This document shows positions 1 to 64,000 of a DNA stretch of 64,000 nt, piece after piece. Within the stretch, counting starts at the first letter, position 1. Every line of letters begins with the position of its first letter. Under the pieces are notes generated by a model that saw nothing but the letters and a program-made list of their open reading frames with translations, had not been told where the DNA came from and ran no database searches. Origin of the DNA: Dendrophyllia cribrosa (taxonomy: Eukaryota > Cnidaria > Anthozoa > Scleractinia > Dendrophylliidae); the NCBI GenBank assembly GCA_024195265.1, contig JAJLRJ010000010.1:15271033-15335032 (forward strand). The letters run 5' to 3'. The position numbers were made by a program, and so were the translations under genes.

Positions 1-397
1 AATTCGAGCATCTATTTCCGCCGATGAAACTGTTAGCTCACGGATAATTGGTCCTATATTCTAAACGAAGTAGAAATTATCGACAGTACAAGCAAACCAT
101 TTACCGAATCTCTGTGATCAAACCAAGAACATACGATTTTAAACGTCCGTTAGTGATACTCCCAAGTAACAAATTAATGGTTTTAAATACATACCTGCAT
201 AGGGAAGTAGCACCAGCGCTAGGAAAATACAGCGTTCTGTTGGTGGTTGCACTAAGTTTATAAACCGCATCTTATCGAGATTTAAACAGCTGGTCGCAAA
301 ACGTTTGTCATTCAATGAGATATATAAATGACGCACCAATTTGTAGTACTCGGACGGTTTGTTACTCTCTTTTCTCCAGACTTTGTTCTGTAAGTCA

Positions 398-655
398 CAA
401 CCCCAGGCCCCCCATTCCAGGCCACCATATTTGACCCCCCCATAACAGGGCCCCCATTCCAGGCCCCCATATTTCACCCCCATGCCAGGCCACCTCCCAT
501 ATTGGACCCCCCATTCCAGGCCCCCTATTACAAGCCCCCGATACCCAACCACACCAGGCCCGCTGTCACAGTGATATGTGTATCCCCATGATATGTGTAC
601 CCCCGTACACATATCACTAGTGATATGTGTATCCCCAGTGGGGATAATACACATT
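398..655. repeat. C-rich minisatellite-like tract and short inverted repeats
   Basis: About 400-545 is a run of degenerate units of the type GGCCCCCATTCCAGGCC alternating with CCATATTTGACCCC. About 570-655 repeats GTGATATGTGTATCCCC in both orientations. The long minus-strand frame through this tract is glycine-rich low-complexity translation and I do not regard it as a gene. Confidence 0.6.
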
Positions 656-742
656 TCACTGATTTCTGTACTATTCTCACTGCATACATAATTAGCGCAT
701 CGCGGAATTTGATTTTAATCCTTCAAATTCCACCACGCCTTC

Positions 743-1080
743 ATGCCTCGGGGCGCGCATGATGCTTTGCGGTCTCTTAGTTTAAATTCCAGTGTTTGCC
801 CCGACCAGTGTCATTTTGCCGGCGTTCCGGTGGAGTTAGCTTTGTACACCGCCGTCAACCGGCACCAGCCTTTTCCTTCACGGCCGAACTTCCCGCTCCA
901 CCTTCTCCTGTTTACGTTCCAGACGAACCGGCCGGCGCTGTCCCCGCTGGCGCAGAAGTTGCACCGCCACCGGTGGTTGAGGCCGAGTTATTTTCCCTTT
1001 TTGTTTTGTTTTCAGTTCGCCGGTTGCTCGTTTACTTTCGCCACGTGTTTTGGACCCTTTTGTTATGTATCTTTTCGTGA
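743..1080 (+). other. GC-richer tract with Pro/Ala-rich open frame, possible retroelement remnant
   Basis: Base composition rises sharply compared with the surrounding AT-rich DNA. A frame at 796-1080 would encode a Pro/Ala-rich segment (about residues 25-65, several PAPP and PAGA runs) followed by hydrophobic residues. I recognise no domain. Such composition together with the degenerate repeats just downstream recalls the spacers of DIRS-type or other retroelements, but nothing here proves it. It could equally be the 3' part of a gene lying outside the window. Confidence 0.2.
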
Positions 1081-1094
1081 ATGCTGGTAGTTGT

Positions 1095-1720
1095 CCGCTC
1101 TGTATGCTGGCAGATACCGCTTTGCAGCGAGGAATGATTCTTGTGTTGTTATATATGGTCTTTCACGAGTGCGGTAAGTTTCCGGTTTGTGAACCTGGAA
1201 ATAGCGCTTTATTGCGTAACATTTGTCATTGTATACCTATTTCACGTGCGCTGGAAATTTCCGCTTTGTAAGCAACGGTATACCGCTTTATGGCGAGGAA
1301 TATTTGTCGTAAAATTGTTTAGCGAATGCTGGTAGTTTCCGCTCTGCAGTGAGTCGATACCGCTTTATAGCGAGGGATATTTTAGTTATTTTTTTTTTCG
1401 TCTCGCTAGGCCATAGCTAGGAATATTTGTCGTTATGTATCTTTTTGCGAATGCCAGTAGTTTTCCGCTTTCTACAAGCAACGAGATACCGCTTTACAGC
1501 GAGGAATATTTGTTGTGTTGTGATACCTATATTGTTTCGCGAGTGCTGGAGGTTTCCGCTTTGAAAGCGAGGAGATACCGCTTTGAAAGCGAGGAGACAC
1601 CGCTTTGAAAGCGAGGAGACACCGCTTTCTAGGCAAGGAGATACCGCTTTGTGGCGAGGAATATTTGTCGTTATATTATTTTGTAAACGCCGATTTTCCG
1701 CTTTGTGAGCGGGGAGAGTT
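1095..1720. repeat. Degenerate 22-bp tandem repeats (CCGCTTT...GCGAGGAG)
   Basis: The unit ACACCGCTTTGAAAGCGAGG recurs with a 22-bp period at about 1552-1662 in four clean copies. More degenerate relatives (CCGCTTTRYAGCGAGGAATATTTGTCGTTAT) occupy the whole stretch. Each unit contains a short inverted repeat, CGCTTTGAAAGCG, so single strands could form serial hairpins. No coding function is seen. Confidence 0.7.
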
Positions 1721-2107
1721 ATGCATGTTTAGTATCGTTTCGCGAGTGCTATAGGCTTTTGTTTTCTAAGTCGTGAGGATATAAATTATCTGTTGTTTTG
1801 TTTCCGCGGTTCCTCATTTTTTGCTTTACGGGCCTAGGAAATACTACTTTGCAGCGTGGAGTATTTAATTTTATTTTGTTTTCCCGGGTGCGGTTAGTTA
1901 TTTTTCTACATAGTTATTTTTGTGTTGCTGCATTTTCGCTATTGTTCTTTGGTTTTCGCGGGTGTTTATGTTATCTTGCGGGTGAATTACTTTCACTCGT
2001 GTTCATAAATATATCATGTAGAAAAGCCGACTAACATTGTCTAACAAAATACAAAAAGCACTCAATTTTGAAATTTTGCACGGTACAATCGCTATGCACG
2101 GGTGTGC

Positions 2108-2207
2108 GGAGATATGATATTTTTCCTTCAGTGTTCAACTCGATTTATGACAATTAAGTGAGCGCATGATATCGAGTTGAACACGAGAAGATAAATTCCA
2201 TATCTCC
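2108..2207. mobile_element. 100-bp foldback element (MITE-like)
   Basis: The two ends are imperfect inverted repeats of about 38 bp: GGAGATATGATATTTTTCC and the GTGTTCAACTCGAT block on the left match the reverse complement on the right. The loop is about 25 bp. No coding capacity and no clear target duplication. Confidence 0.6.
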
Positions 2208-3725
2208 AAGCAGCTAACTATAATATTATTTTGTTTATTATATAAACGACTCTTATAACGAAATTTCCGAATACTGTCCGAAGGTTGTACAAACGTTTCC
2301 GATCTGATTTTCCGAAGATTTCCGAAAAGATCCGAAGATGTTTTGATTATAGACCAACAACTTTTAGCTGGTTTGACATTTCCTAAACATGGCGGTTAAC
2401 GTGAATACATTGATATCTTCACTCTCTTCAAAGAGATCTACGACATACACTTTTAAAATTAAAATGTATGCGCTGCACTGAAAATATCAAAATACAGGGA
2501 ACCAAATGAAGTACCAGTATGATCTTTACATATATAAAATTCATTCACATAACACTGATTTCTGTTGGTATTGTTGTTATTATTGGAGAGAATGTTTGGA
2601 CTATCCCTCATTTCAGCCCTGATCCTTAACTTTTATGAAGTTGGAAACAAAACGTTTCATGTTATTACGGTGGACAAAAATTGTAATATTGATAGAACTT
2701 TTTCACATGTGACAGACAATCTGTTTATTATGTTTGTAAATGATAATAACGATCATTTGTTCTCCTTTCTTTAGCTGATCCGAGTACAACTACAACAGTG
2801 GAGAAAAACTCAGGTTTAACAGTGTCTCAAATGTGGCTCTTCCTTGAAGGTTGCATTGCACTTGTAATTGTTAACATCGTCTGATATAATGTGAGCCTTA
2901 GCTGTGGAAAGCGGACGAATGTAGTCTGAAATGCTGTCCTATACTTTGATACGATGGAATGTCAAGAATTTTCATTGTTAAAACTAGTGATCTCATTGGC
3001 CTAGACTCAAAAAACGCTAAAAAGTTAAGGTTCAAGGTGCATTTTGTCTAATTTTTTTAAGGTTTCAAGTAATTTGAGACCCAATCGCACAACATACAAT
3101 TTTTAAAAGAAATTGTATTTGGGGAACTTCATCGAAGAAGCAAAATTATTAGCTATTGTCTTCTGCTATTCTGATTGGTTAAGCACGAACATTTCCTAAA
3201 ATTTATTTGACGCAAATGGATTTTCTTTATTTTTATATAATTATTAACCATCAGGTCCTCCTCTATTCTTGAAATCAAAGATATTCTATGTGGGAAAGAG
3301 CCAATGCCGCAGAACAATGAAGTTTGCTATCGTTCTTATGTGGAACAATACTTAATCCATTGATCTACTATTAGCACATGCGGCAAAATTCTGATAAATA
3401 GTTAAAAATAAATGAAACGAAAAATGTTATTTCGACATAGGTGTTTTTTTTATTATTGGTAATAGTAATTAGACTGAGTAGAGAACAATTCAGGAAGTAA
3501 TTGGGCAAGTAATGTCAAATCGGCCGAGAGCGTTGTGCGAATTGCATGAATGGCACGAAGTCCAATTACCAATTAATCGCATCAATAAAAAAATTCGAAA
3601 CTAAAAAATCTATGTGGACTTTATTCCACTAGAAACGTCAGGGATATTTTCTATCAGTTTAAAACCAGTAGATAAACATGACAAAGAACCCATTTAAGTG
3701 CACCTGATTGACGCGTGCAACGTAC

Positions 3726-3784
3726 GTGTCCAATTACAACTATCCAATTACGAAAAGTTGTAATTGAATAGCTGAATTGGACAC
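3726..3784. repeat. 59-bp imperfect palindrome
   Basis: GTGTCCAATTACAACTATCC on the left pairs with the reverse complement of the right half, ending in AATTGGACAC. The loop is about 6 nt. Could be a very small foldback element or a cruciform. No other function is evident. Confidence 0.5.
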
Positions 3785-4190
3785 TCACGTGACCGCGCGC
3801 CAATTTCGGAAGAAATAGCCATGCAGACGACCAATCACAATCGAAAATATTGTTGGTGATACGATTATCACAATTATAATTCCCTTGTTGATTTAACTTT
3901 TTAATGTGTATCATGTAGTTTTCCATATGCGTCTGACCTTTTTATAAACCTCGTTAGCAAAAGGTTGCAAGTTTGATAGTTATTCAAAATATTTAGGGAA
4001 AATATTTAGGGAACAAACCTTTTATGAAAATTCCTTACCCGAGAACATCAAGCTTATCAAATAATTAATTAATTGTAAACGCTTGTAATGGTTCCAGTCT
4101 CCTCTCAGCTGTTAATGTAACTTGAATATTGATCAGAACAAAGAAAATAAATCATTTGGCATCATTTACTTGCCTGTTGTCCGTCCTTTC

Positions 4191-4309
4191 TGACAAGGCT
4201 TAAAAACGGCTGATTGGCTTAGAGATATGACGTAAAACGCATCATGAAAGCATTAATGCGGTTGCGCGAAGCTTTCTCGGAGAAAAATTCTTCAAAATGG
4301 CGGACGGCT
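4191..4309 (+). promoter_or_regulatory. Promoter-like block with YY1-type CAAAATGGCGG motif, left member of inverted pair
   Basis: The block GGCTTAAAAACGGCTGA (about 4197-4213) is followed about 80 bp later by TTCAAAATGGCGGACG (4291-4306). The second resembles the YY1 site that overlaps the start codon in many metazoan genes. A short frame opens at this ATG and stops after about 19 codons. The same two motifs occur inverted at 8721-8793. No gene body could be attached. Confidence 0.3.
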
Positions 4310-6007
4310 TCGATGCTCGTATGAGCACGGAAAGTTTGACCTCGGGGATAATCTAAGATGTCTTAGATCGTTTCGTTATAAGAAATATTGACTGACTATT
4401 GGCCGTCACTTATTGGAGAAATATCCTTTGAATTATGGTTTTCTGCAGTTACCTACAACAGCATTAATGCAGCTGAACAGTCGAACACTCCATTTATATT
4501 TAATTGCTTTATTTACTCTGTCTTTATTTGGTTGCTCGATCTCAAAACTGGACACATTTGGAACCATTCCTTTAATGGTGGTAAGGATTTATTTCATTGT
4601 TTCATTTTGTTTTTATTCTCCTGTTCGAGACGAAACGGAAGAGAACAACGAAATATAAATGTCAGGCTTGTCAAATTCTCTAGCTGGCTTCCTCGATATT
4701 TTAAAATCGTTTGGCTCAGTTCATCCGATCTTCGAACTAATCAAATGAAGTTCTGCAATCCTATCATCATCTCCTACCACATAGCTTTATTTATTTATGT
4801 TTTGTGAACAAAACAGTACATGTAATCATATGGCTGCAGGTCAGTAATATATTTAAAATGTTTTTAAATCTTTGCATTTTAGCAGCATACAAATAAGCTT
4901 TATATTAATAAAAAGTTATAATTTTCTGACGTTAACATTTGCTGAAGCCAAATTGAATTTGATTTTTAAAGACCAAGTGAAGGACATTTAATTATAAACT
5001 GTGGAGCTACATGATGTAGCAGCTAGCATTTGATAGCTTTTCACCTGTTGTCCTAAAAAAGGTACTGTGAGGTACAAAACGTTTCACTGTGCTCATCATT
5101 GCATATACAGCTGTAGCACAGTCATACTTGTGGTATGTACGGTCGCAAATGAAAAATGGCGATTAAAGTTTGTGTTGACTTGGAATTGTATTTGTAGCAA
5201 GCTAAGATGTGATCAGCTATAGTTCCATGTGCTCATTGTCTATGATATTACAATCTTTGTTACCAAAATTATTGTTCTAAGCCTCTGTTTTATTGTCTAC
5301 TTTTTGTCAAAAGGTGTTTTCCTTTTTAAATATTTTTCCTAAACCAACAACACAATAAACAAGTCACCATGAGTAATGTACTGTTGAAAGTTAAAAGAAA
5401 CAAATGTTCCTTGATAATCATTACAGAAGATTTTTCAATCAAAATATATTTGTTTCTTTTTCCTTTTCAACCATAATGGCAGTTTTTAGCATTCAATAGG
5501 ACAAGACATAAAGTAAGATGTGTATTACTTACTTAACAGTTTAATAATATTGTCAAACCAGTTCAATTGTTTCTCAGATTGTGGCAATGTTTTTGAGACA
5601 AATGAAATAAAATTAAACTAGTTTGAGAATTTTTAAACCAGAAAATAATTTAATTACAACATAGACATGATATATCAGCCCTTTTTGTATATTTTACCTT
5701 CTAAAGCCTACAAGCCAAAGCAGGTTAAAGGGTTTTGGCAAATATGCAGAAAACAATACCTAAGTTATGACATACGGTTCATTTCATGATGAAGAAATTC
5801 CAATAGATAAGGAATATAAAGTCACTCACATTCAAGGCAAGGGAATTAATTAATTTAATTTATGGATCAAACTGGTCAAATCCTTCCCTAAACTGGTTAA
5901 TGTAAATAATTCTGCACTTGCGCTACAACAATCCAGCTGGTGTTTTGAGATCTGCTTAAGACCTTGAGACAATAGTTAAATTCTTAGTGAAATCAAACAG
6001 CAAGTCA

Positions 6008-6086
6008 GAGTTTGACGAGCCTGCATTTTTGTTATAATTAACAACAACAATGTAAACTATAACAAAAATGCACGCTCGTCAAACTC
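6008..6086. repeat. 79-bp hairpin
   Basis: GAGTTTGACGAGC followed by TGCATTTTTGTTATA on the left is almost perfectly complementary to the right arm ending in GCTCGTCAAACTC. The loop of about 20 bp is AT-rich. Looks like a small foldback element. No gene content. Confidence 0.55.
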
Positions 6087-8720
6087 ACCGAAGTAGAGGT
6101 GAATAGTGAGACATATTTTCCAAGCCGCAATGCGGACGGGTAAGATAAATATCTGCGGCTCTTCTCCAACACTGAGGTGTACAATACTGATTGTGAAGTG
6201 AATCATGAGATGTCACCACTTGATAACCTAGCATAACTTGTGTATTTTTCACCTACACTGAAGTCCTATTAACCATCTCTTACAGCCATTATTCACTGTA
6301 CATAAGCATGATCAAAACTCTTAACCATGTTATTGTCTACCGTCATGCACTCTTTGATCTTGGGGCTTTAAGGCTCGATTTTGAAAAATTTTTGCATCAT
6401 TTTTGGTCCCACCCTTAAATTTCTACGGGCTGCTATTTTGAACACGGAGAGGGCTCTGGAGACGAGGTCAATGTAGTTTAATAAAAGATTTCATTGCACA
6501 TGTCAATCGTGATATTTATGTTTTATAGCATACAATGTATGTCTTCCACGATATTTCCATTTTCCAAAGAATTCAAGTCAAACCCGTCCTTATGCCAGGA
6601 CATCTCCATAATACGAACACCTTTCTACTTTTGACAGTTCTCTTGGTCCCGAAGGTACCAAAATTCATACAATCCCTTCCTCTGTTATACAAACACTTAT
6701 AATATAGACACTTTCCATATCATGGAGGTTCGACTTTTTATGTTTGTATAATGTACAGTTTCACATGCGAAGGTCTCTGGTCAAAAAGCCTATTAAGGGG
6801 ACAAACCAACAAATCAATGTGAGATCACAAGAGGCCCACATTGTCTGACTTAATACAATTCCACTTTGGCACAATAATGTTATGTGTGTCACTATACATA
6901 GATAGGAAACAATGTATGGTATACAGGAGCGGTCTTCTTCAGAAGGGTATCTGGGTTTCCTGTGGTCATGGATGTCCACTTTTTAAAATACACAGAAAAT
7001 TCTTGGATTAAAAAAGTAAATAAAATTTAAATTGCCCTCAGTGTAACCTGAGGCATTTGAGATCCTCGTGTTTTCAACCTCAAAGAATCCTGGCTCTATT
7101 TGACAAGAATTTGTTGCAAACTTGCTCTATAAATCGGTCACCAGAGGAAAACTGAGGGACAACACTTTTCTGTTGATTAGAGTAGATGCAAAGAATGTTG
7201 GGATTTGCACAGCCTTTTTGTGCCTGGGTCATTAACCAACTTTTTTTTTTTACAAAATGCTAATGCCTAGGGAATCGACTAATCCATCTGCTGGAATCGA
7301 CTAATCCATCAATGTACCTCCACGGAGTGGTGTGTGCAGTTCCTGTAGGGTCACCCCCAACCCTTAGCCCCTCCATTGCCATGTTATTACCAGTATAATG
7401 TACTATATAATGTACTGGTCAAATTGAACCTTTAACATCCTCCCTCCCCTTGGACAACACTAGGAAACTTGATCAATTTTTACGCCTGGGTAGGCAGGCA
7501 TTTGACATTAGCATAAATTATGTTTAGAGTTGAGTTTGCATCTGAAAATGCTCGCCTTCCACCATTAGGTCTGTGTTTTAATGGCAGTCTGGTGATTTGA
7601 GGCAAAGCATGCCCTACTCAAAATCAGACCATATAGTAATTGGTGGATTGGCAGTACTTGTCTTCCTTTTGACTTTGTCACCATTATTGAAGCTTTTTGC
7701 ATTGGAAGGAACAGTAGTCGTATGAGCGATGAGTACTAGGCAAAATTGTTTATGTTGTTTAGAGCTATAACACTGATCACCGAAACATTGAACCTTCACG
7801 GCATAAAACAACAAAGTGTGATCACTCTGACTATTGATTTGCATGGTTTCGTGGAACTAGATAGTCCAATATTAAAGAACAGCCTCCAAGAAACCAATGC
7901 TACATGTAGGTCACAAGTATCATACTCGAGTTGGTTGAGAAGGTATTCTTGAATTATAGTCAATCGCTACTATTCATAATTATATTATCGTATAGGAATG
8001 CACATAGTAATTTGTTGTTGTTGTAAGCTCATACAAAACGACTTAAAAAACGGATACGCCTATTTAAAGTCAGTTCAAATTTACTAAACGTAGATATATC
8101 AACACTACAGTTTCGTGAGTTAAAAACATTTTAATGAGTTACAGAGCTTGTAAACATGAACTCTAGATATCCTACCGTTGAAAATACGAAGAACTAATTC
8201 CCTTGACTGAGTGTGTAAACACGTACAAGTTGAAATTAGAGTTGCTTGCAAAATCACAAAGGGAAATAATGCATCATGGCGATAAAAGTACTTACATGTC
8301 TGCAAGCTTCGCAGTAAAGAAGCCTTCGTTCGCCTTTATAGAAAATTAAAATGGAAGTCCACCTTTCAAGAGCTCTTAAAAAAAGTCATCGAAACGAAAA
8401 AAAAGTCATTTTTGATATGTTTCGTAGAAATAAATAAGATTCAAAAATTTGTACTTCCAAAACTTAGAGAACTTGAGACGAACTTAGTTAACGGTAAAAC
8501 TGCACTTAAAGCAAATTCGAGGAAGGTGAACGCTTCCTTTGAAAGGCATAGCGTTCTTCGCCTGACAAATCAAAGAACATTGTTCCGATTTTCTTGATCA
8601 TAATCAAATCTCCAGCATGAATGTTTATAAAATTCACACAAGTTGTTTTGAACTCCTTGAGCAAGCACAACGCCGCGTGGGGTCGTTACAATGACGTGTT
8701 GAATTCTGATTCGTCGTCCG

Positions 8721-8793
8721 CCATTTTGAAAATGGAATCGCGGGAACCAGGCCTGCGTTCTACTGCGCATGTTCAGCCGTTTTTAAGCCCTGT
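8721..8793 (-). promoter_or_regulatory. Promoter-like block with YY1-type motif, right member of inverted pair
   Basis: On the minus strand GGCTTAAAAACGGCTGA (about 8788-8772) precedes TTCAAAATGGCGGACG (8730-8715), mirroring 4191-4309 with the motifs pointing inward. A frame from this ATG stops after about 12 codons. Either the two blocks are ends of one old 4.6-kb element, or they are related promoters. Confidence 0.3.
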
Positions 8794-9808
8794 CGTCCTT
8801 TCTTCCAAACTGCATTTATCTTCCTTTTTAACTCGTAAATACGCGAAGCGTAACAAACGAGTTATAGCAGACGGTGACAAATATGCTAAGTCTTTCCATT
8901 TATCAACTGGAAACGTTTCTTGGTAATTCTGCTGACCAGTTATAGTTTGACAAATATTGAAGTTTTCCAGCTTGTGTCGCTAAAAACTGATTATGGTTAA
9001 ACTTCCTTTCGAAAAGTCACTTGAATTGATATCTTCCTCTTGGTGTTCTATAATCTGTATAATCATTTCGTGTCTTGAGTCACAGACATCAAACCCCCAA
9101 TAGCTTTAATAACTCTTTTAACAACTAGTGTACAGTTTACAAAAACGGCCACTAGTGTATTGTCCTTCAAAACTGTGAAGGGCCGTGACCTCCATTGCAT
9201 GCAAGATGGAACATAAGGAGAACTTCTCAATTCAAATTAAAACTCCAAACTTTCGGTTAAAAGGTTCCTTACTCACGACGCCGTATCTTATATCTTAAGT
9301 TGTACTCCTTCTTTTTGAGCCAGAAAACGTCGGTTTACATTTCCGGTTTAAGAACATTTTCATTCAATTGTAGTCCGAAAATCTGAGGGCGGTATAACAT
9401 TCCCCAAGAGCTATTTGGCAAAACAAGTCGTCGAGTGCCCCTGAACCAACCTATCACTAACTCGAGTCTAAGAACCAATAACATGATGTCTCAGCAACAG
9501 CCAGAGACATATACCATCAGCTGACGATAACATTTCACATGAAACTGAAAAGATTATTTAGGTAACGAAACGTCAGTTAAATGTTCACTACAACAGTTAA
9601 TCCTATCAGAGCTGCACTAACAAAGACGATCACATTCCATAGACTATAAGTTTCTCCCTCTTTTAAAATAAGCACTTTTTTTTGGAAATTATAGGCGATT
9701 TATTCTTGCATCGTGGTAACTTTTAAATAGTCAACCACTCTTCAACTACACTTTAAGCATACAGCTTGCGCATTGAAACTTACGTTTACTTTTAAATTTT
9801 AAATAAAG

Positions 9809-9823
9809 TATTATATTATGTCG
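9809..9823. repeat. Left 15-bp target-site duplication of the Penelope-like element
   Basis: TATTATATTATGTCG is repeated exactly at 18413-18427, bracketing the PLE composite. An identical 15-mer at both edges of the element fits a target-site duplication. Confidence 0.8.
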
Positions 9824-9871
9824 ACTGAGTCGATAAGGTAAATTGACCACCGTAAAAAGATTCAAATAGCT

Positions 9872-9900
9872 GACGTTTCGAGCGCTAGCCCTTCGTCGGA
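9872..9900 (-). ncRNA. Hammerhead-ribozyme-like motif in PLE 3' region
   Basis: On the minus strand CCGACGA, a short stem GGGC-TAGC-GCTC, then GAAAC and GTC follow in hammerhead order. PLEs are known to carry hammerhead ribozymes. The core differs from CUGANGA by a C at the position normally U, so activity is doubtful. The same motif occurs at 18258-18286 and 26454-26482. Confidence 0.35.
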
Positions 9901-9997
9901 GTGAATCAAGGAATTGTGGGTAGTGTATGGTTTTATATAGTAAGCGGTGGAGCTACGCTATTGGTGGAAATTTGGTGACGTGAAAAACAAATGTAAA

Positions 9998-11254
9998 TTA
10001 GTTGAATGAAAAGCGTTCGTTGATTCCGTGGGGTTTGAGAGTGCCGATTTGAAAGATGATTTTTTGTTCTAGGTTTTTACGGCTTTCTGTGTTACCCTGG
10101 TGTAGAGAAAGGCCGCAGATTGTCATGTGTTGTTTAGAATGGTTAGTAAGATTAAAATGGCGCGCGACTGGTTTGGATGCGTCTTTGTCATTTTTTTTCA
10201 ACGGCTCGGAGATGTTTACGAAAACGGTCGCCCAGTCTCCTCCCTGTTTCGCCAATGTATATCTTTTTGCAAAAAGTACATGTTATGCAGTAGATAACAT
10301 TTACGGAGGTGCATGTAAAACGATCAGTGATTTTAATAGATCGTTTGGGTCCTGTTATTTTGTCCGCGTTGTGAATGAAAGGACAAGTGTTACATCGTGT
10401 GCGTGTGCATTTAAAAGTTCCCGGTTTATCGTCAGATTTCAGTGCGCTCGTAACTAGAAAGTTGCCTATGTTTTTGTCACGTTTGAATGAAATTAGTGGG
10501 GGTTGTGAAAAAATTCTGCCAGTTTCGGGGTCGTTTTGGAGTAATTTGAATTTTTTTAAAATGATGCTTTTGACTGTGTTGTTGTGTGGGTGAAAACTGA
10601 GGGTGAATGGAATTCTCTCGTTCTCTTCCTTCTGTGGCGCTTGTAGTGCTGATTGTCTGTCGATCTGTTGTGCACGTTGTTGGCCCGTATTAACAACAGA
10701 GTCAGGGTACCCACGTTTCTTGAAAAACTGGCACATTTCTTCTGATTTGTTGGAAAAATCAGAGTCATCACTACATAGACGTCGAAGTCTGAGAAATTGA
10801 GAATACGGAATGGCGTTAATTTTTTTAACGTGCGATGGATGTGAGGATGAATGTAACAGATAACTGTGGGAATCTGTAGGTTTGTAGTGCACACTTGTGG
10901 ATAAACTGTTACCGTTGATTGAAATATTAATGTCAAGAAAAGCGACTGAGGTTTCGGAAATTTCCCAGGTATATTTTAGAGCTGGATGAAAAGTATTGAC
11001 AGAAGTTATGAATTGATTAAGTTCCTCTTTACTGGAAGAGGTAGCGCCAATGCAATCATCGATGTAGCGGCCGTAGAGTTCGGGTTTGGTTCCGTGGTAC
11101 TGATTAAAAAATTTGTCTTCGATGTGGCCTACAAAAAGGTTAGCGTAGCTTGGTCCCATTTTGGTGCCCATGGTTACTCCATTTACTTGTTTGTAGTAGT
11201 TTTGGGAAAATGAAAAACAGTTAAGAGCGGCTTTTTTTCCTGACCGGGTGAAGA
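9998..11254 (-). pseudogene. PLE polyprotein, C-terminal part: RT (YIDD) and GIY-YIG endonuclease
   Basis: Read on the minus strand, this half carries the RT segment MGTKMGPSYANLF, the catalytic box YGRYIDDCIG, the FLDINI segment, a Cys-rich linker and the GIY-YIG block around IYIGETGRRLGDRF. It ends at a stop codon at 9998. A run of 8 T at 10191-10198 shifts the frame inside the endonuclease. The inverted copy at 17958 has only 7 A at the same place and reads through, so the extra base is a later mutation. The other half of the gene lies at 16128-17338, beyond the nested transposon. Function: the RT copies the element's RNA and the endonuclease cuts the target. Confidence 0.85.
11221..11224. 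repeat. TTAA target duplication, left side of transposon C
   Basis: TTAA here and at 16124-16127. Removing the element and one TTAA joins the PLE RT reading frame exactly, from the LAELVLTL segment to the NCFSFS segment. Confidence 0.85.
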
Positions 11255-11960
11255 GTGGCACATCGGTCCAAAATCAGGGTTTTCCATATTTTGTCCACAG
11301 ATAGTCTATGGTGTGCCATTTATCGTGGTATAGTTATTTTGTTCAAATTATGTTTCAATTTCGTGAAAATTTCGAAAAACCGTTACGGCCGTACATTGCC
11401 TCAAAATGCCTAAAATGATAGCGATTTTCGTGACCACAAAAACCTTGGCTCGCAAAAGCGCAACGGTAAACTAGATTGAACAAGTTCGGATATTAAGTAA
11501 GGAGTTATTTACAAGCAATTTGAGCCTAAAAAGAGAGTTATAGATGTAATCCTAAATTTCTGGTGATCGAGTAAAGATAGCTCACATTTCGATATTTAAA
11601 AATCTCAGTTTAGAGCACTTTTTCAAAGCATCATTTTCATGTCCGGTATAACTCAGATTAACTCAAAAATTCGGCTGTAATATCTAGAAGTGTTGTCCTT
11701 ACCCAAGATATAAAAATTAGTCTGGTACTTTTCATCGCTAGAAAAAAAGAGCGGGGTTCATTTCGGCAAAATCACAACAATTGCTTGTCAACAACTTGCA
11801 ACAATCAATTCACTCTCCTGGAAATAATGGCCAAAAATCGAACAAACACTTTACAAAGTTGCTCAAACTGGGCCCAAACCTCTGTAAGAAACCAATTTGA
11901 AAGCTTACCTTTCAAAGCCAATGGTTGACGATTGATTTATAGCCTATTTTCCTATCAAAC
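11225..11960. repeat. Left terminal inverted repeat of transposon C
   Basis: Matches the reverse complement of 15379-16123 along its whole length, from GAGCGG through the GCCATTTATCGTGGTATAG block to the end block CTATTTTCCTATCAAA. Contains no gene. Confidence 0.85.
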
Positions 11961-12195
11961 TGCTTCTTCAATCTTCAACGCCAAAGGTCAACAAGCGATA
12001 AATTCCGGCCTAGGTCACGAACATCTGGAGCATCACATTGCTTGCCACTTTATGGCTCATTTCACATTTGAAACTGCTCTATTGTACGACAAATATATCT
12101 CCATGAATGTTTCTGTCACTTTGAGGGCTTCTTGTAGAGGACTTTGTTGAAATTAATATCAAACCCAGGCAGGCTGACACGATCGCGAAAGGAGT

Positions 12196-12381
12196 TTGTT
12201 ATGTTATTGGTGTGACGCAATGCGAAAGGTCAGCGGGCTACTATTCTCTCGGGCTCAAGCGTTTGAAGATCTCTCTGACGTTACTGAAACCCTTGGAGAC
12301 ATCGAAATGGGAATGGGTTGGTCCAAGACGCAGCAAAATCGACTACGTGAAAGCAAGCGCTACCCGAAGAGCGACTACAAG
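12196..12381 (+). pseudogene. Transposon C transposase, upstream exon
   Basis: An open frame ends in the peptide RYPKSDYK at a good donor (AAG followed by gtatat at 12382). The next exon starts at 12890 after a good acceptor (acaacag) in phase 0 with VHVSMSS. Together they give the DYK-VHVS junction that I recall in this transposase-like family. The true 5' end is not determined and further upstream exons are possible. Confidence 0.45.
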
Positions 12382-12889
12382 GTATATGTTCAATTGATTT
12401 GTCATTAGCTACAATAGAATGAAACGTCCTGTTCAGGGACTCTCTCATAGCATGCAGGAAACCACGTGATAAGTCCAAGCTATCTTTTGTAACAGATCAG
12501 TTTCGACGATATCTTCCCTCATAACTTATTTGATATCAATCTCATTCAGGGCTTTTAAGCTAATTAGATTTCTGAGTTTGCAAAGAAAGCAAAAATTAAC
12601 GAGGTTGAAAAGGGTTTTCAGCTGCGCGCGCGCGTAACTTGCACATACCATTCCTGGGATGCACGCGTGAGCTGAACGGATGCAGATTTCTATCAAAAGT
12701 CGCGCTCGCAGCCTACCAGAAATGAAAAAGGTGCGTAAACAGCGCAGAGTTGTTAACTAAGATATATTCATAACTTGTCCGCCTGAACAGCAATAATTTT
12801 TGCAGTCTTTTCACAAACACCATAACGGCAAGAAACCCTTACGAGTCTCCTTAATTAACAAAACCATCTCTTATTGATTTGTACAACAG

Positions 12890-14779
12890 GTGCATGTGTC
12901 TATGAGTTCGACAGTAGCAGATCACTGTAGAGCGTTCGCCCTGAGTGACCCGAAGGAGCCTGCGTTTCAGTCTGTTTGCGATCACGAACACACTGATGCT
13001 TGTGACCGCTGTGAGATGCTAGCTTCAGTAATTCGAGAAGTAGAGGCAGGCTTCGCTGCACAAGGTGACAACATGTCATCCGGGGTGAAGCAAGAACTTT
13101 ATTTCAGAGTAAAACAAGCTAAAACCACAGTCTTGTTAGGGAAATCGCACCTTCTGCGCTCGGTAAACCAAGATGCGGCGCGCGTGGAGGTTATAGAAGC
13201 ACTAGATGAATCTTCAGTGTTATTGATACAAGACTGGGCAATGAAATATTTGCCCAGAAAGTACAGAGAAAGCCAAACCGACTGGTTTGGAAAGCGCGGC
13301 ATTCCATGTCATGTGACAGTAGCGACGAGGAGGGATGCCACGGGAGAACTGCAGACGTTAACATTTGCTCACATCTTCCCAGCGTGCAGTCAAGATAGCT
13401 GTGCAGTAATCGCCGTCATGGCTGACGTTATCAAACAGCTGAAGATAAACATGCCCAGCCTGAAGTCTGTTTTCTTTCGCCAGGATAACGCCGGATGCTA
13501 TCACTGTGGCGCAACTATTCCCTGTGCTAGAGTCCTTGGACTGAACGATGACGTCATCTCAATAAGGCGCCTAAATTTTTCTGATCCACAAGGTGGAAAA
13601 GGGTCGTGCGACAGGAAAGCTGCAACGATCAAATCTCACATGAACATCCACCTCAACACTGGTAATGACATCGAGTCACCCGCCCAAATGAAAGATGCAA
13701 TTCTGTCCTCCGGTGGAGTGCCAGCAGTTAGCGTCACTCTGTGCGAATCAGTCATGATATCCGAGATGCCGCCCCTAAAGATCGTAGGGATCAGTCTTCT
13801 GAACAACATCAAGTATGAAGATGGCGGGATCCGCGTTTGGAAGGCGTATGGCATTGGCCCTGGAAAGCTAATACCAACAGAAAAGATGAAGTGTCCATCT
13901 CCACCTCGGAAATTCCTGCTGTTACTGCAGCTTCCACGCAGCCAAGCAGTTTTGCTTCAGTCAAACAAAGAAGAACGCAAAACTTATCAGGAGGAAATGA
14001 GGATCAAGTGACTGGAACAGGAGGCTGAAAGTAACGATGATACGAGAAGAGCAGCAGAGTCAGTCTTCACGTGTCCTGAGGAGGGATACATACAAACCTT
14101 CCTGAGACACTCATCAATGCAGCGACACCTAGACTGTGGCAAGCATCAACGAGCACTCGAGCGCGAAACACTGTTAGACAGAGCTGCCTTCACATATGCT
14201 GAAACTTTTGAGGGGCAGAGTGCAGGCGTGCCAGAGCTTAACACTGTTACAAGGCCCAGTCTCACCACATTGCAATTCCACCTTACCAATGGGATGGGCC
14301 CAATGGGTGGTGCTTCTCAAAGGGTTAGATTTACGCCCAGTCAGAAAAACTATCTAGCCGCAAAATTTAGACTTGGTGAGCAGTCAGGTCAGAAAACAGA
14401 TCCTGCATCCGTCTCCCGGGCAATGATAAAAGCTAAAGATACAAGCGGTAATCCCTTATTTACAAGCGACGACTTCCTTACGCCAAACCAGATTGCAAGT
14501 TTTTTTTTTCCGCCTCTCATCGAAAAAATGATGACGATCGGTTTGACGCCATCCGGAATGCGCAAATGAAGCCCAATTGGAAGACCTTGTAAATGCAGCT
14601 GCACGTGAAGTAGGGCCCGCAAATCCGATAATTTATGATGTGTACAATTTATGTGACATGTACTCGAGATCTAAGCTGAAGAATTTCACATTGATATCAC
14701 AGGCGTATTCGTTAAACGCAAACAGCCTTACGTCGACAAGATCAAGTTGCTTTGCATAGGCTGTAGCTACCTACAATAA
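12890..14779 (+). pseudogene. Transposon C transposase-like protein (DNAGCYH family with C2H2 finger), decayed
   Basis: Main exon. In order: a His/Cys-rich segment (CDHEHTDACDRCEM), a DWAMKYLPRKYRE segment, the conserved FRQDNAGCYHCGA block, and GKGSCDRKAATIKSHM. After a frame break near 14011 comes a C2H2-like finger (CPEEGYIQTF...HLDCGKH) in which the second Cys is replaced by Tyr. It continues to FTSDDFLTPNQIASFF, a second frame break at the T-run near 14502, and a C-terminal helix ending in KLLCIGCSYLQ with a stop at 14777-14779. I recognise the block order from unnamed cnidarian and mollusc proteins. Acidic residues in DWAMK and QDNAG could be catalytic, but that is a guess. The frame breaks indicate a pseudogene. 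Confidence 0.65.
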
Positions 14780-15378
14780 CGATTTTTGTGGTCAGACTGA
14801 ACTTGATTCGTGCCCACATTTGCATATTTTATTGCGCTCTATTCTAGATTTCCTATTTCATGCGTTCAACAATCTTAGAAAACAGTAAGAGTTGTAAACA
14901 GTTTATGTTAATAATGTACATTACTGATTTCAGTTCACGTTCCCCGGGGGTGGTCGTCTTACTTTTCAGGGATTAAAACTCGTGGTTTGGTACCACTAGG
15001 AGTGTTTGAATCGAAAATTACCACTCAGAGTTATTCTGATACATTTTAGGGCATCAAAAATATGCTGACAGGAACAACATTTCAGCAAGAATTTATACGA
15101 GTCACACTCACAAAACTGATTTCTGGTACCTTTTAGGAGTAATTTCCGATGATAATACTAGCAACTGTTTATGGGAGGCCTTTCTTTGCGTCAGAAAGCT
15201 TCGATTTACTATGCTAAAGAAAAACCGCCAATGGCAATGGCATTCGTGGACATATATTTGTCGTGTTTTCGTCGCATGCTAACGCTGAAAGGGGTCATAA
15301 TGGAATAGAGTGACAAGCAGTAGTGAGGTCGTGACCCAGACTGTTAATCGCTTGTTGATCTCTCAGTTGAAGAGACAA

Positions 15379-16123
15379 TTTGATAGGAAAATAGGCTATA
15401 AATCAATCGTCAACCATTGGCTTTGAAAGGTAAGCTTATTATTTGGTTTCTTACAGAGTTTTGGGCCCAGTTTGAGGTAACTTAAAAAGTTTTTGTTCGA
15501 GATTTGGCCATAATTTCCAAGAGAGTGAATTGATCGTTGCAAGTTGTTGACAAATCATTGTTGTGGTTTTCCCGAAAAGTGCTCCGATATTTCTTCCGTG
15601 CGATGAAAAGTACCAAACTAATTTTTATATTCTAAGTAAGGACAACCCTTCTAGATATTGCAGCCGAATTTTGAAGTCGATCTGAGTTATACCGGATATA
15701 AAACTGATGCTTTGAAAAAGTGCTCTAAACTGAAATTTTTAAATATCGAAATATGAGCTATCTTTACTCGATCACCAGAAATTTAGGATTACATCTATAA
15801 TTCTCTTTTTAGGCTCAAATTGCTGGTAAATATCTCCTAACTTAATAGCCGAACTCGTTCAAATCTAGTTTACCGTTGCGCTTTTGCGAGCCAAGGTTTT
15901 TGTTGTCACGAAAACCGCTATTAATTTAGGCATTTTGAGACAATGTACGGCCTTAACGGTTTTTTGAAATTTTCACGAAATTAGAAAATAATTTGAACAA
16001 AATAACTATACCACGATAAATGGCACACCATAGACTATCTATGGACAAAATATGAAGCACCCTGATTTTAGACCGATGTGCCACAATTTTGTAATTTCAC
16101 CCGGCGTTTAGGAAAATTCCCTC
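15379..16123. repeat. Right terminal inverted repeat of transposon C
   Basis: Inverted partner of 11225-11960. Ends at TTAA (16124-16127). Confidence 0.85.
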
Positions 16124-16127
16124 TTAA

Positions 16128-17338
16128 GTGTCAAAACTAATTCGGCTAAGCGGAGCAGTGTTTCTGAGCTTGGGTTTTGAATGGAGCGCTGGTCGAAAAA
16201 ATATTTAAGTGCTTGAAGTCCTTCGTCATTGGGGATGACGGTATATAAAGAGGTAATGTCCATAGTGAAAATTAATTTGTTTTCGCTGGGAAAACTGAAA
16301 TCCCGGAAAATTTCGAGTGCGTGATTGGTGTCCTTAATGTACGAGGGTAGTGATTTGACAATGGGGGCCATGATTTTGTCTAAATAGCTAGAAATTAGTT
16401 CGGTAGGACAGCTACAAGCGGAAACAATTGGTCGGCCCGGATTGTTTGGTTTATGAATTTTAGGTTTGAAATAAACGCGTGAGGTTCTAGGAGTAGTGAT
16501 GATGAGATTGTTGGCGGTAACTGGTAATTGTTGTTTAGTAATGAGGTCTTGGATAGTTTCTTTGACAATTTTTTGGTTGGTAGAAGTGAGATCGTTATCA
16601 ACTTTGGCATAGAAAGCGGTGTCAGAAAGTTGCCGAAAAGCCTCTTGTCAGTAAAGGTCGGTCCGCCAAACAACTACCGCCCCGCCTTTGTCGGCCGCTT
16701 TGATAACAATGTCGCGTCGTTTGCTAAGACTGTTGAGCGCTGCCCAGTCTCCTGTTGAAAGGTTGGAAATTTTGGTGCGGCGGTTAAATTTAAGTTTTTG
16801 GACATCGTGACGGCATTTTTTGACGAAAAAATCTAGAGAAGAAAACTGGCCCTCTGGGGGAGTCTATTTTGATTTGCGAACGTTGAGTGTTTCAAAAACA
16901 TATTTTCCCGAAGGTGTTAGAATTGTCTTCTTTGTCGTGGAAAAAAGCTCTTAATTGCACGCGGCGAAGGAATTTTTCAACATCTTGTTTGACTGAAAAT
17001 TCGTCGGTTTGTTTCGCTATAGGAACAAAGTTTAAACCTTTACTAAGAACAGACCTCTCTGGGTTAGAAAGCGCCAAATTTTCCGGAATGGTAACGACGC
17101 CATTGTGACTATCGAATGAATGGTCGCCGGATAATTGAGGACCTATTAACTGTTCAAGTTTTTGGGTCTTGATTTGGTTAAGGCTGTTGAACAGTTTAGC
17201 ATTGAGTTCTTGAATTTTAGCGCGAATTGATTGTACTAAGACAGCTGGACAAATTTTGGAAAGTTCGGAACGGTATTGGATAATTTCCTTTTCGAGATTG
17301 TTACGTTTAAGGCACATAGTTCTGATAGTGATCCTCAT
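16128..17338 (-). pseudogene. PLE polyprotein, N-terminal part: leader and RT fingers/palm
   Basis: Minus-strand frames in tandem: 17338-16892 (charged leader), 16673-16395 and 16371-16128. The last carries MDITSLYTVIPNDEG, the first catalytic aspartate block of a PLE RT, and ends in LRLAELVLTL at the TTAA site. The three pieces are in different frames, so at least two frameshifts have accumulated. The rest of the RT and the GIY-YIG domain are at 9998-11254. Confidence 0.8.
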
Positions 17339-17357
17339 AATATTACGCGAGAAAGAA

Positions 17358-18412
17358 GCACTACAAACCTACAGATTCCCACAGTTATCTGTTACATTCA
17401 TCCTCACATCCATCGCACGTTAAAAACGCCATTCCGTATTCTCAGTTTCTCAGACTTCGACGTCTATGTAGTGATGACTGATTTTTCCAACAAATCAGAA
17501 GAAATGTGCCAGTTTTTCAAGAAACGTGGGTACCCTGACTCTGTTGTTAATACAGGCCAACAACGTGCACAACAGATCGACAGACAATCAGCACTACAAA
17601 CGCCACAGAAGGAATAGAACGAGAGAATTCCATTCACCCTCACTTTCTTTTCACAACCCCCACTAATTTCATTCAAACGTGACAAAAACATTGGCAACTT
17701 TCTAGTTACGAGCGCACTGAAATCTGACGATGGACCGGGAACTTTTAAATGCACACGCACACGATGTAACACTTGTCCTTTCATTCACAACGCGGACAAA
17801 ATAACAGGACCCAAACGATCTATTAAAATCACTGATCGTTTTACATGCACCTCCGTAAATGTTATCTACTGCATAACATGTACTTTTTGCAAAAAGATAT
17901 ACATTGGCGAAACAGGGAGGAGACTGGGCGACCGTTTTCGTAAACATCTCCGAGACGTTGAAAAAAATGACAAAGACGCATCCAAACCAGTCGCGCGCCA
18001 TTTTAATCTTACTAACCATTCTAAACAACACATGACAATCTGCGGCCTTTCCCTACACCAGGGTAACACAGAAAGCCGTAAAAACCTAGAACAAAAAATC
18101 ACCTTTCAAATCGGCACTCTCAAACCCCACGGAATCAACGAACGCTTTTCATTCAACTAATTTACATTTGTTTTTCACGTCACCAAATTTCCACCAATAG
18201 CGTAGCTCCACCGCTTACTATATAAAACCACACACTACCCACAATTCCTTGATTCGCTCCGACGAAGGGCTAGCGCTCGAAACGTCAGCTATTTGAATCT
18301 TTTTACGGTGGTCAATTTACCTTATCGACTCAGTCGATAAAACTAAATTCTCGTGTTTCATCCCCCCACCGACGCAGCACCACAGTTTCTCTAGAAACTA
18401 ACCCCATTCAAT
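17358..18412 (+). repeat. Inverted partial copy of the PLE 3' part (5' terminal repeat)
   Basis: The plus strand repeats the minus strand of 9824-10890: end of RT, GIY-YIG block (IYIGETGRRLGDRF), and 3' region with the hammerhead-like motif at 18258-18286. It lacks about 80 bp present in the main copy near 10520-10600, and has about 75 bp more at its end (18338-18412, containing CACAGTTTCTCTAGAAAC), which also occur in the solo fragment at 26447-26605. Confidence 0.85.
18258..18286 (+). ncRNA. Hammerhead-ribozyme-like motif, inverted PLE arm
   Basis: Same sequence as minus-strand 9900-9872: CCGACGA, GGGC stem, GAAAC, GTC. It carries the same C-for-U core change, so the variant is fixed in this PLE family rather than a single-copy mutation. 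Confidence 0.35.
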
Positions 18413-18427
18413 TATTATATTATGTCG
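18413..18427. repeat. Right 15-bp target-site duplication of the PLE
   Basis: TATTATATTATGTCG, identical to 9809-9823. Confidence 0.8.
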
Positions 18428-18429
18428 GT

Positions 18430-18660
18430 CAGTAATAGCGAACTTAAGATTGGACTACGAGTATGAGATTGAATACGAGTACGCCTTTTCAAAGCTAGTT
18501 CGCGTGCTCTAGATAACCATTTATCTGCACAATTTTATACCTAGAGTCTCCTTATCGTCTGGTCAGCAACAACAAGGAGCGACAGCTCTGGGGACGTGAT
18601 TGGCTTGAAATTTAAAAGTCAATCTCGTACTCGTATTCAAATCTAAAGTTCACTAATATT
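18430..18660. mobile_element. ~230-bp foldback element next to the PLE target site
   Basis: AATAGCGAACTTAAGATTGG and ACGAGTATGAGATTGA on the left are repeated inverted on the right (…CTCGTACTCGTATTCAAATC…AAAGTTCACTAATATT). Arms are about 50 bp. No coding content. Confidence 0.55.
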
Positions 18661-19188
18661 TCGTACCGCGTAAAATAATAGTACGAATAAATAACAACGA
18701 ATGTCTCGTAATGTATCAAACATAACACAACAGTTGTTACTGGGAAAATGAAGTTACAGAGAGATTGATAAGGAAGCTTAAGCAACGAAGACAGCTACGC
18801 CATGGAAATGTCACTTTTAAAACAATTTTGCAGTTGTTCCAATTTGTTTAGTTTGTCTAACGTGTCTGGATTGTCCAAGAGCTGAAGTTGAAGGAATGGC
18901 TTTTCAGTTCAAATGGAGAAAGGAAAATTAACCGTCGTGTTTTCACGTTCTTCACAAAACCTATAATTTGATCATTTGACCTTGTTGTTTTGCAGGGAAC
19001 GGCAAAGAAATGTACCAAAATGTAAAACGCACGTGCAGAGGCATTGTTTTCGCTTATAAACTTATTGTTTTGTGCCGTTCTCGCTGCCGTCGCCGTCGTG
19101 GTTGCTTTAGCTCCCTAATAGTTGTCGAGTAAAAGGTTAATAAGTCGTTGACCAAGCATCAGGTTACACTGGTAGCTGTTTCCACGAG
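18661..19188. other. Presumed 3' UTR/downstream region of the RTK gene
   Basis: No frame of interest. It follows the RTK stop codon at 19191-19189 on the minus strand, so the first part should be 3' UTR. I found no convincing AATAAA on that strand. Confidence 0.4.
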
Positions 19189-19257
19189 TTACTCTGCCGT
19201 CAGATCGTTGACGTTGGCGTACAGTCTGTTGTCATACTGGCCGAGATTGACATAAGT
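19189..19257 (-). CDS. RTK exon 21: C-terminal tail and stop
   Basis: Acceptor ag at 19259-19258, phase 0. Encodes TYVNLGQYDNRLYANVNDL and two more residues, then TAA. Three Tyr-x-Asn motifs (YVNL, YDNR, YANV) lie within 14 residues. Such motifs are typical Grb2 SH2-docking sites when phosphorylated, so this tail probably couples the receptor to Ras signalling. Confidence 0.8.
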   Translation of the reverse strand, partial: TYVNLGQYDNRLYANVNDLTAE

Positions 19258-19555
19258 CTATAAAGAAAAAATATACATATTATTCAGACAACAAAACTTC
19301 TTCAATTCAATCCGCCGGAGAGTGAAGCATTAGACGTCAAATCCCTGTATGGGATTAGTCCTGAAGTGATCCGATGAATGGAATCTCAGAAACTGTCATT
19401 GTAAAATTGCTACCTTTTGCACCATGAACAGTCAAGGCACTACTCGCATTAAAAACCCTATTTAGCATTTTACTAATTAAAATTTTCTAGATCGTTCTGG
19501 AATATATGTCGAGGGAATTAAAAAATGTGTGCTGTCTAATCTCACCTGATGGTTT

Positions 19556-19645
19556 CTCTCCATTTCTTTCATGGTCCTCCTCAGTTTGTCAAACGTGGGT
19601 CGATCATTCGAATGTTTTTCCCAACACTTCAGCATAATGTCATAC
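19556..19645 (-). CDS. RTK exon 20: end of kinase C lobe
   Basis: Encodes YDIMLKCWEKHSNDRPTF followed by DKLRRTMKEMERNHQ, the invariant CW...RP segment of tyrosine kinases. The acceptor leaves one base that completes Leu-Tyr with exon 19 (AAATT/G TAT). The donor is CAG/gtgaga. Confidence 0.9.
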
Positions 19646-19773
19646 CTGATTCGTAAACAATAACAAATAAATGATTTACTCATAACAGTACACCAACTAC
19701 AGCTGCTAACTATAAAAACCTGTAACTCAATTGCATTGTTCAAATGTAGCCTGTTTGGCCATAAAGAAAGTCT

Positions 19774-19911
19774 AAAATGTATTTCCCATGGGCATACGCA
19801 CCATTGCTATGCTTGGCATTCGCAGTTTTTGCCTATTTATACCACTCCTTGATTCGTGCTATTCACTTGACGCCTATCAGCCATCCAACAACTTTGCTCG
19901 GGGAAATTTTA
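19774..19911. repeat. Ngaro-type terminal repeat A1
   Basis: ATGTATTTCCCATGGGCATA and the following ~118 bp recur as A2 at 22889-23027 with one visible difference. This is the left end of the element. Its ATG is in frame with the gag ORF. Confidence 0.85.
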
Positions 19912-20664
19912 CCAGTTATGACCGACGAAGCGCAGGTTAATGAAGCGGCGACTCGTAAGGACTTCGACCAATTTAAGAGTTTTTTACTAGATCAGCTTCG
20001 CCAGCATAAAACCGACTTGTCCGCCCAATTTAGCAAAGCTAGCGAGGCAGCAGATTCCGCTTTCCAGATATCCAAACAACTGAAGTTGGGAGCGGACGTC
20101 ACATTCAAGTACTCGGGCAACGAGAAGAGCTACAAGTTCAACTCCGGGGTTATTGCCAAGTTACAGAGTGCGCTTATCGCTGGAACAGCCGAAGAAAAGG
20201 AACTAATAATACGCGAAGCTATCGATTGCTTGGAGGAAAGGAACCGTAAAATCAGAATTGCAGACTCCTCCGAGGCCGGTTGGTTAACCGTGAAACACTA
20301 CGAGAGTAACGCTGTGGCTCTGAGTCTCGAAGACGACAAGAAAATTCGTGCCGCAGAGAAGGAGGCGCTACGTGAACGCGGTCGCAATAGGATCAAACGT
20401 AATGTTGAGCGATCTCAGGGCAGAAGTCCGCAATATCCTTCATACGGAGGCCGTTACGCAGGACAAAGAAGCTCGTCCAGGTTTTTCAACCAGTCCTCGC
20501 AGTTCAGACAGCCGGATCAACCAAGGGGACCCTGCCATTTCTGCGGAAATTCCCGGCATTGGTGGCGCGAATGTCCAGTTCGTCTTGCTAGATTCAATCT
20601 CGTTGGCAACACCAGTAGCACAGCCTCAAGTACCTCTTCGCCTTATACGGCCGCCTGGTCATGA
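19777..20664 (+). CDS. Ngaro-type ORF1 (gag-like) with CCHC zinc knuckle
   Basis: 295 codons if started inside A1. The in-frame ATG at 19918 (MTDEAQVNEAATRKDF) is a better start, because the upstream 47 residues are encoded by the terminal repeat and look like a membrane helix. Features: a coiled-coil-prone N half; the FKYSGNEKSYKFN segment typical of DIRS-type ORF1; IADSSEAGW; an Arg/Lys/Gln-rich linker; and one CX2CX4HX4C knuckle (CHFCGNSRHWWREC) near the C end. Likely the RNA-binding structural protein of the element. The frame is open throughout. It overlaps the start of the RT frame. Confidence 0.75.
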   Translation: MYFPWAYAPLLCLAFAVFAYLYHSLIRAIHLTPISHPTTLLGEILPVMTDEAQVNEAATRKDFDQFKSFLLDQLRQHKTDLSAQFSKASEAADSAFQISKQLKLGADVTFKYSGNEKSYKFNSGVIAKLQSALIAGTAEEKELIIREAIDCLEERNRKIRIADSSEAGWLTVKHYESNAVALSLEDDKKIRAAEKEALRERGRNRIKRNVERSQGRSPQYPSYGGRYAGQRSSSRFFNQSSQFRQPDQPRGPCHFCGNSRHWWRECPVRLARFNLVGNTSSTASSTSSPYTAAWS

Positions 20665-21055
20665 TGGCAGCAGGCAGTTCGCGGACGTCTCTCAAGAGCT
20701 TTCTAGGAACTTTAGCAGTAGTACTATCGAGGAGGAATTGGACGCTTTAATGACAGATAAGTGTAACAATGATTTGCTCGAATTTTTTAGGCATAACTTA
20801 CATGAGTACGAGCAGGGCGCTGCGACGCCTATTGTTAAAGGGCGTTTACAAGCGCATATTCAATTTTGGATAGATATTGGTGCACCCGAATGGGTTTTGA
20901 GCGTCATTAAGCACGGTTATTTCATTCCTTTTGAGGCTGCACCTCCTAGCATTCACTTAGGTAATAACCGGTCGGCCATAAGTCACCCCCTTTTTGTGTC
21001 TCAAGCCTCCGGTGTACTTAATTCCACGTACTATTTTGCACCTCGAGTCTTCTAG
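20348..21055 (+). pseudogene. RT of the Ngaro-type element, N-terminal remnant
   Basis: Overlaps the end of gag in another frame. From about 20835 it encodes GRLQAHIQFWIDIGAPEWV, HGYFIPFEAAPPS and NNRSAISHPLFV, the conserved entry into the DIRS/Ngaro RT. The palm motifs that should follow are absent: the frame runs into unrelated residues near 21008 and stops. An internal deletion joined the RT start to the RNase H tail (next entry). Confidence 0.7.
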
Positions 21056-21263
21056 AGCCGTTGGAACTTTATTAGTTCCCAAGTGGCCCTCGGCAGTATT
21101 TTGGCCTATTTTGTTTCCGACACACGGGTTTCGTTTTTCAGTTAAGCAGGTACTGGAATTCGTTGATCCGACAGGCATTTTTGCTTTATCGCGAAATAAT
21201 ACCATTTTTTCTCCGTTTAGGTTTCGATCTTCGGTTTTAGTTGTGCGACTGGACGCTTCATAG
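21020..21263 (+). pseudogene. Remnant of the region after RNase H in the Ngaro-type polyprotein
   Basis: Frame with GTLLVPKWPSAVFWP, a block I associate with the segment following RNase H in DIRS/Ngaro elements. It ends at a stop at 21261. Position directly after the truncated RT dates the deletion junction to roughly 21005-21030. Confidence 0.5.
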
Positions 21264-21790
21264 TGGATCTCATTGATTTATGGTGTGTGCGCAGTTCACT
21301 AAGGATTCCATTTCGCTGAAGCGTTTTTCAGTAATTGTTCGTATTCCCCAATGGGGTTTTGCATTCCGCCAAGGGCGATGATTGTCTTTTTGGATTATAG
21401 GAACGTTTTTCGCTTCTATTGCGCGATTTATCGCGGTTTTTTGTCCTGTGGATCGGCGTACTTGTTTTCGAATGTTGGGATTGTCATTCCTCCAAGGGAG
21501 ATGTTGCATGCATTGCGATTTAGTTCCGCCGAGGGCGATGCAATGTCATTTGTTTAGCACACAATTGTAGTACCGCCAGTTGGCGATGGTTGTGGTTGTT
21601 TGAGCAGTGCTTATTGTAACGCGAAGATATCCAGTAAATTTTCTGAGTGCCATAGAGGCCAGGAAGGTCCCCGGCGTATTTTCTCGCTAATTGATATTCC
21701 GATTTTGCGTTTTTCTTTTCACAATATTTCTATTTACGGGAATTAATGTTCCGATTATTCCTTTACAAATCATTTCAAAGACCTTTCCAA
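21264..21790 (+). other. Non-coding spacer of the Ngaro-type element with short degenerate repeats
   Basis: Contains several copies of a motif like CCGCCAAGGGCGATG (about 21370, 21490, 21525 and 21575). No open frame of interest. Confidence 0.45.
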
Positions 21791-22760
21791 TCCGGAGTTG
21801 CGGTCCTTAGCAAGACAGATTCCTTCAGTCCTTGCCGGTAGCAGAGCTTCGTCAACTTCAAAAGGATACCTCTCTTACTTTAGGAAATGGAAAGCTTGGG
21901 CTTCGCTTTTTCCCGAATGCAAGTACTTTCCAGCGGATAAGACTCACGTTGCTTTATATTTACTCAAATTATTGCAATCGGGTTATTCGTATTCTTCCAT
22001 CGCGTCAGCCTTCTACGCAATTAGTTTTTTCCATAATTCTTGTGCTGTATTGAATCCTTGTGATTCGAAGTTTCTGAAGCTCGTCCTCGAAGGTTGCAAA
22101 AGGCAGGTTTCTAGCTCCATTTCGCATAGGAATAGATTGCCTATCTTGCCCGATCATCTTCATTAGTTAGTATGTCAATTTGCATCGTCAGACGCTAGTT
22201 TGTCTGACATAACGGATGTATGCTTTTGTTTAGTAGCCTTTTCGGCTTTTCTTCGTTATGACGAGATTTGTAATATTAAGTGGTGTGATGTAAATATTAG
22301 AGATCAGTATTTTTCCCTGTACATTCCAAAGGGTAAGACCGATCAGTATTATGAAGGATCGACTAGATTGGTCGCTAAGACCGGTAAGCTTACTTGTCCT
22401 CACAGTATGCTCGTTAGATACGCACAACTAGCCAAGGAGGACACCAGTTCAGGCGAATTTGTATTTAGATCTCTAGGGTTTAGTAAGAGTAAAGGCCATT
22501 TTCTTCGGCCTGGTACAAAACTTTCTTATTCGAGGGCTAGAGAAGTTGTATTACTTAAGCTTAAAGCGATAGGGCTCGATACGTTTAGGTTTGGTCTACA
22601 TTCTTTAAGAATCGGTGGAGCTTCTGCCGCTATCAATAATGATTTACCCGATCGGGTTGTTAAGAAACACGGTGGTTTGAAGACGGATAGAGCCAAAGAC
22701 TTGTATTGTCGCGAGGACATTAACCATCAGTTGATGGTCACTCTTAACATAGGCATTTAG
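21780..22760 (+). pseudogene. Tyrosine recombinase of the Ngaro-type element (one in-frame stop)
   Basis: The N part encodes an SAM-like core-binding domain (TSKGYLSYFRKWKAWASLF, SYSSIASAFYAISFFH). The C part has the catalytic arginine in FLRYDEI, a KTG segment, HSLRIGGAS (the HxxR box) and HGGLKTDRAKDLYC with the likely nucleophile Tyr. Both halves are in one frame, broken by a single TAG at 22164-22166, so the protein is intact apart from one nonsense change. It would circularise or integrate the cDNA. There is no ATG at the start in this copy. Confidence 0.8.
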
Positions 22761-22805
22761 TTATTCTCCCATTTAAGTATCTCTTGTCCCCCAGCTTTGT
22801 GTTTG

Positions 22806-22890
22806 AGATGGCTGGTCGGCTCCCTCCAATTGTCTCTGGTGTTTACATGGGAAATGTGTTCTATTCGGCTGAGCGCAGCGATAGAGAATA
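22806..22890. repeat. Ngaro-type repeat B1
   Basis: GATGGCTGGTCGGCTCCCTC through GCGCAGCGATAGAGAATAG recurs at 23360-23454 (B2). B1 lacks the 6-nt TCATCT present in B2. It abuts A2 directly. Confidence 0.8.
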
Positions 22891-23027
22891 GAAATGTATT
22901 TCCCATGGGCATACGCACCATTACTATGCTTGGCATTCGCAGTTTTTGCCTATTTATACCACTCCTTGATTCGTGCTATTCACTTGACGCCTATCAGCCA
23001 TCCAACAACTTTGCTCGGGGAAATTTC
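22889..23027. repeat. Ngaro-type repeat A2
   Basis: Second copy of the left terminal repeat (19774-19911). B1 and A2 share an inverted core, CATGGGAAAT against ATTTCCCATG. Confidence 0.85.
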
Positions 23028-23359
23028 TTTTTGCATACTACATGTATGTACCACTATAAACAGCATTAATTAATTATAGTTGTTATTTTCAACCTTTAAA
23101 CTCCAGAGGTTAAGGTGGTTCTGCATTGGTTTGGAGAATATGTTTCCAGTTTTTTCTCCGAATTAGGAGTTTTTCACTGGTTTTTCGCATCCGGCTTAAT
23201 CACCGCTATAACGTTACGTAAACTTTCAATTTTTCGTACCATTTACAATCAATACTATCTTTAGGACAGACTTCCCTTATAGGGGGCCATGGTTTGTGAT
23301 GCGCTTGCGCAGACAGACATTGTAAGAGTTATGCTTTACTGTGAATAAAATGGCTGGTC

Positions 23360-23454
23360 GAGATGGCTGGTCGGCTCCCTCCAATTGTCTCTAGTGTTTA
23401 CATGGGAAATGTGTTCTATTCGGCTTCATCTGGAGCGCAGCGATAGAGAATAGA
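23360..23454. repeat. Ngaro-type repeat B2 (right end of element)
   Basis: Second copy of B1. Ends at GCGATAGAGAATAGAA. Confidence 0.8.
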
Positions 23455-24836
23455 ATTATCAACCTACCATATATGTCATATCCTTATTATTTAGTCACTC
23501 ACTCAGTTGGTTCGTTAGTCAAATAGTTTGTTTGATAGTTTCTAGTACTTCCATTTTCATTGCTATAACAAGTATTATCTTGATTCTAAGCTAGATTTTA
23601 AGCTGTTCATACTAACAGATGTACCATTACATCTTTTTTGCAAGTTTTATTTTGTTGTTATTTTGTTCTTGTTATCAAGGAGCTAGGAGTCCATTTCGAA
23701 GAAATTATGTTCCTTTCCCTTGTCACGATTATCTTGTTAAGGTAATCCCTTTGTATTGCATTGCGCAACACTGCTGGGCATAATAATTTGCGATATTTGC
23801 ACGCGCGCGAGCCAAGAGGGTTTTCTTTCATGATAATTTCGCTACTGAAAAAAATAAGTGTCAGTTTTCTCCTAAATGAGCATAGTGACCTATTTCCTTT
23901 TTTCCATGTGCTTGAAGAAAATACTACTTTCCATGACATATCCAAATTTGACGAATTTTTCATTATTCGATGAAGAAATATTCTCACAGAATCACTATTA
24001 TAATCTATTTTTGTTGCATGAAATTGTCGTATTATTTCATTAGTTTCTCTCTTTCAGCAACTTTAAGCCGTTTTACTGTAACATAGTTCTACTAAAGTAA
24101 GAATTATATGTAATAAACGTCACACAAAAAGGGGTCCAGACTCGCGTAGCCGAGTGCATACAAGGTTCTAAGAACCGAGAGCGACCCGTTCAAGAAAATC
24201 ACGTGCTTTTTTCAACCTAATCCTACGCTATATATCCAGCACGAAATGTCCCATTACATATACTTACAATTCATTCCTCTAATAATGTTTTGGAAATAGT
24301 GGTTGCCTCTCACTCAAGACTAGGATTTTCAATATTGTCGTCACAATTATATATGCTAGGAAGGTAGTTATATACTACAGCCCATAATGTGAAAACAAGC
24401 ATGGTGACCCCTTCTTCTTTTCTTTTTATTCTATATTTGTTACTAGATGCAATAATTAACTGTGCAAAATTTAAAAAAAAAAATCAATATTACTTATTTT
24501 TCGATGGAATCACCTTAATCTATTTGTTTGTGATTTGTTTGGTCATATCATACTGTTGTATCATTACTTTGTAAGCCTGCAACAAATTCAATAAACCAGA
24601 CTAGCTTTTTTAACTGAGCGAGGCCAATGACGCCGTTTACTGATGCAGTGGGAACAGCAAATCATTATATAAATAGTTTTAACTTCTGTAAATACTATGT
24701 TGGACTTTGGACTCTAACGTCATTCCTTTGATAATAAACCTTTCAGGTGAAAATTTGGCAACTTGGATACTTTTCATGACTAGAATGTAACTGCTGTATA
24801 ACGGCAATAAAACTCAAACAACATACATGTACGTAC
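23455..24836. other. RTK intron sequence, nothing recognised
   Basis: AT-rich intron DNA between the Ngaro-type element and RTK exon 19. A weak tRNA-like stretch at about 24133-24200 (TAGCCGAGTGCATA ... CGACCCGTTCAA) does not fold well enough to be called. Confidence 0.4.
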
Positions 24837-24933
24837 AATTTGCTATCAACATGTCTTGGTTTTGGCATTCTGTATCCCTCTTGAAGTTTACTGGCAATTT
24901 GACGACCATTTATACTCGGATATGGTGATCCGC
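24837..24933 (-). CDS. RTK exon 19: kinase C lobe, GSPYP segment
   Basis: Acceptor ttcag at 24934. Encodes (G)GSPYPSINGRQIASKLQE then GYRMPKPRHVDSK. Donor is AAATT/gtacgt. Matches the GGSPYPG...EGYRMPKP region of FGFR-class kinases. Both phases fit their neighbours (G|GC and TT|G). Confidence 0.9.
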
Positions 24934-25158
24934 CTGAATAAAATGAATTTTAATCATAATGTCATTGTACGACGTGAAATTAATGTATACATTGATCAAA
25001 CCCTGTTAACCTGCACATTGTATTTTTTTCCAAATGGACACATCTTTCCTTATCTTCTCTTGGCTCGGAATTCTTATTATGGTAAGATAATTATTATGGT
25101 ACAATACAATTTGGTATCATATAGGAAATAAAATAACGTAACGTAGAACTTGACCTAC

Positions 25159-25199
25159 CGATAGTGAGAATCTCGTAGAGCAGGACGCCGTAGCTCCAA
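25159..25199 (-). CDS. RTK exon 18: WSYGVLLYEILTIG
   Basis: A 41-nt exon. Its first T completes Val of SDV and it ends with the first base of Gly. Acceptor ttttttag, donor G/gtaggt. Encodes the alpha-F helix that anchors the kinase core. Confidence 0.9.
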
Positions 25200-25843
25200 C
25201 TAAAAAACAAAACAAAAAGTAATTGTGTAACCACGCTATCTGATAAAGAAATAAAAAACGGTAAGAGCAAGGAAGAGGTTATTGGAAAAACATTCATGAA
25301 AGCTTTAACCTATTTTAAGTAACTGTGTACGTAGAATCGATAATTTGTTTAATGAATTTATTATAATGTAAAGCTCTGCTATGTGATGTGTACTTTGTAA
25401 ACATTTTTCAAGATACTAATAAAAAAATGCAAAAAAAAATTAAAGCTTTCATGAATTAATCATGTACTACTACCATATCGTGTAATAGCCTATTGTATGA
25501 TTGGTAACTAGTGATATCATTTTTAGGAACAGAACATAATCTTACCATTACGGCTGTAGGAGCTCAAATGAGCAAGTTTGTAACTGTTCGCAAAAATAAG
25601 AAAGGTAGCTTGTTTACACAGTCAACAACAAAAAATGAGACTGGATTCGTGTAGACTTAGCTTCACTCGGGTTTCGGAAATTGCAATCCAGGTCGTTTAA
25701 AACGTCTGCTAATAAAGCGATTTGCTGTGTATTTTCTTCGCCGAGTGAGAAATAAGAAATTCGTCGTTGACGCGTTGTCACTGCTACAAAGGCTAGAAAT
25801 AAATAAATAAATACTATTCAGAGCGAAATACGTGACTACTTAC

Positions 25844-25914
25844 ACGTCACTCTGTGTTGTATATGTTCCATAAATCAAAGCTTCATAAGAAGTCCACTTT
25901 ACAGGCAGACGACC
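25844..25914 (-). CDS. RTK exon 17: activation-loop end and P+1 loop
   Basis: Encodes GRLPVKWTSYEALIYGTYTT and QSDV. The APE motif is SYE here, with Glu kept. Acceptor ccaaag, donor GT/gtaagt. The exon starts at GRLPVKW exactly as in FGFR genes. Confidence 0.9.
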
Positions 25915-26143
25915 CTTTGGAGTTTATAATAATAGAAAAATTTCAAGAACAAAAATATACCGTCACGCTGACAGACTTGACATATAAATCTCCATCAAAT
26001 ACATGCTTACACGTTCATTTCAACATTAAATGCAATATGGAAATGGTCTGATTAAACTCAACTTTGAACAAGGAAAGAGAAATTAAAATAAGGGATCGGA
26101 ACAATAACAGTCTTATAGGTGCCACTTTATTTGTTTTACCCAC

Positions 26144-26266
26144 CCGACTTCGTTTGATGTAAATGTCATCCTGATGCACACTTCTCGCCATTCCAAAATC
26201 CGTCACTTTACACCGTTCTCCTTCGCCAACAAGAACGTTTCTAGCTGCCAAGTCACGATGGATTAT
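26144..26266 (-). CDS. RTK exon 16: catalytic loop and DFG
   Basis: 41 codons, phase 0-0: [49 protein letters not shown] is the tyrosine-kinase form of the catalytic loop. DFG is intact. The activation loop keeps one tyrosine (DIYIK) instead of the FGFR YY pair. Acceptor cttgcag, donor CGG/gtgggt. Confidence 0.95.
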
Positions 26267-26446
26267 CTGCAAGAATAGAGGCTTGCGATTTTAGATGTAT
26301 TGTATATGGTTATAAACGTATGGTATGTTTAAATTATAAACACGGCTCGATATCTTTTAAAATATCGTAATCTGCGATATGATATCAGTGTGTGATATTT
26401 AATTAAGGTCTACTTAGTGTTCCAAGTAGAAAATCGCAAGCGAATC

Positions 26447-26605
26447 GATTCGCTCCGACGAAGGGCTAGCGCTCGAAACGTCAGCTTTCTCGAATCTTTT
26501 TACGGTGGCTAATTTACCTTATCGACTTAGTCGATAAAACCCAATTCTTGTGCTTCACCCCCACCGACGCAGCACCACAGTTTCTCTAGAAACTAACCCC
26601 ATTCA
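26447..26605 (+). mobile_element. Solo PLE 3' tail inserted at a kinase exon
   Basis: 159 bp nearly identical to 18251-18409 (right arm of the PLE), including the hammerhead-like motif at 26454-26482. It ends flush against RTK exon 15 coding sequence at 26606. No target duplication is visible, which would fit an insertion accompanied by a deletion. Confidence 0.8.
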
Positions 26606-26740
26606 TCCGTTCCCCAGAAAGACTGCTCTGCGGCTGAACATCCGGGTCCTTAAAGTAAGTATCGTTTAGTCCTCGACTCTTCCTCAAGTATCCCAGAAGA
26701 TCACCGAACGGTACATACTCAATAAGGACCAACATAGGGT
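26606..26740 (-). CDS. RTK exon 15: hinge and kinase insert, 3' end replaced by PLE DNA
   Basis: Acceptor ctacag at 26741. Encodes (G)DPMLVLIEYVPFGDLLGYL, RKSRGLNDTYFKDPDV and QPQSSLSGER, the FGFR-like hinge and kinase insert. Reading on enters the PLE and stops at 26588-26586. The expected alpha-E segment (of the type LVSFSWQIARGMEYL) is not found between here and exon 16. A PLE-derived donor (GGG/gttagt, exon end 26598) would restore phase 0 to exon 16 but skip alpha-E. Confidence is high that this is kinase sequence and low that it is functional. Confidence 0.85.
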
Positions 26741-27251
26741 CTGTAGAAAATAGATATTGATCAATTCAATAAGAGAACGTGTCAACATGACCTAAGTTAC
26801 TGCAAAAGTAAAGGCCTTTTGTTATCTTCAAAAATGACTGCAATATATCGAAAACGTTCGCTTGACAATGACCTCATCTTGCGAACTATATGAAAAGGTT
26901 TAGCGACCTTTTATTAATAAACGTTTAAAAAATAAACATATAACCGCAATAATGCGTGGCCCTTAAAAATGTGGAATTATGAACTCGATATCTTTTTGAG
27001 TGAAACACATCTGACTGAGGATGGGACGGGATATGACTAATAATAATCTTTATTTGTCCTACAAAATGGATCAGCGGATACACAAGTAACAACTGGTAAA
27101 AACCCACGTGTAGCCAGATAAAATATACTATACTTAAAACTTTAAAACCATAAAAACCATCAAAATAAAATAAACTATACATTTATAATCAATAAGATAA
27201 AGCTATTTGACAGAAACGTGACGTGATGTATAAAATGGAAAGTATCCTCAC

Positions 27252-27362
27252 CACTCTCAGTGACGCATCCCATCAGCTTAATAACGTGAGGATGAGGCTT
27301 CAGTTTTTTCATTAGCTCAAGTTCTGACAACAGATCTTTTCTGTCCGAAGCCGGGGCATTGG
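27252..27362 (-). CDS. RTK exon 14: alpha-C helix region
   Basis: Encodes (A)NAPASDRKDLLSELELMKKL then KPHPHVIKLMGCVTES. The SELELMKKL stretch holds the Glu that pairs with the VAVK lysine. Acceptor ttatag, donor GTG/gtgagg. Phase 1 on both sides. Confidence 0.9.
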
Positions 27363-27471
27363 CTATAACAAAGGGAAAACATCATGCAAACAATACCGTT
27401 AACTTCTCCTCATTTCTTTCCTGGAAACTGCTAGTTGTCAATGTACAAAATGATCCTACTTGTAATACTAG

Positions 27472-27530
27472 GGGAGGTGGGAATGGGGGAGGAGGGGGTT
27501 GGGGGAGGGGGGAGGAGGGTACCCTGGAAT
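27472..27530 (+). repeat. G-run-rich tract, possible G-quadruplex
   Basis: Runs of 3-6 G separated by one or two bases (GGGGGAGGAGGGGGTTGGGG and similar) in the intron between RTK exons 13 and 14, on the strand opposite the transcript. Confidence 0.5.
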
Positions 27531-27963
27531 AATAGTGACGGAGAGGTGTGAAGACCTTTTTGGGGTTTGACAATTGCGATATAAGAACTTTTTTGGGTTA
27601 GAAATTTCGTGGTGAGTTTTTGGGTTAAAAGATTTTGGTGAGGACTGTTTGGGGGAGGGATCAGCAAAAAGCGTAACCTCTTACTGCATAGAGAAAAGGA
27701 ACGTTTTGTTGGGTTTTGTTCTGGACCATTGGATTTTTGGGGGTCTGGTTTTTAGCTTAATTCAAGACGCTATTGGGGTCTAACAATTTGGCCCCATTCG
27801 CACCTCCCCATCGCTAATAAAGCTGAGTCTCCAGACTCCAGGATAAATGCGTCTCCGAACGCCCCACTTTGTTTCTCGCCTGCATTGTAAACAAATTAAG
27901 GAATCGGTAACAATAAACACTTCACATTCATTTATCTAGAACACTACCAAATTGACAATGCAC

Positions 27964-28228
27964 CTTTCAGCATTTTCACCGCCACTGTGATGGTTTCCTG
28001 GCTGTCACATGGATTTTTAAGTGTCGCCTGGACAACTTGAGAAAAGGCTCCTTTACCGATAACTTTCATAATATTAACTTGTCCGCGACTGACTTCCCAA
28101 CTTCTGGTTGAAGGATGAGGTGGCATATAATCTGCACCCACTGGAGTTGCATAGGTTGGGGCGTCGACCGTTTGCGATGCATGTACATTTGAGAATTGTG
28201 TGTTAGCCTCAATCACGGCCATTGGATT
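27964..28228 (-). CDS. RTK exon 13: juxtamembrane end and kinase N lobe
   Basis: Starts NPMAVIEANTQ after acceptor actag. Continues with YMPPHPSTRSWEVSRGQVNI, then the glycine loop VIGKGAFSQVVQATL and the lysine in TVAVKMLKG. Donor AAAG/gtgcat, phase 1. Both the ATP-binding loop and the lysine are canonical. Confidence 0.92.
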
Positions 28229-28521
28229 CTAGTAATAAAAGCGTGAAAAAAAGGGTAATAACTGTTTGAAAACAGGAACAAAAATACTTTCGAAAAATAT
28301 TTTCGAATTCATGATCACATGATAACTTCGAAGATGTTCCACAGTGTTGCATTATGTGTAGCTATCGTGAGCAAAAATCATTACAATTATTCAAGTGTGG
28401 ATTGTATTTTCAGAATCGAAAAGTTGCTACAAAGACATTGTTTTCAAGAAAAACATGGCGCGTTATGAAGTGATCAGTTTCAATGTTTTTGGTTAACGCA
28501 AGGAGGAATAACGTTGTTTAA

Positions 28522-29064
28522 AGTGCCCCTACGATCAAATTTTTTATTTTCATATTTTTACATTTTCGTGTACCATTAGACTTGCTTACTAATCTTGCCA
28601 AATTTCAATCCATTACGAACATCAGAAGTCATTTTATTTTAACATTTATTTCCGAGAATTTACGGCCGCCATTAATCAACCTTGTTCCAAGGCTTGATTG
28701 CGAATGAGAGAAAGTGACGTCAAAGACTCAAACATACCTCACGGGTTGAAATTATAATAACAATCAGCATAGGAAGAACAATTCTAAAGTTTCTGTTGCT
28801 TTTCGCATGATTTTCAATACTTATTGTAATTATAATTTCAACTCGTGAGGTATGTTTGAGTCTTTGACGTCACTTTCTCTCATTCGCAACCAAGCCTTGG
28901 AACAAGGTTGATTAATGGCGGCCGTAAATTCTTGGAAATAAATGTTAAAATAAAATGACTTCTGATGTTCATAATGAATTCAAATTTGCAAGATGAGTAA
29001 GAAAGTCTAATAGTACACGAAAATGTAAAAAAATGAAAATAAAAAATTTGATCACAGGGGCACT
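28522..29064. mobile_element. 543-bp TTAA foldback element in an RTK intron
   Basis: Flanked by TTAA at 28518-28521 and 29065-29068. Ends AGTGCCCCTACGATC... and its complement GATCACAGGGGCACT. Arms are about 240 bp with a short unique loop. No ORF. A second copy is at 36517-36923. The AGTG terminus and TTAA site are shared with transposon B (47596-52271), a possible source of transposase. Confidence 0.85.
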
Positions 29065-29253
29065 TTAAGACTGGCACGCCTGGAAATAAATTTGGCCATG
29101 TACCAATATAATTGTGTATCATGATATAAATTTATTAAGTATCATCATACGAAACAGGAGTTTTTACATTTTTTTGATGTTTGTTTTGTTTTTGTTTATT
29201 TTTTTGTAGTCTCTATTACTAAAGATCGTAAAATCTGAATGATGATCACTTAC

Positions 29254-29290
29254 CATTGCTATAAAATCCCCACATCTTGCACATTTTCTA
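29254..29290 (-). CDS. RTK exon 12: small juxtamembrane exon
   Basis: Donor ATG/gtaagt at 29254. The acceptor is either gag (exon from 29290) or tag (from 29287). Both give the same phase and encode RKCARCGDFIAM. Phase 2 in and 0 out, matching exons 11 and 13. Contains a CxxC pair. Confidence 0.65.
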
Positions 29291-29558
29291 CTCATAAAAC
29301 GTAACAAAGGAGAGAATCGTTTAGTACGCTAAGTCGTTTAAAACCCGTGCAAATATATCCAAACAATCCAAAGTAGGAAGCTGTATGACAATAATAAACT
29401 TGAAAACTAGAAAACACATTAATGTAGTTATTTGATTATCACAAGTTACTTTTTGTGTGATAGGGGTGTAGATGTTTGATGTTTCGACCAGGGATGCTAC
29501 AATAGTCCATCACCGTGCTAATGCAGTTTACTGTAAAATCATGAAAAGTGCAACCCAC

Positions 29559-29577
29559 CTGTTCCTTTCGATGTTCT
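29559..29577 (-). CDS. RTK exon 11: 19-nt microexon
   Basis: attgcag/AGAACATCGAAAGGAACAG/gtgggt. It encodes (E)NIERN with partial codons on both sides. Its length of 3n+1 is exactly what is needed to bring the transmembrane exon (phase 1) into phase with exon 12 (phase 2). Supported by phase and splice signals only. Confidence 0.6.
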
Positions 29578-30377
29578 CTGCAATATAAAAAGGAACTGCC
29601 AGTCTTAGTTAGGTCACGTAAGGAATGGATGCAAATATTAGGCCTATTCTTAGAATAGCTTGACTGTCCTTTATTTTACTTTTGACCAGCCGCCACCTTT
29701 GATTTCACTCACAAGGTAAAACTGATGCAATTCTATTGCAAACCACTTAAGCAGAATATTTGACTTAAGTAGTCGTGTGTCAGTAAATTTGTGGTAATGG
29801 TTTTTATGCTTGCTATGTCGGTGAAACCATCAGACATTTTGGCACCAGGGTTCGCGAGCATCTACTTTCGGATCATAATTCCCACATCTACAAACATTTG
29901 CAGGGTTCACGATCATGTAAGAATTTATTTTCCGGTTAGCTGTTAGTAGTAGTGGTCCAGCATTTTACTCCGTTTTATGGATTTCACTTGGATTTCCCGC
30001 GTACTAATTTGGATTTTCTGCATACTAATTTGGATTTCCTGCATACTGATTTAGATTCCCTTTTCATGACGTTACAACTTGGATTACCTGAATACTAAAA
30101 GTAGATTTACGTACACAAAGATGAACCAAAAGTAAAATAGATTTTTGAGGAAACCTTTGCAACCGAAAAAGCCAACAACGCTCCAGGACTGCAATCCGAC
30201 CTTAAAGTGAATTCGCGCTACGTCCGTAAAGTTATTTCATTCTAACATTTTTTCTTGATTTCCTTATCATTTGTGGAGTACATGGATTTGAGCTTTTTAA
30301 AAAAAACAGCTTTTGTTGACATAAAGATTTGATGTAACCTTAATGCATTTGTTATCATTAAATTAATTTGAACTTAA

Positions 30378-30836
30378 AGGCCCACCTTCACCCAAAAGAC
30401 GTTGCGGTCGTTTGCTTTTGTTTTGAAATGCTCCATTGTTCATACGCGTGATCTGATTGGTTGCAAACATTCAAGCCTGAATTTCGTGTTACACGAAATA
30501 GACCAGTTTCGAATTCGCTATGGTCGCTGAATGAAAGCATTGAAGGCGCATTTTTACAGGGTTAGACTCGACCTGATGTAAAATATTCACAAATTCAGGC
30601 GAGAAGATGACCTGTTTAGAGCTCTGTCTATTGTGTCTATTGTTTAATTTTCAAATTTCACGCACCTTCTGCCGGTATTTGTGAATATTTTACATCAGGT
30701 CGAGTCTAACCCTGTATCAATGTGTCATTGGTGTTTGAATTCAGCGGTAATTTTAAATACGAAAATGGCTTATTCAGCACAGAAAGTGATCACGGCGCGC
30801 ACAGCATTTTGGGTAAAGGTGGGCCTTTAAACAAAG
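30378..30836. mobile_element. 459-bp TTAA foldback element
   Basis: Flanked by TTAA at 30374-30377 and 30837-30840. Termini AGGCCCACCTTCACCC and its complement. A second, internal inverted repeat (GTTAGACTCGACCTGATG at about 30561 and its complement at about 30710) makes it a nested hairpin. Non-coding. Confidence 0.8.
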
Positions 30837-31165
30837 TGTGGGTTTATTGGTTAAGCACCCGCATGTAACTGGCTGCTTTGCTTATTTTTCCGAGGTGGTA
30901 ATCTTCCATGCAAATTTAGTTCAGCGTTATTTCGTATAATTAAAAGATTGAACTTTGAAGCACCGGTAAAGTTATAAAAACTTAAAGTGGGCGATGGCTG
31001 CGAAAATGAAAATCGACATAGAGTCTAGCGATATAGCGGTTGTAAGAATGTTGCGGTTAATACGAATAAGAAGCGGTTTTCTATACTGCACAATTTTATT
31101 GATTATAAACTGGAATGTTTCGAAACCCTATTATTATTTTTATTGGCAGCTGTAGTATCGGCACA

Positions 31166-31237
31166 GCTTTGATGGTCTAGTGGTGAAGACACTGCGTTGT
31201 GGCCTCAGTAACCCAGGTTCGAGTCCTGGTCAAGGTA
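31166..31237 (+). tRNA. tRNA-His (GTG)-like gene, possibly pseudogene
   Basis: A 72-nt cloverleaf. Acceptor GCTTTGA pairs with TCAAGGT (with G-U pairs). The D arm GTCT/AGAC closes. The anticodon arm CTGCG-TTGTGGC-CTCAG has a GTG anticodon but one C-T mismatch. The T arm CCAGG-TTCGAGT-CCTGG is perfect. The anticodon and T-arm regions match the tRNA-His consensus I know. Because it sits inside a TIR element and has a mismatched stem, it may be a passenger copy. Confidence 0.6.
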
Positions 31238-32015
31238 TGCTGCTTTGATCTTTGTCTGTAGAGGATATCTGTGTCAGTTGTGTTTAATTTTGAAGTGAGT
31301 TGGTATAGCGGGCATGTTCAGACTTGTCTATTGTTCCTATTGATTTGAAAAGGACGCGGAAATCCAAATTAGTATGCAGGTAATCCAAGTTGTGACGTCA
31401 TGAAAAGAGAATCTAAATTAGTATGCAGAAAAATCCAAATTAGTATGCAGGAAATCCAAGTCATGACGTAATGAAAAGGGAATCCAAATAAGTATGCGGG
31501 AAATCAAAATGGTATGCAGGAAATCCAAGGGAAATCCATGAAACAGCGTAAAATGCTGAACCACTACCACTGCTGGTGTTCCATTTTGGACTCGGCTCCC
31601 ACTATATTTTCCAACTTAAGGTCAAAGAAGCCCTACATATTGAATGGAAACGACCCACGCTTAACAGCAAGTTAAACATGTTAATTTGACACTATTTTTT
31701 TCCTTGTTATCATCACTACATTTTGTTTTCATACTTGAGAAGTATCGCATATTTCGTTGTATCCCTTTTGTAATACGTAATATTTTTACAGATCTATATC
31801 TGTACCACGTTATTTGTATTCCGCTAATTCCGTTGTATCCCATTTTATGTAATATTCTCACAAACTTGTTATTAGCTATTATTGCTATTATTTATAATCA
31901 ACATTTATTTAATTAATTACTTGTTATTATTAAATAATTTATTTTAGTTAATCTTGTAGCTATTGTAATGCGCATTTGATCTTTTGCATGGAATATGCAC
32001 AATATAAGCATGTAA

Positions 32016-32055
32016 ATTATTATTATTATTATTATTATTATTGTTATTATTGTTA
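32016..32055. repeat. (ATT)n microsatellite
   Basis: Uninterrupted ATT units followed by two imperfect ones. Confidence 0.9.
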
Positions 32056-32073
32056 CACAGTTGCTAATTTTGT

Positions 32074-32130
32074 AAACATCCTGAACTGATGATGGATACT
32101 GAAGTATCCGAAACATGTTTTCCAAACTTA
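32074..32130 (+). ncRNA. Hammerhead ribozyme candidate downstream of the second PLE fragment
   Basis: Complete conserved core in order: CTGATGA (32086-32092), helix II GGATAC-TGAA-GTATCC (94-109 of the 32000s), GAAAC (32110-32114). Helix III would be very short, as in other PLE hammerheads. It lies about 400 bp after the GIY-YIG stop codon on the same strand, the expected place. Confidence 0.6.
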
Positions 32131-32423
32131 AAAATTGTGTCGTATTTTTGAAATGTTTATTTCTATACAATTGCTACGAAATTTCGGTAATTCGTAAAAT
32201 AAAATAACGAAACAATACACGTATAAAATGCGCAATATAGCTATTATGTTACATTCACAAAATTAAGTAATTTTGAACATTGTCAACTACTTTTGTTTTT
32301 TAATAACAGAAAAAAAATTCGAAACTTCGCTTGTGTTGCCGAATTTTTCATATCTACAAACATCTTGTCTTGTCTTAACTCTTCTTTTACAATCGATCAT
32401 CCGCATGATTACCACTAACTTAC

Positions 32424-32507
32424 CTGACAGACTGCGCATTTTCCAAAGCACGAAAACCAGAATCATCAACAGCAGAAGGATGACAGTCATGTAAGCAGCG
32501 TGAAGAG
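32424..32507 (-). CDS. RTK exon 10: transmembrane helix
   Basis: Encodes (A)LHAAYMTVILLLLMILVFV followed by LWKMRSLS. A ~19-residue hydrophobic span is capped by Trp-Lys-Met-Arg, a normal stop-transfer. Acceptor catcag, donor TCAG/gtaagt. The alternative acceptor at 32525 (ttcgag) does not fit the phase of the preceding exon. Confidence 0.85.
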
Positions 32508-33023
32508 CTGATGTTTGCTTGTCACTCGAACAAACTATGAACATACACAACAGCCTTCTGGTTATTGCAGTTGGTAACGGCGACAGACAAACCGCACAGA
32601 GAAAGGCAGCGGGCTTACATCCGTACCCACCAACTGGTAAAATTGTTTTTCCTCGGCAATACCTTGGATTACATGTTGTTCATGTTGCAGGGCAAAAGTA
32701 CTATAATTGTATAATTTCGATGTGTGGGTTCAACAGATAGTGGAAAAGGCGAGTTATAATGAATCGATTAATAGGATCTCTTAATGTTGTTGTTAGATCT
32801 CATTTTCAGAATCTGTGATATATAAATTTATTGCAGTACCACCATATGCGGGCTGGTGTGATGGTATTGTGTTTTGCTACGTAAGCGCTGTACAATGGGT
32901 GCTGCCTTTTTAATGTGGAAACCTAGAAGCTGCAAATCACTAGGAATGGATACATGAAAACTAATTGCGTGGACATAGATAACTGCTTATGGTTCTTATT
33001 CTTCATGAAATAAATCTTCTCAC

Positions 33024-33053
33024 CTGTTGCATCCTCCGTCGGATTAATAAATA
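33024..33053 (-). CDS. RTK exon 9: 30-nt extracellular linker exon
   Basis: tttag/TATTTATTAATCC...ACAG/gtgaga. It encodes (V)FINPTEDAT between the last FN3 and the membrane. Phase 1-1 fits both sides. Confidence 0.75.
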
Positions 33054-33588
33054 CTAAAGAAGGAATGCGTAAAAACAAAAAATCTTAATTAATTAATCAA
33101 TGAAGTATAACCCATAATACCAAAACAACAACACAAAAGCTAACCAAGAATATTCTCAGCAACAACAACAACAAAAATATAGAAATCATCGGGAATCACG
33201 GGCATTATGATACAACGTGTTTATTTCTGGTCGTGTGGATTGTATACTTGTATATGAATGGATTTTTTTGGTGAACTGTTTTGTTCATTATCGTCATAAA
33301 AAAAAAACGTTAACTAAAGGCAAGTTTATTCATGTAAGTATTATGTCGGTCAAAGAAATGGCAAATGATGTTTGCCATACATCCATGTCCCGATCGAATT
33401 GATAATACCTTCACTGTCACTCGCCATCACTCGGCCATATCTCCATTATGGTATTGTAATGAAGTTGCCTGCACATTTTCGCATATGTTTGTAATAAATA
33501 CTTCATCGCAGACACCTATACCCTGAGTGTGTTATTTTTGTTCTTGCATCTGGTTTACTATATTATTACCGTGTGAACTTGAATAAGT

Positions 33589-33590
<2 letters not shown>

Positions 33591-33635
<45 letters not shown>
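33591..33635 (+). repeat. Poly-G tract, 45 consecutive G
   Basis: An uninterrupted run of 45 G in the intron between RTK exons 8 and 9, followed by TCCGGACCCCCC. Either a true homopolymer or a length artefact of the assembly. The transcript would carry poly-C. Confidence 0.85.
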
Positions 33636-33636
<1 letters not shown>

Positions 33637-33918
33637 CCGGACCCCCCATTTCAGACCTGTGTCTGCCATGTGGTTCATAAAAATATTAGAATAAAATTGT
33701 TTTATACGTAGTTTTTTCACTTCCACCAATTAACTGATTGTCAAGTTTTTGACTTAACAAATGCTTTTCAACTTTCAGGAATGCTGGAAATGGCGTTTTA
33801 GAGAGTAAAATCGGAAAACATTTTCCGGAGAACATGCACCCGGACCCCCGCTTTCAGAAATTCCTGGATCCGCCCCATTTCTCAGATCTATCATCTCTAA
33901 AACTAAAGGCAGACCCAC

Positions 33919-34206
33919 CTGCCGGCACTGGGATGTGCTTGATACTATCGTTCTTTAAACTTTCGCCATATCTGTTTGTTGCTGTCACCACAAATTGATA
34001 CTCCTTGCCTTTCGCCACTTTAACAACATATTCACGTTTGGTCATATCAATTATGGATCCAATCCTCGTCCACTGCTCGTCATTTGCTATTCTTTGGTAG
34101 ACGCAATACTGTGTGATCGCTGCTCCATTGTTGTCTGGTTCAACCCATTTCAAGATGACTTCGTCATCTTTTATTTCGCATGTAATTAGTACGGTAGCTG
34201 GAACAT
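33919..34206 (-). CDS. RTK exon 8: third FN3 domain
   Basis: Encodes (D)VPATVLITCEIKDDEVILKW, then VEPDNNGAAITQYCVYQR, YQFVVTATNRYGES and HIPVPA. W, the Y of TQY and the YxFxVxAxNxxGES end are FN3 hallmarks. 288 nt, phase 1-1, so it could be spliced in or out without frameshift. Confidence 0.9.
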
Positions 34207-34215
34207 CTGTTAAGA

Positions 34216-34246
<31 letters not shown>
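34216..34246. repeat. (AAAT)n microsatellite
   Basis: Seven to eight tandem AAAT units next to the acceptor of RTK exon 8. Confidence 0.9.
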
Positions 34247-34561
34247 GAGCCACGTTAGTCAATGAAATTTCTAATCATTTTTTTTTTAACATTTTACATA
34301 TGCATGCATGATATGAAGAAACTAAAAGAAGCGCACAGGAACAGCAAGGTAAGTGGTTTTTTTTATTATTTTCTGTAACGATAAGACCAAGTGAAAACGT
34401 CAAATTCCAATTTCGGTGGCCCCAGCCCTAAGTACAACATTTCCTTAAAACACAAAATTAGGACAGTTTTAAGGTATCTAGGTTTTTAAAAAGAAGATAA
34501 TAATGAGAAAATGAGAAAAATGATAATGATATAAATAAAAATAATCATGATGAAAACCGAC

Positions 34562-34870
34562 CTCCAATCGTGATTCTTGCTATCTTTTCTTCTTCTTTCA
34601 AACTCTCACCAAACTTGTTTGTGGCAGTGACCACAAACTGATACTTTTTGCCTTTCACAAACTTAACAGCAACTTGACGAACTGAGACATCAGTAATGCC
34701 GTCTATTTTGCTCCACTGGTGTGGTGTACAATCATCACTCACGTTTCTTTGGTACACAATATACTGTGTGATGGTTGCTCCATTGTCCTTTGTTGTATTC
34801 CACTTTATGGTTACTTCACCCACCTTTTTGTCTACTAGCAAATCTATAATTTTAGCTGCTGCTGGGATTC
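34562..34870 (-). CDS. RTK exon 7: second FN3 domain
   Basis: Encodes (G)IPAAAKIIDLLVDKKVGEVT, IKWNTTKDNGATITQYIVYQ and QFVVTATNKFGESLKEEEK. About half of its residues match the third FN3, which suggests tandem duplication of the exon. Phase 1-1. Acceptor taccaag, donor GGAG/gtcggt. Confidence 0.9.
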
Positions 34871-35447
34871 CTTGGTAAAACACTAAAATATCAAATTAAG
34901 AATAAATCGAGCCGAGATATAACATCAGATTAGCTGTGAACAGTCTCCTTAGTGGTAATATAGGGTTAAAACGAACTGGGCGGCAGTTGGAGGGAGGGGA
35001 AGGGCCCCCCTCCCACCCCATCCCAAGGTTTCCTTTAAAACCCTTTATGGCATCAGATAAATTCAGTTGAAAAAGCGTGCACTTGGTGCGTCCATACAAT
35101 TAGATCACTATTTTACCTAAACATCAAATTCAATTACCATTTTGTTCGACCACAGTTCGTTAAATCTGGGTTATTTTGCCAATTGAAAATTGTTGGGAGC
35201 ATACATCAAATGAATCATCACCATCTGCATACCCGGGAGGAAGCAACAGCGATATGATGTCAGTAGCATCCATTTTTGAGACAAAGACGTATGTTCTGAC
35301 CATATTAAAATACGTTTCAGATTTTACTGTGAAATATGTAGCCAAAAAAAGTAAACACATTGGCGAAAACCCTCTTTAGTTACGATCAATACCCATTCTT
35401 TGTTACATTAAAGTTTAAAAACCTATGCAGATATTGTGATGTCTCAC

Positions 35448-35741
35448 CTTTAAACTTTGTCCGGAATGTCTTTTTGATTGCATTCCCCTCAAACACACAA
35501 TTCTTGGCGAACACCATTACGGTGTATTGTGTGCTCGTGTTGAGGTTTCTAACAAGCAAACTTCTTGTAGCAGGGTTGGAAACATTATCATTCTTTATTT
35601 CATCATCACACTGTAGTATTAACACTCGGTATGCTGTTATAGGACTCCTTCCACTGTCGACGGGCGGTTCCCATTTCACTGTCAGTGATGTGGCCTGAAT
35701 ATCCGCATCTGTTGTTGTGATGATTGGAGAACCTGGTGCCT
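35448..35741 (-). CDS. RTK exon 6: first FN3 domain
   Basis: Encodes APGSPIITTTDADIQATSLT, VKWEPPVDSGRSPITAYRVL and STQYTVMVFAKNCVFEGNAI. A typical FN3 with PPVDSG turn. Acceptor atttag, donor AAAG/gtgaga, phase 1-1. Confidence 0.9.
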
Positions 35742-36230
35742 CTAAATAAGAACAAAATATTTTATTCGTTATGTGTTTCGATAAAATTGTTTTCCTTGCA
35801 GTTACTGACTTATTATTCATTATTCTTTATTCATTATTCATCTCTATTCTCTTTGGCTGCACTCAGCTGTTTTGTGACGTAATATCTACATGCATGTCGT
35901 TGTGAAGTCATTTCTAAAGACAGTCAGATTTATGCACGCATAAGTAACGTCATCAAGCGTGCTACGTTCCACCCGCTTTAAAAGGGGCAGAGGGATTTCA
36001 CAAAGCGCTAGAAAAAAGTTACAAAACGCTGCACTATTTAGCTCGAATTTATGTTAGGCTACAACGAATAATATTAATAATTCTGGCAATCATGCTCAAC
36101 CTCATCGAATAGCTGTCAAATGTATGCACTTGTCAGTTATTAAAATAATAAAAACAATTCTAATCTTGTACACATTTTAGGCTTTGTAACCACATTTGTA
36201 CTGTAAAGTTCAATAGTAAATAATACTTAC

Positions 36231-36494
36231 TTATTTGCTGTATTAAAACATTCCTTGAAACAGGAAGAAAACCATTGCCAGCTGTGCAGTTATAGTTTCC
36301 AAAATCTTCATCAGAATTCATAGTCACGACAGCTGTGTTATCATTAGCTTTAATTGGATTAAACTTGGTTCCATTAGGTTTGTACCAGGACAGGGTTGGA
36401 GTAGGAACACCATCTGACTCGCAAGTTAGCGTTATTGTCTGACCAATCCACGACATGGTCACGGAGGAAGATATGTTTTGTATGGTAGCTTGGT
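36231..36494 (-). CDS. RTK exon 5: third-type Ig domain (C2/I-set)
   Basis: Encodes (D)QATIQNISSSVTMSWIGQTI, TLTCESDGVPTPTLSWYKPN and DFGNYNCTAGNGF. Both Ig cysteines (TLTC, YNC) and the core Trp are present. Acceptor caacag, donor ATAA/gtaagt. The acceptor is only 22 nt from a TTAA foldback element, so the branch point probably lies in transposon DNA. Confidence 0.9.
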
Positions 36495-36516
36495 CTGTTG
36501 ACAAAACAGCAAAACA

Positions 36517-36923
36517 GCCATTAATCAACCTTGTTCCAAGGCTTGGTTGCGAATAGGATAAAGTGACGTCAAAGGCTTAAACATACCTCACGGGTTGAAA
36601 TTATAATAACAATAAGCGTAGAGAATTGCACGAAGAACAAGTCCAAAGTTTTTGTTGCTTTTCGCGTGATTTTCAATACTTATTGTTATTATAATTTCAA
36701 CCCGTGAGGTATGTTTGGGCCTTTGACGTCACTTTATCCCATTCGCAACCAAGCCTTGGAACAAGGTTGATTAATGGCGGCCGTAAATTCTCGGACATAA
36801 ATGTTAAAATAAAATGACTTCTGATGTTCGTAATGGATTGAAATTTGGCAAGATGAGTAAGAAAGTCTAATTGTACACGAAGATGTAAAAAAAGGAAATC
36901 AAAAATTTGATCGCAGTAGCACT
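36517..36923. mobile_element. TTAA foldback element, second copy, left arm truncated
   Basis: Same family as 28522-29064. The right end ...GCAGTAGCACT is followed by TTAA (36924-36927). The left arm starts only at the GCCATTAATCAACCTTG block, so about 130 bp are missing there. It lies 22 nt from the acceptor of RTK exon 5. Confidence 0.8.
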
Positions 36924-37252
36924 TTAAGTTTTGGAGATATGTTTATGAAACGTGCTCAAATTAAGTCGTGTTGTTATCTTGAATTTCATCGAGGACAGCT
37001 CTGCCTTGATGCGTTATAAATAGTACGTGTTTTGCTTTTAAACATAAACTAATGATTTGAATAAATTTTTTCGAAAGAAGATTGTGTTGTCCATTTTGAT
37101 GTGTTTGTTCATTCATTACAGAGATTGAAAACCGATTTTATGTAAACAAAACAAGACTTAGATTTTATACTCGCGTCGCCTTATGCAAATATGCCTTTTG
37201 TTTATTTTTGCAATTTTGATTTCCAAATCAGTTTCGCGGGCATTTTTTGACA

Positions 37253-38231
37253 AGCAACAACTGTAGTTTCGGAAAATAGTCGTAATAGTTATTCTAGACG
37301 GAGAAAAAGTTGTTTTTGTAAACCTTTGTACGGTCTAAATGTACTGTGCAGACGGTCGGGTAATACTGTTTTTGAGAATTGCTAAAATTGAAAAATAGCC
37401 CGGTCGTCAATATTAATCTTAATTCTTGTGCTTCCGACCTTTCACCTATTAGTTAAGTTTCATCTTAGTTAAGCTTGTTCAGAGGGCGCCGCTGTTAGGC
37501 TAAGCCTAACTATATATATTATGGACTAAACTGATACGACATGATTTGAAGAAAGTACTCACAGTTAACTACAAGATTCAGTTGTTTTTCTGTACTTCCT
37601 GCAGAGCTGTTGGCCCTACATGTGTACATTCCTGCATCTGCTTTGCTGATTTTGTTAAAAGTAAGATGGGTTGTTTTAGAGCCATAACTCTTCACTTCTT
37701 CGTTATGACTCCACATCACATCTGGGTCTGGCTTTCCCATTGCATTACAGCTGATATTAACAGGACTGCCCTCATTATAACTTGTATTTGCTACCGTTGG
37801 ATTAGTAATACTAGGTGGATCTGGAAATAAAAGGACAGGTATGTAGTTTTAAAAAGAATTATAGTTGGTTCTAGAATATTGGATAAGACGTTTTTAATTT
37901 TGATGTACCGTACGTCGTAATTCTTAAATGTTTTCAACCCTTGTAGAGCTTCAAAAAGGCACTCCTACATAAGAATACAGACAGAAATTCTCGACTCCTA
38001 AGGCAACACGTGGATTAAAGGCGCATTAAAAGATGGTCCGCAAATACCTTGAAATCTTTATGTTATACTTTTAAAAAGCTACTTTTAAAAAGCGATTACA
38101 TGGTTTTCTTCTTTCGCGTTTAATCTCAAGCACAAACCTTCGAGACTGACTTTAGTAAATTGTATCTCCTGCGCCCGCTAGTCCTAAATTATTTCAATTA
38201 ACAACAAAATCACGAGGGGACCTCATTTCTA
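37253..38231. repeat. ~980-bp direct repeat, left copy (duplicated target with Ig exon)
   Basis: From AGCAACAACTGTAGTTTCGG to CGAGGGGACCTCATTTCTA. It recurs at 55895-56879 with only a handful of differences that I could see (about 99 percent identity by eye). The two copies bracket the LINE exactly, the arrangement of a target-site duplication, though about 50-100 times longer than normal. Confidence 0.9.
37563..37820 (-). CDS. RTK exon 4: Ig domain, downstream copy of the duplicate
   Basis: 86 codons, phase 1-1: (D)PPSITNPTVANTSYNEGSPV, NISCNAMGKPDPDVMWSHNE and AGMYTCRANSSAGSTEKQLN. An I-set Ig with both cysteines and core Trp. The same exon exists at 56205-56462, identical in predicted protein as far as read. 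The two can be used together or singly without frame change. Confidence 0.9.
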
Positions 38232-38235
38232 TATA

Positions 38236-38246
38236 TTTTTTTTTTT
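38236..38246 (-). repeat. LINE poly-A tail
   Basis: Eleven T on the plus strand followed by TGGTATTTTATTGC, i.e. an A-tail on the minus strand, directly against the left copy of the duplicated target. Confidence 0.75.
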
Positions 38247-38384
38247 GGTATTTTATTGCTTCTTACGCTTTTACAACAAAAAGTACATTTTGAAACACAG
38301 GATACAAACTAAGTAGTTACAAAACACATACAATAAAAAGAAAATGATAAATAAATAAATAAGAAAAGATAGATTTAATTATTT

Positions 38385-38713
38385 CTATCGTAAAGGTAAG
38401 AATCTCTCCCACTTTTTGTAATGGCTTAAAAGCTTATCGTTTGCTCTTGCAATCTGTTCTTCAATTTAAAAATCTATTTGAGTTTGGCAATCAGCAATGA
38501 AATATTAGGAATAAAGGCGTTACACCTACATTGGTAAATAAGTTGTTTCCCTAATAAAATGACATGATTTGTTAACATAATTTTTTTGTTATTGTTCCAA
38601 TATCCAAACATAATATCTGTTTCACTAAAGTGTTCAGTAGAAGGTTCAAGAATTGTATTGAGCCAATTATTTACTGATAGCCAAAAGTCTCTAACATGAG
38701 AACAGCGGTACAG
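38385..38713 (-). pseudogene. LINE ORF2, final C-terminal segment
   Basis: The minus strand continues the zinc knuckle broken off at 46186: (HL)LYRCSHVRDFWLSVNNWLN, then HVILLGKQLIYQCRCN. It completes the CxxC...HxxxxC knuckle that begins with CNFCKENDESLEHL at about 46215. Two in-frame stops follow before the end. Confidence 0.8.
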
Positions 38714-38719
38714 TAAATG
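38714..38719. repeat. 6-bp target duplication TAAATG, left of element A
   Basis: TAAATG recurs at 46180-46185. Removing element A and one copy joins EHL to LYRC in the LINE knuckle in frame. Confidence 0.8.
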
Positions 38720-38874
38720 TATGGCGCGCCGTTTGTTTCAAAATTAATTTTACCTATTGATTGCAATGTGTGTGGTTTAATCATAATCACTTCACAAAAG
38801 AGTCCTCTTAATTCCATAAACTGTCCTTTAATTTCCTCTCATCTTGCAACTTGGTTGGTAAAAGGGTGTTTTGT

Positions 38875-39823
38875 TCGTATTATTCAATCAGTTGTGCGTG
38901 CTCAGTTCTTTCAGTTGTGTGTGTTATTCGATCAGTTGTGTGTTACGTATTCTATTAGTTGTGTGTTATTCAATCAGCTGTGCGTGTTATTCGATCAGTT
39001 GTGTTATATAATCAGTTGTCAGTTTGTTGTTCGATATGTTGTGTGTTATTCGATCAGTTGTGCGTATTATTCAATCAGTTGTGCGTGTTTTGCGATCAGT
39101 TGTGCGTATTATTCAATCAGATGTGCGTATTATTCAATCAGTTGTCAGTTTGTTATTCGATCAGTTGTGCGTATTATTCGATCAGTTGTATGTGTTCGAT
39201 CGGTTGTGTGTTTTGCATGTTCAATCAGTTGTCAGTTTATTATTCGATCAGTTGTGCGTGTTATTCTATCAGTTGTGCGTATTATTCGATCAGTTGTGCG
39301 TATTATTCTATCAGTTGTGTGTATTATTCGATCAGTTGTGTGTATTATTCGATCGATTGTGAGTATTATTCAATCAGTTGTGCGTGTTATTCTATCAGTT
39401 GTGTGTATTATTCGATCAGTTGTGTGTATTATTCAATCAGTTGTGCGTATTATTCAATCAGTTGTGCGTATTATTCAATCAGTTGTGTGTGTTATTCTAT
39501 CAGTTGTGTGTATTATTCTATCAGTTGTGTGTATTATTCTATCAGTTGTGCGTATTATTCGATCAGTTGTGTGTATTATTCGATCAGTTGTGTGTATTAT
39601 TCGATCAGTTGTCGGTATTATTCTATCAGTTGTGTGTGTTATTCGATCAGTTGTGTGTATTATTCTATCAGTTGTGTGTATTATTCTATCAGTTGTGTGT
39701 ATTATTCTATCAGTTGTGCGTATTATTCAATCAGATGTGCGTATTATTCAATCAGTTGTCAGTTTGTTATTCGATCAGTTGTGCGTATTATTCGATCAGT
39801 TGTATGTGTTCGATCGGTTGTGT
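38875..39823 (+). repeat. 21-bp minisatellite array 1 of element A
   Basis: About 45 tandem copies of GTGCGTATTATTCGATCAGTT with variants (TATTATTCTATCAGTTGTG, TTCAATCAGTTGTCAGTTTG). As the unit is 7 codons long, all three frames stay open and give false ORFs with heptad repeats (CVLFDQL, YYSISCA, VVRIIRS). Larger blocks of units recur in arrays 2 and 3. Confidence 0.95.
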
Positions 39824-39845
39824 CCCTTACCAAATCAAATGTGTC

Positions 39846-40170
39846 ATAAGTATACTTTTTGTATACCATGAGTATACACCAACTCTTCTCTTGAACCAGC
39901 TGTTTAGTTTTGAGTATACTTTTTGTATACTTGTTGCAAATGGAACCTTTGAGCATTGTAACTGTTGTATACTATTTGTATACCATGTAAATTCCAACTA
40001 TACAAAAAGTATACACCAAAAGCTATCCATTAGCCGTACGACATTTGTTGTATACAAAAGGTATACACCCAAAACTACATGTGTTCCTTATGGTATTTGT
40101 TGTATACAAACAGTATACACCCAAAACTACATGTGTTCCTTAAGGCATTTGTTGTATACAAAAAGTATAT
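39846..40170. repeat. Cluster of palindromes TATACAAAAAGTATAC, left
   Basis: At least seven copies of paired half-sites GTATAC or TATAC separated by 5 A/T-rich bases, each followed by ACC or ACACC on one side. Such regularly spaced inverted half-sites look like binding sites for a dimeric protein. A mirror cluster is at 43725-44005. Confidence 0.75.
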
Positions 40171-40823
40171 ACAAAATGCGAGTTTCTGCACCTATAAAAT
40201 ATGTCTAGACAAATAATATTGACAAGTTTCTTACTCTTCTGATTCAGGGATTCACTGAGTTTCCATAATTATCAGGATAGCAGTTTCTTTATCTAATAGC
40301 CTCTAATTTCAGAAATGCAGTTAACCTTTTGTCAAGTTCAACTGACATAATCAGAAGAATGAATTAACATGCAGTCAACAATCCTGTATTATTTTGATTC
40401 ATTCTGATCCTGTTACTAGTCAGTGTACTTCAACTCCACAGTAAAAATCCATTTAATCCAAACCTTTACAAGAGGAATATCTCTTCAATTTACCTTTGGA
40501 CTTGTTTAAGCAATTCCTGGTTCCTTTTTTAACGCGATGTGAAAGATTTGAAAGAGAATGCATGGCTATCCGCCATGTTGCTTTTGAAACGTGACTTGGT
40601 CGAGTAAACCTGGGGAGAGTGAGCCAGCAGTCAGCAGTTTTAGCCTATAGAGCATGCACTGTACGGGTACAGTAGCTCTCAGTGAGTTCGTTTTTTTTTC
40701 AAATGCTGGAAGGAAAGTGAACCTCAACCGCAAAAATATGGACAATCTTCTTTCTAAAGCTAGGTAAGTAAAAGAATGAATCTTTGCTGAAGCTATAAAC
40801 ACAGTCATGCAGCTTACATAACA
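40171..40823. other. Unique AT-rich part of element A
   Basis: Only short frames are present (for example 40566-40826 minus, 86 codons) and none is recognisable. Contains CGCCATGTTGCTTTTGAAAC, a possible start region on the minus strand. Confidence 0.4.
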
Positions 40824-40831
40824 CAATTAAG
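40824..40831. repeat. 8-bp target duplication CAATTAAG of Merlin, left
   Basis: Matches 42889-42896 exactly. Eight or nine bp is the known Merlin duplication length. Confidence 0.8.
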
Positions 40832-41284
40832 GGCAAGATTTCCGTATAACCCCATACATTAATTATGCATACGCGCTATTATAAAAGAGAACAATAAAGA
40901 AAACAATAGACTGCCTTTGGGAATAGCATAAATTATACAAGTTTTTTTCATTTTTTTTTCTAAGTCTTTTTCAAATTAGGTCTAAAATGAGCGTTTTCAT
41001 CAAAATTTGTCCAGAAAAATACGCCGTTTTCCGTGTTTTTCGAATTGTAGTGCGAGGGAAAAATTAAAAACGTAGCGTTGGGCGCGAAAGGTTAGCTTTT
41101 AAATGAGGGTTAGGGAAACTGCGTCGATCAGAGAAAAATAAATTGAAACTCACCGTTGATGTTGTTGTGGTGTTTTTTCCCCGTTTTCCAGCTTGCGATG
41201 CGATGCGTTGAATCTTAACTTGGTGTATTATTATTTTCACGAAAGAAGATCACGAATGGTGCATAGATTGGTACGCGGAACACT

Positions 41285-42292
41285 TTACGGGTCTTTGTGC
41301 ACCTCGTAAAGTTCAGCGATATGCTTGATGATGTTTCCAAAGGGATCCTCTCCATAATGCTTACGCCACAAAAACTCCTGTAGGTAGCTTTCGAAGAGAT
41401 CTTTGGATGTTCCTGTACGGGGCAGACCTCGCTTTACTCCCCACCATGTATTTTCGATGCCCTGCGTGTGAGCACCGGTGTCTGGGTCTACGAAGTTTAG
41501 GCTGTAGTTAACTGTGAGATGTTCATAGCCCTCGTCTTGTAGGCAATCATAAGCTCTCCACTTGTCACTCATCACGCGGGTTCCTGGCAATATGTGAGCG
41601 CGTATAATTGGCAAAAGAGTATCTTTATCCCTGCGCTCTACCGGAACAAGGAAGCAGGCCTTCGTTTGGCGGCAAAGGCCGCCGAAGACCCACTGTCCTT
41701 CGATGTAGCGGCCTCTGTGGTACTTCATTTTGCCAAACTTGGACTCGTCAATCTCAACAGTTGTACCTGGTCCGCCTATTTGCCCCGCATGATGTTGCAT
41801 GATTCTGTAGGCACAAACCTCCCGGCAATAGTTATACCAATCTATCACCGTTTCTGTAGACGTGGTCTCATCGTCTAGCGAGGTCTCATGCACTGCTTGT
41901 TTAATGGTATATTTGTGCGCCCAAGCGTAAGTTAGGGCTAATATTTTTTGAATGGGAAGCTTGCTACCAAAAAACCATGAGTTCTGGCGCAGTGTAGCCA
42001 TGCCATTACAATGTCTCTTCGAGCATCGCCACTCAAACCCGTCTCGCGATTTCGCGCGTTTCGTCCAGCTGAGTGCTTTGCAGCACTCAGGCCTTGGACA
42101 CCTCACGGCCGACGCGAGTAGGTTCTGTTCCTTGCACCAATCTATGCACCAATCTATGCACCGTTCGTGATCTTGTAGTAGACAACACAACGAAAACCAA
42201 TTGAACTTGACGAAAGGACGAGAGGACGCACACGATGGGACAGACGAAGACGTAGACGGAGACGAAGACGAAGACGGAGGTACTTTTGACAT
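41285..42292 (-). CDS. Merlin transposase (DDE, IS1016/ISXO2-like), intact ORF
   Basis: 335 residues. A Ser/Pro-rich start (residues 5-25) precedes a zinc-ribbon-like Cys cluster (C65, C70/C71, C90, C95). The DDE core follows: IDESKFGKMKYHRGRYIEGQ with D182, VMSDKWRAYD with D243, and HTQGIENTWWGVKRG with E280. The spacing of 36 residues between D243 and E280 is the DD36E of Merlin. Conserved QWVFGG and NFVDPDTGAHTQ segments are present. No stop or frameshift. It would bind the TIRs and catalyse cut-and-paste transposition in the nucleus. Start at 42292 chosen as the first ATG after an in-frame stop. Confidence 0.92.
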   Translation of the reverse strand: MSKVPPSSSSSPSTSSSVPSCASSRPFVKFNWFSLCCLLQDHERCIDWCIDWCKEQNLLASAVRCPRPECCKALSWTKRAKSRDGFEWRCSKRHCNGMATLRQNSWFFGSKLPIQKILALTYAWAHKYTIKQAVHETSLDDETTSTETVIDWYNYCREVCAYRIMQHHAGQIGGPGTTVEIDESKFGKMKYHRGRYIEGQWVFGGLCRQTKACFLVPVERRDKDTLLPIIRAHILPGTRVMSDKWRAYDCLQDEGYEHLTVNYSLNFVDPDTGAHTQGIENTWWGVKRGLPRTGTSKDLFESYLQEFLWRKHYGEDPFGNIIKHIAELYEVHKDP

Positions 42293-42514
42293 AACTAAAT
42301 GATAGTGATAATGCGGTTGAAGGACAACTGAGTGAGAGAAACTTGCATGGAAATAAGTTGCTTTTTATTCTCCCAGTTAACCAATAGCAAAGGCATGACA
42401 AGGATTCCTACGTGTAAACTGTTATGGGAGTTGGGGTTAAATTGTTATGTAGATTTTTAGTAATTAACATAGAACTTATGAATAAAAAGTAATTATTGGT
42501 CGGGAACTTTCAAC

Positions 42515-42600
42515 GAGCTCTTGTGGTGTAATGGTATAGCAGATGGACTAATACTCCAGATGTGATCAAGGGGTCACGGTTCGAAATACGGTGCCGCCGA
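42515..42600 (+). other. Degenerate tRNA-like sequence inside Merlin
   Basis: Contains a box-A-like TGGTGTAATGGTATAGCAG and a box-B-like GGTTCGAAATAC about 45 bp later, with CCA where an anticodon could be. The T stem does not pair, so this is at best a tRNA relic or an internal Pol III promoter-like tract. Confidence 0.3.
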
Positions 42601-42888
42601 AATAAAAAGGAAAAAAGGAAACCGAGAAGAAGACTGGGACGAGAAACTGAGAAGAGAAAAGACTGGGGAAAGAGGAGCGGAGATGAGAAGGAGAAGAAAG
42701 CGGGAGAAAGAAAAAAAACGAGACGACGCAACTAAATCCATTTTTATTGTTGAAGTAAGTAGCGATTAGTGATGCATATATTCAATACACGCGGGAATTG
42801 CCATTGTTTAAGAAAACAATAGCGCGCATACATAATTAATGAAGTATGCATGCATAATAAATGTATGGGGTTATACGGAAATTTTTCC

Positions 42889-43720
42889 CAATTAAGCTTT
42901 GGCTTAGACTGCTTAGATCTCTTGACTGTTTGAAAGGGTTTGAAATGAACATCGATGCATTTCAAAATTAGTCTTAAGCTTTAGTCGCTTGACACACAGT
43001 CCTTCCCAATTTTATATTTAACACAAATAACAGTTTCACCAAAATAGACCAAACTACATGTAACTGCAACATTTAAATCTTAACAATTTGAAAGATCTCC
43101 ACAAGCTTACATATTTCTACTCAAGGTATATATCCTATGTACATGTACCTTAGCTACATTGAGATTTGTCTCCTGTTTTCATAATACATGAACATGTATG
43201 ATCTTAATTTAGAAACTTTATACATGTATGTGCTGGATTAAAGGGGAGAGAATACAAATTAAACCAAATGTTTTGTTTTGTTATAGCTAAACCACATGGA
43301 TGGCAATGAATGCTTTCAAACAGCTTGCATGCATGGGCACTCAGAAGTTATCAAACCTCCACTCAAATGTCCAGTTCAGCTAAGTGTGGATTGAACAAAC
43401 AATTTAGTAAAAGCTATGATTATTTTTGCAAGTATCTATTGAATAATAGGACTACTTTTGACAGTTTGTTTTCTTCATGACAATTTTAGAGTGTATAAAT
43501 TCAAAGCAAATTTTCTGTTGATGTGACCAAAATTTTATATATAATGTATAATAGAAAATACTAATAAATGTATGGTGAAAGTAGCTCAATGTGTAGCATT
43601 TTCTGTATTGATGTTGTGATATATTGTGGGATTCCAAATGGGATAGCATGCTTTGATAATTCCATGGATCCCACAACCACCGATTGAATATGGCTGCTTA
43701 TGCAAACAAGGTCACTACCA
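42889..43720. other. Unique AT-rich part of element A, right of Merlin
   Basis: 42889-42896 is the right Merlin target duplication. The remainder has no recognisable frame. Confidence 0.5.
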
Positions 43721-43724
43721 AAAA

Positions 43725-44005
43725 TATACAAAAAGTATACTTCTTTTGTACTAAATGTATATTTTCTCATTTGTATACAAAAAGTATACAATTTTATTGT
43801 AGCAAAAGATTTCAGGTATTGTATACTTTTTGTATACTTTATGTTGTATACTTATTGTATACTTGGGCGAAATTGTGCCTACTTCGAGTATAATTTTACT
43901 ATACAAAAAGTATACTCCATGAAAATGTTGAGAAGGACAAAAACTATACAAAAACTATACTCAAGGAGTATACTTTTTGTAGAAAATAGGGTATACAAAA
44001 AGTAT
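43725..44005. repeat. Cluster of palindromes TATACAAAAAGTATAC, right
   Basis: Eight or more copies, some perfect (TATACAAAAAGTATAC at about 43727 and 43776). Same motif and spacing as 39846-40170, on the opposite side of the central region. Confidence 0.75.
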
Positions 44006-44025
44006 ACTCATTTTCTGTAAGGGGT

Positions 44026-44544
44026 GTTTTGCATGTTCAATCAGTTGTCAGTTTATTATTCGATCAGTTGTGCGTGTTATTCTATCAGTTGTGCGTATTA
44101 TTCGATCAGTTGTGCGTATTATTCTATCAGTTGTGTGTATTATTCGGTCAGTTGTGTGTATTATTCGATCGATTGTGAGTATTATTCAATCAGTTGTGCG
44201 TGTTATTCTATCAGTTGTGTGTATTATTCGATCAGTTGTGTGTATTATTCAATCAGTTGTGCGTATTATTCAATCAGTTGTTCGTGTACATGTTTTGCGA
44301 TCAGTTGTGTGTTTTATTCAATCAGTTGTCAGTTTGCTGTTCTATCAATTGTGCGTATTATTCAATCAGTTGTCAGTTCATTATTCGATCAGTTGTGTGT
44401 ATTATTCGATCAGTTGTCAGTTTATTATTCGATCAGTTGTGCGTGTTTTGCGATCAGTTGTGTGTTTTATTCAATCAGTTGTCAGTTTGCTATTCTATCA
44501 GTTGTGTGTATTATTCGATCAGTTGTGTGTTTTATTCAATCAGT
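44026..44544 (+). repeat. 21-bp minisatellite array 2 of element A
   Basis: Same unit and orientation as array 1. It begins with the same block as array 1 at 39212 (TTTTGCATGTTCAATCAGTT), showing duplication of higher-order blocks. Confidence 0.95.
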
Positions 44545-44801
44545 CGCCTGGCCACAGACGGCAATGTTGGACGGCTAGATGAACTAGAGCTTTCGGCCGG
44601 CGATGAGCGGTTGAAGGACAGCGAAATATCGTTGGCCATTCTTGAGTCCGGCTGAAGGGACCTCAGTGCGTTTCGTGTACTGTCAAATGCACTGGCAGTG
44701 GTTCCAGTGGCTCCAGTGGATGGCTGCAGACGATTCATAAGATCCGAAAAGGTTCTCGAGAAATCTCCCAGCAAAGAGTTGATATCCTGATTCGAATTCA
44801 T
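44532..44801 (-). CDS. Short Ser/Arg-rich ORF between the minisatellites, unknown
   Basis: 89 codons from ATG at 44801 (MNSNQDINSLLGDFSRTFSD ...). It contains a predicted amphipathic start, then Ser/Thr/Arg-rich sequence (SSSSSSRPTLPSVARRL) and stops in the first minisatellite unit. Base composition is GC-richer than the rest of element A. It may be the first exon of a captured or lost element gene. No domain is recognised. Confidence 0.3.
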   Translation of the reverse strand: MNSNQDINSLLGDFSRTFSDLMNRLQPSTGATGTTASAFDSTRNALRSLQPDSRMANDISLSFNRSSPAESSSSSSRPTLPSVARRLIE

Positions 44802-44970
44802 CCTCCTTGGTGAAAGAAACGATTCGGCGCTCGTCACCTAGTGTCTGCGATGGGAAATTCCGTAATTGCTATGATAATGCCGAACCGACCAATTACAAGC
44901 TACTATCGATTTACTGCAATTGGTCGCCAAGAATAGCAACAGCGTAATCCCGGCCAAAAGCGATCTGCCG

Positions 44971-45920
44971 CACAACTGATCGAATAACACGCACAACTGA
45001 TCGAAAAAGACACAACTGATTAAAAACACATCCAACTGATCGAATATTAAACACGCACAACTGATCGAATAACACACAACACAACTGATCGAATAACACA
45101 CAACACAACTGATCGAATAACACACAACACAACTGATCGAATAACAAAGTGACAACTAATTGAATAAAACGCACAACTGATCGAAAAACACGCACAACTG
45201 ATCGAACAACAAACTGATAACTGATTCAATAATAAGTACAACCGACAAAAAAAACACGCACAACTGATCGAATAATAAACTGACAACTGATCGAATAATA
45301 CACACAACCGATCGAATAATACGCACAACTGATAGAATAACACGCACAACTGATTGAATAACACACACAACTGATTGAATAACACGCACAACTGATAGAA
45401 TAACACGCACAACTGATAGAATAACACGCACAACTGATCGAATAATAAACTGACAACTGATTGAACATGCAAAACACACAACCGATCGAACACATACAAC
45501 TGATCGAATAATACGCACAACTGATCGAATAACAAACTGACAACTGATTGAATGATACGCACATCTGATTGAATAATACGCACAACTGATCGCAAAACAC
45601 GCACAACTGATTGAATAATACGCACAACTGATCGAAAAACACGCACAACTAATCGAATCTGACAAACTGACAAGTGATTTAATATAACACGCATCTGATC
45701 AAAAAAATACTCATAACTGCTCGAAAAACACACACAACTGATGGAACAACAAACTGACAACTGATTGAGTAACGGTCAACTGATCGAATAACACGCACTT
45801 TTAACTGATTGACTGACACATGTACAACTGACTGGGGTGACGACCAATTGATCGAATAACACGCACTTTTAACTGATAGATTGATGCACGTAGAACTGAT
45901 TGAGTAAAATGACCAATTGA
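44971..45920 (-). repeat. 21-bp minisatellite array 3 of element A, inverted
   Basis: The minus strand carries the same 21-bp units and the same block TTTTGCATGTTCAATCAGTT (at about 45460-45480). With array 1 it extends the inverted symmetry of element A to about 1.1 kb on each side. Units near 45850 are more degenerate. Confidence 0.93.
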
Positions 45921-46185
45921 AAAACCCACATTCATGGCTAGTGATGCTGTAATGTTCTCATGTGCAGCTGATCTTGTGACACATGTAGTGATACCCACCC
46001 ATATTCGAACTGGAAATTTGCAGTCTGTAAACACCCTTTTACCAACCAAGTTGCAAGATGAGAGGAAATTAAAGGACAGTTTATGGAATTAAGGGGACTC
46101 TTTTGTGAAGTGATTATGATTAAACCACACACATTGCAATAATAGGTAAAATTAATTTTGAAACAAACGGCGCGCCATATAAATG

Positions 46186-47591
46186 CTCGAGGGATTCGTC
46201 GTTCTCCTTACAAAAATTGCACAGCGGGGATTCTACCAGCTTCATTTTGAATAGTATTTTATTAGTATAAAGTATTCGATTAAGGATTTTATTCTGAAAC
46301 TCTCTAGTTTTACAATCAATTGTTGTCTTGTAAGGGCGTGTGCATATTTCGTTCCATCTAAAATCAAAGTTTTGGTATAGTTCTTGAAATTTAATTTGCG
46401 CTGTTGGTTTGAGAGCGATAGTGTCAACTTTATCCCAATGAGTTTTCTTTGATACCGATTTTTTTGAAGTGCCTGGGTTTAAGGGAGATTCATTTGGTGG
46501 TGTATTTAAAACGTTTTCCATATTACGACAACGCAACATACGTTTCCAGTGTGCTGGTAAGGCGTTATACATTCTTCCTAAAATAAAATAATCTGAGGCA
46601 CTCAGTGCAGGATAGCGGTTTTTTAAATGGTTCCATTTGCATAAACTTCCACTGTTTTGAATTATGTCAACAATTTTTATAATTCCAATTTTAACTAGCT
46701 TGTCATTATAAACCGATTTGCCACCAATACAAATGTGCTGATTGTTCCAAAGTATTTCTGAGAGAAGTTCGGATCTAGAGGTAGGTGAGGATTGCATGCT
46801 CTGACTTCTCCAGGCTCTGATACATTCATCAAAGAAAACAGGAAGTTTAATGGGTAATTTGTTAACATTAAAGTTACATTGAAATATAAAAGAGGCTCCG
46901 ACCTTGCTAAGATGGTAATTTAGGATCGTCTTCCAAACATTCACATTTTCTTCGTCTAGAAATCTATCAATGTAACGTATTCTTTGGGTTTCAATTAAGG
47001 ATTCAAGGTGGGGAGCCTTGAGACCTCCATTCTCATAACTGTTAATAAGTGCTTATCTTTTAATTTTATCTTTACCATTCCAAATAAAATTGTAAATAAG
47101 GCTATTAATTTCTTTGATGGTTTCTTTATCGATGTGACTAAGAGAAGCTCTGTAAGACTACATTATTTTTGGAATTGCAAACGTTTTTATAATTTGGATT
47201 CGACGGTATAGAGTAAGTTTTCTCCATTTCCACGCAGCAAGGATTTTTTTGGTATCTTTAATTATCTTATCGAAGTTATATTCCTTCCTCTTTTTAATGT
47301 TGTATGTGAAATAAATACCTAGAATTTTAACTGGTTTCTGACTTAAATTTAGGTCGGAAAGAGAGTCTATGGAGTTCTTTTTACTGCCGAGCCACAGAAA
47401 TTCTGTTTTTATTTTATTCAGCTTTAGTCCTGAACATGCATGTAGAAAAAAACTATTCAAGATACTCTGTAAATTTATATACGATAATTTGTCTTTCAGA
47501 AAACAAGTTAAGTCGTCAGCAAAGGCACAAAGTTTAAATTCTTCATTATTGATTTTTATGCCAGAAATGCTCGAATCATCACGAATGCGGA
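46186..47591 (-). pseudogene. LINE ORF2: RT palm end, thumb and C-terminal domain
   Basis: Continues the RT after transposon B: IRIRDDSSISGIKI, then the catalytic box CAFADDLTCF at about 47515. The C-terminal region (ENGGLKAPHLESLIETQRIR, WKRMLRCRN) leads to the first half of a zinc knuckle, CNFCKENDESLEHL. In-frame stops at about 47158 (IPKIM*) and about 47066 (KIKR*) interrupt it. Element A cuts the knuckle at 46186. Confidence 0.85.
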
Positions 47592-47595
47592 TTAA
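47592..47595. repeat. TTAA target duplication, left of transposon B
   Basis: TTAA here and at 52272-52275. Removing B and one TTAA restores the LINE frame as EILLIRIRDD. Confidence 0.85.
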
Positions 47596-47879
47596 AGTGT
47601 ATATGACATGAAATTTTTTTTTGTTGTTTTTGGTCCTTTGATATGTATAAAAAAATGTTCTGAAATTGAAATGCGTAAAAAAAAATAAATTTCCCATAGT
47701 TTTGGGCGTCGAAAAACTCCAATTTTCCCAGTAAAAATGTCCCGGAGTCTGGGGACGAGTGTAGGACGAGAGCCAGGCTCGTGACGTCACATGACGTCAC
47801 TTGATTTGCTTGCTGTGTTACTTCTGGTATAATTCTGCTGTTTTCTCGTCTACAAATGTCCACTGATCTCATCGGCAAA

Positions 47880-48070
47880 ATGTCCAGTGATTCATAACTC
47901 AGCGATTTATCTGATTCTACAGACAGTATAGATACAAGCGAAGGTTCGGAAGAAGAATGGGAAGTCGTAAAAAGCGAAATAACTCCATAACAAGACGAAC
48001 CACTCGTTGAAGTTGTAGACCACGAACTAGCCGGTGATGGAGACTCCGAGGAAGGAAGACTGATGGCGTA
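47880..48070 (+). pseudogene. Acidic frame near the left end of transposon B
   Basis: Plus-strand frame SDLSDSTDSIDTSEGSEEEW followed by EVVKSEITP, a stop, and QDEPLVEVVDHELAGDGDSE. Such acidic stretches precede P2X7-tail-like domains in invertebrate proteins that I recall, so it may be the start of the same old gene as 48630-48800. One in-frame stop. Confidence 0.25.
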
Positions 48071-48627
48071 ACATCTACCTTTTTAGAAGAGAGATACGAA
48101 GAACTCTAAGCGTGGATGTTTGGTTAGTAAAGTTATTCAAACTGATGTCCATTCAGTTAAGTTACAGCGCGAAATGATGTCTATGCGAACGATGCAATGC
48201 GGATGGAACTTATCGCCGCCATGGTGGAGGGGATCAGAAATTATTTAAACGAGTATGTAAAGTCCGAATTTGTTGCCTTTATAAGTGTATGTCTAAAGCC
48301 CTGAATGAAGTCGATTGATGTAGAAAAAATCAATCCGATGATATGAACAACTTTAATTTTGACGGCTGCTGAAGTCAAAGCTGAAGTACACGTACCGGTA
48401 CGTCGTAGCTTGTTTGATGAGGGGAATTGTTTACAGTTTGTAGATTCATAATTTGTTTACTATTGACTTGCTCGAAGCCGCTCATTTTTTCACTGCAACG
48501 ATGGGGTTGCTAAGGAGCTCTAGGATACTTCGGTACGCGAGAACAGGGAGCGAGTGCGGAATTGGAGTAAATGCGAGTTGGACAGCCTGCACACTTGTAC
48601 ACTATATACAATATAACCTGTCTACAA

Positions 48628-48800
48628 ATTGTCGGTTTCAGATTTATACGAGCTGTTGCATACAGATGGACCACACAATGGCTTTGTGGCTACACGGGGT
48701 GGGACAACACCAGGCCACTTCCTGCCTGTGTTTATCACAGCATAAGGACAAAATACCAGTCAACTGGATATGCCACTTTGCAGGACAGAGAACATTGAAA
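48628..48800 (+). pseudogene. Fragment resembling the P2X7 C-terminal (zinc-binding) domain
   Basis: After a plausible acceptor (ggtttcag) the frame reads FIRAVAYRWTTQWLCGYTG, then RPLPACVYHSIRTKYQSTGY. This is similar in pattern to AYRQFxxWxxGxLGxxxRxxxPxCxxxxIR of the P2X7R C-terminal domain, which occurs in many cnidarian proteins. Short and degenerate, so the match is by pattern only. Confidence 0.35.
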
Positions 48801-48899
48801 ATACCTGTAGGTCTAACTGTGGTGTTAGACATTGCACTCATACAGGGCCCAATTCAATGGCTCTTTTAGGAGCCACCAAATAAATAAAAGTCATGACCA

Positions 48900-49500
48900 A
48901 CAAAATAATTATAAGTGTGAATTACGAGTGTGAATGTAACCAATTTTCATCTTAGTCAAGCCTATTTGTTCAAAATAGTCTCCATTATACCAAGGGAAAC
49001 CTCAACTTGATTGAATTAAGCTAATGAGGTGAATTTGGTTGCTATGAGGCAAATTTGTGAGGGGGTAGGGGGTGGCAAAACCACTAACATTCAACTGATC
49101 TTAATCAGAGAGCCCTTTTACTTATTTAATTTTTCTATTTTTTGTATTTACAGTATTTTAGTAGCAATGACTTGTAAGGCATTACAATTCCAATTTTGTT
49201 ACCAATCCAAATTTAGGAAAGATTTGGGACCAAGCTTAAAAATATTTATTATCTTTCTTCATTTATCAGATACCAATAGCCATTTCCGAGTTACCTTTAG
49301 CCTTTTTTTTTCAAAGCGCGGCCAAGTACAAGACAATCAGAATTCATATTCATATAAGTTTTATGAGAATGTGAAAGAAAACTGATATTCATAATCTTTG
49401 CACTTGGCCACACTCTGATGAAGATGTTAACCATATCAAAATACAAATTCTCCTCTCTTGTCCCCAAACATTTATTGCTGCAGTAATGAGGAGATGATAT
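48900..49500. other. Transposon B interior, nothing recognised
   Basis: A 118-codon frame (49029-49385) lacks any recognisable pattern and is Phe/Ile/Asn-rich. Confidence 0.4.
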
Positions 49501-49504
49501 TCTA

Positions 49505-49662
49505 ATAGACCAATTTTGATATATTAAAATTCAACTTCAAACAAAAGACATCACTACGAGGCTTAAGGGAATAAACCATATAAATCCCTACTATCGTTCC
49601 CTAAGCCTCGCAGTGATGTCTTTTGTTTCAAGTTGAATTTTAATATATCAAAATTGGTCTAT
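49505..49662. mobile_element. 158-bp perfect-looking foldback element inside transposon B
   Basis: Arms of about 65 bp beginning ATAGACCAATTTTGATATAT, nearly perfectly complementary, with a loop of about 30 bp. The high arm identity indicates recent origin or gene conversion. Confidence 0.8.
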
Positions 49663-51500
49663 TCCCATGACCTCTCTGATTGATTAAGTATTGATATTAC
49701 AAGGAGAAATTGATGCTTATCACCAATACAATGATGCCTCTTCAGTACCCTAGAAAAGGCACACCAAGGAGTCCTCACTCCTGAATTTCAAAGTATAAGT
49801 GGTGGTAAAGGTAGCACTTACATATCTGGGCATTGACCCATATTCTTTATCTGTCCTAAAGACCTATCCAGTCTGGGTTGCCCTAGAGTGAATTTACTAA
49901 GACCATGAAACAGTATCTAGCAATTAATCAAAATTAGCCAAAATTATTATTAAAAACATAAACAAAAGAAAACAATGGAATTAGTGTCTAATAGTGCCTA
50001 CTGGCTAAGAAACTATTTCACAGTTTTAAGAAAATCACTATTTCAGGCCATGTGATGTCACTCAAGACAACTGATTTTCTAAATTTCATCATGCATTTAC
50101 ATGTATGTGATTGAACAACTTTTAGATCATCAACATAAACAATCAGTCCCAGAAAAGGTAATGTAAAGGTAATTCTCAATATCAATTAAAAGAAAAAAGG
50201 CAGAACTAAGTTTATTTTAAAGTCTGGCACTGAGTCCTAACTCAGGGGCTAAGTCTGAACAGTGGTCTACAGTCATCAAAACTTCGGCCATGTTACTTCT
50301 TTATGACCACGCATTGGTTGTTTTGCATACTGAGCAAATGGGAGGTCTTCTTGAAGAGGTTTTACTTCTGGTCTGAGTATTGTTACTGCTACATGTGGGT
50401 TGAAGGAAGACTGTTCTGCTTCTGTAAAATAAAAAAGTGAATCATTACATACACAACAAGCTCTTTCCTAAAATTAATAATGTGACATGTGAACTCAGGA
50501 CAGTACATGTAACAGCTTACATGTTAGATGCCCCAGCCCACTCACAGCGACCTTGTAAGTTAACAGAAGTGCATTCTACGGTTTGGCTACATGTAGTTGG
50601 ATAACACATGCTCTTGTGGTTATCATGATAGATGGGGATGGATGCAAGTGAGAAAGTGTCTTCAATATAATTTCCAGTATAATGAAAAATAGTCTAACCC
50701 TACATGTATTTATGCACAGATTCTTTATTCAAGTATCTGGACATAATCCCCACTCATTTGGTCATTGTTATGTTGACTTAACACAGCTAGAAGGGCATGC
50801 CACTTTGCAAACAACCTCTTCTCTTAATTTAAATTTTGGATATGTAACTCGCATATATTGCTTTCCATCCTTTGATACCTGTGTATCTCCTTGTAGGTTT
50901 TCATTAAGTGCAAACTTGCCAAAATATGCCAAGAAAATTAATAATGATTATGGGCAAAAATCCCAAAAATGAATATACACTGTAGACCTGCTAACTTAAC
51001 TTTGAAAGCATTTCAACACACCAAGCATAAAAAAGCACAATTATTTAGAGCCAATATTACATATATTCATCATAGCAATGTTGTCTCATTCAGTCAAAGT
51101 CTCTAACACTGATTCACCACGGTGACTGCAATTTGCTGAGAATGATGATGTTTGGGAAAAATAATAAATTTTTCTAAAGTAATAGTTATAAACAGTACAG
51201 TAATGACCAATCAATATGGGCTCCTTGCTCCACCTGTAATTTTGTAATCAATTTAATTCTATTCCAGGAAATATTGTTTCTTCAGCATTGTAATTAATAA
51301 AGGCATCAACCTCTGAGCCTAAAAATAAATCTCTACTTTGTACTTTTATAGCTTCCCATTTAGTTTGCAGCCTATGGGTAAGATTTTACTCTTGTGTTAT
51401 CTCACCCTGGGAGTTCTGAACAATAACGTGTGATGATAAGCTGAGAAAGCTCCGCTGAACTTAGCTGAATACTGCACATCGAAATTCATACAAAATTATG
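49663..51500. other. Transposon B interior, nothing recognised
   Basis: AT-rich DNA without a supported gene. The 96-codon frame at 50682-50972 is unrecognised. At about 51503-51553 a degenerate internal copy of the right TIR end (ACAAATCGTGTCATATTCAC) suggests a past rearrangement of the element end. Confidence 0.4.
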
Positions 51501-51699
51501 TATCGAAGAACCAAAAATACCAAAAAACAAATCGTGTCATATTCACTTTAAAATCATTAGTTATAGACATAAATGTATATACAATCCAAATACAGTTTGA
51601 CTTCACACATTCTCGCATGAAATTCTCACGTAAAGCTACGTATGAATAAGCTTAAGATTATTGTAAACAAATGAAAATCGCTTACTTGCTGTCGCTTTC

Positions 51700-52042
51700 T
51701 CCGTTCACTCAAAACTTTGTGAACCTTCGGGCAGGACGGTGTCTCTTGTAGGAATGGAGCCCGTGATTAGGTTTCGTTTCCTTTTATAGCCCAATGAAAA
51801 TGCCAGGAGGTTTTCAAAACAACTACAGTGTAGGCTCAAAACCTGTTGATCGACTAGCCGAAATCGATGCGGTGCAGCCGGACGAATTTTAGCCATTTCG
51901 CCCTCACTGAAGGCCCTTGTTGGAAAGAGATGCATCTAAATACCTGGTGTATAGCTAGCATTTTTACAGCTTTCAATGTTTGGCGCTCCGGTCGCACAAT
52001 ATCTCCCGCCTTTCTTCTTATCGCCCTTCTCTCTTGCTGCCA
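51700..52042 (-). pseudogene. THAP-type zinc finger remnant, transposon B
   Basis: Minus strand from ATG at about 52042: MAAREKGDKKKGGRYCATGA then PNIESCKNASYTPG, a stop, MHLFPT, a frame shift, and SVRAKWLKFVRLHRIDFG. This is the start of a C2CH THAP domain (first two Cys, then FP and WxxFV blocks). Stop and frameshift make it inactive. THAP domains bind DNA in several transposases. Confidence 0.6.
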
Positions 52043-52275
52043 TTTTGTGCTACGAGTCAAATCATTCTACGTCACATGACGTCACACAAGCAAGTCACAT
52101 GACATTTTGGCCGCGCGCTCGGGAGGACACTTTTGAAGTCAACATACGCGTGTTTTGAGGGCGAAAAAAAAGGTTTTTTAAATCCTTTTGACACATTTTA
52201 ATTTCAGAACATTTTTTTTTACATATCAAAGAACCGAAAACAGCAAAAAACAAATTCGTGTCATATACACTTTAA

Positions 52276-54295
52276 CAGAATTTCAAGTGCAATAATAAAT
52301 AAATAAGCGGATAGTGGGTCGCCCTGTCTGACACCTCTTTTGATGGAAAAGTAATTTGACGCGTAGCCGTTATTCATTATGCAGCTACATGCATTGTTAT
52401 AAAGTGTTTCTATCCAATTAATAAACGAGGGTCCAAAGTTGAAACTTTCTAAGGCTTTAAACAGGAAATTCCAATTTAAAGAGTCGAAAGCCTTTTCGAA
52501 GTCTAGAGCAACTAACAGATCAGGAATTTTCTCACTCTCTGTAAACTCCAAGATCTCATTTATGTTTCTTACAGCATCTGATATAGACCGACCTTTAACA
52601 AAAGCATGTTGGTTACTGTGAATAATATCTGGTAGAACTTTTTGTAATCGTTTAGTTAAGACCTTTGATGCAATTTTTGCATCTACATTTAAAAGCGAAA
52701 TCGGACGCCAGTTTGGAATGTAACGTTTATCTTTGTCTTTTTTCTCGATTAAGGTAATAGTTGCTCGCTTTTGGGAGGTGTATAGTTCGCCGTGAATATA
52801 AGAATAATTTAAAGTTTCAACATGTTGTTTTCCGATCACTGGCCAGAAGGTTTTGTAAAATTCTGCAGTTAGACCATCACTCCCCGGAGATTTAATATTA
52901 TAGAATTCTTTAACTGCAGTATAGCATTCATTGAAGGTCAACTAACCCTCGCATAAGATACTTGACTCTTCTGATAGTACAGATATAGGTGTTTTCAATA
53001 TGAAGTCTTGTGTTGTATCTTGGTCTGTCATGTTATTACAGTCACTGTACAAATCGGAATAGAAAGACTCCAGCTCGGTTAAAATCATTTTGGGATCGGT
53101 TATTTCGCTATTCGTCTCAACTATCAGTTTTCTTACGCAAGATTTATTCTTTTTTCGAGTCTCTAAATTAAGAAAGTATTTATTGTTTTTCTCCCCTTTT
53201 TCGTACCAATTTGCTCGGGATCTTATAATTGCACCTTTAGTTTTATGATCAATTAGCTCTTCGTATTCAGTTTTTAGAATCAACAACTCTGATAAGGTTG
53301 CTTCTGACGGATTGCTGTCACAGCGCATTTCGGCTTCTTTAAGTTTGTTTTCGACAGAATTGATTTTTTGTCGTCGTTCCTTTGCTATTTGCTTCGAGTA
53401 CCTGATCGTCGTTTGACGTATTCGGTATTTAACTAAATCCCATAAAACTCTTTTGTCCTCTACCTCTGAAAATTCTTTTAGCCAAATCGGATAATTATCA
53501 TTGATGAGTTTTACATAAATTGGGTCTTCGGTCAAGCTTGAGTTAAATTTCCAATAAGATGGGCCATGAGGTAAATGTTCAATTGTGTCAATTTTAAGCA
53601 ATATGGCGGAGTGATCACTTTTAATTGCAGGTATAATGTCAGTAGTTTTAATATCTTCTTGTAATGAGTCACTTACTAACCAGAAATCAAGGCGCCGTTG
53701 GATCATTGGTGTTTTTTGTCTCCAAGTATAGCGTCTAGCGTTTGTATTTCTTACTCTCCAGATATCAATGAGGTCATGTTGCAGCATTAAATCATTAACA
53801 TTTTGCACGGACTTTTTTAACATAGGAGTACCGCCTTTACAATCCAAATCGGTATTAAAACAAACGTTGAAGTCCCCACCTATTATAATGTTTTGGTTGT
53901 TTTCATCAGTAATAAATTCGTCTAATATATTTTTTATGTTATCGAAGAATGTGATTTGATCAGCTACTTTTGTAGGAGCATAAATGTTCAGGAGAATAAA
54001 AGGTTGATCTTGTATTGTACAGTCTATTATAATGAAACGGCCATCAGGGTCTTGTTTTACCGAGATTTGCTCAAATTCAAGTTGTTCTTTTACTAGTAAT
54101 AGTACACCTTTGCTGTGAACTGTACCATGAGAAAAATACATGTGCCCTCTCCACTGTGTTTTCCAGATATTTTCTAGTTCTGGTGTGCTATGTTTCTTGA
54201 AGTAGTATAATATCTGCGTCTTGTTTAGAAGCCCAGGTAAAAATATATTTTCTTTTGAAGGAGTCACGAATCCCTCTTACATTTACTGATATCAT
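52276..54295 (-). pseudogene. LINE ORF2: AP endonuclease and first half of RT
   Basis: ATG at 54295 (MISVNVRGIRD...). A one-base shift near 54187 breaks the frame after LLQET. The endonuclease follows with LLNIYAPT, IIGGDFNVCFNTD and IKSDHSAILL. A single in-frame TAG at 52944-52942 precedes the RT (SPGSDGLTAEFY, LIEKKDKD, NWRPISLLN, ALDFEKAFDSLNW with the first catalytic Asp, GVRQGDPLSAYLF). Transposon B enters at EILL. The endonuclease nicks target DNA and the RT primes on it. Confidence 0.9.
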
Positions 54296-54895
54296 ATTAA
54301 AACAAATACCTTTAATGTGCATTATATTTAAAGCGGATATTCGGAAAGCCGGATCCTAATTGAGAATTACTTTGCGAGAAACTTACGGAGATGATTAAAA
54401 CGTAGTTAAGATATGAATAACATACACAAATCACAGAATCGCAGTACCTAATTACATGTAACGCGCAAAAGAAATACATTACACTAATTAAGAAACAAAA
54501 AAACATAAGTTCTTCGAATATTATGTAAGACTGGACAAAAGCTGTACAAACACGTTACACAAACCACATAAGAAGACGGGGGCAAAAACAAATTAATAGC
54601 CTTACCTTATGCTCCAGAGTTAACTGTAATCGAGCTTTAACCCAAAAACCTTTAGCCGGATCTTCAAGCTTCAGCTCCCTTACCGTACGTTGTTTTATAT
54701 ACAGGTAATTAAAATAGAAACGCCTATGAAGTACTCATTAATGTGAGGTGTTAGCAGGCTGCTAAAATTAAGTTCAAAACGTCTATCAATTGTTAATTAA
54801 ATGTCTTCAGGTGTTGGACAAAATATTTCTTTGTGAAAAAACGAAATATTGGATTGAGTATGTTAATTAAAACATTACATTCCACCGATTATTAT
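54296..54895. other. LINE inter-ORF region
   Basis: About 600 bp between ORF1 stop (54898-54896) and ORF2 start (54295) on the minus strand. No conserved frame is seen. This is long for an L1-type spacer. Confidence 0.5.
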
Positions 54896-55815
54896 TTACA
54901 TTTTAACGTATTTTCCATCAATATAAAGTTTATCTGGTTCCGATTTACTGAAATTTGCGCGTTTTCCATCTTTTCTTGCTTTCTTAAGTTTGTCTATTTG
55001 GACTTTTCTCATTTCGTGCAACTCTTTTGGCATATCTTCGTACATCTTGTAGTTGGTGTCTTTTAGTTTGCGGCCGCATTTAAGAACTCGTTCTCTGTCT
55101 CTGCTATGATCGTACGACCGCTGTTACCATTAGTGTTCTTTGGTTAACCCATCCTATGTACTCGCTGGAATTCAATATCTTCGGCGTTTTCAATTTCCAG
55201 GACATTTTCCATGAAGTCAACCAGAATTTTTTCCGTGTCCTCGGTCGGTGATGCACTCTGGTTGGACGAATCGGTTGTTTCAGGTATTCCTTCAAATTTT
55301 AAATTCTCACGGCGACTGTACGCTTCAAGGTAAAGGATTTGTTTGCGGTAATCGTTAATTTCCTCCATTCTAGTATTCATACCGTTCTGTAACTCTTTAA
55401 TTTGGTCGTCCACGAATATTGTGTTGCTTTCAACATGGTTGAACTTCTCGTCAAGACTCTTCTGCTTGTCTTTCACCGAAACGATATCGATTTCGAGAGA
55501 GGATACCTTACTTTGTAGGCCTTCTACAGATCTATTTAGTTGCTCCATTTTTTAGTCGAGGCTGCCAAGTCTTGCTAAGATGAGGTCTAGTTTCTCGGCA
55601 AAACTTTCAGTAAGTTTTTGAGCTGCCATTGCTTTATCGTCTTCTTTGTCTTCGTCTTCGTCTTCGTCTTCGTCTTCTAAGCTCTTTGCGCCAGGAGAGT
55701 TCGAAGGTTTCCACCTTTTTTCCTCAGGTGACGTTTCTGTTGAACTATTAGATGTATTTCTGCAACTTGCTTTCCTCTTTGGAGTTATATGAATACAAGA
55801 AATTTCCATAGACAC
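54896..55815 (-). pseudogene. LINE ORF1 (L1 ORF1p-like, coiled coil)
   Basis: From ATG at 55815: basic start, a Ser/Thr-rich part, an acidic EDEDEDEDEDK run, then a stop TAA at 55554-55552. The same frame resumes with a coiled coil (MEQLNRSVEGLQSKVSSLEI) and QILYLEAYSRRENLKFEGIP, the RRM-like core of L1/Tx1 ORF1 proteins. After a frame break near 55144 the end reads KLKDTNYKMYEDMPKELHEM, then a basic tail to the stop at 54896. RNA-binding chaperone of the LINE, inactive here. Confidence 0.8.
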
Positions 55816-55894
55816 ATCAAAATTAGGTTTAAAGATTGTACGGTTGACGGAGCGTTAGAAACACGTCTACATCACACTGCGCTCTCCCCAGTCC

Positions 55895-56879
55895 AGCAAC
55901 AACTGTAGTTTCGGAAAATAGTCGTAATAGTTATTCTAGACGGAGAAAAAGTTGTTTTTGTGAACCTTTGTACGGTCTAAATGTACTGTGCAGACGGTCG
56001 GGTAATACTGTTTTTGAGAATTGCTAAACTTGAAAAATAGCCCGGTCGTCAATATTAATCTTAATTCTTGTGCTTCCGACCTTTCACCTATTAGTTAAGT
56101 TTCATCTTAGTTAAGCTTGTTCAGAGGGCGCCGCTGTTAGGCTAAGCCTAACTATATATATTATGGACTAAACTGATACGACATGATTTGAAGAAAGTAC
56201 TCACAGTTAACTACAAGATTCAGTTGTTTTTCTGTACTTCCTGCAGAGCTGTTGGCCCTACATGTGTACATTCCTGCATCTGCTTTGCTGATTTTGTTAA
56301 AAGTAAGATGGGTTGTTTTAGAGCCATAACTCTTCACTTCTTCGTTATGACTCCACATCACATCTGGGTCTGGCTTTCCCATTGCATTACAGCTGATATT
56401 AACAGGACTGCCCTCATTATAACTTGTATTTGCTACCGTTGGATTAGTAATACTAGGTGGATCTGGAAATAAAAGGACAGGTATGTAGTTTTAAAAAGAA
56501 TTATAGTTGGTTCTAGAATATTGGATAAGACGTTTTTAATTTTGATGTACCGTACGTCGTAATTCTTAAATGTTTTCAACCCTTGTAGAGTTTCAAAAAG
56601 GCACTCCTACAGTATAAGAATACAGACAGAAATTCTCGACTCCTAAGGCAACACGTGGATTAAAGGCGCATTAAAAGATGGTCCGCAAATATCTTGAAAT
56701 CTTTATATAGTTATACTTTTAAAAAGCTACTTTTAAAAAGCGATTACATGGTTTTCTTCTTTCGCGTTTAATCTCAAGCACAAACCTTCGAGACTGACTT
56801 TAGTAAATTGTATCTCCTGCGCCCGCTAGTCCTAAATTATTTCAATTAACAACAAAATCACGAGGGGACCTCATTTCTA
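55895..56879. repeat. ~980-bp direct repeat, right copy (duplicated target with Ig exon)
   Basis: Near-identical to 37253-38231. It includes the complete Ig exon, both splice sites and several hundred bp of intron on each side. Confidence 0.9.
56205..56462 (-). CDS. RTK exon 3: Ig domain, upstream copy of the duplicate
   Basis: Same exon as 37563-37820 with identical splice sites and, as far as read, identical protein (NISCNAMGKPDPDVMWSHNE ... MYTCRANSSAGS). Phase 1-1, so including both copies would add a 86-residue Ig domain. It arose with the LINE insertion rather than by ancient exon duplication. Confidence 0.85.
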
Positions 56880-57855
56880 CAAGCCTTTGGCTTCTTGAGG
56901 TCTTCTCACCACCCACTATTTTGATCCTTTTAATTATAGAATGACAATGATAATTTGTCATGATTTTCTCGTAAATATGTACTTTTTTTTCTTGTTTGTT
57001 TTTATTAATTTAAACTGCTTGTTTTTATTCATTTGAATCGTGTTGTAATTATAGGATTGTGCTACATTGTTATCAAGTATCATAATTATCTCAATCTGCA
57101 ATGCTACGTATGAAGTGTGGTTGTGAATAAGTAGTTAAAATAAAAAAAATCATATTTGGATTGATTTAGCATGGATTAATTATGTCAAAGGGTCTGTTAG
57201 TATCGCGTGTCCTAGTTTGCTTGGTCGTGGACGTGACAAATATGTACTGTTACACTTTATGTTTTCTTGTTTTTTTTTTTTAGTTTACCGTTAGAGCAAA
57301 AACTTTACAGCTACTATCTGATGCAGGGCCTAAAGTTGTAATGTTGGCTGTTTTGCAGACCCTCTATCCTCCTTAAGTCAGGCACTTCAAGCATTAGGGA
57401 ACACAGCGAAAAAACATTTAGAAAATTTTAACCATGTATACACGACTAACAAAATACCATGGCACGTACAATGCTTTCTGCCGTGGGACAAAAAGCCAAC
57501 TCGCACATGCAGACTTACCCATTTTCTATAACAATGATGCTCCGCTCTCCGCGGCCAGTCGCGTAATAGAAAAAATGCAGCATTGATTCCCGAGTGTTTT
57601 GAGTGCTTTAACGGAGAAGCATTAGCTTAAAATTATGTCCAATCAAAGGCTCCTAAGAACCAACCCGTGAAGAAGAAATGCTAACGCGTAACGCAATATT
57701 GCCGTAACTAACGTTCACACTGACACGGGTAGATATTTAAAAAAAAGGAAATTTAACGTGATGATTTTTGACGAATGCCAAAAAAAAATAGTACATCACT
57801 TTCATAATGTCCAGTTTAAAGAAAAAAAGAAAAAAAGGACTTCAGCGCGACTTGA
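56880..57855. other. RTK intron sequence between Ig exons, nothing recognised
   Basis: AT-rich intron DNA without supported genes. Confidence 0.4.
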
Positions 57856-57859
57856 ATTC

Positions 57860-58322
57860 GTAGTAGTAGTAGTAGTAGTAGTAGTAGTAAACTTTATTTA
57901 AGTGTCAAACGTTCTAGCATTCTTAGAGTAATTTATTGGTGATACTACCTAAAAAACCTAAGATAAACATTAAAATTTTTTAAAAATTGAAATCTTTACT
58001 CTAAATAAAACTCTAGTTAAAAACTAATTCTAATAAGTGCGTTAAGTCTCTTTTCCTTATCCGACGTTTAAAAGTGCTCACACTATCCAAACCACGTTCC
58101 TCCTCAGTTGGTCAACTTGGACCACAAAAAAGGCCCAAAATATTTCAAAGAATGTTTCCCGTATTTAATAGTATTAAAGCGTGGTACAGTAAAATCGGAA
58201 TTCCTTAAGTTATATCGTTTTTCTCTTTCCCCGTGAAGGTTGAAGAGATCTTGTAGATATTTCGGTAATAAGTTATTCTTAGCTTTATACATTATACATT
58301 TATACATTATACATTTATGCAC
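57860..58322 (-). mobile_element. 5'-truncated CR1/L2-type LINE 3' end with (TAC)n tail
   Basis: Minus-strand frame MYKAKNNLLPKYLQDLFNLH, YNLRNSDFTVPRFNTIKYGK and HSLKYFGPFLWSKL is the common C terminus of CR1/L2-type LINEs. After a frame break comes DSVSTFKRRIRKRDLTHLL. The element ends in a (TAC)n microsatellite (57889-57860 on the minus strand), typical for this group. It lies in the intron between RTK exons 2 and 3. Confidence 0.8.
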
Positions 58323-58715
58323 TTTATTTTGCTTGTCACTGTCAACACACGGAGAGATTTTGCGGTATGTATTTCATGGCTGAAAGTCATATAGTCGTCG
58401 ACATAAACTAAAATATGCGTGCATAAATTTGCATGCGCTAATGTCACACGAAAAAAAGAAGAAAACTCAGAGCCGGATTTACAACTCGTGTGCTTAGCCA
58501 CAAGTAATTAAGATATACATGTGATAGAGTTATACAATTCAGAAACATTTATGCCTTCGATGTATATGTATTCAAATACCCTTGGTTTAAACCAAGACTC
58601 CAGAAACCCTGTGTGTAATGTCTGGTATGTGTGCCTGTTTTCCAACCATTTGTAGTATTCTGCGAGCAATATTCTGTAAACCTTTTTAAGCTATCAATGA
58701 CCAAAAGTCACCCAC
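58323..58715. other. RTK intron, nothing recognised
   Basis: Short tandem CATTATACATTTATA repeats at about 58290-58320 border the LINE remnant. The rest is featureless. Confidence 0.4.
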
Positions 58716-59099
58716 CTTCAACAATTAAGTGCACAGAGTCAAACTCTGGTGTAACATACGAGTTATTAAACTCGTATATTTTGCAGGCATAATCTTTCTC
58801 GTCGTTTCTTGTGATGTTACTAAGAGTGAAGATAACCTGACCGAAGGACGAGTTACCACTGCGAGTTCCATTCACTCGTCCTGTGTACGCTGCTGGGACA
58901 GATACTAGCAACGAGTAACCATTTCTGTCAAGAGTGATAAGACTGCTGTTATTCTGTGTATTATTCGCACTAACATTCTTTATTCCCCATTCAACTGATC
59001 CAACATCACCAGAGAAACTCCAGGTGAAGTTTATAGAAGAACCAACCAATCCTGTCACAGTTTTCCCTCGATATGATGAAGTATATTGTATCTGACTTG
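58716..59099 (-). CDS. RTK exon 2: N-terminal V-like Ig domain
   Basis: 128 codons, phase 1-1: (A)SQIQYTSSYRGKTVTGLVGS, SINFTWSFSGDVGSVEWGIK and NDEKDYACKIYEF. It has the V-type pattern (core Trp, DYAC) but the first Ig cysteine is replaced (INFTW), so the usual disulphide cannot form. Many NxS/T sites. Acceptor ccgcag, donor GAAG/gtgggt. Confidence 0.8.
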
Positions 59100-60322
59100 C
59101 TGCGGAAAAAAATAAAAACTATGGTCAAATGTTGAGAAATGTTCTGTAGTCGTGCATCTTAACTGTAACCAAACCAACGTATACTGCGATTTACCTTTTT
59201 GTGTTCAGATAGCCCAAAGTAATTTCACGTGAATGTTTGATACGCGAAAACGTTTTGGTCAATAGCTCGTTCGCCGTATTATAGGCGTCGCGCGATGACT
59301 CGTATCAGGGGCATACAGCTTTAGCTACGTTTTGTTGTTTTTAATTGCAACAAACATTTGTTCGATTGGTCTTACTATAAAAAAACACAGAATGACCACT
59401 CTCAGACCACGAAATATTACTTAAATTTCATTTGTGTACAGGAGGTATGAGAGATATTGCATTTCAATTATCTGTTTCTAAGGCTGCTTCGTTGATTCGT
59501 ATTTCAGAATAGAGCAAATCAGAATATACCCTAGGGAATAAGAAAACAGATTTGCCAAAAGGTAGTAGAACTGACTTTAACATTAAGTTCATTTTGGAAC
59601 TAAGTAACTGAAATTTATCCTGATTTACCCAGAAACGATTGCCATAGACTTACAGAACGGAAGTTGAAGTTAAAAAAAATGTCGAAGGTGACAATTTTCA
59701 AACCCCAGGTTATTTTAAAAATCGAATTTGAATTGTCGGATCAAAAATAAATGATCTTTGTTTGCTGGTTTAACATTGAAAAATAAACTGAAAAAAAAAT
59801 ACAATGTTTCGCCATATTACCCATAAATACCCTACGTATCTCTTCTGAGATATCCGGTTTTAAAGTACATATATATCACGTTTCTTCAAATTCAGGGCAG
59901 CTATAAAATTAAGATAGCTCTCCATGATCCGGACTCCCTTGAAATATTCTTTCGTATTATGAAAATAGGTATGCCTATACCTTTAAATTGCGGGTAGTTA
60001 TTTCCAAAATCTCCGAGCAATTTTATTTTTTGTTTTTCGAGTGCCATTTTGAATTCTCAATAAAATAGCCGCTGTTCAAAGTGTTTCCGTTCGCCGGCAG
60101 AGCTGCTTTAGCTCGAACAAAGTCGATAATTTACGATCTTCCCCGTAAACTATACAAGTTAAATATGGCGTCAGGTTTTTAAGGTCGTTTTACGGTAAAT
60201 TACCCATAAGAAATTTGTTCATCATGCCTGTTTTGTTTTTTTTACCTTAAGTCAATTCTACAACCTTAACTGTCTGCTCTGACTATTGAGGTTGAAAATC
60301 GAAAGTTGCAACATACATGTAC
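59100..60322. other. First RTK intron, nothing recognised
   Basis: AT-rich DNA without a gene or clear repeat. Confidence 0.4.
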
Positions 60323-60398
60323 CTGCTGGCAAAAGTAGGAACAGTCCAAATAAAAAGCAGCATTCTGCCAATCCTCTTTCCAATTTCGAAACACGCAT
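60323..60398 (-). CDS. RTK exon 1: signal peptide
   Basis: ATG at 60398. 25 codons: a basic start (MRVSKLERG), then a hydrophobic core FLFGLFLLLPA and donor CAG/gtacat in phase 1. Phase and content fit exon 2, giving Ala-Ser-Gln at a plausible cleavage site. An alternative upstream hydrophobic frame at 60739 (MSTQPQSVKYFLSCLVLLLC) is less consistent with splicing. Upstream regulatory sequence was not recognised. Confidence 0.65.
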
Positions 60399-61820
60399 GT
60401 TATGGACGTTGGCCACAAAATAGTGAATGCTTGATATCAAAGAGACTCCAAAGAGGAGATCTTGAATTGACTGATGCAGTAGACAGAGTAGATGGAGCTT
60501 TGGTTTCGAACCGGACAGTCGATAGTCTTGACTCGAAATCGACATAGTAATATACATAGTAAAAGTTGATCATGTCACGCTCTAGTTTCGCCGTCATTTT
60601 TAGTCCAGAAGTTTGCGTTTGACGTTTCACACGCGACTGCAAGTTTAAAAACAACATTAGACCGTTTCTGTCTGTCATGTTGCACAACAGCAAGACCAGA
60701 CAGGAAAGAAAATATTTAACACTCTGCGGCTGTGTAGACATCAAGACCGAAACACATTTAAAATAAGCAGTTTCCAGCAAACACGTTAATTTGCAATTTG
60801 ATTGTTCAGTTACTTTTTATAATAATTTAATAAAACACGTTTCACTCCTGGTTCTATAATTTATACTATTTCACAAAACAGGCATTAGCTCGCATAAAGT
60901 TTCTTGATGAAAATAAAAAAAAAACAGAGGTCGAAGAAGTATTCCTAAACCTAGAATTGACGCTAGTTCGACCTCTGAATATATGGAAAACTTGTCCGTT
61001 TTCATCAAAGCAACGTTTTATCAACTTAATGCGATATATCGCCGTAAATGATAATGATTTTATCTAAAATGACCCTCCCCTCCCCACTTGGCAATTTTGA
61101 TAGCCAAGAGTAAGACAAGGATCCTAAGTTTAGTGCAATATATGCACTTCAACATTGTTTAGAGAGTAGGGGTAACGAACTCTTCAAGTAACATTTTAAG
61201 GACATTAATATCGGCGACTTTCAAATTTTCCACTTAAGGTGATTCCATTGAAAAAGAAGGAATTTTTACGATTTTCTAAAACTTGGTCCAGATGGTAATT
61301 ATGTTATGAGCATCACAAAAATGAAATAAAAAATAGGGGTCACCGTGCTCGTTTTTGTACAACATGGATGGCCATTATAGTAACTATACGACCCGCGAGG
61401 TTTCATTACTGAACCCTAGTAATCAGAAAGGGGACTATAATTTCTAAAAAAAAATCATTGCTTGGATTAAAATAATAGAGCAGTTCAACAAAATTGACTT
61501 TGATCTTACATTATAAACTATTTTAGTTGACCAGGAATTAAGATTATGAAAGAAATTAAAGAATTCGCGGCATGCGCACATACCCAACACTACCTGAAGA
61601 CGTGTTCTTTACAGCATTCAAATACAAATATTTCAAAGCAGAATTTTTAACTTTTCTTTAAATCGCGATATATTGTAGTCAACCGTGTGTCGTTTAAATC
61701 TCTGCATTAAAAAGTGGGGGTCACCGTGCTCGTTGTCAAGCTATTGTTCCCGACCAGCGCGAAATCCTTTTTGTAATTGAATCCTTAAAGGAAACCCTCT
61801 TGCTTCGGAGTGCGCGCGCG
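60399..61820. other. Region upstream of the RTK start, nothing firm
   Basis: Likely 5' UTR, promoter or a further intron. A small hairpin with CAGAGGTCGAA and complement lies at about 60928-60978. No TATA box or other motif can be assigned with confidence. Confidence 0.4.
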
Positions 61821-61830
61821 CTCGTGCACG

Positions 61831-62179
61831 GTTGTGCCTAAAGAATACCGTTCAGAAGGACGTCGGACACCTTATTAAGACTTATATAACGTAATGTCGA
61901 CACTTAGAATTTTATTTTCAATAAATTTTTAAGTGTAAAAAAGAAAATCTAAAATCCCCCACTCAGGATTGAACCTGTGATCTCAGCTAGGCTTAGGCTT
62001 AGATAGCCTACCGTACCACTATACCACTGTACCACCTAGCTTCTCGGGTTGTTCAGGCCTAAATTTAACTATATAAACTGCTAACCATAACATCAACTGA
62101 AAGCTAACCAGTTACTCCGTTATATAAGTTTCAATAAGGTGTCCGACGTCCTTCTGAACGGTATTCTTTAGGCTTAACC
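61831..62179. mobile_element. 349-bp TIR element with 10-bp target duplication and tRNA-like core
   Basis: Flanked by CTCGTGCACG (61821-61830 and 62180-62189). TIRs of about 57 bp contain GCCTAAAGAATACCGTTCAG. A 9-11-bp duplication is typical of Mutator-like elements, so this may be a MULE-derived MITE. The interior has a tRNA-like stretch (next entry). Confidence 0.7.
61957..62035 (-). other. tRNA-like sequence inside the TIR element
   Basis: The minus strand has GGTGGTACAGTGGTATAGTG (box-A-like) and CACAGGTTCAATCCTG (box-B-like with a paired T arm). The anticodon region is extended by an internal repeat (CTAAGCCTAAGCCTAG), so it is not a functional tRNA. Looks like a SINE head or tRNA relic. 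Confidence 0.4.
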
Positions 62180-62254
62180 CTCGTGCACGCGCAAATGACG
62201 CAATTTATTATGCGCAGTAGTGATGTGCAATGCAAAACTAGGGAATCACCTTAA

Positions 62255-63366
62255 GAGACACTCTCCCTATTCACCGGGTGAGACGTGGCGGGAGGTCGAA
62301 AATACAAACACCCAACTACATCACCCAGAGATACCCTAATGTGTACTAGTAAATGTGAGAAACTTATTTTATTGTGGAGTTTAATATTTTTTTTAGAAAA
62401 TAATTAAAAACTCAAGACGGCCTGATTTGCCCAAACATCACAAATTCGACCTCAAATACCGATGAGGTACAAATCGATCTCGCCCACGCGCAAAGCAAAA
62501 TATTATAATTATTTTCAAAACACTTTATTAGGAAGATAATTCTGAGCTGTTTGAGCTATAATACATAATTATAGCGCCTTTATTTTAATTTTGGCAGCTT
62601 TGCAAAAGTTGATGAAATTTCAGATTTTAAAAATACCGAATTATACACTGTTTTCGAATTATTAAAAACAAACTCGGTATAACTCATAATTCCTTCAAAC
62701 TTTTAAAATAGCAAGTACATGAGTTGTATTTCAGCTGTGCATAAAAATTAGTTTGGTAAAATTTGATTCTGAGGAGACCGGCTGCATGTTATTTGACCTA
62801 AATTGGGCTAAGCTTACCGGCAGAAATGTAAACATTCGGTACCGACTTTTGTCTAACCAGCTATACAATTGACCCGAAAATTATGCAATTACTCTAAAGG
62901 CTATCCAAATTCAAAATCCCCTTGAAATTAACACTTATTATATAGCTTACCTGGATTCTCGGAGGATTTACAGTCCTGTAATTCTTGTATTTGTTCTGTT
63001 CGAACCGGGATTGAAGAAACATTTCCAGACCACTGTTGAAGTGTATTCTATCCCTGGCTAAATTCTCGCCTTTGACGTCCTATTTCCATTACGTGCGTTG
63101 GTAGTGACTTTTAAATGTATCTCCCTAAGCTTTCTATCTGATAATTTTTTCGGTATCGATTTGAACCTCTCGGTATTTTGGGGCAAATCAGGCCGTCTTG
63201 AGCTTTTCATTATTTTCTAAAAAATTTTTTAACTGCACAACAAAATAAGTTTCTCACATTTACTAGGACACATTAGGGTATCTCTGGGTGAAATATTTGG
63301 GTGCTTGATATTTCGACCTCCTGCCAGGTTTTTCGGATCTCACCCGGTCGGTAGAGAGAGTCGCTC
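62255..63366. mobile_element. 1.1-kb TTAA element related to transposon C termini
   Basis: Flanked by TTAA (62251-62254 and 63367-63370). Left end GAGACACTCTCCC...CACCGGGTGAGA and right-end complement GAGCGACTCTCTC...GACCGGGTGAGA. Inverted arms are about 200 bp. The GAG(C)G start and CCGGGTGA block are shared with transposon C at 11225, suggesting one family. No ORF, so non-autonomous. Confidence 0.8.
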
Positions 63367-63370
63367 TTAA

Positions 63371-64000
63371 AATGTCTGAAAACAGTGAAGTATCCCTAAA
63401 CCTGTTGGGCAGGATTGTAACTCATTTTCTTCGTCACTGATCATGAGAGGACTGCCAAAAATTAAAAACTGTTTCGTGCTGTTTAGACTGAAGTTATCTA
63501 TCTGTTTATGCGCAAATAGAGCTCTGCCCAACAGGTTCGAATCACTCTATTTGATCGTTAAAATAAACAGCGCTCTTTTCCCGCGTGGAGTCGTTGTAGC
63601 TGTCGTTTTGGGTGTTGTATCCTACCGCGCATGCTCGGTACTCCAGATACTATCTGCCAAGGGGTTGGTTCATATATGTTGTTTCTTTGTCAATTTAATT
63701 GTTATAATTTCTCTATGATCTTGCAGTTATTTTATATCGGCTTCTTTTGAGAATATACGGCTTTCTATTTTTCTTTTGTCGAGGGCGGATTTATCTCATT
63801 TTCCACCTAGCTCAATTTTCTTTGTTCTTTTCAGGGGAATATATCACATAACCCCGTGCATTACAGTGTCTGAAAAGCTGGGTGCGGCTTTGATTGTATC
63901 AGGGGAGAAGCGGTGCTGAAAACAATAGCTGATAACAATAGCAAAACAGATCGTCATATTCCCCCCGACATATTCCCGTCGCCTTTGTCCCCTCGACTTA
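63371..64000. other. Right edge, nothing recognised
   Basis: Only a 91-codon frame (63443-63718) without recognisable features. Confidence 0.4.

Follow-up and report, generated by a model that had tools for sequence, protein, structure and literature searches.

Target-site duplications of L1-type LINEs are usually short (about 7–20 bp). One of the main sources of multi-domain proteins is exon duplication, which is usually attributed to unequal crossing over. Duplications of kilobase size have been recorded for LINEs in cell culture: according to the accessible parts of two reports, one of 25 insertions of ZfL2-2 in wild-type chicken DT40 cells was accompanied by a 1228-bp duplication (PMC2666801), and the duplications formed by L1 in NER-deficient human cells ranged from 5 bp to 5.3 kb (median 1495 bp), while in HeLa cells those longer than 100 bp never exceeded 10% of events (PMC5223499). 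In the same accessible text of the latter report, exon duplication by long L1 target-site duplications was proposed as early as 2017. The mechanism considered here, which a preliminary description of this DNA had called seldom documented, is therefore better described as known from culture and previously proposed for exons.

The locus described in this study lies in the window, i.e. the whole 64,000-nt stretch of Dendrophyllia cribrosa DNA that was analysed (C2:15271033-15335032, hereafter locus A, in an assembly of 627 Mb in 22 contigs). With a duplication of about 1 kb it resembles the ZfL2-2 insertion in DT40 cells, but ZfL2-2 is an L2-type LINE observed in culture, and the available part of that report mentions no exon, whereas the window holds a natural genome copy with an exon (PMC2666801). 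The L1 insertions in NER-deficient human cells share with it a LINE ending in poly(A) and direct repeats of host DNA that abut it exactly; as far as the accessible text describes them, however, these were made by an engineered L1 in repair-deficient culture, while the window copy is natural, has an intact exon and occurs at two loci (PMC5223499). A long duplication is also formed by an rDNA-specific non-LTR element, but this element is site-specific and, to judge from the title of the report, forms it regularly, whereas three of the four relatives of the window LINE have short duplications. Finally, repair-mediated duplications are, like that in the window, local and sometimes of whole exons; the proximal ones, according to the part of the report that is accessible, lack poly(A) tracts, while both repeats in the window adjoin the LINE (PMC2671141). 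The mechanism is known and the outcome, which is unusual, had been predicted; the window looks like a natural case of it. Among the open-access titles and abstract openings searched, we found no natural germline exon duplication by a LINE target-site duplication.

Comparison of the window with itself revealed direct repeats at 37253-38231 (left copy of the block, 979 bp) and 55895-56879 (right copy, 985 bp), which are 98.99% identical over 985 columns. In a global alignment of the same length the copies differ by four substitutions and two 3-bp indels, none of which affects the exon described below. The T-run TATATTTTTTTTTTT, which is the poly(A) end of a LINE on the minus strand, directly follows the last base of the left copy (38231), and ...CTCTCCCCAGTCC, which is the LINE 5' end on the element's own strand, directly precedes the start of the right copy (55895). 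Direct repeats longer than 100 bp therefore adjoin both LINE ends to the base, as the preliminary description had reported for repeats of ~980 bp. Its second observation, that the block contains a whole phase 1-1 Ig exon with splice sites, was also confirmed. This exon (258 nt, minus strand) was identified at 37563-37820 by exon reading and by a Pfam I-set match (E 1.3e-15), and at 56205-56462 by alignment and exon reading; the two copies are identical and intact, both of their ends are in phase 1, and the acceptor and the donor are the same in both blocks.

The left edge of the block is crossed by a dispersed repeat (36953-37522, where 36953 is merely the start of the query), which accounts for the initial 270 bp of the block. 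At all six distinct other genome places examined (nine loci, three of which were fetched twice) this repeat continues unbroken across the point equivalent to 37253. This indicates that the right copy, which begins part-way into the dispersed repeat, starts at a breakpoint, and that the left copy, into which the left flank runs without a break, retains the ancestral context on the left-edge side.

The preliminary description had assigned the entire interval between the blocks (38232-55894, 17.7 kb) to the LINE. This has to be corrected: the LINE is about 5.5 kb long, and the remainder consists of two nested transposons. Their presence, together with an unbroken 5495-bp LINE at a second locus (locus B, see below), excludes a single LINE of 17.7 kb. 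On the minus strand, the LINE comprises a 3' part with the poly(A) tail (38232-38719, recognised by sequence reading and comparison with locus B), a middle part with the end of the RT domain and a C-terminal zinc-binding region (46180-47595, from Pfam and the same comparison), and a 5' part with the 5' end, an interrupted coiled-coil ORF1, the endonuclease and most of the reverse transcriptase (52272-55894, from Pfam and relatives). Pfam matches on this strand include Exo_endo_phos_2 (8.1e-9) and RVT_1 (4.1e-29). ORF1 is separate, is open in relatives C16, C2 and C12 (320–322 aa), and appears coiled-coil-like, with weak Pfam matches below the cut-off. Nested element 1 (38720-46179, minus strand, 7.46 kb) has GGCGCGCC-type inverted ends, minisatellite arrays and an ORF for an ISXO2/IS1595 DDE transposase (41285-42292, from the ORF list and Pfam), and is bounded by TAAATG repeats. 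Nested element 2 (47596-52271, 4.68 kb) has inverted ends and a TTAA duplication. Both are absent from locus B. The A-rich 3' end of the LINE lies at one copy of the target site and the 5' end at the other, and the best reading of these features is that the LINE is an APE-type (L1-group) element inserted by target-primed reverse transcription.

A search of the 627-Mb genome with the terminal 500 bp on the 5' side of the LINE identified at least 10 family members at 91% identity or better, the window locus and locus B included. The window LINE is full length, since its 5' end (GGACTGGGGAGAG) coincides with the terminus of other members. Both ends were located in four of the eight other members. 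Three of these four are flanked by short target-site duplications: 14 bp with one mismatch in C16, 16 bp with one mismatch in C1, and 10 bp (AGTTAAGCAG, recognised in the flanks by visual inspection) in C19. No target-site duplication was found within the examined flanks of the fourth (C21), and the 3' ends of C2, C12, C17a and C17b were not found in the stretches examined. The values of 10–16 bp, compared with 979/985 bp in the window, exclude giant duplication as the rule of this family and show that the 980-bp event is exceptional for it. The giant target-site duplication that the preliminary description had put forward as a candidate is the best explanation of the locus.

The gene into which the LINE is inserted encodes, judging from its predicted domains, a coral multi-Ig receptor tyrosine kinase; that it is a receptor tyrosine kinase gene had been stated in the preliminary description. 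In the order of the minus strand it contains an upstream exon with a V-set-like Ig below the Pfam cut-off (58716-59099, exon reading), the Ig exon, the LINE, the Ig exon again, a further downstream Ig exon (Ig2, 36231-36494, Pfam and exon reading), three FN3-like exons (33919-35741; about 35448-35741, 34610-34882 and 33919-34206 by crude splice prediction, with matches slightly under the Pfam cut-off), and tyrosine kinase exons (24840-28228, read by eye as pieces at 28228, 27362, 26740, 26266, 25920, 25239 and 24940). The kinase pieces, joined by eye, match the EGFR, RET and FGFR kinases. The V exon leaves G and the Ig exon leaves T, and the predicted V-Ig-Ig-Ig2 splicing would stay in frame.

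The joined protein matched 70 proteins, the best named of which come from the stony corals Oculina patagonica, Montipora and Porites. These coral receptor kinases share with the window gene the order V-set, Ig, Ig2, FN3, kinase, but among the first 52 of the 70 homologues, for which Ig matches were counted (some metagenome proteins included), 43 have a single Ig match before Ig2 (19 with and 24 without a V match), whereas the window gene has two. Of the others, five have a further, diverged Ig, two start at Ig2, one has no Ig2 match, and one (P0042 of Montipora) has three Ig copies that are 99–100% identical. As most homologues have one Ig, this is most simply taken as the ancestral state, while P0042 implies that near-identical Ig domains were gained at least once elsewhere in the receptor family.

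The whole block is present at no fewer than four places in the genome (40 of 1864 candidates were scored), two of them in the window and two at locus B, 1 Mb away (C2:14306360-14307341 and 14312837-14313818). Locus B consists of block, unbroken LINE and block, with the same junctions as in the window, and is collinear with the window from 18.4 kb to 13 kb past the window end. Each locus has private substitutions and indels. When the four blocks were compared, positions 697 and 798 of the block distinguished the left from the right copies in both loci, and no variable position grouped the copies by locus, which indicates that, for this tract, the loci separated after the duplication had taken place.

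Divergence between the loci is uneven. Substitutions between A and B, counted after leaving out three matches that arose from wrong block pairing and all inverted or off-diagonal matches, number 362/9318 in 18.4–33.6 kb, 59/2949 in the left flank (33.9–37.25 kb), 3/979 and 3/982 in the blocks (6/1961 together), 42/5491 in the LINE, 29/4332 in the right flank (56.9–61.2 kb) and 59/3450 in 62.3–65.7 kb. The step on the left side of the unit has a Fisher P of about 5e-9, an approximate value obtained with three of the 59 left-flank substitutions set aside for the overlap of the compared regions. The blocks differ slightly from the LINE (P 0.03), and the LINE does not differ from the right flank (P 0.63). 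Divergence is low in the blocks, the LINE and the right flank alike and high in the left flank, which suggests that copying or conversion involved the unit as a whole; our inference is that the tract was either homogenised by gene conversion or exchanged between older paralogues.

The structure was probably generated by target-primed reverse transcription with a giant target-site duplication, and later came to reside in two receptor paralogues. In the presumed order of events, a full-length LINE with an APE-type endonuclease would have entered an intron of the receptor tyrosine kinase gene by target-primed reverse transcription, with first-strand synthesis starting where the block ends on the right (38231|56880 in the empty site). 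The putative first-nick site (TTCTA|CA) is unlike the L1 nick consensus, TTTT/AA, which counts against this reading. The LINE 5' end would then have been joined part-way along the dispersed repeat, at a distance of about 980 bp instead of the 10–16 bp seen in relatives, and after fill-in each side of the LINE would have had a copy of the block with its symmetric Ig exon. Segmental duplication and/or gene conversion may subsequently have carried block-LINE-block to two paralogous genes 1 Mb apart, and two DNA transposons presumably entered the window copy later. More tentatively, and with considerable doubt, a single germline LINE insertion may have provided the receptor with an extra in-frame, expressed Ig domain, with gene conversion moving the exon-LINE-exon cassette to the paralogue 1 Mb away.

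The preliminary description had also proposed that the divergence of the copies be compared with the age of the LINE, and here the outcome is mixed. The block copies differ by 0.41% in locus A and 0.81% in locus B. Over 2400 sites the LINEs of both loci share 13 substitutions seen in no other compared member, and 8 and 9 substitutions are private to A and B, respectively, although a few of these assignments may be disturbed by C17b, which is badly aligned past its first part (24% private sites). A 16-bp ORF1 deletion and a 5-bp insertion likewise occur in both LINEs but in none of the seven other members shown, and one stop in ORF2 is common to the two. LINE divergence could thus reach about 0.9% per lineage, so that the expected difference between the block copies is up to about 1.8% if the shared variants arose after insertion, and about 0.7% if they came with the source element. 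The observed values agree with the lower bound, with the upper one if the copies had undergone conversion, or with a crossover in which a pair of LINEs took part, and the comparison cannot separate these possibilities. The excess of private LINE mutations over what the block divergence would lead one to expect counts against the giant duplication, but variants of the source element or conversion between copies could account for it.

The crossover just mentioned is the strongest of the competing explanations, even if an improbable one. It assumes that one LINE lay at the left edge of the block on one chromosome and another, sharing its family and orientation, at the right edge on a second chromosome; unequal crossover inside these LINEs would yield block-LINE-block with exact junctions and requires no long target-site duplication. 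It would also permit the duplication to be younger than the LINE, an age difference suggested by the private mutations that the two LINE copies share, and the uneven divergence in the receptor cluster points to conversion or recombination. On the other hand, two LINEs would have had to insert independently, about 1 kb from each other and with the same orientation, from a family for which at least 10 members with a 5' end (91% or better) were detected in 627 Mb. Long duplications, which according to the accessible parts of the reports accompany one in 25 insertions in DT40 cells (PMC2666801) and up to 10% in HeLa cells (PMC5223499), would by inference be far more common.

It is very improbable that the block was duplicated in tandem or by repair and that the LINE came to lie at the joint by chance, earlier or later, or that double-strand break repair copied nearby DNA onto the LINE 5' end. 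Local duplications produced by repair, of which two comprise complete exons, have been described in the human genome (Pace and Feschotte 2009; PMC2671141), and the Montipora homologue mentioned above also has near-identical Ig repeats. However, an independent duplication would have to meet both LINE ends with base precision, and repair that acts on the LINE 5' end while the element is inserting belongs to the target-primed model as one of its variants and does not compete with it. Least credible of all is an assembly artefact (a duplicated haplotype or false join): although the copies are less than 1% apart, i.e. within the range of allelic variation, and the two loci might be misplaced haplotypes of each other, simple misassembly is unlikely and was rejected because locus B, 1 Mb away, has the same structure and junctions with its own substitutions and indels and without the nested elements, and even if it were a misplaced haplotype both haplotypes would carry the structure, so that the worry expressed previously is largely, if not wholly, met.

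If a single germline insertion did add an expressed Ig domain to the receptor and conversion then passed the cassette to the paralogue, retrotransposition would act as a one-step exon duplicator whose product spreads among the genes of a tandem family. What makes the earlier prediction testable in living populations is the combination of a natural copy that retains a symmetric exon intact, a LINE family that behaves normally and a second copy in a paralogue.

Upstream of the receptor gene we identified a more distant gene of the same family, in which one Ig exon was found before its Ig2 exon.

The receptor-kinase locus lies within a segmental duplication (window positions 18410-64000 and C2:14288387-14337501), the two copies of which are situated 1 Mb apart. 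Divergence between these segments is sharply uneven, ranging from 0.3% up to more than 5%, which suggests that gene conversion has occurred between the paralogues. A stretch of approximately 3.7 kb (19776-23454) has no counterpart in the paralogous locus; it contains a 135-bp direct repeat (19775-19909 and 22892-23026; 99.3% identity) as well as ORFs, one of which (22200-22760) has the look of a putative tyrosine recombinase gene. Near-identical inverted repeats with reverse-transcriptase and GIY-YIG-like ORFs, presumably resembling Penelope-like elements, are present at 9821-18410, and the paralogous segment ends with related copies.

Two elements are nested within the LINE. The first (38720-46179) encodes an ISXO2/IS1595-type transposase and is bordered by a 6-bp duplication; Merlin elements leave duplications of 8-9 bp. 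Long minisatellite arrays were detected within its inverted ends, and an array is also present at 44024-44544. The second (47596-52271; 4.68 kb) has inverted ends and a TTAA duplication, and no ORF of 150 aa was listed within it. This element, which is absent from the paralogous LINE, is young.

A dispersed repeat (36953-37522), at least 570 bp long, spans the left edge of the duplicated host block; some of its copies form inverted pairs (e.g. C4:24617089 and 24617352).

The Montipora capricornis homologue of this receptor kinase, P0042, carries three consecutive Ig domains (99-100% identical) ahead of Ig2, the domain downstream of the duplicated Ig; these three represent a recent Ig gain elsewhere in the receptor family.
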